DNA of 64,000 bases from Beroe forskalii (taxonomy: Eukaryota > Ctenophora > Nuda > Beroida > Beroidae): the NCBI GenBank assembly GCA_011033025.1, contig WFMF01000029.1, positions 558,001 to 622,000 on the forward strand, read 5' to 3'. Every line of letters starts with the position of its first letter. Within the stretch, counting starts at the first letter, position 1. Shown one piece after another: positions 1 to 64,000 of this stretch. The notes under the pieces are model-generated. The model worked only from the letters and a program-made list of their open reading frames with translations, did not search any database and had not been told where the DNA came from. Both the position numbers and the translations under genes were made by a program.

Positions 1-293
1 TCCTGAAGAAAATGCTGCGGAAGGAATCAGGCATGTTACTACTCTAAAGAAAATGCTGCAGAAACCTTTAGCTCAGACCGCTGGACACCAGTAGAGAGAG
101 GATAAGAAGAAGGCTAGATTTGTGTTGAAGGGAGGAGACAGCATTCGCTACAAGAAGTCAGGTGAAAAATCATGGAACAGTGGGACAGTTTTAGGACCTG
201 CAGGAACAGCTAAGGGGTTAACAAGAACCGTTACAACATCCAAGATAGTGATGGAAAGGACTTATCAGTTTTTGCTGATAGATTGGATGAGTC
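1..293 (+). pseudogene. Decayed retroelement polyprotein C-terminal segment
   Basis: The frame starting near 122 reads GGDSIRYKKSGEKSWNSGTV, followed by LGPAG. About 220 the reading moves to another frame and continues NRYNIQDSDGKDLSVFADRL. A basic, SH3-like stretch of this kind follows the integrase core in many retrotransposon polyproteins; that family assignment is from memory and tentative. There is a stop upstream (about 103) and a frameshift, so it is not functional. The coding sense breaks off at about 293, where the 335-bp tandem array begins, and a plausible continuation appears after the array. Confidence 0.4.
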
Positions 294-1760
294 TAAAATT
301 GGTATGCGTGCTTCTTTTGATAGTCCAAACAATGTTTGACTGGATTTGTGACTTTCGGGGAAAGTGAAATTTTCGGCCATTTTGACCATTTTGCCTTACT
401 ATACATCAGTGTTTTTGGTCGATTTTGGCAAATTTTTGACTTATCGATTGTTCAACCATTTTTGAACAAGCTGGTCAAGAATAGTTTAATAAGGACTTAG
501 GAAGGCTATTTTGACCATTTCCTGAGGAAATATGGCATTATGGGATGAATTACTATCATAAGACTTGTACATTCAAAGGGACAGCTTGATTTTGCCCTAG
601 AGGCCCCAAATTCCATCCGAATGACCTAAAAATTGGTATGCGTGCTTCTTTTGATAGTCCAAACAATGTTTGACTGGATTTGTGACTTTCGGGGAAAGTG
701 AAATTTTCGGCCATTTTTGGCCATTTTGCCTTACTATACATCAGTGTTTTTGGTCGATTTTGGCCATTTTTTGACTTATCGATTGTTCAACCATTTTTGA
801 ACAAGCTGGTCAAGAATAGTTTAATAAGGACTTAGGAAGGCTATTTTGACCATTTCCTGAGGAAATATGGCATTATGGGATGAATTACTATCATAAGACT
901 TGTACACTCAAAGGGACAGCTTGGTTTTGCCCTAGAGGCCCCAAATTCCATCCGAATGACCTAAAAATTGGTATGCGTGCTTCTTTTGATAGTCCAAACA
1001 ATGTTTGACTGGATTTGTGACTTTCGGGGAAAGTGAAATTTTCGGCCATTTTTGGCCATTTTGCCTTACTATACATCAGTGTTTTTGGTCGATTTTGGCC
1101 ATTTTTTGACTTATCGATTGTTCAACCATTTTTGATCAAGCTGGTCAAGGATAGTTTAATAAGGACTTAGGAAGGCTATTTTGACCATTTCCTGAGGAAA
1201 TATGGCATTATGGGATGAATTACTATCATAAGACTTGTACACTCAAAGGGACAGCTTGGTTTTGCCCTAGAGGCCCCAAATTCCATCCGAATGACCTAAA
1301 AATTGGTATGCGTGCTTCTTTTGATAGTCCAAACAATGTTTGACTGGATTTGTGACTTTCGGGGAAAGTGAAATTTTCGGCCATTTTTGGCCATTTTGCC
1401 TTACTATACATCAGTGTTTTTGGTCGATTTTGGCCATTTTTGACTTATCGATTGTTCAACCATTTTTGAACAAGCTGGTCAAGAATAGTTTAATAAGGAC
1501 TTAGGAAGGCTATTTTGACCATTTCCTGAGGAAATATGGCATTATGGGATGAATTACTATCATAAGACTTGTACACTCAAAGGGACAGCTTGATTTTGCC
1601 CTAGAGGCCCCAAATTCCATCCGAATGACCTAAAAATTGGTATGCGTGCTTCTTTTGATAGTCCAAACAATGTTTGACTGGATTTGTGACTCTCGGGGTA
1701 AGTCAAATTTTCGGCCATTTTTGGCCATTTTGCCTTACTATACATCAGTGTTTTTGGTCG
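294..1760. repeat. 335-bp tandem array, about 4.4 copies
   Basis: Near-identical units begin at about 294, 630, 965, 1299 and 1633 (period 335, 335, 334). Each opens with AAATTGGTATGCGTGC and contains repeated 'GGCCATTTTTGGCCATTTTG'-type words. Copies differ by only a few substitutions, so the array is recently homogenised. A 61-codon open frame recurs on the minus strand of each unit only because the unit recurs; it has no recognisable motif. Confidence 0.95.
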
Positions 1761-1821
1761 ACCTCAACAAAGACAGAGAACCAGACGTAATGGTGAGCAG
1801 TCTCTAGATTTATTCATCTGA
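1761..1821 (+). pseudogene. Possible 3' remainder of the interrupted retroelement frame
   Basis: Directly after the array the + strand reads RPQQRQRTRRNGEQSLDLFI and then a stop at 1819-1821. A basic, low-complexity C-terminal tail is plausible for the coding segment ending at 293. If so, the 335-bp array sits inside the former reading frame. Linkage is inferred from position only. Confidence 0.3.
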
Positions 1822-2124
1822 GCTTAGTTGACCCCTGATCTGTCAGATAAAACTGAGTTTGGACTGTTTTGGAGTCACAATCGACTGGTGTCAATGTACA
1901 GTGGTATTAAACCCCTCTTACCCTCTATGGAACCTCCTAACTCCATACTGAACCCCTTTTACCCTCTACTAAACCCCTGTAACTCCCCAACAAATCCCTT
2001 TAACGACCACAAACTTGTAACTCCCCCTTCAACTCAGGATGTGGGTCATAAGACTCCCCCATAAGACTCCCCCATTAAACCCTTCTAACCCCCCATTAAA
2101 CCCCTCTAACTTCCCAATATTCAG
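1822..2124 (+). other. Intron or upstream DNA with C-rich degenerate repeats
   Basis: A run of loose 'AACCCCTCTAACCCC'-type repeats (about 1910-2110) forms a long pyrimidine-rich tract before the splice acceptor at 2124. The acceptor context CAGGATGTGGGTCA is duplicated 87 bases upstream (about 2036), giving a decoy acceptor. No coding sequence was recognised. Confidence 0.6.
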
Positions 2125-2524
2125 GATGTGGGTCACGTGACGTATGATAACCCTGGGTACGATGACTTTGGGGATGAGGACCCACAGGACGACAGTCAGA
2201 GACTGGTTGTCCGACTTCCACCAGCCCTCTCCAGAAACATGGACGATGGAACGGTCAGTGAGATTCAATTTGTTTTAATTTAGACCAATTTGTTTGCTAT
2301 TTGTTTCTGATTCCTTCCATTATAACCTCTTGATAGATGATGAGATGATGAGGGGTGTACGGTAGAACTCATGCAGTGCACTAGAATACACGCTATCATG
2401 CTGACCTTTTCCCTCTCTCCTTCAGATTGAGGATTACAACATCGAAGTTACAACACACGGCTACGACAACGATTACGAAGTCTCCGACGAGGATAACGGG
2501 ATCTTTGACAACGACCGAATCTAG
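2125..2524 (+). CDS. Last two exons of an unidentified protein with acidic Tyr-rich tail
   Basis: Two exons join in phase 0. Exon A is 2125-2253 (acceptor TTCAG, donor GTCAGT, 43 codons) and exon B is 2426-2524 (acceptor after a CT-rich tract, 33 codons with the stop). Exon A opens DVGHVTYDNPGYDDFGDEDP and exon B ends DNGIFDNDRI. The segment is strongly acidic, holds several tyrosines in YDNP/GYDD/DYNI contexts and has no membrane segment. It looks like the cytoplasmic tail of a transmembrane protein; NPxY-like and Tyr-acidic motifs often bind adaptors or kinases. Upstream exons are outside the window or were not recognised. The family is not identified, and the receptor-tail reading is inference. 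Confidence 0.7.
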
Positions 2525-3800
2525 AAATCCTCCTCCGGTTCTACCGTCCTTCTAGCGACGAATCAAACAGATAAACATTTCAGAGAGCGTGTGATGTAAC
2601 GCGTTGTAACGCGTGAGATGCTTGCGTGATCTGTAACGCGTGAGATGCTCGCGTGACCCAATCAAATATCACAGAATATTGCCGTCGTGCGGTATGTATT
2701 TTAGGGATCTGAGCCCCGGACCATCTTCATTCGACACCAAACGTTTTCTTCTCATCCCGAAACCATATTCAGAATTATATAATTATTGGTTATTATATTT
2801 GCAGATATATATATATCGTATTTGTGGGTTTTAAATACACAGAGTGTTTGCCCGAATGTTATCCATGGCTATTACTTACCCATTGCAAAACAAAAGCAGT
2901 TAGGTTAACCAATCAGCTCGCTAGGTGTGTGAAGTGCTGTGTGCTGATTGGTCATGAAGTGGTGTGAGTAGACACTGGTAGCCACTGCCTATATAACCCT
3001 TATCAGAATCATATTATCGTTTATTTTCATGCGAATATCTTCCTCTCCGAAAACTTTAATCTTTTGCTGCGTTGAGGCGTTTAATTGAATTCAGGTTTAA
3101 GTGGACACTAAATATAAGTGCTATGTAAAAACAATTTGTTCTAAAGCAAATCCTGTAATATAATACGCTATGAATACATACACTTAAATATATTGATTAT
3201 CAGTAAACAGATATTACGTTCAGAAATTCTTTAGTTTAGCTGTTTAGTATTGACCTAATTTTATTAGATTTTATAGTTTTATAGATCCAAGAAAAATCTC
3301 TTTTTTATTTTATTTTATTTCATGACCTGTTCCGTGTTCTGATAGCCGGGTTTAGTTTGATTTTTACTGTGATTTAAGTTTTTGTTGATCAGATTTCCCT
3401 GAGAAATGTAATGAAACACGATAACAGCAGCAGTTACACGCTTTTTCGTTAGATTTATGGCTATTTTCCCTGAATTGTTAGCTTGTGTTTGGCTTTTTCA
3501 GCCTGCATGATTTTTCATATTTTCCTATGAAGCGTGAGCATGTCAAAGTTCCAAGTAAAAATTACTCATGGTGCAGTTGTTATATTCAAAGTTTTATTTA
3601 ATTTATGATACTATACAGGCTTATCAATGATGATTGAAGGAGGTAAAGCCTTATATGCACCAAGAAGACTTGAAAAAGTATTTTCATTCTTGAATTGTCT
3701 AACAATCCCAGAAATTCGTAACATGCCCCTATGAATCAAACATCACTTTATATTAATTGCACGCAACATACCGTATAAACTCCACAAATATTTCAATTTC
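2525..3800. other. 3' flank / intergenic, no gene seen
   Basis: AT-rich DNA following the stop at 2524. It contains a repeated 'TAACGCGTGAGATGC' word near 2600-2650 and the promoter-like block at about 2900-3000. No open frame or exon with recognisable coding content was found on either strand. Confidence 0.5.
2905..2996 (+). promoter_or_regulatory. Promoter-like block: inverted CCAAT pair plus TATA box
   Basis: CCAAT at 2909-2913 and its inverted form ATTGG at 2946-2950 lie in a hairpin-capable pair (ACCAATCAGC and GCTGATTGGT). TATATAA follows at 2990-2996, about 40 bases downstream. Spacing resembles a Pol II core promoter reading +. No coding exon is visible downstream before the foldback repeat, so any product would be non-coding or start far away. 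Confidence 0.3.
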
Positions 3801-3829
3801 ACCCCTTATTTTTGAAGGAGGGAAGCTTG

Positions 3830-5515
3830 AGACCACTCGTTCATGGGATTTAATCAATCCCATTAAAATTTGACCCCTTAGACCCTTATTGAACCCTTAT
3901 TTCAAAGGGAAGGAAGCGTCAAGGCGACTTGCAACCCCGAAAATCGAAATCCTCGTTGAAAAATACCTTAGGAATGACGGTTGTTGGAAGGCAATCGGAC
4001 TAAAAGAAATTTGAACCCTTAGACCCTTGGTGACCCCTTATTTCAGAGGGAAGGAAGCATCATAGCGACTTGAAACCTTGAAAATCAAAATCCTAGTTCA
4101 AAAATACCTTAGGAATGACGGTTCTCGAGAGGCAATCGGACAAAATAAAATTCGACCCCTTAGACCCTTATTGACCCCTTATTTCAGAGGGAAGGAAGCA
4201 TCATGGCGACTTGAGACCCCGAAAATCGAAATATTCGTTCAAAAGTGCCTTAGGAATGACAGTTCTTTGGAGGCAATCGGACAAAATGAAATTTGACCCC
4301 TTAGACCCTTATTGACCCCTTATATCAGAGGAAGGAAGCATCATGGTGACTTGAGACCCCGAAAATCGAAATCCTCGTTCAAAAATACCTTAGGAATGAC
4401 AGTTCTTTGGAGGCAATCGGACAAAATAAAATTTGACCCCTTAGACCCTTATTGACCCCTTATTTTAGAGGGAAGGAAGCATCATGGTGACTTGAGACCC
4501 CGAAATTCGAAATCCTCGTTCAAAAATACCTTAGGAATGACGGTTCTCGAGAGGCAATCGGACAAAATAAAATTCGACCCCTTAGACCCTTATTGACCCC
4601 TTATTTCAGAGGGAAGAAAGCATCATGGTGACTTGAGACCCCGAAAATCGAAATCCTCGTTCAAAAATACCTTTGGAATGACAGTTCTTGGGAGGCAATC
4701 GGACAAAATGAAATTTGACCCCTTAGACCCTTATTGACCCCTTATTTCAGAGAGAAGGAAGCATCATGGTGACTTGAGACCCCGAAAATCGAAATCCTCG
4801 TTCAAAAATACCTTAGGAATGACGGTTCTCGAGAGGCAATCGGACAAAATGAAATTCGACCCCTTAGACCCTTATTGACCCCTTATTTCAGAGGGAAGGA
4901 AGCATCATGGTGACTTGAGACCCCGAAAATCGAAATCCTCGTTCAAAAATACCTTAGGAATGACGGTTCTTGGGAGGCAATCGGACAAAATGAAATTTGA
5001 CCCCTTAGACCCTTATTGACCCCTTATTTCAGAGGGAAGGAAGCATCATGGTGACTTGAGACCCCGAAAATCGAAATCCTCGTTCAAAAATGCCTTAGGA
5101 ATGACGGTTCTCGGGAGGCAATCGGACAAAATAAAATTCGACCCCTTAGACCCTTATTGACCCCTTATTTCAGAGGGAAGGAAGCATCATGGTGACTTGA
5201 GACCCCGAAATTCGAAATCCTCGTTCAAAAATACCTTAGGAATGACGGTTCTCGAGAGGCAATCGGACAAAATAAAATTCGACCCCTTAGACCCTTATTG
5301 ACCCCTTATTTTAGAGGGAAGGAAGCATCATGGTGACTTGAGACCCCGAAAATCGAAATCCTCGTTCAAAAATACCTTAGGAATGACGGTTCTCGAGAGG
5401 CAATCGGACAAAATAAAATTCGACCCCTTAGACCCTTATTGACCCCTTATTTTAGAGGGAAGGAAGCATCATGTTGACTTGAGACCCCGAAATTCGAAAT
5501 CCTCGTTCAAAAATA
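3830..5515 (+). repeat. 141-bp tandem array, left arm of foldback-like element
   Basis: Twelve units begin with GACCCCTTAGACCCTTATTG at 3872, 4013 (variant), 4154, 4295, 4435, 4576, 4717, 4858, 4999, 5140, 5281 and 5422, a period of 141 (once 140). Inner units are almost identical and outer ones more diverged. The same unit occurs in reverse orientation at 6479-6990, so the array is one arm of an inverted repeat. Confidence 0.95.
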
Positions 5516-6478
5516 GGTCAGGGATAATCGGAGTAAATCGGATAGAATCAATCTGACCCCTTATAGACCCCTTATATCCACAGAAAGCCGCGCATTGATA
5601 CTTTTCATATGCAAAGTACACTATCCGCAGCATTTTATCTTTTGTATATGCAAAGCACACCATCCACAGCATTCTAAAACAGCTGTGTGACTGTATTGTC
5701 CATGTGTGTACACACAAACGACGAAATAGTCACGTGACTATGGTGTCTGTCCGTGTGTTCGTTGAGCAGCGGAGTGTCCGTGTGTTTGTCGCGGTTTGTC
5801 CGTTTGTTCGTCTGTGCGGTTGTGATCGTGTTCGTTCGGTTGTATTTTTCATTTTTTGAAGTTCAAAAAGTGATTTTTCAATTTCAAAACATAAATTTTC
5901 AAACCACACCAGGACATGACGGTTCTAAAACAAAATGGCGCCTATAGACACTATTGACCATGTGTGTATCATCATGTTGACTTGACGAAATAGTCACGTG
6001 ACTCAAAAATAGGTGTCCGTGTGGAGCAATCGGTTGAATCAGCGAAATGTTCCCCTTATTTGTCCGCGTGTTTGCCGCGCATTGTTTCATATGCAAAAGT
6101 ACACTATCCGCAGCATTTTATCTTTCGTTCAAAGCACATTTTCATTTTTGAAGTTAAAAAGTGATTTTCAATTTCAAAACATAAATTTTCAAAAATACAA
6201 ACGACGAAATAATTACAACCGTACTCGTGTCTGTCGGTGTGTTCGTTGACAAACGAAATGTCATTGTGCGCCTCAACGAACACACGGACAGACACTATAT
6301 TTGTTCGTTTCGTACGGTTGTAATCATGTTCATTCGGTTGTATTTTTGTTTTTGAAGTTTAAAAAGTGATTTTCATATAAAAAGATAAATTTTCTGCATG
6401 GATGCGCGGCTTTCTGTGGATACAAGGGGTCTATAAGGGGTCTGATTGACTTTATCCGATTTATTCAATTATCCCTGA
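5516..6478. mobile_element. Central segment of foldback-like element
   Basis: The stretch 5516-5600 is reverse-complementary to about 6400-6478, so the inverted repeat continues past the tandem arrays. Inside are direct repeats of a 'TTTTGAAGTT(C)AAAAAGTGATTTT' segment (about 5855, 6130 and 6350). There are also inverted words such as TGTCCGTGTGTTCGTTGA (about 5747) against CAACGAACACACGGACAGAC (about 6272), and CACGTGAC sites near 5731 and 5997. Short open frames here carry no recognisable domain. Confidence 0.65.
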
Positions 6479-6990
6479 CCTATTTTTGAACGAGGAGACC
6501 GGAATTTCATTCCTTAAAAGGTAGGTTTAAGGGGTCGAATTTTAGACGAGTTTTCGAATTTCCGGGGTCTCAAGTCACCATGACCATGATGCCTTCCCTC
6601 TGTAATAAGGGGTCAATAAGGGTCTAAGGGGTCGAATTTTATTTTGTCCGATTGCCTCTCGAGAACCGTCATTCCTAAGGTATTTTTGAACGAGGATTTC
6701 GAATTTCGGGGTCTCAAGTCACCATGATGCTTCCTTCCCTCTGTAATAAGGGGTCAATAAGGGTCTAAGGGGTCGAATTTTATTTTGTCCGATTGCCCTC
6801 TCGATTTTTGAACCATCAAGTCACAATGGGGGTCCTTTAACTAAAAAAGGGGGGTCTCATTTCAAGGGGATTGAATTTATTTTGTCCGATTGCCTCTCGA
6901 GAACCAGGGGTCATTTTTGAACGAGGATTGTTTCAGTCTCAAGCCGCCCGGATGCTTCCTTCCCTCTTAAGGAAGGGGTCAATACGAGGT
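6479..6990 (-). repeat. 141-bp repeat in reverse orientation, right arm
   Basis: About 3.6 units reading as the reverse complement of the 3830-5515 array ('TTTTTGAACGAGGAT', 'AAGGGGTCAATAAGGGTCTA'). The outermost unit (6880-6990) is broken up, as is the outermost unit at 3830. Unequal arm lengths with tandem-repeat arms are typical of foldback elements. Confidence 0.9.
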
Positions 6991-7290
6991 GCATACGAGG
7001 CATAACTTCAGTCATATCTATTAAGGTGCATTTTTAGGACTGCCTCAAGTTAAAAATGTATTTGAATAGTAGAATAGAAGAACATTGAAATTGAATTGGA
7101 TCATCTATACTGTATCAATAATGATTTTCATATCTACCTTCGTCTTGTTAGATTTCGTATTTATCTGTAACAATTAACAAATCCACATGTGTTGATATGA
7201 ACGTTTGCGGAGTGACATTATGCCCTTGAAATATAAGTGAGCTCTAATTCCGGACCTAAATTCTTGCGGAGGTCTTCAAGTTTCGTAAGG
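6991..7290. other. No gene seen
   Basis: Unique AT-rich sequence between the foldback-like element and the GC-rich repeat block; nothing recognisable on either strand. Confidence 0.5.
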
Positions 7291-7892
7291 CTCTTGGTTT
7301 GCTGCGCGGCGCCTAACGATTATAGTTGACCAGGTCATTTTTTGCGCCTCCCGTAGGGAAGCGCGCGGCGCATACACACACCTATGCGGGCATTTTTCGT
7401 ACGATGTACAACCCACTGACGCCACAGTCTGTCAACGTCAGACAAGCGGGCATAGAAACCCACGGAGTGCGCGGCATGCTCCAGGTTAGTGGTTGGGGGA
7501 TCTAGTTGACGCCAAGCGCTTCGTTCCTAAGCCCGCATAGGTGTGTGTACGCGGCGCTGCGCGAGCCAAACGTGTGTGTCCCGTAGGGAAGCGCGCGGCG
7601 CGTACACACACCTATGCGGGCTTAGGAAAGATGTTGCCTGCCCCGGCGAGTCAGGGAGCGCGCGCCGCGCAGGGAGCCAGGCAACGTCTGGCAAAGTCAA
7701 ACAGGGATATACGTGTTTAGCAAACCGCTTCGGGGCTTTGCCACACGCGGACGTTGCCTTGCCCGGCCCCTTGCTCGGGGCTGGCAACGTCTGGCGATCG
7801 GCGCTTTATTCCCCTAACCAGGATTACCGTGCCGCGCACTTTTTGCCCCAACCAGGCTTAAGAAATCAGAATCGCGCGTACATCCCTCAAGT
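7290..7892. repeat. GC-rich dispersed palindromic repeat block
   Basis: Contains multiple copies of a GCGCGCGGCGCRTACACACACCTATGCGGGC-type segment in both orientations (about 7350-7395, 7530-7625). It also has GGCAACGTCTGGCAA-type half-palindromes (about 7675, 7780) and CTAACCAGG words (about 7813, 7850). The same modules recur at 17480-18000, 36180-36540, 38220-38720 and 56220-56720. The 121- and 86-codon open frames inside reflect GC-richness and have no domain. Confidence 0.7.
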
Positions 7893-9950
7893 GTGCGTGC
7901 TTCCCTGAAGAGCGCGCGCGCCTCCCTCAAGAGCACTTGCGCATCCCTGAAGAGCGCGCGCATCTCTCAAGAGCGCGCGCATCTCTCAAGAGCGCGCACA
8001 TCTCTCAAGAGCGCGCGCATCTCTCAAGAGCGCGCGCATCTCTCCAGAGCGCGCGCATCTCTCCAGAGCGCGCGCGCACCTCTCCAGAGCGAGCGCGCAT
8101 CTCTCAAGAGCGCGCGCGCGTCTATCCAGAGCGCGCGCGCATCTATCCAGAGCGCGCGCGCATCTCTCAAGAGCGCGCGCATCTCTCAAGAGCGCGCGCA
8201 TCTCTCAAGAGCGCGCGCATCTCTCAAGAGCGCGCGCATCTCTCCAGAGCGCGCGCATCTCTCCAGAGCGCGCGCGCACCTCTCCAGAGCGCGCGCGCAT
8301 CTCTCAAGAGCGCGCGCGCGTCTATCCAGAGCGCGCGCTTATCTATCCAGAGCGCGCGCGCATCTCTCAAGAGCGCGCGCATCTCTCAAGAGCGCGCGCA
8401 TCTCTCAAGAGCGCGCGCGCATCGCTCAAGAGCGCGAGCGCATCGCTCAAGAGCGCGCGCGCATCGCTCATGAGCGCGCGCGCATCTCTCACGGGCGCGC
8501 GCGAATCTCTCCAGAGCGCGCGCATCTCTCCAGAGCGCGCGCATCTCTCCAGAGCGCGCGCATCTCTCCAGAGCGCGTGCGCATCTCTCCAGAGCGCGCA
8601 TCCCTCAAGAGCGCGCGTGCATCTCTCAAGAGCGTGCGCGCATCTCTCCAGAGCGCGCGCATCTCTCAAGAGCGCGCGCATCTCTCAAGAGCGCGCGCAT
8701 CGCTCCAGAGCGCGCGCGCTTCTCTCCAGAGCGCGCGCGCATATCTCCAGATCGCGCGGGCATCTCTCCAGAGCGCGCGCATCTCTCCAGAGCGCGCGCG
8801 CATCTATCCAGAGCGCGCGCATCTATCCTGAGTGCGCGCATCTCTCCAGAGCGCGTGCGCATCTCTCAAGAGCGCGCGCGCATCTCTCAAGAGCGCGCGC
8901 GTATCTCTCAAGAGCGCGCGCGTATCTCTCAAGAGCGTGCGCGCATCTCTCCAGAGCGCGCGCATCTCTCCAGAGCGCGCGCATCTCTCCAGAGCTGGCG
9001 CGCATCTCTCCAGAGCGCGCGCGCATCTCTCCAGATCGCGCGCGCATCTCTCTAGAGCGCGCGCATCTCTCCAGATCGCGCGCGCATCTCTCTAGAGCGC
9101 GCGCATCTCTCCAGAGCGCGCACATCTCTCCAGAGCGCGCGCGCATCTATCCAGAGCGCGCGCGCATCTCTCCAGAGCGCGCGCGCATCTCTCAAGAGCG
9201 CGCGCACATCTCTCCAGAGCGCGCGCGCATCTCTCAAGAGCGCGCTTATCTCTCAAGAGCGCGCGCGCATCTCTCACATCTCAAGAGCGCGCGTGCATCT
9301 CTCAAGAGCGCGCGTAGATCTCTCAAGAGCGCGCGTGGATCTCTCAAGAGCGCACGCGCATCTCTCAAGAGCGCGCACATCTCTCACATCTCAAGAGCGC
9401 GCGTGCATCTCTCCAGAGCGCGCGCGCATCTCTCAAGAGCGTGCGCGCATCCCTCAAGAGTGCGCGCGCATCCCTCAAGAGCGCGGGCGCATCCTTTAAG
9501 AGCGCGGGCGCATCCCTCAAGAGCGCGCGCATCCATCAAGAGCGCGCGCATCCCTCAAAAGCGCGCGCATCCATCAAGAGCGCGCGCATCCCTCAAGAGC
9601 GCGCGCATCCCTCAAGAGCGCGCGCATCCCTCAACAGTACACGCGCATCTCTTAAGAGCGCGTGCGTCTGTCAAGACCGCGCATCTGTAAAGAGCGCGCG
9701 CATCTGCAAAGAGCGCGCGCATCTGTAAAGAGCGCGCGCATCTGTTTAGAGTGCACGCATCCCTCAAGAGCGCGCGCATCTCTTACGGGCGCACGCATCT
9801 TTCAAGAGCGCGTGCATCTTTCAATAGCGCGCATTTCTCGAGAGTGTGCGCATCACTCAAGAGTGCGTACGCATCTCTCAAGATTGCGTACGCATCTCTT
9901 AAAAGAGTGTACGCATCTCTCAAGAGTACATTGCCTCCTCATCTTTCACT
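7893..9950. repeat. GCGCGC-rich minisatellite (17-21 bp units)
   Basis: Over 100 units of the form GCGCGCATCTCTCMAGA (M is A or C), with variable lengths of the (GC)n portion giving 17-21 bp periods. Variants are ordered: CCAGAG and CAAGAG versions intermix up to about 9430, then CATCCCTCAAGAG predominates to about 9640, then the array decays to 9950. Several frames stay open for hundreds of codons on both strands (SARASLKS / ERAHLSRA repeats) only because the unit contains no stop. Confidence 0.97.
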
Positions 9951-10487
9951 GGATCATTCAAGTTAGGAAATAAATATGTCATATTGCCATAGAAGATTAG
10001 GAGCAGTAAAACTAGGTTTTAATAGGAAAAGTTTAACGTGTCAAAGAGATAAATTCTATCAATAAAAAGGTTAAAAACATCAAAAACTACGTACTTTTTA
10101 GCAACCGTAAATTAAATTATCAAAGTAATAATAATCCCAAGCTCATAAAATAAAAACCGCATTCTCAGTCATCATGTCCCTAATCAGAACTGAAACAAAG
10201 TCTCGCATTCTCAGTTCATCAATCGTATCCATCAATGCAGAACTGAAAACTTAATTTAAAAATAAAATGAAATTACAAAAGGCTGTTTAGCTGTAACATA
10301 AACAGTTCCAATCTTAACTGCTGCGCTGCCATAAACTTTCCCGGCGGAGGATCGCTGGATCGGAAAGCGGAAAATGCTCATCTGGATGGAGGAAGAAAGC
10401 ATTCGCCTCTTGGCTCTTTGGTACCGCAACTGGTCGATGGTTGATCTGAAATTGATATAATTTTTAAAAGTACAGCATAGCTGGTTT
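9951..10487. other. No gene seen
   Basis: AT-rich unique sequence. A block at 10320-10440 is less AT-rich but shows no splice-supported exon that would extend the aldo-keto reductase downstream. Confidence 0.4.
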
Positions 10488-10498
10488 CAAAGTCAGTA

Positions 10499-10541
<43 letters not shown>

Positions 10542-10574
10542 AAGTCAGTCAGTCAGTAAGTCAGTAAGTCAGTA

Positions 10575-10629
<55 letters not shown>

Positions 10630-10814
10630 TAATCAGTCAGTCAGTCAGTCAGTAAGTCAGTTAGTCAGTCAGTAAGTCAGTTAGTACGTCAGTCAGTAAG
10701 TCGGTCAGAGTTCGAGTCAGTAAGGTCCAGTCAGTAAGTCAGTCAGTAAGTCAGTCAGTTAAGTCAGTCAGTCAGTCATCAGTAAGTCAGTCAGTAAGTC
10801 AGTCAGTGTCAGTA

Positions 10815-10845
<31 letters not shown>

Positions 10846-10853
10846 ATACTGGG
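10488..10853. repeat. TCAG/TAAG tetranucleotide microsatellite
   Basis: About 365 bases of GTCA and GTAA tetramers (AGTCAGTAAGTCAGTCAGTA), with a few interruptions near 10700-10760. Confidence 0.97.
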
Positions 10854-11560
10854 GACTCGTGTATCATCTATACAAACCTATTCCAACCATTTGGAATCAT
10901 TTTCAGTGCATTTAACAGGCTAAAAAGCCATTTTCCCAATTTTGGGAAAATGCATCCACTTTTTCTCTGACCAATTTTCGCACTTGGATGCATCCATTTT
11001 TTGGGAAAAATAAAGCAATTTTCAGCCCGAGTTTTTAAAGTGAAATGATTCAATTTTGGCTGGAAATAAACGGACATTTTCTATAGATGTCTTTGAATAA
11101 ATTTTAGTCGATACAAATCAAATTGGGTAAATGTTTTCGGTATTTTGCCTCAATCTGGCATCCTAAAACGGCTAAGTCTCCTTAAAGTGGCTTTACCAAT
11201 CAACCATCATCTATTCAATAATATTCTAATCCGTCTATCCAATCATATTCAATCAGTCTGAGTCACTTTTAAGAAATTGGTAAAATTTTCCCAACTTCAT
11301 TCTACAGAATCGCATATATCGAGCGCGCGCGGATTTTCCCAATTTGCATCCAACCCACGGAATCATCTTCTGTTTTGTAAGGCGCGCGCGTTTTCTTGTG
11401 TTACGAATACCAAACAGTCCACGAAATTTGCGCATTTTTTTTAAATTTAATCGATAAATGCGGCATTTTCTGTTGCATCATCAGTCGACAGACGTTGCCC
11501 TTTGATCACAATTCTTGTTCAAGGTATATTCATTCCAAGTGATATTCATCTTCCTTTCAG
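10854..11560. other. Intronic/unassigned sequence
   Basis: Presumably intron upstream of the reductase exon at 11561. Short minus-strand open frames (10868-11077, 11253-11435) have no recognisable content. Confidence 0.4.
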
Positions 11561-12383
11561 TGCATGGAGGACCCAGTTATCATCGGCCTATCTCACAAGT
11601 ACAAGAAAGCTCCTGCTCAGATCATCTTGAGATGGATCATTCAACATGGCGTGGGTGAGGAATATTTGATCGGGTAGCGCGTTGGCCAGCATTATGCTGT
11701 TGCGCAGCCCACCTTTTCCCCCATTTGTTCAAATTATGATTATCACCCACACAGCCCATTTCGCCTCTCGTCCCCCCTGAATTAACCCCTAAGATGCAAA
11801 TAATGGTATTCTTAACGGGACCGAGGCCACAGAAGATTTGAGCAAATGCAAATTATAACATTGTTAATAAATCAGTTTGAATTTGAATTTGAAATTTATA
11901 TTTTTATTTTTGTCACAAATTTGATCATGAAGTCGGCCTTCAATCCATTCAATAGCCCGATTTTGGGTTGCATAAGCTGGTCATGACTTACTCGATGCTA
12001 TGTAATAGATCAATGCTCAAGAAGGGACCTTTAATTGCAAAATGCCCTCTTTTGTCACAGGCGAAATAGCAAACACGTGTAACAAGCCCTTGTCGGGAGT
12101 TTGATTTAGAGACCTGTTTATTGCACTGTTACGACCGTAGAAGTTTACAATAAACAGTCACTCCTACGCATATATTTGAAGTAAAAAATGCAATCCATTC
12201 CCTATTTCCCGCTTCAACCTGCACCTATTTTCAGGTGTTCTGCCTAAGTCCAAGACTCCTTCCCACATCCTCGAGAATGCCAACATCTTCGACTTCAGCC
12301 TGACACCAAGTGACATGGAGCGAATCAACTCGCTCAACAAAGACAAGTGCTTTACCCCCTACAACACCCATTACTTCAGATGA
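11561..12383 (+). CDS. Aldo-keto reductase, last two exons
   Basis: Exon A is 11561-11654 (acceptor CTTTCAG, donor GTGAGG) and exon B is 12235-12383 (acceptor TATTTTCAG, ending TGA). They join with a split Gly codon, 94 + 149 bases = 81 codons including the stop. Exon A carries KKAPAQIILRWIIQHGV, the family's PAQ(V/I)xLRWxxQxGV helix. Exon B begins VLPKSKTPSHILENANIFDF, matching the VxPKS motif that contacts the NADP phosphate, and then SLTPSDMERINSLN. This family reduces aldehydes and ketones with NADPH in the cytosol. Only the C-terminal quarter of the usual ~320 residues is present. The N-terminal barrel exons with the catalytic Tyr/Lys/Asp/His were not found upstream, where only repeats lie. 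Confidence 0.85.
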
Positions 12384-13619
12384 ATATTCTTCATTTATTT
12401 CTTCACTATATTGTTGCCAAGTCATTGTTTACTATTAATCAATTATTTCATAACCAGAACTGGTAATTATATTGTTGAATTTATATTTTGAATTTAAGGT
12501 TTGCCGAGCTTCCGACAATGTTTGTGATTTTTCCATGATCTCCTACGGCCTTTTTGTTTTACAAAAAGGTATTGAGGTATAATAGTTGGCTATGGACAAG
12601 TTCCGTAAGTGCCCAGAAAATTTTTGCATACTAATTCTACTGCGGTAACCATGCTACAAATACGAAATACAGAACAGTATTAATTGTTTCTTGAATAGAA
12701 TTAATTGGGTAATTGTTATTGATGCAGCTCCTCTTATATTTTGGAGAACGGATTACGGAAAGCGCTTACGAACTGAAACGGAAACATTGCACATACGTGT
12801 CTTCATAGGCCGAAAGCAACAGGTCGAAACGTAGAATTTTCTCGTAGCCTCATCTTATATGTTTTTCACTACTATCTTTTCCTCACCTCTTTTGACGATT
12901 GAAACCATAATATGTAATTGCTAAGTCATGAAGGGTCTTTATTGAGCCCTTTCGAGTTTCGACGTACCCTTTTGACCAGCTGCTTTCCACCTATGATCAC
13001 ACATATCAGTTTAACTGATATAATATAGCATTAGCATTCGGTGATCCAAACATTTCATACTTGTATTATTATGGCATTATTGCATTATTACTATGGTATT
13101 ATTATTGCCGATAATGGTTTTTAAAAGTATTTTAATTTAATGATAATCTGATTTGCTAGAAGCAGATATAGCGGGAGATTTTTATTTCAGTATTTGTAAC
13201 TATGAAATCAGCACCTGATTGGCCCTTATCTTACCGGCTTTCAAATTTTTCTTTCAAAATCCAAACTGTAAAGATCAGTTAAGTTGGAAATTTTTTAGGG
13301 AATAAATTCTAAGGTCAGTTCAAAAATCTGGGGGGGGGGGGCTTCAGCCCCTAGCACCCCCTCCCCTGGGAATTGCGGCCCTGACTTTATTTCATTTACC
13401 ATCAAATTTGATTTCAACCGGCCTTTCTTAGTTTTTCAATCGGCCATCCATTTCATAGTCGCTTTGTCTGGCAAATTATACGATTATTCCAGGGGCAGGT
13501 TACAATGGCCAATTAGCGTTATTCATTATTCATGGAGGTGAATCGCATTCAAATTTCAATGATTTTTAACACATTTATTCCGCTGATGGCGATACCTAAA
13601 ACTAAAACATAGTGATATT
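12384..13619. other. 3' flank / intergenic, no gene seen
   Basis: AT-rich. A G-run/C-run patch at 13330-13385 resembles the end of a transposon such as that at 48630-49042 but lacks a clear terminal repeat. No coding exon recognised. Confidence 0.45.
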
Positions 13620-14277
13620 TGTTATGGTTTCCCTCGTAGTATAGTTCGAAGAGAAACAAGCTTTGTGACTGCTTTTGAATGTCGAATAAGATAAACTAAC
13701 AAGATATAAAGATCGCCCCGTAACCCCTATCTCCGTTGTCTCTCCTCTTTGCGCGTGCCTCTCTCTGATTGGTCAATATCCTCCAATCAGCGTAGCTTAC
13801 GCTGATAACAATTACGGATGGGATGGGAAGTCTCGTGGAAGAATTACAATTCTTCTTTAGCTGTTAAAGTCGTGCATCCGACAATATGGCTCGAGAGCAA
13901 ATTAGCATGTCAATGCCATAAGTCAAATTACGGCGAGATACTGCGGCAATATCCAAGCCCAGCCTTAATGCTTATCATAACAATGATTTCTAGGGAGTGA
14001 CTAATTATGGAAGGTAGCTGTACTTCCAGGGAACAATAGTTGCAGTTTGCAATTTACTAAATGCTACGTGGTCTCCCGTCTGTGAGGCTAATTGTACGTT
14101 TGTTGTAAGGATCATCCCTTATTCAAGTGACATGCCTGAAGTATGCGGATGCTTCACTAATAGTTCAGTGCAATTACGCAATTAGAGAACAGCTCTGTCA
14201 TGGATCAACGGATATCATGGAAACTTGGGAACGTGTTAGGCTATAGATGATAATTGACCTATAACGGTACCCTAACA
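13620..14277 (+). mobile_element. Diverged LTR copy A
   Basis: Starts TGTTATGGTTTC and ends CGGTACCCTAACA (TG...CA). It shares with copies B and C the blocks CTGATTGGTCAATATCCTCC, CAGCGTAGCTTACGCT and GATGGG..., and the end ATAACGGTACCCTAACA, but is strongly diverged between them. It is probably an older LTR of the same family. The TATT before it matches the TATT after copy C. Confidence 0.6.

Positions 14278-14279
<2 letters not shown>

Positions 14280-14321
<42 letters not shown>
14280..14321. repeat. Poly(T) run of 42
   Basis: Homopolymer separating LTR copies A and B, exactly where the first ~77 bases of copy B are missing. It may be a natural insertion or an assembly artefact. Confidence 0.95.
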
Positions 14322-14322
<1 letters not shown>

Positions 14323-14323
14323 A

Positions 14324-14832
14324 CTTTGAAACGTAGCTTATATTGACAATAATATTGTGAAGATATATACAGTGTGCTCGCCGTATCAACCCTGCTCTCT
14401 GCGCAGTGCGCATCGTGCCTTCTCTGATTGGTCAATATCCTCCAATCAGCGTAGCTTACGCTAATCTCAATTACATGTGGGATGGGCAACAAGATAATAT
14501 TGTCCAAGCAATATTATAAGCCTTGGTAATCATAACAATGATCTCTCGAGTTGCTGGATGCAATGGAAGTCAACCATGAACAATAGTGGCAATTTGCTAA
14601 TCACTGCACGTCGTCTCAATATCTCCTGGACTAATTAAATACTTGTTACAATGGTCAAGGATCATCCTTTATTCATATTTGAGACTGTGAGCTGTGCAGG
14701 ATGCTTTATGGAGATTAGTGTGGTGTGCAATCATGCAATTAGGCAAGAGTGATATAACCAACTCATGGTTGCATGGGAGATATGGGCGTGTTAGGTAATC
14801 ACTAACTCATGACCGATAACGGTACCCTAACA
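14324..14832 (+). mobile_element. LTR copy B (5' truncated)
   Basis: Matches 16495-17004 almost base for base over 509 positions; the only difference seen is one T in a T-run near the CCAAT pair. It contains CTGATTGGTCAATATCCTCC (a CCAAT box in both orientations) and ends CCCTAACA. The first ~77 bases present in copy C are absent here. Confidence 0.85.
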
Positions 14833-16417
14833 CATCTCCCTCCACAAAAATTAAATAATTTGAAAAATTATTTAATAATCCGCTGTTGATGTATGAAAGC
14901 ATCATTGAGATCAATCAATGATACTGGGAGGTTGGACCAATATGGTAATTGATTTTTGCACAATTCTGATGTTCCTGTTAATTCACAAAGTGCATTTCGA
15001 CCAGCGAAAATTATGATCGCAGAGATTGGGTTGAATATGGCAATGCAAGATCATATTCATAACATATTCACACTGATTGAAAATTTATACATATCACACT
15101 CACATATTCATACATATTACATATCACATATCATAATATAAATTCTTAAATTCCATATGCCAGCTCAATTATGAAAATTTAGGGAAAATTTACCTATTTT
15201 TTACTCAAGAAAAATTGTTTTGAAATGAAAATTGCACTTTGAAATTCTCTTAAAATTTTGATAGATTTCACATAAATTTTTGTACTTGTAGTACATAATA
15301 AAAATTGTCCTTGAAGTCTTAAATTTCAATCAATTCACTTACGATACTAGAAACTTCCTATTTTTAGTAATTATAGTAGCATAATGTTCAAATCATCACG
15401 TAGATTTCATTCATGAATCGTTGAGTTGCAGACCACAGTGAAGTTACCTCGAGGAATCTTTTGTCTTTTTGTGATGCGCAATGATAGCATCTGAGCATCT
15501 TGTCTGAGTATAAAGATGACTCTAAATCGTTGTCAAACAACGAGTGCAGAATGAGAAAGATGTTGTTTACATCTGTACTCTTGATCAAGCTTTGTTCCTA
15601 AAGATACGATTGGGCGGCATCCATAATTGATTTGGAATAAATCAATGAGATGATGCTGCAGGAAGTGAAACTTCCTGGAAATATTCTTCCATTTGAAAAC
15701 CATTCACAACCGTTAGCAATGGTTGAGAACCATTGTTGACCGTAATAACCATTTAATAAGGTTGTCATTACATTGGCAATTGACAACGCAATAGTCAATT
15801 AGTTCAACTAAGTTGACAAAGCTTTCAAGAAGGTTTTCTTGAAGCAGTTGTAATCTTCCAAACCGTATAATGTGTATTTCGCTTTAAAATTCACAGAAAT
15901 ACCCATTCAGACTTTTCTCATACAATTGTTCCACCAATTTTTCGCCTTTTATTGGGAATCCTTACTCTGTACTCTATAACATTTCTTTAAGTTGAAACTT
16001 CAATACCTACTTCAATAGGCTCTCTTTTAGCCTCTGCTTCATAACTCAGCTTAAACACTTCAATACTTCGGAGTCTTCTATCAGAAAGTCACGTTGTATT
16101 TTCAGTTTCCTTCCAAAACTAGAAAATTAGGCGTAAACCAACTATGAATCGAAATCAGTGAGTAGGTATGGCTATTCTGTGAACAAACGTTTGAGGAACG
16201 AAATTTTAGGTCATATGTAACAATTAATGGATTGTTGTTACAAATCTCTATTGATCAACAATAGTGCAATGATAAATCGGTCAACGATTGGTCAACATCA
16301 TTTGAATTTGAAAATCAATCAAATGATCAGAACAGCAGAACAGTAACACAAGTATAAATTGATGAACGATCATCAAAAATCACGTAAACTTAAAACGTTT
16401 TAGACGTGGGAGCCATT
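14833..16417 (+). mobile_element. Internal region between near-identical LTRs
   Basis: 1585 AT-rich bases between LTR B and LTR C, with no gag or pol reading frame. It ends in a purine-rich GACGTGGGAGCC just before the 3' LTR, resembling a polypurine tract. This fits a non-autonomous LTR element (TRIM/LARD-like). Confidence 0.55.
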
Positions 16418-17004
16418 TGTTATGGTTTCTGTCGTAGTATAGTCTCTCACTCTGTCACTTGACGACACGGACAATAAAGACTAGAATATAGCATCTTTGA
16501 AACGTAGCTTATATTGACAATAATATTGTGAAGATATATACAGTGTGCTCGCCGTATCAACCCTGCTCTCTGCGCAGTGCGCATCGTGCCTTTCTCTGAT
16601 TGGTCAATATCCTCCAATCAGCGTAGCTTACGCTAATCTCAATTACATGTGGGATGGGCAACAAGATAATATTGTCCAAGCAATATTATAAGCCTTGGTA
16701 ATCATAACAATGATCTCTCGAGTTGCTGGATGCAATGGAAGTCAACCATGAACAATAGTGGCAATTTGCTAATCACTGCACGTCGTCTCAATATCTCCTG
16801 GACTAATTAAATACTTGTTACAATGGTCAAGGATCATCCTTTATTCATATTTGAGACTGTGAGCTGTGCAGGATGCTTTATGGAGATTAGTGTGGTGTGC
16901 AATCATGCAATTAGGCAAGAGTGATATAACCAACTCATGGTTGCATGGGAGATATGGGCGTGTTAGGTAATCACTAACTCATGACCGATAACGGTACCCT
17001 AACA
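16418..17004 (+). mobile_element. LTR copy C (complete, 587 bp)
   Basis: Begins TGTTATGGTTTCTGTCG and ends GGTACCCTAACA. It contains AATAAA at about 16472 (possible polyadenylation signal) and a CCAAT-rich block. Near-identity of its last 510 bases to copy B implies recent transposition or duplication. Confidence 0.8.
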
Positions 17005-17175
17005 TATTTGATTTAATATAAATCATTATGATTAATAATTGTTTGATAATATTAATATTAATATATTTTTACAGTTTATCAAATTCAATATCATGAAGTT
17101 AAATTCAATAAAAAGTTGTAATCCAATTGTTTTCTTAGCTTCAAATTCAAAGGATACTGATTTAATTTTAACGGT

Positions 17176-17478
17176 GGCGTGTCGAACTCATATAGGCGCG
17201 GCTTTTCAATGCACGGCTCGCTGCTTGTAATTTACAGGCGCAGCGAGCCGAGCACGATTACGCCGCGCATTCGTAGGATGTTATTGTCTGACGTCGTCAG
17301 ACCCTGCGAGTCGTGCAGGCGCGCGCGAGGGGGTCAGGCAACGCCTGACAAGGATGTTACCCTACCCTCGCGCGCGCGGCGCAACGATCCACATTTGGAC
17401 GTCACTTTGCGCCTTCCGCGAAACATCGCCCGTCGAGCCGTGCATGGAAAAGCCGCGCACATATTAGTTCGACACGCC
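17176..17478. mobile_element. MITE with ~45-bp terminal inverted repeats
   Basis: The left end GGCGTGTCGAACTCATAT... through GCACGGCTCG (17176-17219) is matched in reverse complement at about 17430-17478 (CGAGCCGTGCATGG...GTTCGACACGCC). About 303 bases; the interior contains GTCTGACGTCGTCAGAC and GTCAGGCAACGCCTGAC palindromes. No clear target duplication. Confidence 0.65.
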
Positions 17479-18185
17479 CCTGTTATGCTGTGCACAAGAC
17501 AGATTCGATCTGTTTCGGACTGAAAGTGCTGCGCTCAATCTTTTTTAGTTTATTACAATTTTACTTTCTTAAGCCCGCATTGCCAGACGTTGCCTGCGAG
17601 TCGGGGCGCGCGCGCGAGGGGGCCAGGCAACGCCTGGCAAATGTTACGAAGCCTTATTTTGCGCGCGTTTTGTGCACATGGATCGATCGATATAATAGAC
17701 CCGTTGAAAGAATGCGCAAATTTCAGCAAAAATCAATGTGAACTGTAAAGCAAATTAATTGAAACCTTGTGCGCGCACTGTAATTTGTTGTCAGGCGTTG
17801 CCTGACCCCCTCGCGCGCGCGAAGCGCGCGCGCCACGACTTAATAATGGGTCTGACGACGTCAGACAAGTAATTTGCGAGCTCTTTCGACGGGTCTTTCG
17901 ATCAATCCTTCCCCTAACCAGGGGTGCCGCGCCGCGCACTCCGTGCGCGTAACCAGGGTCCTGGTTAGGGCAAGATCAATCCATGTGCACACATACGCGT
18001 CAGAGAAGACATTTCTACACCCCATAGCTGGTCCAGGGAAAGTTTTGTTTTGTCTGGAGTTGACATTTCTTCTTGTGCAGTAGCTGCCGTGTTTATTTTT
18101 AGGTGGTATGTGGGTGGTTAGTGCTGTTTAACAATCCAGGGGTTACCTATTTTGTAACATCTCTGTATCTTTTCATTCTGTGAAG
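17479..18185. repeat. GC-rich palindromic repeat modules
   Basis: Includes CCAGGCAACGCCTGG (about 17624), TCAGGCGTTGCCTGA (about 17791), GTCTGACGACGTCAGAC (about 17850) and AACCAGGGTCCTGGTT (about 17952). All are perfect or near-perfect palindromes embedded in (GC)n. Same modules as at 7290-7892 and in the arms of the large palindrome. Confidence 0.65.
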
Positions 18186-18189
18186 AATT

Positions 18190-18860
18190 GTGTGCTTCCT
18201 TGACATCACACTAACTTTTGACATTTCGATAGGCAATGGGGGCCTCAAATATGATTGTAGAAGAATAAGGGGGGATCTAATTGAGGCTTTTAAAGTTGTT
18301 AATAATGAAGTTGAATATGGCCATAACTTATTCAAACTTGGTAGAAGCAGAAGAAACTTATTAACTTACAAGCATTCAACTATTAATTGCTCTAAAGTGG
18401 TTCGTAATTTGAATGAAAATTTTATATCAGAACGAGTAAGAAATTATTGGAATAATCTACCTAAATATGTGCGTGAGGCTTCAAGTGTAAACTCTTTCAA
18501 GGGTTGTTTAGAGTGTTATAAGAAGGAAACTACTAATCTAAGTCCTGATAACTTTTGGTATGTTTCTGAATTGGTGATGGAAAAGATAGAAGGTAAGAAT
18601 TATTTGTCTAATAAAGAGAAGTTTAATGATTATCTTCTAAATAATCCATATGTTGCTAAACGAAAAGGGATAAATATCAAGTAGCTAAACATTCAAGCTG
18701 TTTTTATTTTCATATTTTGTCAAATGTTCTGAATTGCTTTTGAATTAATGGGCACCAGTGTTCAAAGGTGTGTTTTTTAATGGAAGCCATTGGTTTTGAT
18801 TATTGAAATGAATTGTGATGGTTGAATACCATAATATTTATGTTATGTTATGTTAGCACT
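18190..18860 (+). pseudogene. 5'-truncated CR1-like LINE, ORF2 C-terminus
   Basis: The open frame to the stop at 18684 shares with the LINE ORF2 end at 43081-44337 the motifs RRIRGDLIEAFKVV, YWNNLP, SFKG, FWYVSELVMEKIEG and NKEKFNDYLL, ending NNPYVAKRKG. Only the last ~145 codons remain; the reverse transcriptase core is absent. A short (TTATG)n tail at about 18838 parallels the (TATCT)n tail of the complete copy. Divergence is high, so this is a different subfamily or an older copy. Confidence 0.85.
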
Positions 18861-18961
18861 GATGATGTTCTGAAAGTACTTTGCTATTTCACAACCAGCT
18901 CGTGTGTCCCATTAAAGTGTTGTGAAACCTGGCAATTGACAGTGACAAAGTATCCTTGACA

Positions 18962-19450
18962 TCACACTTGGTATTGGTTCTTGTCTTGATTCAGTGGCAG
19001 TGTTGTTATTTTTTTTCTAAAATCTAAATTGGGAAATCTAAAGTTCTTTTTAAAGTCATCATTGCTGATTACTTGTTCATCTTTCTCTGATGCTGGCATC
19101 CTGTAGCTGAAGTTTGTAAACAGACCAACTTTAGCCACTTGGGCCTTGACTTGCTCACTGATAATCGCATGGTCTGTGGCTGTTTGCCTGAGAAGTTCCT
19201 TGTCATTCCTTTTGGAGTCCTTCTTCTTTCCACACATTTCCTTCTTCTGCTGTTCAACATGTTCTCTTTTTCCTTTTTTAGCATGCTGCTGATAGTCTTT
19301 TGTTCCATACTTTTCTGCTATCACAGTGAAAACAACATACTTGAACTGTGCTACTTTTCATCAATGCTGTTAGACAGATCTTGGTTGGCTCTTGCCCAAC
19401 TAGGGCATCAAATTCATCCCATTTTTCTTTATCTTTGCCTCTTGGTATGG
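18962..19450 (-). pseudogene. Retroelement-like ORF remnant
   Basis: On the minus strand a 120-codon frame (19324 to 18962) carries IAEKYGTKDYQQHAKKGKRE and is rich in Lys/Glu. Upstream in another frame lies KDKEKWDEFDALVGQ. The 'KWxxFD...YG...' pattern is common at the N-terminal side of reverse-transcriptase polyproteins of aquatic invertebrates, as I recall it. Frame breaks mean it is not intact. Low confidence on family. Confidence 0.3.
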
Positions 19451-19585
19451 CAAGTATTGATGGATTTCTCCCATCCCTGCGCGCAACACTTGGAGGTTCC
19501 CCACGGAAAACGCTGCGTGCGCGGCGGAGGGTAGGGTAACATCCTACAATGGCAAGTATGTCTAACGCATATGTGTGCAGATTGC

Positions 19586-20045
19586 TCGATACGGAGGGCT
19601 CGATAACCTTAGTTACATACTAACACTTGCGCATGCAACTCTTTTATTCAGTAACTTAGGGGCCATCCATAAAGGACATCCGCAAAATTTTGGCCATTTC
19701 AGACCCCTCCCTCCCCCCTTGTCCGCAAACGTCCGCAATCCAGAAACCCCTCCCTCCCCCCGGACGTCTGCATTTTTCTTGAAAATTTTTTGGGTCGTCA
19801 TTTTTGGCCCTGAAATTTCATGATCTTCTAGTGAAATAGCTGTCAAATCGCCCAAAATTTCCATGAATTGCGGACGTCCGCATTGGGCCAAACACCCCTC
19901 CCCCCCTACGTCCGCAAACGTCCGCATTTGCCAGACTCCCCCTCCCCCCTCATTGCGGACGTCCTTTATGGATGGCCCCTTACTGTATAAAAGAGTTGAG
20001 CACGCAAGTGTTAGTATGTAAGGTTATCGAGCCCTCCGTATCCAG
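19586..20045. mobile_element. Hairpin element (~65-bp inverted arms) disrupted by a MITE
   Basis: ATACGGAGGGCTCGATAACC... at 19586-19655 is inverted at 19983-20045 (...GGTTATCGAGCCCTCCGTAT). The arms match at most positions. The loop is occupied by the Harbinger-like MITE at 19659-19979. Confidence 0.75.
19659..19979. mobile_element. PIF/Harbinger-like MITE, 321 bp
   Basis: Terminal inverted repeats GGGGCCATCCATAAAGGAC(A/G)TCCGCAA at both ends, flanked by TTA at 19656-19658 and 19980-19982. A 3-bp TTA target duplication is characteristic of PIF/Harbinger. The interior repeats 'GTCCGCAAACGTCCGCA' words. A fragment of another copy's end (ACTCCTTTATGGATGGCCCC) is at about 21249-21268. Confidence 0.8.
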
Positions 20046-21490
20046 CGATCTCCACACATATTTTCTTTTAGTGTTGGGTTTTGTAAAATAATTTGTAAAT
20101 ATTTTGTACATAGCCGTGTAAATAGTTTGTAGATATTCTTTAAGTATGAATTTTGTAATTTAACACAATATAAGACGCTTTCTTTTATAAATATCTCATA
20201 TTTGTTGCGTTGTTGATATTTTCTGCAGAGTATCTCTAATATAATTTCACAACCTCTGTATTATTATGTACCTCCGTCACGTTTTTTGTCCTTTTGTAGA
20301 CACAATTTGGAGCGCCCACGTGCAGTATGGATATATGCGGGCGCGTTGCTATGGTTACATATTGCGTGAGTGCGATCATTTCTGTTTAATGCTGTTTTGA
20401 ATACACTGCTGGGTAACTTTTGATGTGATTGGAATTTTTTGATGCGGTAAAAAGTATTTAGTTAATTTGAATTTTGCGATCGAGGTGCTGTGTAGCAGCG
20501 CTGAGTGAGCTGGGTATTTGCAGGCCTAACAGGCCTGCTAGTTATTATATATTTTCATGTCTTATAATTCAGGTACAAAATGTGAACCATGTATATCTAA
20601 ACATCCCAAGAAGTGGTAAGGCTTCTAATGTACCTCATCTTGGAGTTTCATTTGGTTTAATATGCCTAATGGAATGAAATGTCCTTCAATGTCTTGGCCC
20701 CTGTTGAAAGTTTGGACTCCAGTACTTGTTCTTATCACTTTCCAAGTACTTTTGAATTTCTTTCAGCACTGTCCATTCCTCACTGTCACCCCCATTATCA
20801 TTTTGCTGACAAGAACCACCTACAGTTATGAGTTGGACATAACTGAAGGGTGCAATCATGTTATGAGGTAGTGGTGAATCCAAGGTTGTTAATTTAGTGG
20901 AGTTGTAGGTGTTTGGGCGGAGGGAGTTCCAATGGTGTGATGGGAGGGTGGTGGTGGTGGTGCTGCTGGTGGGTTGCTGGTGCTGCTTGAATGAATGGAA
21001 TGTATATCATTCGGATTGGGCACTGGGAAAGGTCTATTGTGGTATTCAAATATACGAATTTCATGATTTTGAGTTCATCATCTAGGTATGAAACGTATCA
21101 AGAAAAGCTTATTTCGTTCGAATTTAAGCTTTTTAGCAACTTCTTATTTGGAAATTTGACTGGGAAGTTAATTCCTATATTCCCCATGTTGTGCCTCTGG
21201 GCCTACATCCCCAGATGTCCCCATTAGCCAGACTCCCCCTCTTTCTGGACTCCTTTATGGATGGCCCCATAGGAACTAAAAATGAATTTTCTGATTGCAT
21301 TTGGTTATCATCTATGGTGATTGATTTGGGAATTTCGATTGCCAGCTATCATTCATAGCTCAATGATTTGGATCTAACATTATGAATTACTTATAGCTGT
21401 GGCCTGTGTGCATTCTTTTAGACATCACATCTTTTTAAGTAGGTACCTCTAATAACTTAAGAATGATATATAAATCTGTGTTACTTATTT
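20046..21490. other. No confident gene; retroelement-like fragments
   Basis: Minus-strand frame 20883-20686 (65 codons, DNGGDSEEWTVLKEIQKYLE) may be a further retroelement remnant but has no diagnostic domain. A GGT-rich patch lies near 20945-20985. Confidence 0.35.
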
Positions 21491-21511
21491 ATTTCCATTT
21501 GAGGTACTGAG

Positions 21512-21602
21512 ATGGCTACCAAATCAGAAGGAATCCAACGGTTACTTCAAGCAGAGCAGAGGGCTAATGTGAAAGTTGCAGATGCAAAGAAAAAGAAGCA
21601 GA
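21512..21602 (+). CDS. V-ATPase subunit G N-terminus (exon 1 or processed fragment)
   Basis: ATG at 21512 reads MATKSEGIQRLLQAEQRANV then KVADAKKKKQK. It matches the conserved N-terminus of V-type ATPase subunit G (M..Q..GIQ.LL.AE..A). It lies 1.7 kb upstream of the matching exon at 23280. No GT donor exists where exon 1 should end. The sequence instead runs on through 11 bases (AGAAGCAGAAA) identical to the start of the 23280 exon before diverging, as a spliced copy would. It may be a processed fragment, or the genuine exon with an altered donor. Confidence 0.7.
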
Positions 21603-21634
21603 AAATATTTAGCAATATCATGTTCAATTATTGA

Positions 21635-23279
21635 GTAAATACGGATATTCATCTTAGTAACTCATTTAGTGCAACGAGGAGTTGTTAACCAAAAATATTT
21701 TCAATGATCGACATAAATTCTTAAAATTGATTGAATGAATTAATGTTGTACAGTTTATTCAGATCAATTGAAACAATGTAACTCTTCAGTATGACCTCAG
21801 TCCCCACTGAAGCAACTGAATTTTAAGTCCTCTTTCAGTCCTCTTTTAAGTCCTCTTTAAGTCCTCTTTTCTTTGAATAAGTGTGAATGTGATACTAGGC
21901 ACATGCATAATTTGAATTTATTGAAAAGCTTTCTAGTTCTTAATTAACATGCTTTTTATTAAGGTCTTTATATTTCCATGATCTATTTTGTACCTTGGGC
22001 TCACAATTAGGAGTGTATAAGATATATTAATTAATTAATTCAGTCAAGTACATGTCTGCATATTGGTGGACCATTGGTGGACATGTATGAATTTAAATGT
22101 TGTTTTAGTAAATTCATTTTATGGAACTCGTATGTACAAGGCTTTTGTACAATGTGCAGCTCACTGCTTTTTTTTCGAGTGCAACATCCAACTGATTAAT
22201 ATCCGACCGGATGGCAACTCTCAATACCACAGAGTTCCACTGGGAACCACCTAGCTGCAATACTAGGCATGCTAGCAACCCTTTACCTGGGTGCCAGGTG
22301 GTGGTACTCTTACGAGTAACAATTGGTCGGCGTCGCCCCTCCGAAGATTTACTATCTGGTTCCTTGTAATAAGAAGAGTAGTAGTGAAGTCTCTCTCACC
22401 TTGTACTCAATGAGCATACCACTGGTTGAGTTTGTGCAACAGTCTGTAGTTATCTTGTAAAGTTGTGGTGTGGTCTTATATTGGTGGATGTTTTGTGATA
22501 TCCACTGTAGACATTGTGTGTTCGGGTTCATCTTGTTTTAGTTTGTGTAATTGGTTACCTCATAACTGCACGATGTGCAACATCAGGGCATATTGGTACG
22601 GTAATTGGTTGCACTATGCACTCGGCTGAAGCCTCGTGATAGGTGACGTAGGCAAGTTCTCAATACCAGCACGGGAACATGAATTAGTATGGTGTGTAAA
22701 TTTTTAAGGGGACCTGGGAAGACTAGGTTTGTCTGGTCTATCCTCAGGCGTGGTTCCTATTGAGGGTTGGTTCCCATTTTGAGTTTAATTCCCATAACGG
22801 GTTTGATTCTCATTTCGGGTTAATTCCCATTAAGGGTTTGATTCCCATTTTGAGCCCCGCTTCATAAGAGAAAGGTTATTTAAGTCCTGTGTCGAAACAG
22901 GATCGATACACGGACTACTTGGCCCCATGGGTTGTGATAGGACCCAAGGGTGTACAGGGGGACCTCGAGGTGGTTAAAGGAGGGGATCGGAGTGGTTGTG
23001 ACTCTCCTAGTCTGCCGACCTCTGGGACAAACCCTTCAGTCTATTTTCTCGGCTGGAAGAGGTATCAGCCCTGAGACGTCCCCAAATCTCAGTCCCCTTG
23101 TTTTTAACAGCCAGTGAGCCATGCTTGATTACACCGCTGACCGCACATTTATGTCTGGTAATAACTAATAGACATGACCTCCATGTCCAGGTCCAAAGCA
23201 GTAAACTTTTTTTTTGTTTTTTTTCTAAATTTTGAAGTCCCATCATTTTCTAAATCCCTTGATTGTACATTTGCCTCAG
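21635..23279. other. Intron or intergenic DNA with minor repeats
   Basis: Contains TTAAGTCCTC repeats (about 21830-21870) and a ~22-bp repeat of the GGTTTGATTCCCATTTTGAG type (22755-22860). A G-rich stretch with an open 61-codon frame (22889-23074) is unrecognised. No exon supported. Confidence 0.4.
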
Positions 23280-24871
23280 AGAAGCAGAAACGTTTAAAAG
23301 AAGCTAAAGAGGAGGCAAAGAAGGAAATTCTTCTGTTTAAGAACAACCAGGAAGAACTTTTCCGGGACAAAATGGCTAAGGTTTGTTTATTCAGTCTGGA
23401 ATTTACCCATACTGTATATAAATTATAAAATATAATTGTTGTCAGCCCAGTGAAAAGTCCAAAAATTCACACTGTATGACTAAGAAACAATTAACTAACT
23501 CATGGATCATGTGTGTTATCGACAATTATTGTCGAACTCAGCTAACAAGAAACACATCTTAATTGTCAAAATAAATGAATGTTAATCACCATTCTTTTCC
23601 TTTGTCTGATAGAGCTAAAGAAGCCCTATGCTAACGCATCGTGTGATAATTACCGATAGGCGATACCCCCTCCCATTCGTTAGTTTATCATTCCATCACG
23701 CCCCTCCGCCTTCAGTCACAAGGATTTGGGGAGGATTACACGGTAAAGATCGCTAAGCAGAGCGAGGTGGAGTCAGCGAAGTTAGACGAGGCTCTGGCAC
23801 AAAACGAGGGTAAAGTCGTGGACTGGTTACTGGACCTGGTGTCGGACATCAAACCTGAGGTAATTACCTAATTTGGATGTTATGAAAGTATGAACTTGAT
23901 GAAAGTTTCGTTTGAGATTTATATTTTTATCTGGAATGTTAGGTAGTTTGTACTTTGTATGACGGTGTAAGGAATTATGCCGAGCGCCAAGTAAATGTTA
24001 TGTCTTCAGTGACCTTATGATGTTATCGGTGGATGTCCTAAATCCATGCTTGAACATTTGTCGTATGGCTATAAATGTTAAGTAGGAATACCCTAGCCGT
24101 GATAGCAAGTTTCAAATAACTAAATAATTCAGTCACAATATTACATGCATTTATTGCTTTATTGATTAAGCCCGGAATATTGAAGTTTTTTTTTCCAGTT
24201 TTTAAAATGCCATTAAAGAGAATTTTAGTTTGAAAAATGAAAAGGTAAGTTCCGATCGACCAGATTTGAACTGGTGACCTAAGGATTACTTCGGTAGACC
24301 TCTACAGTCCTCCGCTCTGCCAACTGAGCTACGATCGGGACACTGCTTTTTGAATTGAAAACATGGAATTTGTTGTCACTCGCTCCTGCACCGCTTCAAA
24401 TTCTTTGTTTTATTGTTTATAGTGCTTTGTTTTAAAACGACTATAGACGTTCAGTTTATTCATACCTTATTGAGTAATCCATAACTGAGCTGACCTTGTT
24501 TATCGCTTTTTAAAAGTTAATGCTGATTTTACTTTTGTGCAACGTTTGTGAGACCCAAGAAGAAAAAAGTAGCTTAATGAAAAAACTACAAAAGGTAAGT
24601 TCCGATCGACCAGATTTGAACTGGTGACCTAAGGATAACTTTGGTAGACCTCTACAGTCCTCCGCTCTGCCAACTGAGCTACGATCGGGACACTGCTTTC
24701 TGTATTGTACTTTATTTAATCGTAACATTGCTTGGAATTATAATTTTGCTTTGATTAGGACACTCAGCACCGTTTTGAATATACATCAAAAATCCTCTCT
24801 TATCAAATTCCAACAACTTCATGTTTTCCTTTCAGGTTCATCGGAATTACTCGACGACTGGATTCGCTTAG
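23280..24871 (+). CDS. V-type H+-ATPase subunit G, exons 2-4
   Basis: Exons are 23280-23380, 23716-23859 and 24836-24871, all with AG/GT borders and compatible phases, ending in TAG. Exon 2 encodes KQKRLKEAKEEAKKEI and LFKNNQEELFRDKMAK, the long charged helix of the peripheral stalk. Exon 3 reads SQGFGEDYTVKIAKQSEVES and ends VDWLLDLVSDIKPE. Exon 4 supplies VHRNYSTTGFA. Subunit G pairs with subunit E to form the stator linking V1 to V0 of the proton pump on endosomes, lysosomes and the plasma membrane. With the 21512 start the protein would be about 120 residues, the usual length. Two tRNA-Tyr genes lie in its last intron on the opposite strand. Confidence 0.9.
24251..24338 (-). tRNA. tRNA-Tyr(GUA) with 15-nt intron
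   Basis: The minus strand folds as a cloverleaf: acceptor CCGATCG/CGATCGG with discriminator A; D arm TAGCTCAGTTGGCAGAGC; anticodon stem GAGGA/TCCTT with loop CTGTAG(intron)A, anticodon GTA; T arm ACCAG-TTCAAAT-CTGGT. A 15-nt intron follows position 37, the canonical eukaryotic site, and tRNA-Tyr is typically intron-bearing. 88 nt precursor, 73 nt mature. A T-run (CCTTTT) 3' of the gene is a likely Pol III terminator. Confidence 0.95.
24601..24688 (-). tRNA. tRNA-Tyr(GUA), second copy
   Basis: Differs from the copy at 24251-24338 at only two positions, both in the intron (CCAAAGTT versus CCGAAGTA); the mature parts are identical. Flanks are similar on both sides (AAAAGGTAAGT downstream, GGGACACTGCTTT upstream), so the pair arose by a local tandem duplication of a few hundred bases. 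TTTT terminator present. Confidence 0.95.
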
Positions 24872-25103
24872 ATATGACAGAGATAGAGATTCGGCATCTT
24901 AAGCTTCGGACCATTACTGATGATCCCTTCTATGCTACCATTTCATAACATGCAATTGCAATTTGCAAGGACAACTATCGAATTAAATGATTGTTTTGCC
25001 GTGATTTTCCGATTGGCTGGCCCAATCATTGTGTTACCCCATGTTTATTGATAAATTAATTTCAAAACAATGTGTATTTTAAGAATGGAATACGAGAGTT
25101 TAA

Positions 25104-25304
25104 ATGTTTAAAGAGAAATCAACATATAGTTGCTATCCCTTACAATCCCTGCGAACGAAACTGTCATTTGCACTACTGAAGAGTGTACTGGTGTCAGTAA
25201 GAGGATCTCGGGGCAAATCCTCTCGTGACCGCGAACTACCGATTTCCGACATTTCGTTTAATCTTATCCCAGATGGGATGACAAGGGATGTTTCATTTTC
25301 GTAA
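25104..25304 (+). pseudogene. Retroelement polyprotein C-terminal fragment
   Basis: The frame reads YPLQSLRTKLSFALLKSVLV then SVRGSRGKSSRDRELPISDI. The 'LRxxLSFALLxSxxxxxRGSR' pattern is the extreme C-terminus of a reverse-transcriptase polyprotein family seen in two other fragments here (32715-34625 and 54350-55994). Only the end of the protein is preserved, just 3' of the V-ATPase gene. Confidence 0.5.
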
Positions 25305-25654
25305 TTTGGCCTACGTGAGAGCTTGGACTGTGATTTTTTGTCTTGGCTTGGTTATGATAGCTTTGGGATTACAATCCCTGACACCTGTCTTCGTAGAAAG
25401 TTAGAAGTCAACAGTGGTTTTCTATCAAGTCACAATATTTTCGTATTTCCTGTAAAAGGGTCTTCGCAAAAGAAGTATTATCTTATCATCTTAGTTTATG
25501 TCGATCGCGCGCGCTCAGTTTGTGCATTCCTAGTAAATTACGCAGTTTGTGCATGAATGACCAAATCGATGGCATTGAAAGCACACACGATAAAATTAAT
25601 TAAAGAGCCCATTTTCTTTCTTGTCAGACATTGTCTGACCCCTTCGCCTTTGGT

Positions 25655-26415
25655 AGATGCATGTCAAATTTTTCGTCATGCTCGATTGGGTGCTAAGTGG
25701 TGTCAACGTCATATGGTTGGTATGTGGAATGTACAAACGTAGCTATTCGTCACGCTTAGTATAGTGCAGAGTGGTGTCAACGTCATAGAGTTGGTATGTG
25801 CACGTAACGCTATTCGTCATGCTTGATTGGGTACAGAGTGGTGTCAGTGGCCTATATAAAGGCATGCCCTGCGTCCTCTCGTCATTAGTTCTGCTCGTTT
25901 GTTTCAATTTGTGTTGCTTAATATGTCGTTAATAAAGTAATAAGGTACCGTTGTTAGTAAGGTACCGTTGTTAATAAGGTAACGTTGTTAATAAGGTAAC
26001 GTTGTTAATAGGTACCATTGTTAATAAGGTACCGTTGTTAATAAGGTACCGTTGTTAATAAGGTACCGTTCTTAATAAGGTACCGTTGTTAATAAGGTAC
26101 CGTTCTTAATAAGGTACCGTTGTTAACGAGGTACCGTTGTTAATAAGGTACCGTTGTTAACGAGGTACCGTTGTTAACGAGGTACCGTTGTTAATAAGGT
26201 GCCGTTGTTAATAGGGTACCGTTGTTAATAAGGTACCGTTGTTAACAAGGTACCCTTGTTAACAAGGTACCCTTGTTAACGAGGTACCGTTGTTAGTAAG
26301 GTACCCGTGTCAGTAAGGTACCCGTGTCAGTAAGATACCGTTGCTAGTAATGTGCCGTTGTTAACGAGGTACAGTTGTTCAGGTGCTGTTGTTGATGAGG
26401 TGCCGTTGTTAATAC
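25655..26415 (+). mobile_element. Foldback-like arm, left (75-bp units, TATA, 17-bp repeats)
   Basis: From outside inward: two to three ~75-bp units (CGTCATGCTTGATTGGGT...GTGGTGTCAACGTCAT), a TATATAAA at 25853-25860, then about 28 copies of a 17-bp unit (TTAATAAGGTACCGTTG) from about 25929 to 26412. The same order recurs in reverse complement at 27970-28645. Confidence 0.85.
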
Positions 26416-27164
26416 GCTATACCCTGGTATCTCAACCTTTTGAGTTCCGGCGTATTATGCCGCGAATGTAGTTTCTTACTTGCAAAACAATGTAAAGTAG
26501 TTTTGCATCAAAAAGTACCCAATCGCAACGTAAGAATAACACGCCTCAAAATGCAAAGGGGTCGAGACACCACGAGCACTCTGGCGCTTCTACGCGCAGG
26601 CCTTTTATTCATCCGCTTTTTTAAATGCGTAAAATGAGAATTTGGTTGAAAAAGGTAAACAAAATTTGTTAACACTAACAGAGAACTCTGTATACAATTA
26701 AATATCAATGCTCAACGCTATTCTGTCAAAGAATGTCTCAATATTGTGGATGTAAAACGCAGTTGTTTCCACTGAATGAAAAGTAATGAAAAATAAATGT
26801 CATGCTAAGTAATTTATTTCTCTTCAAAAACTCTACAAATTATTACCAATTCTGATGAAATATTCGTCTAGGAGGGCACGCGTGTCATATCACAAAGGAA
26901 GATTCAGAGAAATAAGGAGATTTTTCGCATTATTTACATACAAGTCGCTCTAAGAGACAACGTTTTAAATACATTTACCAATGCCTCACCATCAACGAGA
27001 CATGGGCAATGAAATTGGCGTTTCAAAATCTGATTGTATCCCAGGGGACACGTCCATCCCATATACATGAAACACATGGTGTAAATGTTGCTTATTTTCA
27101 TCAGGGGGACGGAGGAAGGGCTGGCAGTGTCCCAAAGTCTCGACAACCCCCACCTAGGCTACTA
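26416..27164. other. Inter-arm DNA 3' of YIF1, with a small inverted-repeat element
   Basis: About 26425-26580 shows terminal inverted words (GTATCTCAACCTTTTGAG against its inverted counterpart CAAAGGGGTCGAGACACC). It is the same family as 31668-31823. The remainder is unique and probably includes the YIF1 3' UTR. Confidence 0.45.
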
Positions 27165-30100
27165 TTAAACGTATGTTTTAGAGGAAGCCGGTGGCTCAGG
27201 TCCGTAGGTCACGTGGTGTGTTAACCAGAACATAATGAGGGGTTGTATGAAGGCGATGAGGAGAAGGAGGTTGTTCCGCCGTTTACTGCCCCGGGCTATC
27301 CGGTCTTCTGTGGAGTCTGGCAGGATGATGTACCGCAACGTACAGATCTGAGGGAGGGTAAATGTGAAAGAAGAGAAAGAAAAACAGGGGAGGAGAATAT
27401 CAAGGAGAAAAGACAGGAAGGAGTAAAAAAGGGAGGAGCAAAGAAAGGGAGGATCGAAAATGGGAATCGAGAAAAATTGAAAATGATTAAGGTTGGGTGT
27501 ATTGGTAGCAGACTGCTACTGTTCACCAGTACCCCAAATTGTGCCAATTCAATGATGGCAGTAAACCTGATTAAATCCGGGGTTAAATTGTCGCCCACCC
27601 ATTTTATTCTTCGAGGCAATGAATATTGGCTTTCGTAACTCACCAAGAAATACACGATAGCGGCACTGGCGTACAGGAAAGATACGTAGTAGCCAGTAGA
27701 TCCGAGTAACATGAAGCAGAGTAAACTCAGGATCATGCTGAAAATACAATTAGAGAGTTAGGAAGGTGCTACGCTGAAAGAATGGAGAAATATGAACAGA
27801 TATTTTCTAATTGATTGAAAAACCTGAGGGGCACCAAAGGGCTTCACCTTCGATAGGCAAAAGGCCGGCTTAATGAAGCAAAGACCGTCCAATGATATAT
27901 TCATACATTTTTATTTTATATGTATGGGGTAGTTATATTTAATCTATTAATTTATTACTACGTGGGTTATTAGGCCGACGGTACATCGTTAACAACGGTA
28001 CATCGTTAAAAACGGTAACGTTGTTAACAACCGTACATCGTTAACAACGGTACATCGTTAACAACGGTACCGTCGTTAACAACGGTACCGTCGTTAACAA
28101 CGGTACCGTCGTTAACAACGGGACCTCGTTAACAACGGTACCTCGTTAACAACGGTACCTCGTTAACAACGGTACATAACTTACAACGGTACCTCGTTAA
28201 CAACGGTACCTTGTTAACAACGGTACCTTGTTAACAACGGTACCTTATTAACAACGGTACCTTATTAACAACGGTACCTTATTAACAACGGTAACTTATT
28301 AACAACGGTACCTTATTAACAACAGCGACTATTAGTTAACAACGGGGCCTTGATAGCGACAAGGCATTATGAACAACAACTAAGCAAGACAACACTAAAA
28401 TTATGACCAGACCCGCAGCACATGCCTTTATATATGATGGCTGACACCACTTTGTCATCTATGACGAACAACGACAAATGCACATTCCGCATACCAACTC
28501 TATGACGTTGACACCACTCGGGACCCAATCAACCATGACGAAAAAGTTACGTGCAAATTCCAACTCTATGACGTTGACACCACTTAGTATCCAATCAATA
28601 ATGACGAACAGCAGCGTTTGTACATTCCAGAGACCGTTGGATTGCAATGCGAGATATTCACCTGAATACCTGTGACCTTGCTGTTGGTGCCTTGCTATTG
28701 GTACTTTATATCCTAAATCGGATTCGGGGAGAACTGGACGTTTGTTGTCAGGCAAGCGATAGCTTTGCCACTATCGTACATGACAGTCTAGCTAGTGAGT
28801 ACAGCTAATTTTACAGCTAATTTAATTTTATTTAATGAATTCAAATCTACAAAGAAATAAGAAATACACGCGTGAAGTCTTAACAAATACACTAGCGCGC
28901 TACGCAAAGTTTTCTTGAAATTGCCACGCGTCATAAGAACTTAATATAAGTAATGTCACAGCCATCACTACTTCAGGGAGTCAAATGTAACGTAATGCAC
29001 CCAAATATAGGTGACTACTTCAAACTGCTACTCTGCTTCCAGTCATAACGGATAAATGGAGCCAGGCCTTAACTACGAATCACAGACACCGCAATGTCAA
29101 TATCAACTGCTGTGATTGGATGCTATTGTCATTGAAACTGTGACTCACAGAGAAATCAATGGAAATTGTGTAGAGGAACCATACAGTAGACTCATAAAAC
29201 TCTAATGGCAAAATAATAATACTGCTGCAAATATTTTGCTACCTGACGAGTCAATGTGTGATCAACGACTTCAAATTAAATGTAGCCTATAAAACAAACA
29301 ACCAAATCCATACTTACTGCACGAATTTGTATCCGGAGAAGGAAGCTAAGTCGAATATCTTGATATCTGTTGATACACTGATAAGATACATAGCCAACTG
29401 AACTATCCCAATCTCTATCATTAACCATACGAATGCAGTCGTGGCGGTCATGCCTAGCATCTCTGGGGTAAATCTGAAATATTGGGATTTTGTCTTTTGA
29501 GAAAATGGATCATTTTAGTATTTTGTTAAGGCGTCAATATGGTCGGCTACACTTTTTAGTGATCTTGGGTCGAGCGATACGTATCGGGTGACCAATAAAA
29601 TGACCTTGATAAGAAAAACAACAGTTAACAGCTAATCAAGTTTCACAAAATATCACTCCGCAATCATTTCGCGTATATATTTACTGATCACTCACTTTCC
29701 CTGATTCCCCAGTGCGACAGCCACTGTCACTACGTAGGTAGCAAAGCCCATGACAGGAATGTAGAGGTCTGGGGAGTTGAAGTGTCGAGTGGGCTCCCCT
29801 CCACTGTTATTATACGCTCCCCACTCCTGAAAGATGGTGTGGAAACTTGGGACACAAGTGGGTTGTCGATCAGATGAAAATGGGATGACGCCAGTCAAGG
29901 GGGGGGGGGAGGGGGTAGTCAAGGGGATAAGGGGCTGTCGATGTGATGACGGGTTTACCAAGGGGATGAGGGTCCAATCATGACGATTAGGGGTTTCAAG
30001 GGGATGAGGGGTGTCGAGGTGATAAGCAGTTGTCAATGGGTTGAGGAGTAGTCGATGGGATAAAGTGTTATCATGGGGATTGAGAGTTTTCAAGTCGTCG

Positions 30101-31603
30101 AAAGGGGATTGCGATTTCTAAATTTATTATATTATAGAGATAACGACTTTTAGAATAAAATTAGAGATATGTGTAGATCAGAACTTCAGGAGTTCTAGAA
30201 ACTCCTGCTGTTACTGTAGTCAGATTAGGTGAGAGTCACACTTTACCTTGTTGAAGAATGGAAACAGAAGCAGCATGAGCTTGTGCAGCACGTAGTCCGT
30301 TGTCACAGCAAAGTAGAACTTAACCCTTGACACTGGGATATACCTGTCCAACTGAAATACAAGTTTATCATTAACTTGAGGTTATTGATCATAAGTTTCC
30401 AGGGTGTGCATAGATCATGCATACCTCCAGGCTACTTTCTTCTCCAGTCAGCTTTACCAAAGTTATGGAAAGTTATACATTGAACTCTTCGCATTTCTAA
30501 TTCTATGCGATAGATTTGGTCTGAGGTGCGGTAAAATATTTTTTGATGGATTCAAACTTTTCTACTCCAAGGTTACCAACACGATTAAAAGTTGATATAC
30601 GAAATACATGCACAATTATTTCATGTGTGAAATAGTCAGTTATTAGACAAATTACTAACATTTTGTTCTACATAAGCTTTTCCCGAAGTAGCAAGGGAAG
30701 AACCATACTGCTTTGCCATGTTTGCAAAGAGGGGGTCATTGATGTACTGTCCATATTGCTCTCCAATACTCGGACCACTCCCAAACTGCCTTGGAGCCTG
30801 TTGCTGAAATGGATAATGGGACCATAATTAGATCTCATCAAAGTTTGAGTAATTAATAAGTTTTCAAACAATTTAACATTAAACTGATGTAATGTCAAAT
30901 TTTACTTAAACTGATGTAAGTTAAATAGGACTAGGTAGGTTAGTATTAGTATAGAAGTACAGATCTATCCATGATCTGTTACCTGATTAGCAGTGCTGGT
31001 GTCTTCAAACAGGGCAGGCTCTGGATGAGATGCTCTCTGGTGCACGGCTGGCACTGAATGAACAGGGGTTTTAGGAAATGTGTCATCAAAATAGGAAGTG
31101 TTAGTTTAACAACAATGGTCAATGATCCTTTGGCATAACCAACACTTCATTTCTGTGGCCAGCATTAAATAGGCAGAGTGTCCTGCGACCGAGAAGGCCC
31201 AACATTGAGATAATACTCAATGCAATAATACTCTAGTTGTTATGAACAGCTGGAGCTTTTCGAGCTATTTTAATAATATCTATTTATTTTTATTAGCCAA
31301 TTTTGAGGGTACTTGTAGGCGTGCAATAATAAGTAATATTGCACTCCTCACATTGGCTAATACACTAAGAGCATGGCAAATGGTCATGACGCTAATAAAA
31401 TTATTGCACTCGGCTTCGCCTCGTGCAATAATTTGGTATTGTCGCACTCGGCCTGCTCCTCGTGCGACAATACAAATTATTGCACTCGCTTCGCCTCGTG
31501 CAATAATTTCTATTAGCCAATTCCCAGCCATGCTCTAAGCGTATATTATATTATTATTAAAAAGATATGTTTAATGATTAAATTTCTTACCATTGAAGTC
31601 CAT
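27165..31603 (-). CDS. YIF1: YIF1 (Yip1-interacting factor) ER-Golgi membrane protein, 8 exons
   Basis: Minus-strand coding exons are 31603-31591 (ATG), 31053-30983, 30803-30660, 30351-30247, 29826-29696, 29473-29318, 27737-27644 and 27347-27165 (TAA). All introns are GT-AG and phases agree, giving 897 bases = 298 residues, against about 293-314 in vertebrate YIF1A/B. The N-terminal third is polar and cytosolic (NMAKQYGSSLATSGKAYVEQ). LDRYIPVSRVKFYFAVTTDY and NSPDLYIPVMGFATYVVTVA follow. The C-terminal half has about five hydrophobic spans, including FTPEMLGMTATTAFVWLMIE and MILSLLCFMLLGSTGYYVSF. The end is NNLLLLIAFIQPLIMFWLTH plus a short polar tail. YIF1 works with YIPF/Yip1 proteins in ER-Golgi transport. 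A foldback-like arm sits in intron 7 and hairpin repeats in intron 1. Highly confident. Confidence 0.95.
27970..28645 (-). mobile_element. Foldback-like arm, right (inside YIF1 intron 7)
   Basis: Reverse complement of the 25655-26415 arm: about 21 copies of the 17-bp unit (AACAACGGTACCTTATT as read on +) at about 27983-28322, TATATAAA (minus) at 28427-28434, then ~75-bp units with ACGTTGACACCAC. Arms enclose the last two YIF1 exons. Confidence 0.85.
28646..29317. other. YIF1 intron 7 remainder, nothing seen
   Basis: AT-rich intronic sequence between the foldback arm and exon 6. A TTGTTGTCAGGCAAGCG word near 28741 resembles the GTCAGGC palindrome family but is incomplete. Confidence 0.4.
31290..31520. 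repeat. Cluster of three short hairpins in YIF1 intron 1
   Basis: TTATTGCACTCGGCTTCGCC...GTGCAATAA (about 31401-31435), TTGTCGCACTCGGCCTGCTC...GCGACAA (about 31440-31470) and ATTATTGCACTCGCTTCGCC...TGCAATAAT (about 31475-31510) are successive palindromes. Copies of TATTAGCCAATT flank the block at about 31291 and 31510, with an inverted ATTGGCTAATA at about 31353. MITE-derived appearance. Confidence 0.6.
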
Positions 31604-31667
31604 AGCAATCTGCTCTGCAACAAAACTTGGCTCAAATGGAAGGAAAACATGAAATATTAACCGTGGT

Positions 31668-31823
31668 GGCTCAACCTTTTGAGGCACAGTTTATTATGCC
31701 GTGCCTGAGTGCTTTGTAAATGTTGATTGCATTATTAAAAGTACTTTGCACACTGTCACACGCTGCAAAAAAGCTACCAGGCAGGGCTTATTATGCTGCG
31801 CCTCAAAAGGTCGAAACACTTGG
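31668..31823. mobile_element. Small inverted-repeat element
   Basis: The left end GGCTCAACCTTTTGAGGCAC...TTATTATGCC is inverted at the right end (GGGCTTATTATGCTGCGCC...AAAAGGTCGAAACAC). Same family as about 26425-26580. Located 5' of the YIF1 start codon, so possibly in its promoter or 5' UTR. Confidence 0.55.
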
Positions 31824-31869
31824 GACAGAATCATTCGGGTCAAATAGGGTTTTTGAAACATTGGTGGAA

Positions 31870-32330
31870 CAAAGGTGTGCTCCTACAATTTCAGTGCTCC
31901 GCAGGGCAGGGAGGAGGGCGGGCATGTCATTGTCAATGTGGATATGCTGTGCTACAACACTGGCAACTCCACCTGGATCGCCTCCAAAGCCAACTACAAC
32001 GGATTCTGGATCTCAGCCATATTCTGCCCTGTCATACTGTCATAACCAGGTTAAAGGTGTGAGAGCAACACCGCTATGGCATCATCAACTTCCAACCTCG
32101 GTGTACCAAACTCATTAAGTCTGAGATCCCAGCCATGCCGCCAGTCAGAGAGCGGAACTCCACGTGGACCTCGTGGTCTAACGGTAACCACTGAGGGAGG
32201 AGTGTCCTGTATAAGACCACATATGACAGGAAAACACTTAGGCTTCAATAGGGGAGGGAGTTACTCTTCAAATGTCAAAGTTTATACTTATCCTCTGAAA
32301 GTTTGCACGTCAGTACAGTTGGATCCAACT
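31870..32330 (+). pseudogene. Unrecognised coding-like remnant
   Basis: One frame reads VIVNVDMLCYNTGNSTWIAS then KANYNGFWISAIFCPVILS before a stop near 32040. Further open stretches in other frames reach 32400. The composition looks like former coding sequence (a domain with Cys and Trp), but the family was not recognised and frames are broken. Confidence 0.3.
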
Positions 32331-32579
32331 AAGAAAACGACAGTTCGTTTTTTTCTACTGATGAACCAGTTCAGGATATATAGCCTCTCAAAGATTGCAA
32401 ATTAAGCCTCAAAAAAGGGAAAAACTGAGATATTACTACAATCGATGGTCAACTAGACTGAAAAATTGAGCAAAACCTGTCCTACCATGTTGTAAGTGTC
32501 CTATAGACTCCTGTAGGGCCATTTTATAAGACCTTGCAATTTGTAAGGAAGTAAAAGACCACATATCAGCAGACTCATC

Positions 32580-32670
32580 TCCAAACAAATGTCCCATTTG
32601 TCCCAATTTCTCTGTCCCAATCCACTTTTTCTTGAGTTTGGGACAATTGGGACAGCGACACCCCCGTCCC
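32580..32670 (-). repeat. TGGGACAA-type minisatellite fragment
   Basis: A reverse-orientation copy of the unit and flank seen at 63605-63895 (GTCCCAATCCACTTTTTCTT, TTTGGGACAATTGGGACAG). Shared flanking sequence shows that both belong to one dispersed element. Confidence 0.75.
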
Positions 32671-32714
32671 CATGCTGGGGGACCGACAATACACTGCCCT
32701 GAAAACGTGATGGG

Positions 32715-34625
32715 ACAACCTGACACACATTGGACCCCCAGTTGAATACTTTCCAAATGCTGAAAAAATGTGGCAGTTGGTGAAACCAGACCACAAGGAG
32801 GAAGCTACCCACCTCTTTGAGGGAACAGGCATAACAGACGATGCCTAAAGCATGGTGGATGCCATTGGAGGCCAGAGATACCTTGGAACTGTCCTTAGAT
32901 GGTTATCATTCATTGAGGAGTTTGTAAGCTATAATGAAAAATGATGAAAACAACTTTTAATATATTTTTCGGCACTTTACAATCAAATCATATCATATAT
33001 TTATAAATATGAATGATACCTAGGCTACCCTTCAGTGTAAAATTTGTACTACAAGATTAAGTTTTCATGTTCAAAAATGCCACATGCGGATTAGTGTGCC
33101 CGAATCAGCTAATTTTAAAACAGACTGATTAAGAATATATATTACAAGCACCAGGTAGGTATACTGCAATGGGTACACTATGCAGGCAGCCAGCCAAGTC
33201 AGCACAATACCCACTGCCAGCATATGGGCCGATGGACATTCCCTGTCTATTAACTTGGAAAATGAACATTCCAAATGCAAACAGCTCCTAAGTGGAGTTG
33301 TGGATTACAGAGGTTGAGGAACTGTGCAAGTTCACCAGAGTTGAGCCTCAACTGGCATTCTCTGCCTAAACCACAGGCCTATGCAAGAGGCAGACTTATG
33401 TTATGAGAACAATCCCAAACATAAGTCACCTGTTTGAACCCCTGGAGGCAGCCATCTGCTCAAGATTCCTCCCCATACTGGTGGGAAACCACAGCTTTTC
33501 TGATTTGGTCTGTGAGAAGAGAAAGAAATTCATGACTAGCCATCTTCAACCCAGTTGAAATGGCTATGCTAGCAACAAGCCCTCTGTGTGGAATGATTCT
33601 CCAGAAGAATTGACAGAAGAGGAATCAGTGCAGCTTGCTTAGTCCATCAGAGAGATGAAGCAAGCTGTTTTAAATAGAAGAAGGACTCATACTACCAACA
33701 GTCCAACAACAAGTACAAGCCATCAAGGAGAAGTATTCTGATAAAGTCTGCTGGAACCTGGACATCATCAGTCAGAGAGAAGCTTCATCCTGGCCTACTG
33801 CCTTGCCCCTTCCACTACATGCTATAAAAGCAGGAGTTCACAGATGCCGTCCTCCTACAGTGCAGACACCCCTTCAAAGGTTTGCCCAAATTTTCAAAGC
33901 CCAACTTGATAGATCAAGTGCTTTCTTGTGCCAAAGGAGGCTTCATGGACTTGTGGCATGACTTTGTACGTAATATATGTGCAGACGAGGTGTTGATCCA
34001 GCCAAATTGACAAGGTTGTATGGCCACATATCTGGCAGTGGTCAATCCAGTTTCAGATAGCCATCATATCAGTTGAGTTCATTGGGTTTTATGAGTCAAT
34101 AAAACACTAAGCTAGTAGATGAAAGAGCTGCATTGTTCCAAGCATTTATGCGTTATTCCACACACACTAAACCATCTTCCATAACACACTGACTACAGTG
34201 ACAAATGAGAGAAGCTAAGAATCGTGCAGTATTACATTGCTAGTTACCATGACAACTGACAGCACCCTATAAATATAGGCCATGGCATACACCTTGTGTA
34301 AAACCTTTGACATGAGGTCAACTAACACTCAACCAGGCACAAGGCTGGACATATGGAACACCATGGAAACGACCTTTTTCAATGTCCAGGTGTTTCATAA
34401 CTGGAATGTCTCAAAGAGCATGCCCCATTGACACAGTGTTCCACAAGCATAATCAAGAGAAGAAGAGGGTGTACAACAACGGGTCATCCAGGTTGAGAGG
34501 GCTGCCTTCATGCCACTTGTCTTCTCAACAAGCAGGGCTATGGGGAAGGAAGCCACCACACTGTAATTAATTAATTTATCTAATACGCTCCTACTTGTGA
34601 GCCCAAAGCACAAATTACATAAAAA
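32715..34625 (+). pseudogene. Decayed reverse-transcriptase polyprotein (C-terminal half)
   Basis: Fragments appear in order across frames. KCGQLVKPDHKEEATHLFEG with TGI is at about 32765. QRYLGTVL..FIEEFVS is at about 32875. YVMRTIPNISHLFEPLEAAI with FLPILVG is at about 33400. TDAVLLQ..CAKGGFMDLWHDFV follows at about 33845-33975. LDIW..FFNVQVF is at about 34345 and VIQVERAAFMPLVFSTSRAM with GKEATTL at about 34480-34560. This series matches a reverse-transcriptase polyprotein family common in aquatic invertebrates (RTIPNIS...PLE; CxKGGFxxLRH; VExAxFxPLVFSxxxGMGKEA). Many stops and frameshifts. The RT catalytic part is missing upstream. 32930-33290 is unrelated and may be a nested insertion. 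Confidence 0.65.
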
Positions 34626-34751
34626 CAGGTCAATGAAAAATCCCTAAAAAAACTAAAAGCTCAATGTCTACAGTACCAAAAGCAGTGAGGAATATTTACT
34701 GAAAACTAGTTAATGAAAAATCCTTCAAGAAAAATTTATAAGTTAAAATTC

Positions 34752-34991
34752 AGGCGCATGCATAGAACAGCGGTCGATCGAATGGTATTGGTCGATCGAT
34801 CAACTTCATTTGATCGACTGATGTGTTTTAAAGAGAAATTCTTTGAGCTAGTTGGAAAACAACTAAAAATTGCTCATTAAAACACGATTCAAGTCATAAG
34901 GGACCAGTAAAACACATCACTCGTTCAAATGGGGTTGATCGATCGACCAATTCCAATCGATCGACCGACGAACGTTACGGGCACCTCAACT
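34752..34991. mobile_element. Inverted-repeat element with GATCGATC-rich ends
   Basis: GGTCGATCG..TGGTATTGGTCGATCGATCAAC (34773-34805) is inverted at 34935-34972. Outer ends begin CAGGCGCATG and, on the other strand, CAGTTGAGGTGCC. About 240 bases; MITE-like, superfamily uncertain. Confidence 0.55.
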
Positions 34992-35200
34992 GTTCAAACA
35001 CCCCGAAAGCTGAGGTAGGTATTGGACTGAAGATGCCTGCACACCACTCATCTTGGTGTGACTCACTAAGATCCTACTGCTCTCCACATTGCATTACCTA
35101 AAGGAATCATGTTGGTGTTCAAGTATGGAGTTGAAGAAAAGTCTTGCAGATTGATGTCTTCAAGAAAGATTTCTTTTCAATTCAAACTGTACCTCATTAA
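34985..35200 (+). repeat. Dispersed repeat, second copy at 37786-37975
   Basis: ACACCCCGAAAGCTGAGGTAGGTATT through the Phe-rich end AGAAAGATTTCTTTTCAATT matches the insertion at 37462-37975 in the same orientation at roughly 85-90%. Confidence 0.75.
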
Positions 35201-35269
35201 TGGCATATTGCAAGGAAAATTTAAAAGTCTAATAAGTTCACAAGAAAAAAACTTGTTTATTGTTAGTGA

Positions 35270-35640
35270 TACCAATCACATGACTTGCCCTCATGTGAGT
35301 TGATTTTATATGTTGATGGGTCACTTAATTGCTGATTCAGGATCCCAAACCTGTTCAAATCAAAGGGAATTGCTAACGGAAAATGTTCTGCTGGAGGCTT
35401 GGGTATTGTTGGCTCATTGAAGACACAGGAGCCAACATTGGATAATAATGGGTCTCTTAATTGAGTATTCATTATGACTAACATCATATTCAGTGTTGTG
35501 TTATGTCCCGATGTGCACTTAATCTCAGTTAACCTCCCTGACTGCGGCTTTGTTAACAGGGAAGGGGCTGAGACGGGTCCGCAGTACACAATCTACTGTC
35601 GGAACTACCGGTATGACAACAAGCCGGCCTAGGTGAAGCA
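35270..35640. repeat. Unique sequence with a degraded near-copy at 35755-36095
   Basis: Almost identical to the following 340 bases, which contain many single-base losses and homopolymer changes (CCTCCCTGACTGCGG becomes CCCCCCTGACCGCGG). A minus-strand 108-codon frame here has no recognised domain. Confidence 0.8.
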
Positions 35641-35754
35641 TTTCTAGGATTGACTCGGTCAGAGCGGCTTTGAATTCATTGTTGATTCTGTGGTATCTTG
35701 ACTGATATTTCAGAAAATGCTGACTGTCATGATGACTAATATGGGAGGCCCCAC

Positions 35755-36576
35755 ATGACTTGCCCTCATGTGAGTTGATTTTATATGTTGATGGGTCACT
35801 TAATTCGTTGATTCAGGATCCCAAACCTGTTCAAATCAAAGGAATTGCTAACGGAAAATGTTCTGCTGGAGTTTGGGTATTGTTGGCTCATTGAAGACAC
35901 AGGAGCCAACATTGGATAATAATGGGTCTCTAATTGAGTATTCATTATGACTAACACTATTAAAATTTTTATGTCCCGATGTACTTAATCTCAGTTAACC
36001 CCCCTGACCGCGGCTTTGTTAAAGGGGAAAGGGGGAGGGGGGTCCCAGACACAATCTATTGGGAACTACGGTATGACAACAAGCCGGTAGGTTTGACTCG
36101 GTCAGGCTTTAACACCTCGAATTTCAAAATCTTTTTTAAAAAAAAATTAAATTTGGGTAATTAAAAAAAACTTTTGATACGGGGAAAGGCGCGGCGCGTA
36201 AAATTTGTTGGGCGGGGGTTTGGAACCCTGGTTTCGCCCCGGAAGGCGGCGGTTTTCAACCCCCCCTGGTTAAGAGGAGACGTTTTCCCCTTTGGGTGCG
36301 CGGCGCTTCCCAGGAAACGCCGCGCGTCCCTTTGCGGAGGGAAGGAAGAAGCGATCAAAACGGCGCGCGAGCTGGGCTGGGGCAAAAAAGGGGTTTGGGT
36401 TTGCGCAAACCCGTTGTTCCCCTAAGTGTTACTTTTAACCCGGGCCCTGGTTACGAGGGGGGGGGCCCGGGCCCTTTTTGCCCTTGAACTATTTCCCGGC
36501 TCGGAAAAAGGGGGGCGTTTTAAGGGGGTTTAGTTTTTGAACCCCCGGTCAACCCGAAAGTTTAAGAAATTTTACA
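35755..36576. other. Probable low-quality assembled sequence next to gap
   Basis: First a corrupted repeat of 35270-35640, then a corrupted version of the GC-rich module (36180-36540) with inflated homopolymers (GGGGGG, CCCCCCC, TTTAAAAAAA). Accuracy falls towards the N run. Open frames here should not be trusted. Confidence 0.75.
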
Positions 36577-36676
36577 NNNNNNNNNNNNNNNNNNNNNNNN
36601 NNNNNNNNNNNNNNNNNNNNNNNNNNNNNNNNNNNNNNNNNNNNNNNNNNNNNNNNNNNNNNNNNNNNNNNNNNNN
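36577..36676. other. Assembly gap (100 N)
   Basis: Exactly 100 N, the usual placeholder for a gap of unknown size. The following ~100 bases (36677-36780) are homopolymer-rich and also doubtful. Confidence 0.99.
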
Positions 36677-36809
36677 TTTTATTTTTGGGGGTTTTGGGGA
36701 AAAAAAAAAACCCCCCAAATGGTTTCAATTTTTTTAAAAATTTTTTTTTAAAAAACCCAAATTTTTTTTAAAAATAACTATTTTTAAACATCATGAAATT
36801 AAAGTAAAA

Positions 36810-38940
36810 GCCTCATCTAATTCAACCATTTGGAACATTTAGGGGGTCCAAATAAACTCTATGACATTCCAACAACCAAACCTCTAAACTTACAGACAGT
36901 TCTCTAAACTCACACACAAACAATCTGAGACAGACAGAACACCTTGCACCAACAGGACATGAGCACTGGCTCAAGTTAGATCTGTCAAATACAGGGTTAT
37001 CTAATTAACATAAATCAAAGTCTGGGAATGGTGATTTAGTGCTAAGAAAGCTAGAATGCCACTGCTTAAATATGAGGTTGGATATCAAATAATCACACCC
37101 CCCCCCCCTATAATAATACAAAGTACAATCTTCAACCAATTCTTGTTCCTAAGCCCAAATGGGTGTGTGTACACGCCATGCAATGCAAAAAGGGATATAC
37201 ATGTTTAGCAACAATTCTTGACTAACTGTTTCGACTGGCAATGTGCATTATTCATTTATTTAATGTTTGTTTGACAAACTGGCTTTGGAGAGATCATTCT
37301 ATCCTGTACAATTTGCTATTCATAATTTTCAACTAACAGCAATTTTTAAATGAACTAACAATTTTGTAAAACACTCTGTGGGGTTCATGAATTGATTGAT
37401 TTCTAGTCTGATCAAGTAATTTTGAAATAAAAACTGAATAAAGAATTAGATAAAGAAGTTTTTAATTCAAATATGTTTTAACCCTGATTTTCAGGAGAAG
37501 CATCTCTCAAGATGGAGTATTGGATCAGGATGCATGCCACTTCTCATTAATTTATTAATGTGCAACGTAAAAGGACACAAATAACCCGGATCCATCCACC
37601 GGTCCTCTACTTCTCTTCACTAAGTGTGTTACTTAATTTCTTGATGCTTGGAGTACATACAAAGACCAAAGAGCAAGTTTCAGTTTAATTCAGGCTGGTG
37701 GTCACTGCACTTGACGGTGCTATACCCTGGTACCAGGGGGTGACTGCTGGGGGGCCTACCTCATAAAAAGCTCTCGCAATTTAAAACACCCCGAAAGCTG
37801 AGGTAGGTATTCGACTGAAGAAGCCTGCACACCACTCATCTTGGTGTGATTCATTTGGATCCTGCTGCTCTCTACATTGCATTACCTAAAGGGATCATGT
37901 TGGAGTTCAAGTACGGAGTTGGAGAAAAGTCTTGCAGATTGATGTATTGAAGAAAGTTTTCTTTTTAATTCAAATAAGAAGTTTGAAAATGAGATAAAAT
38001 AATGGATTTTGTTCTTAACGCACTGAATTAAAAATCAGTATATCTGCCTGACGCCTGTACATAAAATAGCGTTTATCCGAATGGAATGTATTCTCTTTCT
38101 TCTCCATGTCTCTATTTTATTTTTATATTTCTCTTTATTAAATTTTCTATTTATATCCATGTACGCATTGCATTATTATGATAATATTTCATAATTACTT
38201 CACCCAATCTTGCCTTCCTAAGCCCGTTTAGGTGTGAGTATTCGCCGCGCCCTCCTTTACGGGAAAAAAGCACCGCCCGCGAGTTCATCTAACCGGATGT
38301 TTACGCGCGCACACGGCCACACGGCCTTTTCGGCTCAATCCTGAGGTGGAACGACGTTGCGCGCGCGCGGAAAAGGGCGCTGGTGAGGGCAACGCGCGAG
38401 CCACATGTAGAAAAATGTCCTATTATTAGCTGCGCGCACGCGCCGCGCGCGGCTGTCGTTTCTCTTAAAATGTAGCCGTAGGTGTGGCTTAAGCTTTTTC
38501 TTAGCTCGCATAGGTGTGTGTGTGTGTGTGTGTGTACGCGCCGCGCGCTTCCCTACGGGACACGCGCTGGGAAAGCGCGCGGCGCCGCGAGCAACCCACA
38601 CAGCGATATACGTGTTTAGCATGTTTAGCAACTTAAGCTTGCGTACGCGCGCAGTGCCACAGCGCTATCCTGAGGAAGCGCGCGGCGCCGCTTAATGCGA
38701 ACAGGGGCCGTGGCCAGAAAGCGGGTATACGTGTTAATTAAGATTTTCCCGAAGATTAATATTCATACTTTATGCAATCTCAATTGCAATAATCTAGTAA
38801 ATAACGTTATTGTGATAATCATTGCTATACTACTGCAACTGGACTGAATTTAAGCTTTTAAAAAATTTGCAAATATACATAACTTGTACTCATCCCATCA
38901 CTGCTCATAATGATTTCCAAAGCAAAGGATATTTGCATCT
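36810..38940. repeat. Large inverted repeat, left arm, outer part (A)
   Basis: Reverse-complementary to about 56068-57830. For example ATTTAGGGGGTCCAAATAAA at about 36838 pairs with TTTATTTGGACCCCCTAAAT at about 57779, and CAAGTTAGATCTGTCAAATA at about 36971 pairs with a sequence near 57650. It includes a GC-rich module (38220-38720) whose counterpart is at 56350-56720. The left copy has an extra 514-bp insertion (37462-37975). No exon recognised. Confidence 0.9.
37462..37975. mobile_element. 514-bp insertion in left arm with 9-bp target duplication
   Basis: Flanked by AAGAAGTTT at 37453-37461 and 37976-37984, while the right arm (about 57117-57126) has one copy and no insert. The insert contains the dispersed repeat also found at 34985-35200, confirming it is mobile. 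A 9-bp duplication is usual for Mutator-like elements, but no clear terminal inverted repeats were seen. Confidence 0.65.
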
Positions 38941-38964
38941 TTTTGTGGTTTTGTTTGGTTTGAC

Positions 38965-41276
38965 ATGGCGAATCAAGTTACAAGGTTCAAAGAACTTCAT
39001 AATCCCCCAACGGAAGAAGAAGACAATGGGGAGGAAACTGATGAACCTGATAAGGTAGTGAGGGTTGTTTACTCTGATGGTGGAGATTGGACAGAAGTAA
39101 ATCATTCAAGAAAGAGGGACAGAAGTCAAAGAACCTACTCTAGAAAGAAGATCAACAGTGATGGAGCAACGTCTCAAACTTCAAGCCCTCAAGCTAAAGT
39201 GTGCAGAATTGATAATTCTTGTGTTTGTGGGAAACCAGTTGATGGTGCAGCAAAGATTGGGTGTTCTAAGTGTAACAGATGTTTTCATTTGAGCTGTGTC
39301 AACTTAGATGGCTTGCAACCAGAGCACATAAAACTTCTTAAGAATTGGTGGTGTTTTGGTTGCCTTCATTGGAAGCATACATCTGAAAATGACCCACAAT
39401 CTCACAAAGCTATAAGAAGAATTGTACGTGAAGAGCTTAAATCAGTGAAAGATGAGATTGTAACTGTTCGAGAAGACCTTGTATTTGCAACCACATCTGT
39501 GCAATCGGGTGTTAAAAATGATGTGAAGACATATGCTGAAGCTATCAGATGTAACCAGAAAGAGGTTTTAGAAGCAACAAGATCTACAACACTGGTTAAA
39601 GATGTTTGTAAGTCTTTGAGCATAGAAAAGCTTGAAAGAGAGAAAAAGCGTAAGAATGTTATTGTATCAAAAGTTCCTGAGGCACCTAGTTGTCTAGTTG
39701 GGGATCAGAGAACCAAGCATGATATTGACTACCCTGATCAATATCATTGAGAACGGATGACCATATGGGGATGACCAAAACGTCATGACTTAATTACTTA
39801 ATTAAAAATTTGCTGCTTGGTTTTCTTAATTTTCAATGACTAAATAGGACAGCAAAATCCCTATACAATTCTTTTATCGCGCTTTCGAAATACGTTGAAA
39901 ACATAGAAGCATTGCTCTCAGCTATTATAATGAAAGATAATATATAGGTAAGTACTAAGTACGAACAGTAGGCGGATAAGATTTACATCATTATAGCGTT
40001 CTAATGTATTGAATTAGTGACTGTAAAAGGTTAAACAGAACAGCTATCAATTTATTAAAGCTGCAGCAGATACTATTACGGATACAAAGCTCTGCTGGAT
40101 GACCAGAATGTGATTTCCAAACGCTATATATTTTCTACTTTGATCTATGTAAGTGATACTTTTTTTTTGGGGTTCTGGAGGTGAGATTTGCGATTCTCAC
40201 CTCCGTAGAGCCAGAAAATCATATATTAACGTTGGCAAGCCTAATTAGATTTGATCATAATGTATCTCTATGATTTTGGTCATCCTTGAGCTCTTGAGCA
40301 CAGAGGCATCATGATATCACATAATATACGCTCAGAATAAATAGGCAGTCGCAATGACGCCATCAACTTTGTGTGCACTGTCAAATTGTTGAAAATGACC
40401 GCTTATTTTTCGCGTGTGGGGTATAATTGAGAGATAATAAGATCTAACTTGGCTGGGACCGGATAGATACGCTGATATGGGGGAATTGGAATGTTCTCAA
40501 TTGTATAGTATGCGAATAAATTTATCAAGCACATGAACCACGAAAAACTTAACAGTGTTGTTTTGATACTAGCTCTTTTGTTCTAACATGTCGAAGTTCG
40601 CCCACAGGTAATTTATTACGGTAATCCGACGGAAGTTCGAACGACGGAAGTTCGAAACGACGGAAGTTCGAACTTTTCGAACTTCCGTCGTTCGAACTTC
40701 CGTCGTACAATCATTTATTACCTATGACCTATGCCCATGTCAGCCAACCTTGTAGAAACTAACATAATGAATGATTGTTGATTATAACATAATCTATTTG
40801 TCTACAATCTTCGATCAAAATTTCCTGAATACCATTGAGTTTTAAAGCTTAAAAATCAATATATATTTTTTACCGAAAAAAGTTCAAAAAATGGATGACC
40901 AAATTTCACTTCGGGGATGACCAATTTGATACGATGTTGATATGGGATTGACTATCTGTGCTGTGATAAAATTGGGATGGCCCGTAAGGACATTGTTACT
41001 TGCTACAGGGCAGGACAAGTCAAGAAAAATGAGGCAGATGAGATAATCCCTCGTCCACTTGTTGTTGTTCTTAAATCTGTTGACACAGCCACCTTTTGGC
41101 ATAATGGTGGAAAAGGCTACAGATGTGGCAATGACCACTGGGTGAATGAAGACCTATGTCGTGTAGATAGAGAGGCCAAGTTTTTTGTCAGGGAAGAGAG
41201 AAGAAAAAGACAGATGATGAGGGAAGAACAGATGAGGGAATTGAAACAGAAGGAATCAGCTCAACAGAGGAAATAA
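38965..41276 (+). CDS. LINE ORF1, PHD-finger protein, split by a transposon
   Basis: Coding segments are 38965-39731 and 40955-41276. Excluding the insertion 39732-40946 plus one copy of its target duplication leaves one frame of 363 codons including the stop. A PHD finger has Cys86, Cys88, Cys100, Cys103, His108, Cys111, Cys130 and Cys133 (C4HC3). A coiled-coil-like charged region follows (about 145-225), then KKRKNVIVSKVPEAP. After the break come IPRPLVVVLKS and a Lys/Arg/Glu-rich tail. In CR1-type LINEs this protein is thought to bind RNA and package the element. As it stands it stops at 39750, so the copy is inactivated in ORF1. Confidence 0.85.
39732..40946. mobile_element. 1215-bp non-autonomous DNA transposon inside LINE ORF1
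   Basis: The 8-bp target duplication ATTGACTA is at 39724-39731 and 40947-40954. Ends form imperfect inverted repeats: CCCTGATCAATATCAT and, on the other strand, CCCATATCAACATCGT (12 of 16 match), followed inward by GGGGATGACCA words at both ends. A perfect-looking palindrome built from CGACGGAAGTTCGAA is at 40630-40706. No transposase frame. The 8-bp duplication suggests hAT or a similar superfamily. Confidence 0.8.
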
Positions 41277-44200
41277 GAAAACAGCTTAGAGTCTTTTACA
41301 CCAATGCAAATGGTCTTTATAATAAGCTATCACAATTGCGCTTAATCATTGAAATGAATGCTATTGACATCATTTGTGTTACAGAATCCCACTTCAATGA
41401 CAACCTTGAATTGGCAGAAATATCTATCCCAGGGTTTAATGCTTATACTAGCAATCGGAATTTCAAACTTGATCAGACAACTTCTAAGAGTGAGGTTAGT
41501 GATGGTGGTGGGTCAGTCATCTATATCCATGAAAGCATACATGTAGTACAGGGAAGTCAAGACAGCAGTTTAGACTCAACTTCTATCACTATCAAAACAG
41601 ACATTGGAGATATAGAGTTGTGCTGTTTATATAGATCTGCTTCTCTTAATGAAAATCAAAATGAAGAATTTCTAAAGTATTTTTCAGCTAAGTTTTCTCT
41701 GCCCACTGATGATAACAAAGAAAAACTTATAGTTGGAGATTTTAATTGTCCTGATATCTCATGGTTATCAGGTAATGTTGCTGGGCCAGTAGACACTATC
41801 AACAAATCATTGCTTTTACAACAGAACTTACTGGAACATGTTCATAATTCTGGGTTTTCATGGCTTATAACTGATGAGGTGACACGCAGAAGGAAGTTTG
41901 GTAACACTATTCAAGAGAGTACACTTGACCAAGTTTTCTGTTCAGATAATTCTTTAGTGAGTGAGTTTAAAATAGGTCCACCATTAGGTAAAAGTGACCA
42001 CATGTCCTTCATAATTGACCTAAATTTATTTAGACCCAAACAAGAACATTGCTATGATATTGATGATGTTAAAAGGAGTTGGTCCAAAATAAGTACTGAT
42101 GAACTTCTTGGTAAATCATATGAAATTGATTGGAATTTTAGCAAAAATACTGAAGCCATGGAAGTGGAGGAAATGTGGGAAGAAATCCATGGCAAGTTGG
42201 CTTCAATTTCTGAGAATATCCCACCTGTTAAGCCTGATAAGCCTGATAAGATTGATAGTTACAACATGCCATGGATAAATTCCTCACTCCGCCGAGCTAT
42301 GAGAGCAAAAAATAAAGCATGGGATGAATTTGATAAAATTGGAAGTATGGAAAGGTTGGATGTAGCCTTGTATAAGCAGGGAAAGTTTGAAGATATTGAG
42401 ATTAAAGCTAAAATTCGTTATGAAAGGACTATCACTGCTGATTTGAAGCATAATTCAAAAGCTTTTTACTCTTATCTCCGTAATAGGCGTAAAGTTAAAT
42501 CAATGGTAACAACCTTGAGGAAGGATGAAAAGACTGGTTCCTTAACTTCAAATGATTATGAGACAGCAGAATGTTTCGCTGATGCTTTTTCGTCTGTGTT
42601 TGTTGAGGAGCCACTTGGACCACTTCCTCATGGTTGTTATAAGTCTACACCTGAACATGAACAAAATGATATCAATATAACTGAGAAAGAAGTGTTTGAT
42701 GAATTAAAAAGCTTAAATATTTATAAAAGTTTTGGCCCAGATAATATTCACCCCAAGTTGCTTTATTCCCTAGCTGATAATTCAAATTTTATTAAGTCTA
42801 TTACAGCTCTTTATGCAAAGTGTATTGAGAAGTGTCATATGCCTAATATCTGGAAAACAGCAAATGTTGTGGCACTCCATAAAAAAGACTCTAAACTTGA
42901 CCCTCTTAACTACAGACCTGTCTCCCTGACTTGTATTTTGTGTAAGATTTATGAGAAGTTTTTGAGAAAGCACATACTTAGTATTGTTGAGAAGAATATT
43001 TCTAATGGCCAGCATGGATTCATTGAAGGAAATCATGCCTTTCAAATCTACTTGAGACCTTTGATTCTATATTAGATTTATTGGATGCTGGTTACCCTAT
43101 TGACATTTTTTATCTGGATTTCCTTAAAGCTTTTGACTCAGTGCCTCACTATAGACTTCTAACTAAGCTTGAGGGTTATGGGATAAAAGGTCCAATGTTG
43201 GATATTTTAAGGGATTTTTTATCTGGTAGAACCATGAGAACTAGTGTCAGAGGGCGCTATTCAAAAAGCAGGGCTATTCTTAGTGGTGTTCCGCAGGGCT
43301 CAGTTTTGGGGCCCTTACTTTTTATCCTATTCATAAATGATCTACCAGATGAAATCAAGAATATGAGTATGTTATTTGCAGATGACTTAAAACTTATTGC
43401 TGATGCTAGAAATAAAGCACAGATAAATCAAGATCTTGAAAAGTTAGAACAGTGGGAAAACTTATGGCTTCTAAAGTTTAATACTGAGAAATGTAAAGTT
43501 ATGCATCTTGCTTATAATGATAATCCCCATAATCAGTATTTCTTAAATGGAGTGTTATTAAAAGAGGTAAACTTTGAGAAAGATTTAGGTTTATTTATGA
43601 GTGAAAATTTGGGCTGGGATGAGAACATTCGGTCTTGTATTAAATTAGCTAATAGATGCATAGGTTGGATTTCTAGGAATATGATCAATAGAGATCATAA
43701 GTTGTTGTCTAAAGTTTACAAAGCAATTATTCGTCCTAGACTTGAATACTGTGTCCAGCTGTGGAACCCGGTTGCTTGCCATGGGAACTGGTCAATAATC
43801 TTGGAGTTGGAATCAATTCAACGCCGTTTCACCCGTCTTGCCAATGATATTGGCCTTCTTCCCTATAGCAAGCGGCTGGAAATGATGGAACTTACCACTC
43901 TTGGAGAAAGACGTATCCGTGGGGACCTGATTGAAACATATAAGATTGTCACAGGAAAAGTAGATTATGCTAAGAATGTTTTCAAGTTGAATAGATCTGG
44001 TAGCAAGATTGTTAGTAAAGCCAATGTTAAAGTAGACAGTAAAATCTTAAAATTGAGACAATCTTTCCTCCCTGATAGAATTAAGAAGTATTGGAACAAC
44101 TTACCTTCTTTTGTCAAGTCATCAGAGAATGTAACATCTTTCAAAGTGAACCTAAATAAGTTTAAGACTGATTCTGCTAGCTTAGGAAATCATTTTTGGG

Positions 44201-44337
44201 AAGTATCTAGTATCATTATTGATAAAATTGAAGGGAATGCTAGTTACCTAATACGGAAAGAAAAGTTTAACAAATATCTTATGGAGAACCCCTTTGTTGC
44301 TAAGAAAGGATTCAACACTTTTTGTCACACTGGTTAA
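41207..44337 (+). pseudogene. LINE ORF2: endonuclease and reverse transcriptase, one frameshift
   Basis: The first frame stays open from about 41207 to 43075 and the second runs 43081-44337; a single-base indel near 43033 separates them. The endonuclease part holds ANGLYNKLSQLR, CVTESHF, GDFNCPDISW, LDQVFCSD and KSDH, the EEP (AP-endonuclease-like) motifs. The reverse transcriptase part holds YRPVSLTC, FYLDFLKAFDSVPH, SGVPQGSVLGPLLFILFIND and LFADD, all catalytic motifs present. Conserved endonuclease sequence begins before the first in-frame ATG (41354) and overlaps ORF1 in the -1 frame. Expression may therefore depend on frameshifting or re-initiation. Confidence 0.9.
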
Positions 44338-44702
44338 CTTTTTAACTTTTACCATCTGGTATTTCAGTTTTTATTCATCATTTAGTTTTCTGGTTCTTAA
44401 TTTATTCTAATATATTTTGTGTATATATCGATAAATCTTGACTATTATAATATTTCATTTCTAACTCACTTTTGTCAGGGCACTATAGCATAGTGCAACT
44501 TAATGTTTTATTTTTTAATTGAATATTGAGAGTACCTTGTAGAGGTACATGACGTGAAGAAGGATGATGAAGAATGAGAATGATATAGTTGTGTTGTATT
44601 TATTACAAAACTGTTTATCTTATCTTATCTTATCTACTATACTGTTATGTTTTTGATTAATGATAGTTGAATTTTTCTTAACATTCTTGTTGAATGGTCA
44701 AT

Positions 44703-45890
44703 TTTTGTGCCAATGGCTTGGTATGGTATATTTCCTAACCCCCTTTTTGTTGATATTCATTAATATTATCAAATCTTTATATCCTATTCATAGCTGCTAT
44801 AATCTATAATGAATGAGTTTAATTAAATGTTGTTGCAATGTTGCCAAATAAGCCTCATAATGGATAAAATCCGTGATCAATATACATATCTCAATCTATA
44901 CAATTATGGCTGTTTTTGTATTCCAAATATAATAAATATCTCAATCTGTTATTGAAGAGACTTCGTCTTCGAAAAAGTTGTCCTAAGACTTGAAATATCA
45001 TTGATTATTTTTATTGAGATCATTGGCAATTTCTAGATGATTGATCATGTCATCAAGGCTCCTGTTACTCAACATTTCAACAATTATTATTGCTGTATCA
45101 GGTTTCTTCCTCAATCATTCTCTGATAAATTAGCACCCAACATTATATAATAATGAAAAGTAATATCTTGATTTGCTCTTATAAGCTTGATTAATTTGAT
45201 AAGCTAAATGCTCTTCAGCCTCTGTTGTGAACCATCCCATTCATTACATGTATGATGAGTAGGTTAGTAGGTAGGTATGTTAAGTAATTATTCCCAAGCA
45301 GCAAACCCCGAATGTTCATTATTTTAACTTTTTTGCTTTTCAGTGGGGCAGCACCTAAGTACCACTCCAGTTATGGAAGAGATTGTACTGCTCAGGGAAG
45401 GAGTTAGTGTTGAAATGGAAGTTAAACTTTTATACAGTCAAACAGTCACTGTATCACAGAGTGATATTCACTGGACTAAGGTATAGATACTGGACAAATG
45501 GAGGTAACTTGATATGGGACTTGATAGGGAAGATTGAATTTTCGGATACATACTATAGTTCTTATATATCAACAAATGTATCATTAGGTATATGATGTTC
45601 AGAAAAGATTTTCAAGACATACGAGTATTCCATAACAAAAATGTCCTAGGTCAATGGATATCTTCCAGAGAAAAGCTCTCTAAACTTGAACAACAAGCTG
45701 GCCACACTCATGATAAGCAGGTTATACTTATTCCTATAACAATCCTATGATACCATTGACAAGGGTGGGAAAATCTACAAAATCCTCATTAGTTCTCAAT
45801 ATCTTAAGCATGAAGCTATTAAAGGATACGGGCAGTTGAAAAGGTCATAGGGAATATAAATGATATCCATGAAATAAAAATTTCAGGGTA
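44703..45890. repeat. Large inverted repeat, left arm, inner part (B)
   Basis: Reverse-complementary to about 52785-54345. The match includes two Ig-gene exons (45344-45480 and 45671-45720) with their intron and ends immediately before the acceptor of the exon at 45887. Confidence 0.92.
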
Positions 45891-48800
45891 CAGACTGGTG
45901 ATTCAGGAAATTATAGAGTGCATGTGAGAGGAATTCGCAATGATGGTGGATACCTGGACAGAGAAACTACCATCACCCTCACTGTTCTGAGTAAATGTTT
46001 TGTAATATCTAAGATATAACTTTCTCTTAAGATATCAGATATTGAGTTTCATTGCCTTTCTCTGAATCACTGAAGCTCATGAATATGAAAACGTTTCCTG
46101 CAGGCAGTCCAAAACTGTTACCAATTATGGCAGTTGTCAATGTGCTATGCTGTGGACGTCCTGTTACACTCTCAACAGAACCTAATGGTATGTCCTCTAA
46201 CTCCTTATTCAGATTTTCATTGGTGCCTTGATTTCTACCCTGCAGAATATCTCCTACATTAGAGATAAATATCTCCAAAATAAGACTATCAGAGACAATT
46301 TTGATTGGTTTTTGGATAACAGGTTCCATCCCTTCCCAGGTTACATTCGTCCAGGAAGTGTTTCTTGGAGACAGTCTGACAAAGTTTGGAACCAAACCAG
46401 GTATTGGGCCATGATCTGTAAAATGAAAAGCTTTACTTTTATTGATTACACCATGATAGCCATGGCAATAGTACCACAGTTCCCATGGTAACTGTATCCT
46501 TTAACCGACAGGTACCAGCTCAGTCCAGACAGTACTTCCCTCACCCTACCACACTCCTCTGTGTCTGACAGTGGAAGGTACGAAGTGACAGTGGCAGATG
46601 GTCGGAATGCTTCCACCACCACTTCAATACTTCTTCATATTTACCGTGGGTAGCTGTTGTTGAACTGCTGTTTGAAATTTGAAAAAGTTATATTGCGAGT
46701 TTTTGTATGATTTTGACAATGATTCATTCGACTTCTTTCAAGGTAAACTTATTCAAAATTATCTTTGAGCTCTATTTCACAGTTCTACATGTGACCACAT
46801 TCCTCTTCTTTTTAGGTTTGCCACACATATCTGGAGACAGAGTTGTAGAGGGGCTTGTTGGGCAACCGATTCACATCAAACTCAACATCACTGCCAGCCC
46901 ACCGTAAGTATTGGTAGAATTCAGGATTATATCAAGTAAAAATAGATAATTCTTTGCTTGGAATCGTCAAGCAACGATTTGTTTGCAAGTAAAAAGGTTT
47001 GATATTTCAAACCAATTCATTCCCAGGATTTGTATGCAAGTAAAAAGATTTGATATTTCAAACAAATTCATTCCCAGGATCCAGGATATAAAGTGGTTTA
47101 AAGATAGCAAACCACACACCAAGAATTTAGTGGCCGACAAAACGTCTCTTAACATAGACAAGGTGGGGACTTTTGACTTTAATTTTTTCCAAATAGTTTC
47201 ACCCGGTATTCTATTGTGATATGATTTTGATTTTTTAAGATATCTCATGATTCAAGCTGTGATTTCCCAGGCTGGTTTATCAGATACGGGAGAGTACGTT
47301 GTTTTCGTCACTAACTTGGCAGGATGTTCTACTCACACTACCACCCTTACTGTACTAGGTTAGTATTGTAACGATTCGGGAACTTTTTCAGACTTCAGCA
47401 TTTATTCAAACCAAAGTAGGTGCCTGACAAAAATTTATTAAGTACTTAAGAATGTAAATTTCCTTTTGAAAGTAAGCTTCGAAAGAAATTCTTTCAGATT
47501 TACTTCTTCCTTTGATAGTATGATAACTTCACTTCTAACTTCACTTTTATAATGTCTTTCAGAGCCTCCCTCCGTCTCTCTGTCCCCCTCCATTGGATCT
47601 GTGTTACATGGTGACAGTGTCATGTTGACCTGTCTGGTATCTCCTGGAGCAACTCTCATCTGGACCTCATATCAAGTGGTTAGAATCATATCTCTTAGCT
47701 GGAATTATCTGATCCTTGGGGTTTTGAGATCACAACATATTATTGTTGCAGTTTTAACCCAACCAAATTTATTGCTGAAGCTTCTCGGAAAACATAGGTA
47801 TGCTGTTTCACATCATCATTCATCAATCTACCAAAGGCTGTCACGAAGCGCTACTAGAAACAAGCTCAATCCATGCGCTATTTGAAATGAAATTAACTCA
47901 ATATTTTCCCAGGTTTTACCTAACTCAGTGCTTGTTCCGGGTGTGCAGATAAAAGGAAGCAATCCTTCCTACCTCAGCATTCCTTATGTCAGGGATACTC
48001 ACCAGGTCAGTAAGCACCCGGGGTCCAGGTTTTTACAGGTTTTTTTTTAGAAAAGTAGAAAGTTTGAACCGTTCAATTTTGACCCTGGAAGAGAGATAAG
48101 TTCGAAAAATTTATCGATAAATATGAGTTGGATTACTCGATTTTTTTCGTGTACTATGAACTCATCTCCTTAATTTGTTTTGCCTTGTATTTGGCTCATT
48201 CTCTGTGTTTCAGCGTGAGTACACGTGTACTGCACAGATCAGAGTGAGTGGTAAAGTGATGACATCGTCAAGGAGTGTGGACATCCAAGTCTTGGGTAAG
48301 AGTTCCTGAATGTGGATCATTTGACATTTGTCAGTATAAATTATTGACTAAGATCATTGAAAGAAATATCTTTAAGCGCTGTTTTGACAGTCACTGTTGT
48401 TATAGCAACAAGGTTACTATAACAACAAGGTTGCTATAGCAACACTCATACCTCCCCTCTCAGTTGCCCCCACCCTATCCAACAACACCTCCCTGCTTCA
48501 AACCGTGTACCCTGGCTCCAGTGTAACACTCAGTGTAACAGCATCCTCAACTTTCCTTGTTAATGACATCACCTGGAAACGAGATGGTGAGTTGGGGGCC
48601 TGACACTAGCAAAAAGGGGTGATATTATCCAGGCCCGTAGACAGAGGGGGGGCTAGGGGGGCTGCAGCCCCCCTCGGAAGAAAAGGTACCATTTCAAAAA
48701 AAATAGTTAGAATAAAAGTTTTTTGACTGATAATCATAATTATATACTTTGGCTTGGTTAAATATAAATAGTGGCAGTTTAATCTTATTCTGACTGTTAT

Positions 48801-51800
48801 AGCTCACTTATAGTTGATTGTATACTTTTTCAATGCTTTGATTTTGACAAATATCGTCCTGTACATTTCCTGTACATTTCTTTATTGTAAAAATCATCCT
48901 ACAGCACCCTAATTTCCTAAAATTTTTCCGGGGCTCCGCCCCTGGACCCCGCTGGGGGCTGTGCCCCCAGACCCCTGCCGCAGCTTGGCTTCGCTCGCAG
49001 CGCAAGGGCCCCTCCCGGAAAAAAATCCTGGCTACGGGCCTGATATTATCAGGGGTTAGAGTGAGGAAATCATTATAAGGGGTTTAGGATGGTAAATTGA
49101 TGACGCCATCATCAGGGTTTAGAATGATGAATTGCTGACTTGAAAATTTAAACCACATCATTCATTGAAACATGTATAAGAGTATAAGCTTGGAATGCCA
49201 GTTGCTGTGATATTTGACGGCGTACGCAAGTGACACGTATTTGTCAAACACTCGGAGAAAAGTGACGCTTTTATTTGTCCTCTTTTTTCTAGAAATTCAT
49301 CAAGCAGCATTCCAAAATTCAAGTAGAACTGATACATGTAACCACTTTTTCGTTGTTGCGTAACGCCATTTAAATGTATAAAAGCTCGAAATGTCAGCTG
49401 TGATTTTGTACGTAAGTATTCGTCCCCTGCTTTTGTGGTTCACACCAATTTCATCATTGAATGCTTCAACTTGTGTCGAGTGCTCGACTATCCAACCAAT
49501 ATGGAAGTACAATATTGGAATTTGGAATATTCATGTGAAGGTATTAGGCTTGTAAAGTAAGCAGTTACATGTCGAAGTGGTGATTGTCTAACGCAACTTA
49601 TTAATATTAGACAGTCATTTAGCTATTTAAGTCATTATTAAAGTTATAATTCCCTGCAATTGTCGGGGATTGACATCTGGCCACACAAACTATTCCTAAG
49701 AACTTAAGAACAGACTGCAACTCAAAATATAACTATAATTTCTTGGAGGAGAAGGAAAGTAGGAGGAACAGGGGTGGAAAGGAAAAAAGGGAAAAAAGAA
49801 AGGAAGTGAACTGGAAAGGGAAGGGAATGGAAGGGAAAAGAGAAGAGATAAGTAAGGAAATGAAAGATATGATAAAAGTTTTCGAATGGAAGGGAAAAGA
49901 TAAGTGATTTGTGAGGGAGTGAAGATATGATAAAAGTTTTTGCTAGAGTTTATATCTGTATTTCATTAAACTTTATCACCGCTTAAACCTCTACGTGCTA
50001 GGAATGTATGTGAGAGCCTATAATCAATCTATAATATTAAATCTCCTTTTATGGCATAATCACCGGCTGCTTGAGCAACGCTTTGCGGGCCTTGAATCAT
50101 GGGCGGTTTAACGTCAGTAACACACCATTTTAAACTATGATAATGACGTCACTCTGAACATGCCTGTTTGGAGTGTTCTGTTTCCATTAGCTGCTACTCC
50201 TGGATTCCTCCAACTTCACTCAATCATCGAAACAGAAGGGATTAATTCTGTTCGATATTATATAGTTCAAAGTACCGTGATTTAACTGAAATGAAAGAAC
50301 CCTAAATTCTAAGCCATACCTATCATAATGCAGAAGAAAAATCTAGCCATTCAATCAGCAAAATCCAAATCTTAGTTTGAATTAACGGACACCAGTCATT
50401 TCAATGAGAATGATGAGAATCATGGGCGTTTTAATGTCAGAAACACACCATTCTAAACTATGATAATGACGTCACTCTAAACATTTCTGTTGGTTGTGTG
50501 CTGTTTCCATTAGCTGCTACTCCTGGATTCCTCCAACCTCACACAATCATCGAAACAGAAGGGATTAATTTTGTTCAATATTATATAGTTCAAAGTACCG
50601 TGATTTAACTGAAATGAAAGAACCCATACCTATCATAATGCAAGAGTAAGAACTAGAAATACAACCAGCAATATCCAAATCAAAGTTTGAATTAACGGAC
50701 ACCGGTCATTTCAATAAGAATGATTACTATTTGATGTGACATACTAAACCCGTGCCTTTACCCAGCCTCAGGTCAGTCCAGGATACAGTCCGGAGCCAAG
50801 TACCTCATATTCAACCAGGGGAGGAGCCTGGTGATCAACAACGTACACTCGGTAAACATCCTCTAGAATTATAGGGATAAATAAAAACTAATTTTAGAAA
50901 ATATAATTGGTGCTTTCATGTCACTAACTTGTCAGCCCATGAAATTTCTTATCCTAGTTTTCGGTCATACGAGCGAATTACTGCGGTAGTCCTACGGCGG
51001 GAGTTCAAATCATTTCCAAATAAACTCCGAATATCTCAATCTTAATTATATCTATTTTCACAGTGGGATCGAGGTCTGTACAGTGTGGAGGCAAGCAATC
51101 AAAACGGAACCTCCAATAAACTCTACTTCTCTGTGACACTGAGTGATGTGTACACTCAACCTACTGTCATGAGATTAGTGGCTCCTGATGCTGTACTCGT
51201 GGGTGGCAAGGTAATAGCAGTGCTCATAGCAACACTCTTAGACATAGCAACACACTTAGCAACACTCTTAGACATAGCAACACCCATAGCAACACACATA
51301 GCAACACACTTAGCAACACGCATAGCAACACACATAGCAACACATAGCAACCTACGGTCATGAGACTAGTAGCTCCTGATGCTGTACTGGTGGGAGGCAA
51401 GGTAACAGCAACACACAAAGCAACACTCTAATAGTCACAGCAACACACACATACTCACATAGCAACGCTCTTTAAGTCGTAGCAACTAGTAACATGTACA
51501 TAGTCGTAGCAACATAACGCAACAAATAGGATGCACGTTGCTAATCTGGTTCGCAACTTACATAAGTTTACACTCCCCAGATAACATTGGAATGCTATGT
51601 GGAGAGCAATCCACCACCTCAAATAACATGGCACCTCTCCGGCCGTGTCATAGCCAGTGGGTTAGTGGAATAGAAGTTTGAAGTATTAAAGGATGATCCC
51701 TTTTTTGCTCTTTCGTTATATTAAATCTGAATTCATGCGTTTATGATTTATCCATTTCATATATTTTCAAGCACCTTAATTTTCAAGCCCATTATGCTAT

Positions 51801-52329
51801 TATGATTCTAGAACCCCTTCATTCCCCTCACTGCTCTCACTCCCCCTATAATTACTCCCTCTGCAGTTGGCAGCACGTCATAGACTCAGCCCAGCCATCA
51901 GACACAGGAGGTTATGTGTGTGAAGCAAGGAATATCAGAGGGTCTCACAAGTACACCAAATACCTCAGGGTCATAGGTCTGTTGCGGAGTTGGGGGTACT
52001 GTCCAGTTTGTCTAGAATTTTTGTGCACAAATTCGTGGGTTGAAGTTGGTACATTCCATTGTTAACCATCCGAAAAGCAGTACGATGTCGTTTGTCAAAT
52101 CATGTCTTTCGAAGAATGTCCAAAATCTGTCACACAACTGTCAGCTAAACATGGCCAGCGGTCTGTAGACCATAGCCCAGAATCCTGTGGATATACTACT
52201 AAATCTTTCCCCCCAGCTGTTCCCATTGTAACGCCGGTAGTAAGTCCAGTGTACGGTGTTGCTGGCAGTAGTGTGATGCTGCAAGTCCATGTTCAGATAG
52301 ATAGTTACACGCCAACCTCTGACACTAAG
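45344..52329 (+). CDS. Immunoglobulin-superfamily protein, 17 exons, both ends missing
   Basis: Exons with consistent phases: 45344-45480, 45671-45720, 45887-45990, 46104-46187, 46340-46400, 46512-46645, 46816-46903, 47078-47162, 47271-47358, 47563-47678, 47913-48005, 48214-48295, 48464-48586, 50766-50851, 51064-51210, 51581-51660, 51867-51976. A further exon, 52217-52329, starts another domain. Each Ig domain is spread over two or three exons, with the C-strand Trp (DIHWTK, SVSWRQ, DIKWFK, LIWTS, DITWKR, QITWHL) and the F-strand DxGxY (DSGNYRV, DSGRYEV, DTGEYVV, REYTC, RGLYSV, DTGGYVC). Canonical Cys pairs occur only in domains 4 (VMLTC/EYTC) and 6 (ITLEC/GYVC). No signal peptide or membrane span is visible. 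Probably extracellular recognition or adhesion. Confidence 0.85.
46977..47077 (+). repeat. ~54-bp tandem duplication of a splice-acceptor region
   Basis: GATTTGTRTGCAAGTAAAAA...TTCATTCCCAG occurs twice in tandem just before the exon at 47078, so two identical acceptors TTCATTCCCAG lie about 51 bases apart. Use of the upstream one would add about 50 bases and shift the frame. Confidence 0.85.
48397..48444 (+). promoter_or_regulatory. Three phased X-box-like 14-mers
   Basis: GTTGTTATAGCAAC (48397-48410), GTTACTATAACAAC (48414-48427) and GTTGCTATAGCAAC (48431-48444) are spaced exactly 17 bases apart, separated by AAG. They resemble the palindromic RFX X-box (GTTGCCATGGCAAC). The position is intronic, 20 bases before an acceptor, so they may equally be a small tandem repeat. 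Confidence 0.4.
48630..49042. mobile_element. hAT-like MITE, 413 bp, with perfect 8-bp target duplication
   Basis: Ends CAGGCCCGTAGACAG and, on the other strand, CAGGCCCGTAGCCAG (14 of 15 match). Flanked by ATATTATC at 48622-48629 and 49043-49050. CAGG termini and an 8-bp duplication are diagnostic of hAT. The interior is GC-rich at both ends with an AT-rich centre and no transposase. Sits in an Ig-gene intron. Confidence 0.92.
49051..50090 (+). other. Large Ig-gene intron, no exon seen
   Basis: Includes a purine-rich GGAAAGGGAAGGGAA-type patch (49740-49925). No additional Ig exon supported. Confidence 0.5.
50095..50735 (+). repeat. ~320-bp tandem duplication in Ig-gene intron
   Basis: The block beginning ATCATGGGCGGTTTAACGTCAG at about 50095 is repeated from about 50420 (ATCATGGGCGTTTTAATGTCAG) with some 90% identity through AATTAACGGACACCRGTCATTT. 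Both copies contain TGACGTCA-like (AATGACGTCACTC) sites. Confidence 0.9.
51211..51480 (+). repeat. CATAGCAACAC minisatellite and a partial exon duplication
   Basis: Irregular repeats of CATAGCAACACACTTAGCAA-type words. Embedded at 51351-51401 is a second copy of the 3' end of the preceding exon (CCTACGGTCATGAGACTAGT...GGAGGCAAG) with its own GTAACA donor but no acceptor. Confidence 0.85.
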
Positions 52330-52784
52330 GTAATATTGTTGTTGTAATTAATATTGTGGCAAATTCGTCCGAAATAGTTGGAAATATTACGTTATACTGG
52401 AACGCGCGAATTGATTTTAATACAGCAAGCAACAAATCGTAGTTAGATTTCAGCCGCGCGCACCAAATTTTACGCGCACTATTGGCGGGACATAAAAGGA
52501 AGCACGTTTTCTTCGACGAGTGATAACCTGCTCCTTCTACTTCTACCACGCGTTCCTTGACTAGCCGGTCTTAGTTCTATCACGCCTTCCTTGGCCATCC
52601 TCTCCTACTCTGCAACTTACACCGTTCTGATGCCTTATTGGTCCAGCTTGGATCTCAGATCTGCGCGCGCGGTCCAATCCCAGATCTGATGGATATATCT
52701 GGGATGGGAACGCGCGCGCAGATGTTTCAGAATTAATTTAATTTGTGATCGCGCGCGCCGATTTAGATGTTATCCAGTTCGCGG
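52330..52784. other. Sequence between last + exon and inverted arm B'
   Basis: Intronic or flanking; contains a hairpin-capable pair around 52650-52735 (CAGATCTGCGCGCGCGG and inverted GCGCGCGCAGATG). No exon recognised. Confidence 0.5.
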
Positions 52785-54345
52785 CTTCCAGAAATGAATT
52801 CCTTTTTTGATTTCATGGATATCATTTATATTCCATATAAAATTTTCAACTGCCCATCCTTTAATAGTTTCATGCCTAAGATATTGAGAACTAAAGAGGA
52901 TTTTGCAGATTTTCCCACCCTTGTGAATGGTATCATAAGTTCTGTTAGCAATAACCTGCTTATCATGAGTGTGGCTAGTTTGTTGTTCAAGTTCAGAGAG
53001 CTCTTCTCAGGAAGATATCCATTGGCCTAAGATATTTTTGTTATGAATACTGGTATGTTTCGAAAATCTTTTCTGAACATCATATGCCTAATGATACATT
53101 TGTTAATATATAAGAAATATAGTATGTATCCGAAAATTCAATCTTCACAGTCAAGTCCCATTTCACAGATTTTGGGATATCAAGTTACCTCCATTTGTCC
53201 AGCACCTATACCTTAATCCAGTGAATATCACTCTGTGATACAGTGACTGTTTGACTGAATGAAAGTTGAACTTCAATTTCAACACTGACTCCTTCCCTGA
53301 GCAGTACAATCTCTTCCATAACTGGATTGGTACTTAGGTGCTGCCCCACTGAAAAGCAAGAAAGTTAGAATAATGAGCATTCAGGAGTTTGCTGTTTGGG
53401 AATGATTATTTAAAATTCTTACCAACTCATCTTTTTTGTGATCCTTCATGATATCAAGTGAATGAGATGAATGAAACTCAATGATGATAATGAAAGGAAT
53501 GAATCAAACAATTTCACACAACCACGCAAATCGACTGACAGTTTCGGAATTTAAAATTCCATCTTCAGGATCTCCGTGTGAATGTTAATCATCCTCAGTT
53601 AGTTAATTTAATATGTGTTGTGTTGTAAGTTTTAAAACTCATCATACTTGTAATGAATGTAAAATTTCACAACAGAGGCTGAAGAGCATTTAGCTTATCA
53701 GATTAATCAAGCTTATACCAGCAAATCAAGATATAACTTTTCATTATTATGTTGGGTGCTAATATATCAGAGAATGCTTGAGTAAGAAACCTGATGCAGC
53801 AATAATAATTGTTGAAATGTTGAGTAGCAGGAGCCTTGATGACATGATCAATCATCTAGAAATTGCCAATGATGTTAATAAAAATAATCAATGATATTTC
53901 TTAGCGCAACTTTTTCCAAGTCTCTTCAATAACAGATTGAGATATTTATCATCTTTGGAATACAAAAACAGCCATAATTGTATAGATTGTGATATGTATA
54001 TTGATCACAGGCCATTAGATTTTATCCATTATGGGGCTTATTTGGCAACAACATCTAATTAAACTCATTCATCTAGTGGGCAAAATAAGAATAGTACCAT
54101 GTTATAGATTATAGCAGCTACAAATAGGATATAAAGATTTGATAATCAGTAAAACAAGAAAATTCAGTAAAACAAGAAAATTAATATTCGTGCCAATCTT
54201 TACAGGACAATTAAATATATAACATAGCACGAAATATAGGCTAGTATGCCTGCACCATCTCAAAGAGCTGTGAACAATGATAATATTAACTAATATCAAC
54301 AAAAAAGGGGGTTAGGAAATATACCATACCATGCCATTGGCACAA
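52785..54345. repeat. Large inverted repeat, right arm, inner part (B')
   Basis: Reverse complement of 44703-45890 plus a few hundred extra bases of small insertions. Similarity is roughly 90%. The inner boundary lies at the point corresponding to the acceptor of the 45887 exon. Confidence 0.92.
52956..53348 (-). pseudogene. Duplicated Ig-gene exon pair (partial gene)
   Basis: Minus-strand exons 53348-53212 (LREGVSVEIEVQLSFSQTVT...DIHWIK) and 53005-52956 (KSSLNLNNKLATLMIS) are copies of 45344-45480 and 45671-45720 with intact frames and junctions. The following exon is missing because the duplication ends, so this is at best half an Ig domain. The acceptor of the second exon changed from CCAGAG to CCTGAG. 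Confidence 0.85.
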
Positions 54346-54349
54346 AAAT

Positions 54350-55994
54350 CAGTAAAAATCTCCGAAGAGAGTAAAATATTATATAGCTCGAGGAAGCACC
54401 AAACATTCATAATGAATGGTGTATCGCAATAACAATAAATAAATAACAATAAATTAATATCTGATAACAATAAATTAATCTGATATGAATAGAAAAATAG
54501 GTGCAAAGGTTTCAGGAAGGACAATGAATATGAAAAAGGGTAAGGAATGTTTGCAGTTTTAGAAACCCTATTGAAGTGTGAATAAATATAAATCTGAAAT
54601 ATTAGAACACTCCAAGTGTGAATCCAATATTTAAAAAAAAAGACTAACCCCCTTGCCTAAGTCAATGTCAAAAAGTAAATGCAAACATCCAAAAATATAT
54701 AGAAATGTTTTAACTTTTTATATGGATCAGATAACTCAATAACAATCATAATATGAAAAAGACTCAATTGAAAACTCTCAACAACAAATTATGAGGGTTA
54801 TAAGGGGCAAACTTCCACATTCAAAACTAGTAATCAGTTTTAGGTATGAGATTTAAATCAAGTGTGTCCATTTCAGATGTTTTTCCACTGGGCTTGCCTC
54901 TATAGCCCCTGAGTGAAATGACACATGTCTTGAGAAGGTCAAATCTGAGACGTCTCCTCACAAAGCGACAGTGTCACTGTATGATTGTCCAGTCTTATTG
55001 CTCAGTTTCACTGCCAAATGCTTTAAAAACTAGCAGCTTCATTACCTATGCCACCAGTTGTACTGAAGACGGAGTGAAAGTGGCTTTTTTTCAACCTTGC
55101 AGTACCCTGTCATTGTACTTTTGATTTCTCATTCCTCATGTCTCAACATCTGGAAGAGGCTTGTGTTTTGCATTGATTGATTGAGCTTGTGCAATAATTT
55201 ATATCAGTAAATGCTCTGTCCAGCCAAGCCCAGAAACCTCTGTGCATACGTCCAGTCGAGCCCCACACTTACATCAGTACCCCCTTGAAGCTGTTCAGTG
55301 GTTATAGGTATCAGGCTTGGTTCGATTACTGTGTCTTGCATACCTGTTCAAGCAATTTTGCTATGGTACCTTTCAGTGAGTCATGTCTCAGGAAACATAG
55401 CCACCAAGTTTGCAGGTGAGACAGTGGTTGATTGTACTAGGTTCACCACACACACATAAACGTGGCATGTTCAGGAGCTCAGAGTCAAGTTGTATCTCAA
55501 ACTGATAGCATCATGGAATTCTTGTTTTATTCAATAAAAGCCATATTCTTTCAAGGGTAGTGATGTTAGCCATGATGAGGCCCCTTTCTCTGAGAGTAGT
55601 TCTAGCTGCCGCTGTACAAGAGGACTGATCTCTTCTCCAAATCATTCTTATATTGATCATAGAAGGTCTGCCTGTTCTTCTTGACTTGAGTGATAACTTT
55701 GTTTTGTTTGGACTCATCGACTTGGAATGAGCTCTCTTGGTTGTATATGGCATTTGTTAGATCTTCCATTGCTAGAATAGAATTTCCATATTCCAACTCT
55801 GCTGTTTGACAAATGTTTGCAATGCTGAGACCACCCATTCTGGCAGGCAGGGCAAATATCTTTCTTAACTGCTCAGATACATGCAGTTTTCCAAGGATAA
55901 CTGGAATGAATACATCCTTAATGTGGTATTCTAGTCTATTCAAAAGTTCTGACACTCCTGGTGTGGTTCTTGCTAAAAAATTCCACCTTTTTGA
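54350..55994 (-). pseudogene. Inserted retroelement fragment (reverse-transcriptase family), decayed
   Basis: Flanked by a 12-bp duplication TGGCACAAAAAT (54338-54349 and 55995-56006); the left arm has a single copy and no insert. The minus strand reads WNFLARTTPGVSELLNRLEY, FALPARMGGLSIANICQTAE, EKGASSWLTSLPLKEYGFY then an in-frame stop, and KQEFHDAISLRYNL. Further on come KYNDRVLQ and KATFTP fragments near 55050. It is the same family as 32715-34625 and 25104-25304. Frameshifts and stops mean it is dead. It is 5'-truncated, with the RT core missing. Confidence 0.75.
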
Positions 55995-56006
55995 TGGCAC
56001 AAAAAT

Positions 56007-57890
56007 TGATCATTCAACAAGAATGAAGAAAAATTCAACAACTATCATTAACATAACAGTATAGTAGATGCCAATGATGCCAATATCCTTTGCTTTGGAA
56101 ATTATTACGAGCAGTGCTGAGTGCAAGTTATGTATATTTGCAAATTTTTCAGTTATAGTCCAGTAGCAGTAGTAAAGCAATGATCATCACAATAACGTTA
56201 TTGAATAGATTTTTGCAATTTTGTCAGACGATGTCTGACCCGCTGACGCGACGCAAGCCGGAAGGGTCTATCAACGATAAACAATTGCAATTGAGAGTAT
56301 CGTATATAAAATATAAATATTAATCCTCGGAAAACTCTTACTTAGCACGTATACCCGGTCTCTGACCCCCTGTTCGCAGTGCGCGGCGCGCTTCCTCAAG
56401 GTAGCGCTGCGGCCCTGCGCGCGTACGCAAGCCTTATAAGCCCTGCATCATACGGCTAAATTCTTAAAATAAAACAACGGCCGCTCGCAGCTCATAACAG
56501 GGCGCGCGCCGGTTGGGGCAATTTTTCACATGTGGCATGGCTTGCGCGTTGCCTTACCGGCGCCCTATTCTGCGAGCGCGCGGCGCGCCGTCGTTTCACC
56601 TCAGGATTGAGCCAAAAGGGCCGCGCGCGCGTAAATATTCGGTTAGATGAACTCGCGCGCGGCGCGCTTCTGCCGTAAAGGAGCGCGCGGCGCGTACACA
56701 CACCTATACAGGCTGAGGAAGGCAAGATTGGGCGAATTAATGATAAAATATTATCATAAGAATGCAATGCGTACATAGTTATAAATAGACAATTTTCCTA
56801 GTGGAAGCTATTGTTTTGATATAATGGAAGGAAGCGTGATGGTTTAGTACCATAATTTATTCTATTTCTATTTCTATTTCTATTACTAAAGAGAAATATA
56901 AAAATAAAATAATATGTATGTGTTTCAATTTTCATTTAGAGACATGGAGATTGGAGAAAAAAGAGAATACATTCCATTCGGATAAACGCTATTTTATGTT
57001 GAACAGGTGTCAGGCAGATATACTGATTTATGATTTAGTGTGCTAAGAACAAAATCCTTTATTTTTATTTTATTTTCAAAGATGACTATATTTGTTCTAC
57101 AAAGAAGATTTTCAAACTTCTTTATCTAATTCTTTATTCAGTTTTTATTTTGAAATTTCTTGATCAGACTAGAAATCAATCAATTCATGAACCCCACAGA
57201 GTGTTTTACAAATTTCTTAGTTCATTTAAAAATTGCTGCTAGTTGAAAACTATGAATAGCAAATTGTACAGGATGATATGATCTCTCCAAAGCCAGTTTG
57301 TCAAACAAACATTAAATTTAACTCTATGATAATGCACATTGTCAGTCGAAACAGTTAGCCTAGAATTGTTGCTAAACATGTATATCCCTGTTTGCATTGT
57401 GTGGTGCATACACACACCCATGTGAGCTTAGGAACAAGAATTGGCTGGAGATTGGAGGTGGCTATTCAACTCCTGGGTTTAGCAAACATGTCTATAACAG
57501 TACTTTGTATTATTATTGGGGGGGGGGGGGCGTGATTATTTGATATCCAACCTCATATTTAAGCAGTGGCATTCTAGCTTTCTTAGCACTGTGTTGTAAA
57601 GCATCATTCCCAGACTTTGATTTGTGTTAATTAGATAATCCTGTATGTGACAGATCTAACTTGAGCCAGTGCTCATGTCCTGTTGGTGCAAGGTGTTCTG
57701 TCTGTCTCAGATTATTTGTATGTGAGTTTAGAGAACTGTCTGTAAGTTTAGAGGTTTGGTTGTTGTAATGCCATAGAGTTTATTTGGACCCCCTAAATGT
57801 TCCAAATGGTTGAATTAGATGAGCCTTCTTATTTTGAAGTTGTCATTATGTATAAAGATAGTTATTTGTAAATAAATCTTATTTTACATG
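56007..57890. repeat. Large inverted repeat, right arm, outer part (A')
   Basis: Reverse complement of 36810-38940 (with the LINE junction at about 56068). It includes the GC-rich module at 56220-56720 with GTCAGACGATGTCTGAC, and an extra (TATTTC)n stretch at 56860-56885 not present on the left. It ends about 200 bases before the Ig-family start codon at 58090, so it contains that gene's 5' flank. Confidence 0.9.
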
Positions 57891-58089
57891 ACCATAGTTA
57901 ATTTAGTAAATTTAATTCAAAAGAAGATGGCACACCTAATTGTAAAAAGATTCAGTTGTTTAAAGACAAAGTTTTTAATCTTCATTTTCAGGAGGAGAGT
58001 TCAAAAACATTGAATTCATTTACTCAATATTTTTAACCTCCTTAAAAAGTAGAACATAATAAAAGTTAGAACATTTGAGGTTCTCAGAC

Positions 58090-61000
58090 ATGGGAAAATG
58101 GCTAGCTCATCAGTGGATATTCTTACATTTGCTTATAGTTGCAATGGCAGACAGTCCATATCAATCTGATCAATGTAAAGACACTGGACAGCCATGTATA
58201 GAGTTTGTTTTTGGACCCAATAGTATATGCAAAGCAGGAAAACAAATTTCTTTATTTAGGTTTGTTCAAATGCTTCATTGATATTGCTTTTATCCATGTT
58301 GAATTATAATTGTTGTCCCATTATTGGTTCAGACTCTCATCCATGCTCCTCTAGTTCAAATTCACCTGAAAATATCTTCAGGTAATGATAGCTAATCTTT
58401 TCAGGAAGGAATTTAGTTACGAAAATGAAGATGAATATCCATGGTGTGAGTACCTTAAGTTAATGGTTTTTGTTTGGTATAGATAAATTTATAAGTACTG
58501 ACTATGCTTCTAGCATTACCCATGACTGCCAACAGCCTAGTCAGATTATAAGAGACCTTAGCCTTTTTATGAAAACTACTTCAAATCTCCAAAATCCAAT
58601 AACACAGCTGAAAACCTTATATTAAAAATTGATAACACTAAAATTAAACAAGTCAATGAGGCCAAATTTCTTGGAGTGACTATTGATGAGAACCTCAACT
58701 GGAACACTCACCTTAAAAATCTGACAAAAAAACTTGCCTGTAGTGCAGGTATCATTAACTTGATTAAAGACAACATTCGGATGAGCTGTTTAAAACCTTT
58801 ACTACACACTATTTGAGGAGTCATCTCGCATATGGTATAACTGTCTGGGAGGTATCCAACAGCAAAAATTGAGCCTTTATTCAAACTCCAGAAAAAATGT
58901 ATAAGAATTTTATTTGGAGATAAGGAAGCCTACCTCAACAAATTTAAAACATGTGCTAGAGCAAGAGAATTCGAAAAACAAATCCTAGGTAGTGATTTTT
59001 ACGGAGAGAGAACACTAAACCACTCTTTAATAAAAAATAGCATAATGAATATAAGAAATTTATATATTTATCACTGTGCTAATGAAATTTTTAAGATTCT
59101 AAAGTTCAGAACTCCCCGTATGTTTATTTGAAAATTTCAGTCTTTCAGATAGAAATGGAAGAGAGACTCGACTGTTAACTCCCCACCTCATCCAAAAACT
59201 TTTTCTATGAAGGTAGCATCATCTGGAATGTTGTCCGAGAACTCCTCAAAATTTATGACTTCTCCCTTAAATTGGGGCCTATCAAACATGATATGAAAGT
59301 AAAATTCTCGAAATACAACTGCAGGGTGACCCCCAGTGAATGGCAAAACAGAACCTGGAACACCCTGCAATATTCTCGGTACTAGAAAAAAAAAAAAAAA
59401 AGGAAAAATTCAAAATATTGGTAGACCAAAAAGTGCCACACGAGTATAATAATATTATAATATAATACTAACTGCAGCAGTTACACTCAATGATATTTCC
59501 CATAATACAAAAATAGTCAATTGAATCCACCCTCTTGTTACATTAAGAGAATTAGTTTTTCAGGATATTTTGACACTTCTGAAGCATAGATTTACATTAT
59601 GATGATTAAATAAAGATAATAGAATATTAATATATCCTCAGATTGAACAGACGTCTTGGTATAGACTTAGTATGTTGAAAGAGTTTGAAACTCCATTTTA
59701 AGAAAATTGATTTAGCTTACACTATATGAACACAATAAAATATTCTTAAAATAAAGTATACTAGAAATAAAGACTATCCTAGCTTCAAGTGCTGGTACAC
59801 TCAAAGGAAGCAATAAGCCTCCAGCCCCGCGACCTTGCATTTCACCAGCATTTGAAAGCCTACCCACACTGGGTAGGAGGTCTTCTATCGGCGTAAGCTA
59901 AGTCAAACACATATCAGATTATGTTTGACCTTTGATCACTTCATATTAGAGTGCTCTAAACAATATTTAACTCCTTAACAATATATAACTCCCTATTAAT
60001 ATAATAATTCCCTAACACCCTGAAATCAGAACCCTATTGTTTGAATGCTCTAATGCTAGAGTTCCCCTATTACCCTGAAATCAGAATCCCCTCAACTAGA
60101 ACACTCTATCATTATTACTCCCATATTACCCTGAAATCAGAAATCATTTATAATTATAAGCTTTTTGTTCGTACATATTTTTAGTAATTTTAGGTGTGTT
60201 CAATGAAATGCTAAATAAAATTTTTGTTTTATTTTTTTTGTTTTATTCTGACTACTGACTGAAATATTCATTATATGATAAAGATTGTTCTCATCAAGAG
60301 TTGAATTCTGTGTACATTTTATCAGGGATTGAAGAGGAAAGCACACAGTTACTGTGCTGTGATGCTGTTATGTGGCAGCCATTAGTAAACACAACCCTAC
60401 ATGCAGATTGGCTATTCTACTCTGACCCTAAGCAGATTGGAACTAATGAATTTACTATTATAGAGGTAAGAGTGCAATAAAAGGTTAAATCAGTTCTAAT
60501 CTTTTGCCCAAATTTTTGAACACATTAAGGTTGGACTTTCTATTGGTCCTGCATCATGAAATCATCAATGAGCAGACATTGAATAGTTTTATTTATTTAT
60601 GCCTATTGTGACTTTTGCTTTTGGCTTCTATGCCCACAACACCTCAAATATGTACTCTAAGTTTTAGACGATATCATATAAAGCAGCACACGACCCATCT
60701 GACAAGTGTGAATGTATAGTGCACTTACACCCTTACCTAAGGGAATGTATAGTATACACAGTCTTGGAAATAGTGGTGACATGATATGCAGGATTCACTG
60801 AAATACTATGTCTCACTCAGTCACTTGTGTAACATATGGCTTCAGGGCTGGTTATTACAGCTATCTTGAGACACAGTGCCATTAGCTAATGTGTACTCTG
60901 CAATTAAACCTAATTAACCTAATATGGAATAATAGTTTTAGACAAACATTTTGGAATATGAAGTGAGATAAGTGCAACCCATGCAAAGTTCACCGTTATT

Positions 61001-61493
61001 GCGTTATAATCCAGTGGAATTTGTTGAAATTGCTTTCAAAACTTTGACAAAACGTAATCATATCAATTCAAAAGAGGGAGTGATTTCTCCGCTATACATC
61101 CAGCATATATATAATTATATGCGTACGTCACGCTTCGGCACTACGTCATTTCTACGTTTTGATGTCTGATGTTATCTGGGCTGCTGACAGCTCCTCATTA
61201 ACATTGCAATGGTACATGTGCCCTTTACAATGTCACGTGACATGATGGAGTTATCACGTGACATGATGAAGTTGTCACGTGACTTTGCCCTCTTACTCAG
61301 TGATTGGCATGTGTGTACACTGTACACAGAATACACATGTTTCTCGGGGTTTGGAACGTTAAAAAGTGTGCTTTAAAATGAACTATACAGCCTCTGAGAT
61401 ATTAATATTTAAGCCAGGTGATTTAATACTTACCTAAATATTTTTTGGCAAAGAACGTTTCCTTTCAGACGCACAAAGTGCTGAAAAAACAGG
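58090..61493 (+). CDS. Secreted/membrane Ig-family protein, 5' exons
   Basis: Exons are 58090-58259 (ATG), 58405-58445 (donor GTGAGT), 60326-60465 and, less surely, 61469-61493; splice phases agree throughout. The first encodes a signal peptide (MGKWLAHQWIFLHLLIVAMA) followed by a short Cys-containing region (QCKDTGQPC, SICKAGKQ). The second is acidic (KEFSYENEDEYPW). The third reads IEEESTQLLCCDAVMWQPLV with DWLFYSD, Ig-like B and C strands. The last exon ends in phase 1, which would fit the 2-base-offset start of the exon at 45344, but that exon lies upstream on the same strand. Further exons presumably lie beyond 64000. A LINE fragment occupies intron 2. Confidence 0.6.
58540..59402 (+). 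pseudogene. 5'-truncated LINE with poly(A) tail
   Basis: The frame reads NYFKSPKSNNTAENLILKID then NTKIKQVNEAKFLGVTIDEN and LNWNTHLKNL, the FLGVxID...W..H motif following the reverse transcriptase domain, and later LQKKCIRILFGDKE. Stops and frameshifts interrupt it. It ends in a run of about 17 A at 59385-59401. The poly(A) tail and sequence differ from the CR1-like copies, so it is a different LINE clade. Confidence 0.75.
59950..60160 (+). repeat. Short ~60-bp degenerate tandem repeat
   Basis: TACCCTGAAATCAGAA recurs at about 60015, 60072 and 60126 with similar intervening sequence, in intron 2 of the Ig-family 5' gene. Confidence 0.7.
61234..61281. promoter_or_regulatory. Three phased CACGTG E-boxes
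   Basis: CACGTG at 61234-61239, 61255-61260 and 61276-61281, each within GTCACGTGACATGATG-like repeats, at an exact 21-base spacing (two helical turns). TCACGTGA is the preferred site of MITF/TFE-type and USF bHLH-Zip factors. It may be a small tandem duplication. Confidence 0.4.
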
Positions 61494-63604
61494 GTAAGCA
61501 CCTAGTATTCTAGTTTAAATCGTACACAATCAATCAGATTATGATATACCTTGCTTATAATTGTGGCTAGATGTACTGTTAGTCAAGGAACTGAAACCGT
61601 AGGACTCCATAGTACATGGTTCGCTCTGCACCCTCTGAGCTTCTGGTAATAATGTTGCGATGTAAACGTCTCTTGTTGTAATACTGATTTGAGAGGACGG
61701 ATTACGTTTTGTGACGGGAGGTCACCGGGCCCTGATCTATTACTCTTGCATACATTGTGTGGTTTGTACAATATACTCTTTGTTATCACATCCCTCACAC
61801 ATTACATCATTTCCTTAATTAGTACTGTATCTGAATAATTAGTTAATGAGTCTGATACATTGAGGCTTAGTGGTGCTTTACTCTCTACTCTTATTTTCTT
61901 TGGATCCATTACATATTAATTCATGGGTATACAAATGCCTGAGCTTGTATAATTACATGTTTGCGTAATTTCAAGAACATCAAGATATAATCATTGGGTT
62001 TAACTCTCAATACTCATAGGTATTAAATTTTCAAATAGCAGTGACTGTATCGTCGCATTGCTGAAGGTCTAACATGCGAACAATGAAATTTGATCGTTCA
62101 TCTCTTTACAATTCATCACACTATTCAATTTCCTTCTCATAGTTCAAATACCGGGATGTATTCCAACTTTTAAAAAGCCGAAATTGCAGCTTCTCAAAAT
62201 TTCTATACATTGTGGGGTAAATACTATAATGAAGGATGAAAGTGAGGTAAATCAAAAAATAGGATACATTTATTGTTGTTGAGTCGGAGTTAGGAATTTT
62301 GGGATGAATACCTAAAAATATCTTATATTTCATCAACAATGATGGATAGTGCTAAGTCAGACATTGCATATTTCTAATACTTGACCATGAATTTAATCGA
62401 TCGAAGTATACATAAATTCCAAACCTATGTCGTCTCCAGGTCTGGTATTATGTAAATTGCAGCACATGCTCGTATGTGAGAAGGATGCTCACTGTGTATA
62501 CACCCATTTATATTTGGTTTTATTGATGAAGTATTCCAAGTCGTACACACAGCTTTCAATCTGTTGTGAGGCCATTATCAGGGCTTATGATGGTGATTTG
62601 ATGAAGTCATTATCAGGGCTTATAATGGTGAGCCATGACAAGCGAGCTCTCTGACAGGTTGAATGTAATTCGTTATGGTATAAGCGGTTTCTTGTTTACT
62701 GTACACCAGTTGATGGGGTTGATTTGTTGGTTGAAATTATTCGCGACATTCGGCAAATTTTGTGCAAATTAGCAATATTCCAGACTTTGTAATTGTATAA
62801 TTATGTGCTAGCTTGAGTTAGCGTCAAAATGCAAATGCCATGATAATGTGGGTGATGGCAAGGTAATTGGGTTTCAGGTGGCTTGATAGTTGATGTATGT
62901 ATGTATGTACATTGAACTCATTTCACCTACACTTATACCTAGATAATTTGACCATATTATGTCAGTTCCAACAACATATGCCAAATTTCAGAATAATTCT
63001 AAAACATTGTGCTATTCTATACCTAGATAATATGATTATTGAAAAACAAAGTTAATTTGCTAATGTAGACAGGAAGTAAGACGAAACATTCTGAAGAATA
63101 TGGTTTGATTACCACTGTCATACTATGAGCTTATGAGATGTGGTGTGTAAAATGTAATGAACATGCAGAACACCTTTAATTTACACATTACACATACTTT
63201 TTCAGTCACTCAAAAGTTTGAGCTTATACATTATTAATGATCATTAATATTTGTACAGCCTGAATATTTGTACAGCATATTTTGTAGTTTACTAAAATTA
63301 CAGCACTATGTCCGTCGCCTGTATACAACTCAGAACTGATTTAGCTATTGTCATATGCAGTGAGTCGCAGTATTCCCAAACTAAGTTGATTATATGCTCC
63401 TACGAGAAATGAGAAATATGCGGTTAAAATGACGTCATTATCATAGCTCAATGTTGTAAGTTGATGACGTTCAACCGCCTATTTCTCCGGCGCGGGGTTT
63501 GAGTACCGAATACTAATGTGTAAGGCTTTCTGAAACTATCCCACGTATTTTCCCAAGGAATAAGTAGTGCTAGAGATTTAAATTCCTGTTAAACATTACT
63601 ATAA
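61494..63604. other. No exon recognised
   Basis: AT-rich sequence after the last supported exon. Contains two copies of TTATCAGGGCTTATRATGGTG (about 62575 and 62610), a (GTAT)n stretch at about 62895, and a TGACGTCA palindrome near 63430. No Ig domain exon, RNA gene or transposon end was identified. Confidence 0.45.
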
Positions 63605-63895
63605 TGGGGGGGTGTCACTGTCCCAATTGTCCCAAACTCAAGAAAAAGTGGATTGGGACAGGGACAATTGGGACAAATGGGACATTTGGGACAAATGGGA
63701 CAATTGGGACAAATGGGACAGAGAAAATGGAACAAATGGGACTCAAAAAAGTGAATTCGGACTGGGACAATTGGGACATTTGGGACAATTGGGACAAATG
63801 GGACAGAGAAAATGGAACAAATGGGACTCAAAAATTGAATACGGACTGGGACAAATGGGACATTTGGGACAATTGGGACAAAAGTGACAGAGACA
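63605..63895 (+). repeat. TGGGACAA minisatellite (9-10 bp units)
   Basis: Units TGGGACAAT, TGGGACAAA and TGGGACATT are arranged in a higher-order pattern with AGAGAAAATGGAACAAATGG spacers. Frames on both strands stay open (WDNWDKWD; CPNCPICP) only because of the unit. An inverted fragment of the same element is at 32580-32670. Confidence 0.95.
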
Positions 63896-64000
63896 ACTGG
63901 GGCTCAAATGATTGTGTTTTTGAGTGGGAGTTTAGTGTTTTTGTCTTGTTACATAGCAGCACACAACCAAAACTTGTACTTATTAGCATATTAGTATGAT

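What the first reader, a model, noticed from the sequence alone, without database searches (positions are those of the whole stretch)
36810..57890. Large palindrome around an Ig-receptor gene with reciprocal empty sites for two retroelements
Arms 36810-45890 and 52785-57890 are reverse complements. Relative to each other, the left arm alone holds a full-length LINE (38941-44635) and a 514-bp element. The right arm alone holds a different retroelement (54350-55994) flanked by a 12-bp duplication. Each arm therefore preserves the other's pre-insertion site. This gives relative dating (duplication first, insertions later) and exact element boundaries. Inverted duplication of receptor exons resembles rearranging recognition-gene clusters.
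Basis: seen in the sequence. Interest (0 to 1): 0.85.

Follow-up and report, generated by a model that had tools for sequence, protein, structure and literature searches.

The report
Inverted copy cuts immunoglobulin-like receptor gene
An animal genome carries an old inverted partial copy of the start of an immunoglobulin-like receptor gene, sitting where the rest of that gene should be, with jumping elements later landing in one copy or the other; this is a clear but ordinary rearrangement, although one of the jumping elements moves in an unusual way.

Summary
The inverted arms are real: left 36763-45880, right 52805-57876, 90.0% identical over 2722 aligned columns. Each arm keeps the empty site of the other's insertions: a 514-bp element and a CR1-like LINE on the left, a 5'-truncated LINE with a 12-bp duplication on the right. 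Each insert has a relative elsewhere (for the left LINE only partial ones) closer than the arms are to each other, so duplication first, insertion later holds.

New here: the spacer is the 5' part of one Ig-domain gene (18 exons, open frame). A paralogue on contig C257 follows it to base 52798, the arm's edge, then continues into Ig exons not found on this contig. The inverted copy thus marks a breakpoint beyond which the gene's 3' part is missing. A rearranging recognition cluster is not supported: the first Ig domain occurs only here, and RSS-like sites are at chance. The left arm's outer end is hidden by a 100-N gap in poor sequence.

The most unusual item is the 514-bp element, a high-copy retroposon that also occurs as head-to-tail multimers, without a recognised ribozyme.

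The parts
36763..45880 (+). left arm of the inverted duplication, holding 5' flank and the first two recognised Ig exons plus two later insertions; outer end hidden by a gap
   Evidence: blastn blocks, global alignment
36577..36676 (.). 100-N assembly gap just outside the left arm; surrounding sequence rich in homopolymer runs
37462..37975 (+). 514-bp retroposon monomer, left arm only; AAGAAGTTT on both sides; member of a high-copy family that also occurs as tandem multimers
38939..44634 (+). CR1-like LINE (PHD finger ORF1, endonuclease, reverse transcriptase; frames broken), left arm only, ends in TTATC repeats; edges approximate
   Evidence: Pfam, empty site in right arm at 56069-56073, ORFs
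45344..52329 (+). 5' part of an Ig-domain gene: 18 exons, all AG/GT, one open frame of 600 aa; first exon(s) upstream not identified, exons downstream not found here
52663..52719 (.). GC-rich hairpin in the intron next to the inner junction
   Evidence: a similar stretch in the paralogue
52798..52805 (.). inner breakpoint: the C257 paralogue matches up to 52798, the right arm starts at 52805
52805..57876 (-). right arm, inverted copy with Ig exons 1 and 2 only
52956..53348 (-). inverted copies of Ig exons 1 and 2, splice sites kept; the copied stretch ends 6 bp before exon 3
54350..55994 (-). 5'-truncated LINE copy, right arm only, 12-bp target duplication ATTTTTGTGCCA

Best explanation
This is an old, one-off inverted partial duplication in an animal genome. 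A stretch from the 5' flank through exon 2 of a multi-Ig-domain gene was copied in reverse orientation into the intron after exon 18 of the same gene, and the gene's 3' exons were lost from this locus. Shown: the arms, the empty sites, the breakpoint against the C257 paralogue, and that no match to the 3' exons was reported on this contig. Inferred: the mechanism, most likely replication template switching to the opposite strand beside a GC-rich intron hairpin; whether the 3' exons went with the copying or later; and that the truncated gene is now non-functional or makes a shortened protein. After the arms formed, ordinary retrotransposition added a 514-bp retroposon and a LINE to the left arm and a truncated LINE to the right arm.
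For: Arms 90.0% identical over 2722 columns. Gene frame open through 18 of 18 canonical exons up to 52329. The C257 paralogue aligns over 52178-52798 and then goes on with further Ig exons, while C347 switches to the inverted arm. Of 11 matches to those downstream exons, 9 lie on C257, 2 weak ones (28% and 39%) on other contigs and none on C347. The right arm has exons 1 and 2 only. One N run in 184 kb, outside the arms. Nearest relatives of the inserts: 99% for the 514-bp element, 95% for the right LINE, 99-100% over partial copies for the left LINE. The right arm's outer part with its flank (57500-58560) matches only itself and the left arm.
Against: No reads were available. The left arm's outer junction is hidden by the gap, so one junction that a template-switch model needs cannot be read. 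Divergence along the arms is uneven even at non-CpG sites (5.6% to 17%, chi-square p = 2e-8), which one event with a uniform clock does not explain. The C257 paralogue itself shows no match to exons 1-3 and 5-10 (exon 4 was in neither query), so the history has at least one more rearrangement. Long relatives of the left LINE are only 82-84% alike, so its young age rests on partial copies and the empty site. The junction microhomology (TGAA) is short and ambiguous.
Confidence: 0.7

Rival explanations
1. Two paralogues lay side by side first. An inversion then joined exon 18 of copy A to the inverted start of copy B, so the right arm is the 5' end of a once separate gene, perhaps the missing 5' end of the C257 copy.
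For: Arm divergence (273 of 2722) is near that between C347 and C257 in four stretches (186 of 1589), Fisher p = 0.09. C257 shows no match to exons 1-3 and 5-10, and the right arm has only exons 1-2.
Against: The four stretches are a choice: another C257 match, 49611-50414 at 76.7%, was left out and would raise that divergence. Exons 3 and 5-10 of a second copy gave no match in the assembly. The inverted 3' exons of copy A, which the model expects downstream, are not found. I lowered this rival from 0.20 to 0.17 for the stretch left out.
Confidence: 0.17
2. Assembly artefact: two haplotypes joined head to head.
For: A gap with poor sequence lies 86 bp from the left arm's end.
Against: Arms and spacer are one gap-free stretch. 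Divergence is 10%. The spacer DNA that was searched (46800-48620) has no second near-identical copy. The flank beyond the right arm is unique. A haplotype join would not be expected to switch just where an independent paralogue goes on as a gene.
Confidence: 0.06
3. The arms are the terminal inverted repeats of a large mobile element carrying an Ig gene.
For: Long inverted arms around a gene.
Against: The two arm pieces searched (52804-53427 and 57500-58560) match only this locus in 216 Mb. The arms contain gene exons and introns. No target duplication can be read at the outer ends because of the gap.
Confidence: 0.01
4. A working rearranging recognition locus, in which inversion swaps receptor exons.
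For: Ig exons in inverted copies with kept splice sites; NG86 dN 0.045 and dS 0.149 over 204 bases, too few sites to decide.
Against: No cluster seen for the first Ig domain. RSS-like sites at chance level. The inverted copy ends before exon 3, so it encodes less than one Ig domain. Arms not kept alike.
Confidence: 0.02

Closest known systems
Inverted (duplicative) segmental duplications formed by template switching or paralogue rearrangement (recalled)
   Same: two inverted arms, unique spacer, gene broken at an arm edge
   Different: one outer junction hidden by a gap; mechanism not shown
Large sex-chromosome-type palindromes kept alike by gene conversion (recalled)
   Same: inverted arms around a spacer
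   Different: here 90% alike, with one-sided insertions
Rearranging or expanding recognition-gene clusters (recalled)
   Same: Ig-domain exons
   Different: no cluster found, no recombination signals above chance, part of one Ig domain in the inverted copy
CR1/Jockey-superfamily LINEs (name recalled; PMC4120745 seen in a search listing only)
   Same: PHD finger in ORF1, endonuclease, RT, TTATC tail, no clear target duplication
   Different: reading frames broken in this copy
Metazoan non-LTR retrozymes (PMC7229834, passages read), for the 514-bp element
   Same: small high-copy repeat in head-to-tail multimers, target duplications longer than 4 bp
   Different: no hammerhead found; unit 502 bp, above the 150-450 bp quoted there; defined monomers with a terminal repeat of 12-15 nt are common here

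Membership tests
Inverted duplication | two inverted, homologous arms in one contiguous stretch | tested here: met
Inverted duplication | outer and inner junctions readable against an unrearranged relative | tested here: inconclusive
   inner junction yes; left outer end hidden by the gap
Gene-converting palindrome | arms kept nearly identical | tested here: not met
   90.0% identity, uneven along the arms
Rearranging recognition locus | multiple related gene segments in a cluster | tested here: not met
   5 of 5 matches to the first Ig domain are the exons of this locus and its inverted copy
Rearranging recognition locus | recombination signal sequences at segment ends | tested here: not met
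   1 site at score 12 or more against 0-4 in 12 shuffles, 0 at 13 or more; consensus recalled
Rearranging recognition locus | somatic or individual variation in arrangement | not testable with these tools
   no reads, one assembly
CR1/Jockey-superfamily LINE (38939-44634) | PHD-type ORF1, APE-type endonuclease, RT | tested here: met
   PF00628, PF03372, PF00078
5'-truncated LINE copy (54350-55994) | target duplication and longer relatives that continue upstream into RT | tested here: met
   12-bp duplication; L050 continues upstream in a 662-aa frame with RVT_1 at E = 8.5e-7, 29.3 bits, just under the 29.6-bit cut-off
Metazoan non-LTR retrozyme (514-bp element) | type I hammerhead ribozyme in each unit | tested here: not met
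   no hammerhead match in Rfam up to E = 5 in window 30000-64000 and three loci; core motif without a GAAA at usable spacing by eye
Metazoan non-LTR retrozyme (514-bp element) | head-to-tail multimers with target duplications | tested here: met
   shared flank of 9 bp or more in 11 of 23 arrays or monomers against 4 of 506 mismatched pairs
Metazoan non-LTR retrozyme (514-bp element) | expressed as circular RNA | not testable with these tools
   no RNA data

The most novel reading that the evidence does not exclude
The 514-bp element belongs to a retroposon family whose template RNA carries a repeat of about 15 nt at both ends. The reverse transcriptase would jump from the 5' end of one RNA to the 3' end of the next through this repeat, as in retroviral strand transfer but during target-primed integration, so that head-to-tail multimers of period 502 are built in a single insertion, without a hammerhead ribozyme or a circular RNA. 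This would be a route from dispersed retroposon to satellite array.
Probability: 0.3. Interest if true: 0.55.

Novelty: new member of a known kind. Interest (0 to 1): 0.3.

Why it matters
The locus is a clean worked example: three insertions in two arms plus a paralogue give an ordered history and a breakpoint placed to a few bases. It warns that an Ig gene annotated here would be a 3'-truncated gene beside an inverted fragment of itself, not a receptor cluster. The small retroposon could make it testable how tandem satellite-like arrays arise in one retrotransposition step.

Tried and rejected
Gene continuation downstream: an Ig motif scan of both strands over 184 kb gave 9 hits, 5 of them exons of this gene and 4 that by eye are not Ig. 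tblastn of nine C257 downstream stretches against those 184 kb gave best E 0.045, not in order. The whole-assembly search put them on C257, with two weak hits elsewhere. Rfam on 30000-64000 gave 4 matches, none at gathering score; on L019, L020 and L025 it gave 25, none at gathering score. The hammerhead idea for the 514-bp element failed, as did a tRNA origin (0 genes in 3 loci, run with the bacterial code). The single-unit RNA fold is not unusually stable (z = -0.08). An LTR-pair reading of the 510-bp direct repeat at 14324 and 16495 had no matching flanks. The species was not identified; an innexin-like exon 58 kb right of the window speaks against a sponge (recalled distribution). Literature searches were made; apart from passages of PMC7229834, only search listings were seen.

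Full report
What is there. The window is C347:558001-622000 of an unnamed 216-Mb genome in 1134 contigs. Self-comparison shows two inverted arms: 36763-45880 on the left and 52805-57876 on the right. With the three one-sided insertions left out, 2449 of 2722 aligned columns agree (90.0%, K2P 0.108), with 15 further gaps of 8-204 columns. A 624-base piece of the right arm matches only the two arms in the assembly, and 57500-58560 matches only itself and the left arm's outer part.

Limits of the observation. A 100-N gap lies at 36577-36676. The sequence on both sides is rich in homopolymer runs: mean run length 2.1-2.5 in 4 of 5 windows from 36100 to 36849 and 1.76 in the fifth, against a median of 1.42 and a 99th percentile of 1.76 over 410 windows. 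The left arm's outer end, 86 bp from the gap, is therefore not a reliable boundary. No other N occurs in 184 kb, so arms and spacer are one gap-free stretch.

Insertions. In the left arm, 37462-37975 (514 bp) is flanked by AAGAAGTTT on both sides, and the right arm has this 9-mer once at the matching site. The LINE at about 38939-44634 is missing from the right arm at 56069-56073; its edges are ambiguous by a few bases and no clear target duplication was seen. In the right arm, 54350-55994 is flanked by ATTTTTGTGCCA on both sides, and the left arm has this 12-mer once. Pfam gives PHD, endonuclease and RT domains for the left LINE, whose frames are broken. For the right element, relatives such as L050 continue upstream into a 662-aa frame with a weak RT match, E = 8.5e-7 at 29.3 bits, just under the cut-off. 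Its nearest relative among 40 scored candidates is 95% identical. The left LINE's 3' part has relatives of 99-100% over partial copies and of 82-84% over long ones. The 514-bp element has a 99% relative. Each insert thus has some relative closer than the arms are to each other, as expected if the insertions came after the duplication; for the left LINE this rests on partial copies.

The gene. Between and partly inside the arms lies an Ig-domain gene on the plus strand. Eighteen exons from 45344 to 52329, all with AG and GT at the borders, give one open frame of 600 residues; the other two frames hold 35 and 29 stops. Exon borders were read by eye, without RNA. Pfam finds Ig_3 (E = 1.2e-50) and I-set domains in a hand-typed version that differs by a few residues at exon joins. 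The right arm has exons 1 and 2 in inverted form with kept splice sites and ends 6 bp before the place of exon 3. Between the two copies of these exons 13 of 204 bases differ (NG86 dN 0.045, dS 0.149), too few to judge constraint.

The breakpoint. A protein search found 23 matches to exons 5-18: 15 on C347 and 8 on contig C257, collinear with exons 11-18. C257 follows the window over 52178-52798 at 87-89% identity and then continues with further Ig exons. In the window the sequence instead switches at 52798-52805 to the inverted arm. A search with those downstream exons gave 11 matches: 9 on C257, 2 weak ones on other contigs (28% and 39%) and none on C347. An Ig motif scan of the 66 kb to the right shows no further Ig exon on the plus strand. 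So the gene at this locus ends at the inverted arm, as far as these searches see. C257 in turn shows no match to exons 1-3 and 5-10 (exon 4 was in neither query), so the full history holds at least one more event.

Dating. Arms differ at 273 of 2722 sites; C347 and C257 at 186 of 1589 in four chosen stretches, Fisher p = 0.09. A further C257 match, 49611-50414 at 76.7%, was left out of that count; it overlaps a local tandem repeat and would raise the C257 divergence. Arm divergence is uneven even at non-CpG sites: 5.6% in 44632-45260, 7.1% in the outer block, 9.0% at the gene end, 11% and 13% in two small blocks and 17% in the GC-rich block 38140-38790 (chi-square p = 2e-8). Partial gene conversion or a fast-changing GC-rich repeat could cause this; it stays unexplained.

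How it arose. I favour a replication template switch to the opposite strand, beside the GC-rich hairpin at 52663-52719, with loss of the 3' exons then or later. This step is inference. A rearrangement between neighbouring paralogues is the main rival. Rearranging receptor clusters are not supported: all 5 matches to the first Ig domain lie here and RSS-like sites are at chance level.

The 514-bp element. Its family gave 1513 first-look candidates, of which 40 were scored and yielded 104 matches. Copies occur as monomers or as head-to-tail multimers of period about 502, in which neighbouring units share 12-15 nt. In the 30 fetched loci, which are the best matches and so not a random sample, 23 different arrays or monomers had both ends in view. 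Eleven of 23 have a shared flank of 9 bp or more, against 4 of 506 mismatched flank pairs; 12 of 23 do not. Seventeen of 23 end at element positions 516-519; the six others (in L027, L028, L029, L030, L032 and one in L034) end elsewhere. Seven of 23 start at position 1 or 2, five of these being single units; 16 start further in (17 to 481). Of the 16 made of more than one piece, 14 start further in. Variable target duplications, a common 3' end and 5' truncation point to LINE-type integration of a multimeric or serially copied template. Not all copies fit: one place in L034 holds two pieces in opposite orientation. No hammerhead was found, which sets the family apart from published metazoan retrozymes (PMC7229834, passages read). 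Whether such a family is in print was not established; searched for similar descriptions and only their listings were seen.

Noticed in passing
37462-37975; also a partial copy at 34993-35186: High-copy retroposon family with tandem multimers of period about 502, terminal repeat of 12-15 nt, 5' truncation and target duplications, no recognised ribozyme.
   Followed up: partly
38140-38790 and 56284-56795: GC-rich CGCG-laden block, the most diverged part of the arms (17% at non-CpG sites).
   Followed up: partly
14324-14832 and 16495-17004: Direct repeat of about 510 bp, 99.8% identical, spaced by 1.7 kb; flanks do not match.
   Followed up: partly
7873-9930: GC-rich minisatellite of about 19-21 bp units with long open frames.
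   Followed up: no
295-1761 and 3864-5515: Tandem repeats of 335-bp and 141-bp units.
   Followed up: no
25938-26412 and 27978-28350: Two 17-bp-unit arrays that are inverted copies of each other.
   Followed up: no
58562-59382: Another LINE-like reverse transcriptase fragment just right of the right arm (named by eye from the frames, not searched).
   Followed up: no
L018:8034-8660 (C347:680034-680660): Innexin-like exon (PF00876, E = 1.7e-21).
   Followed up: no
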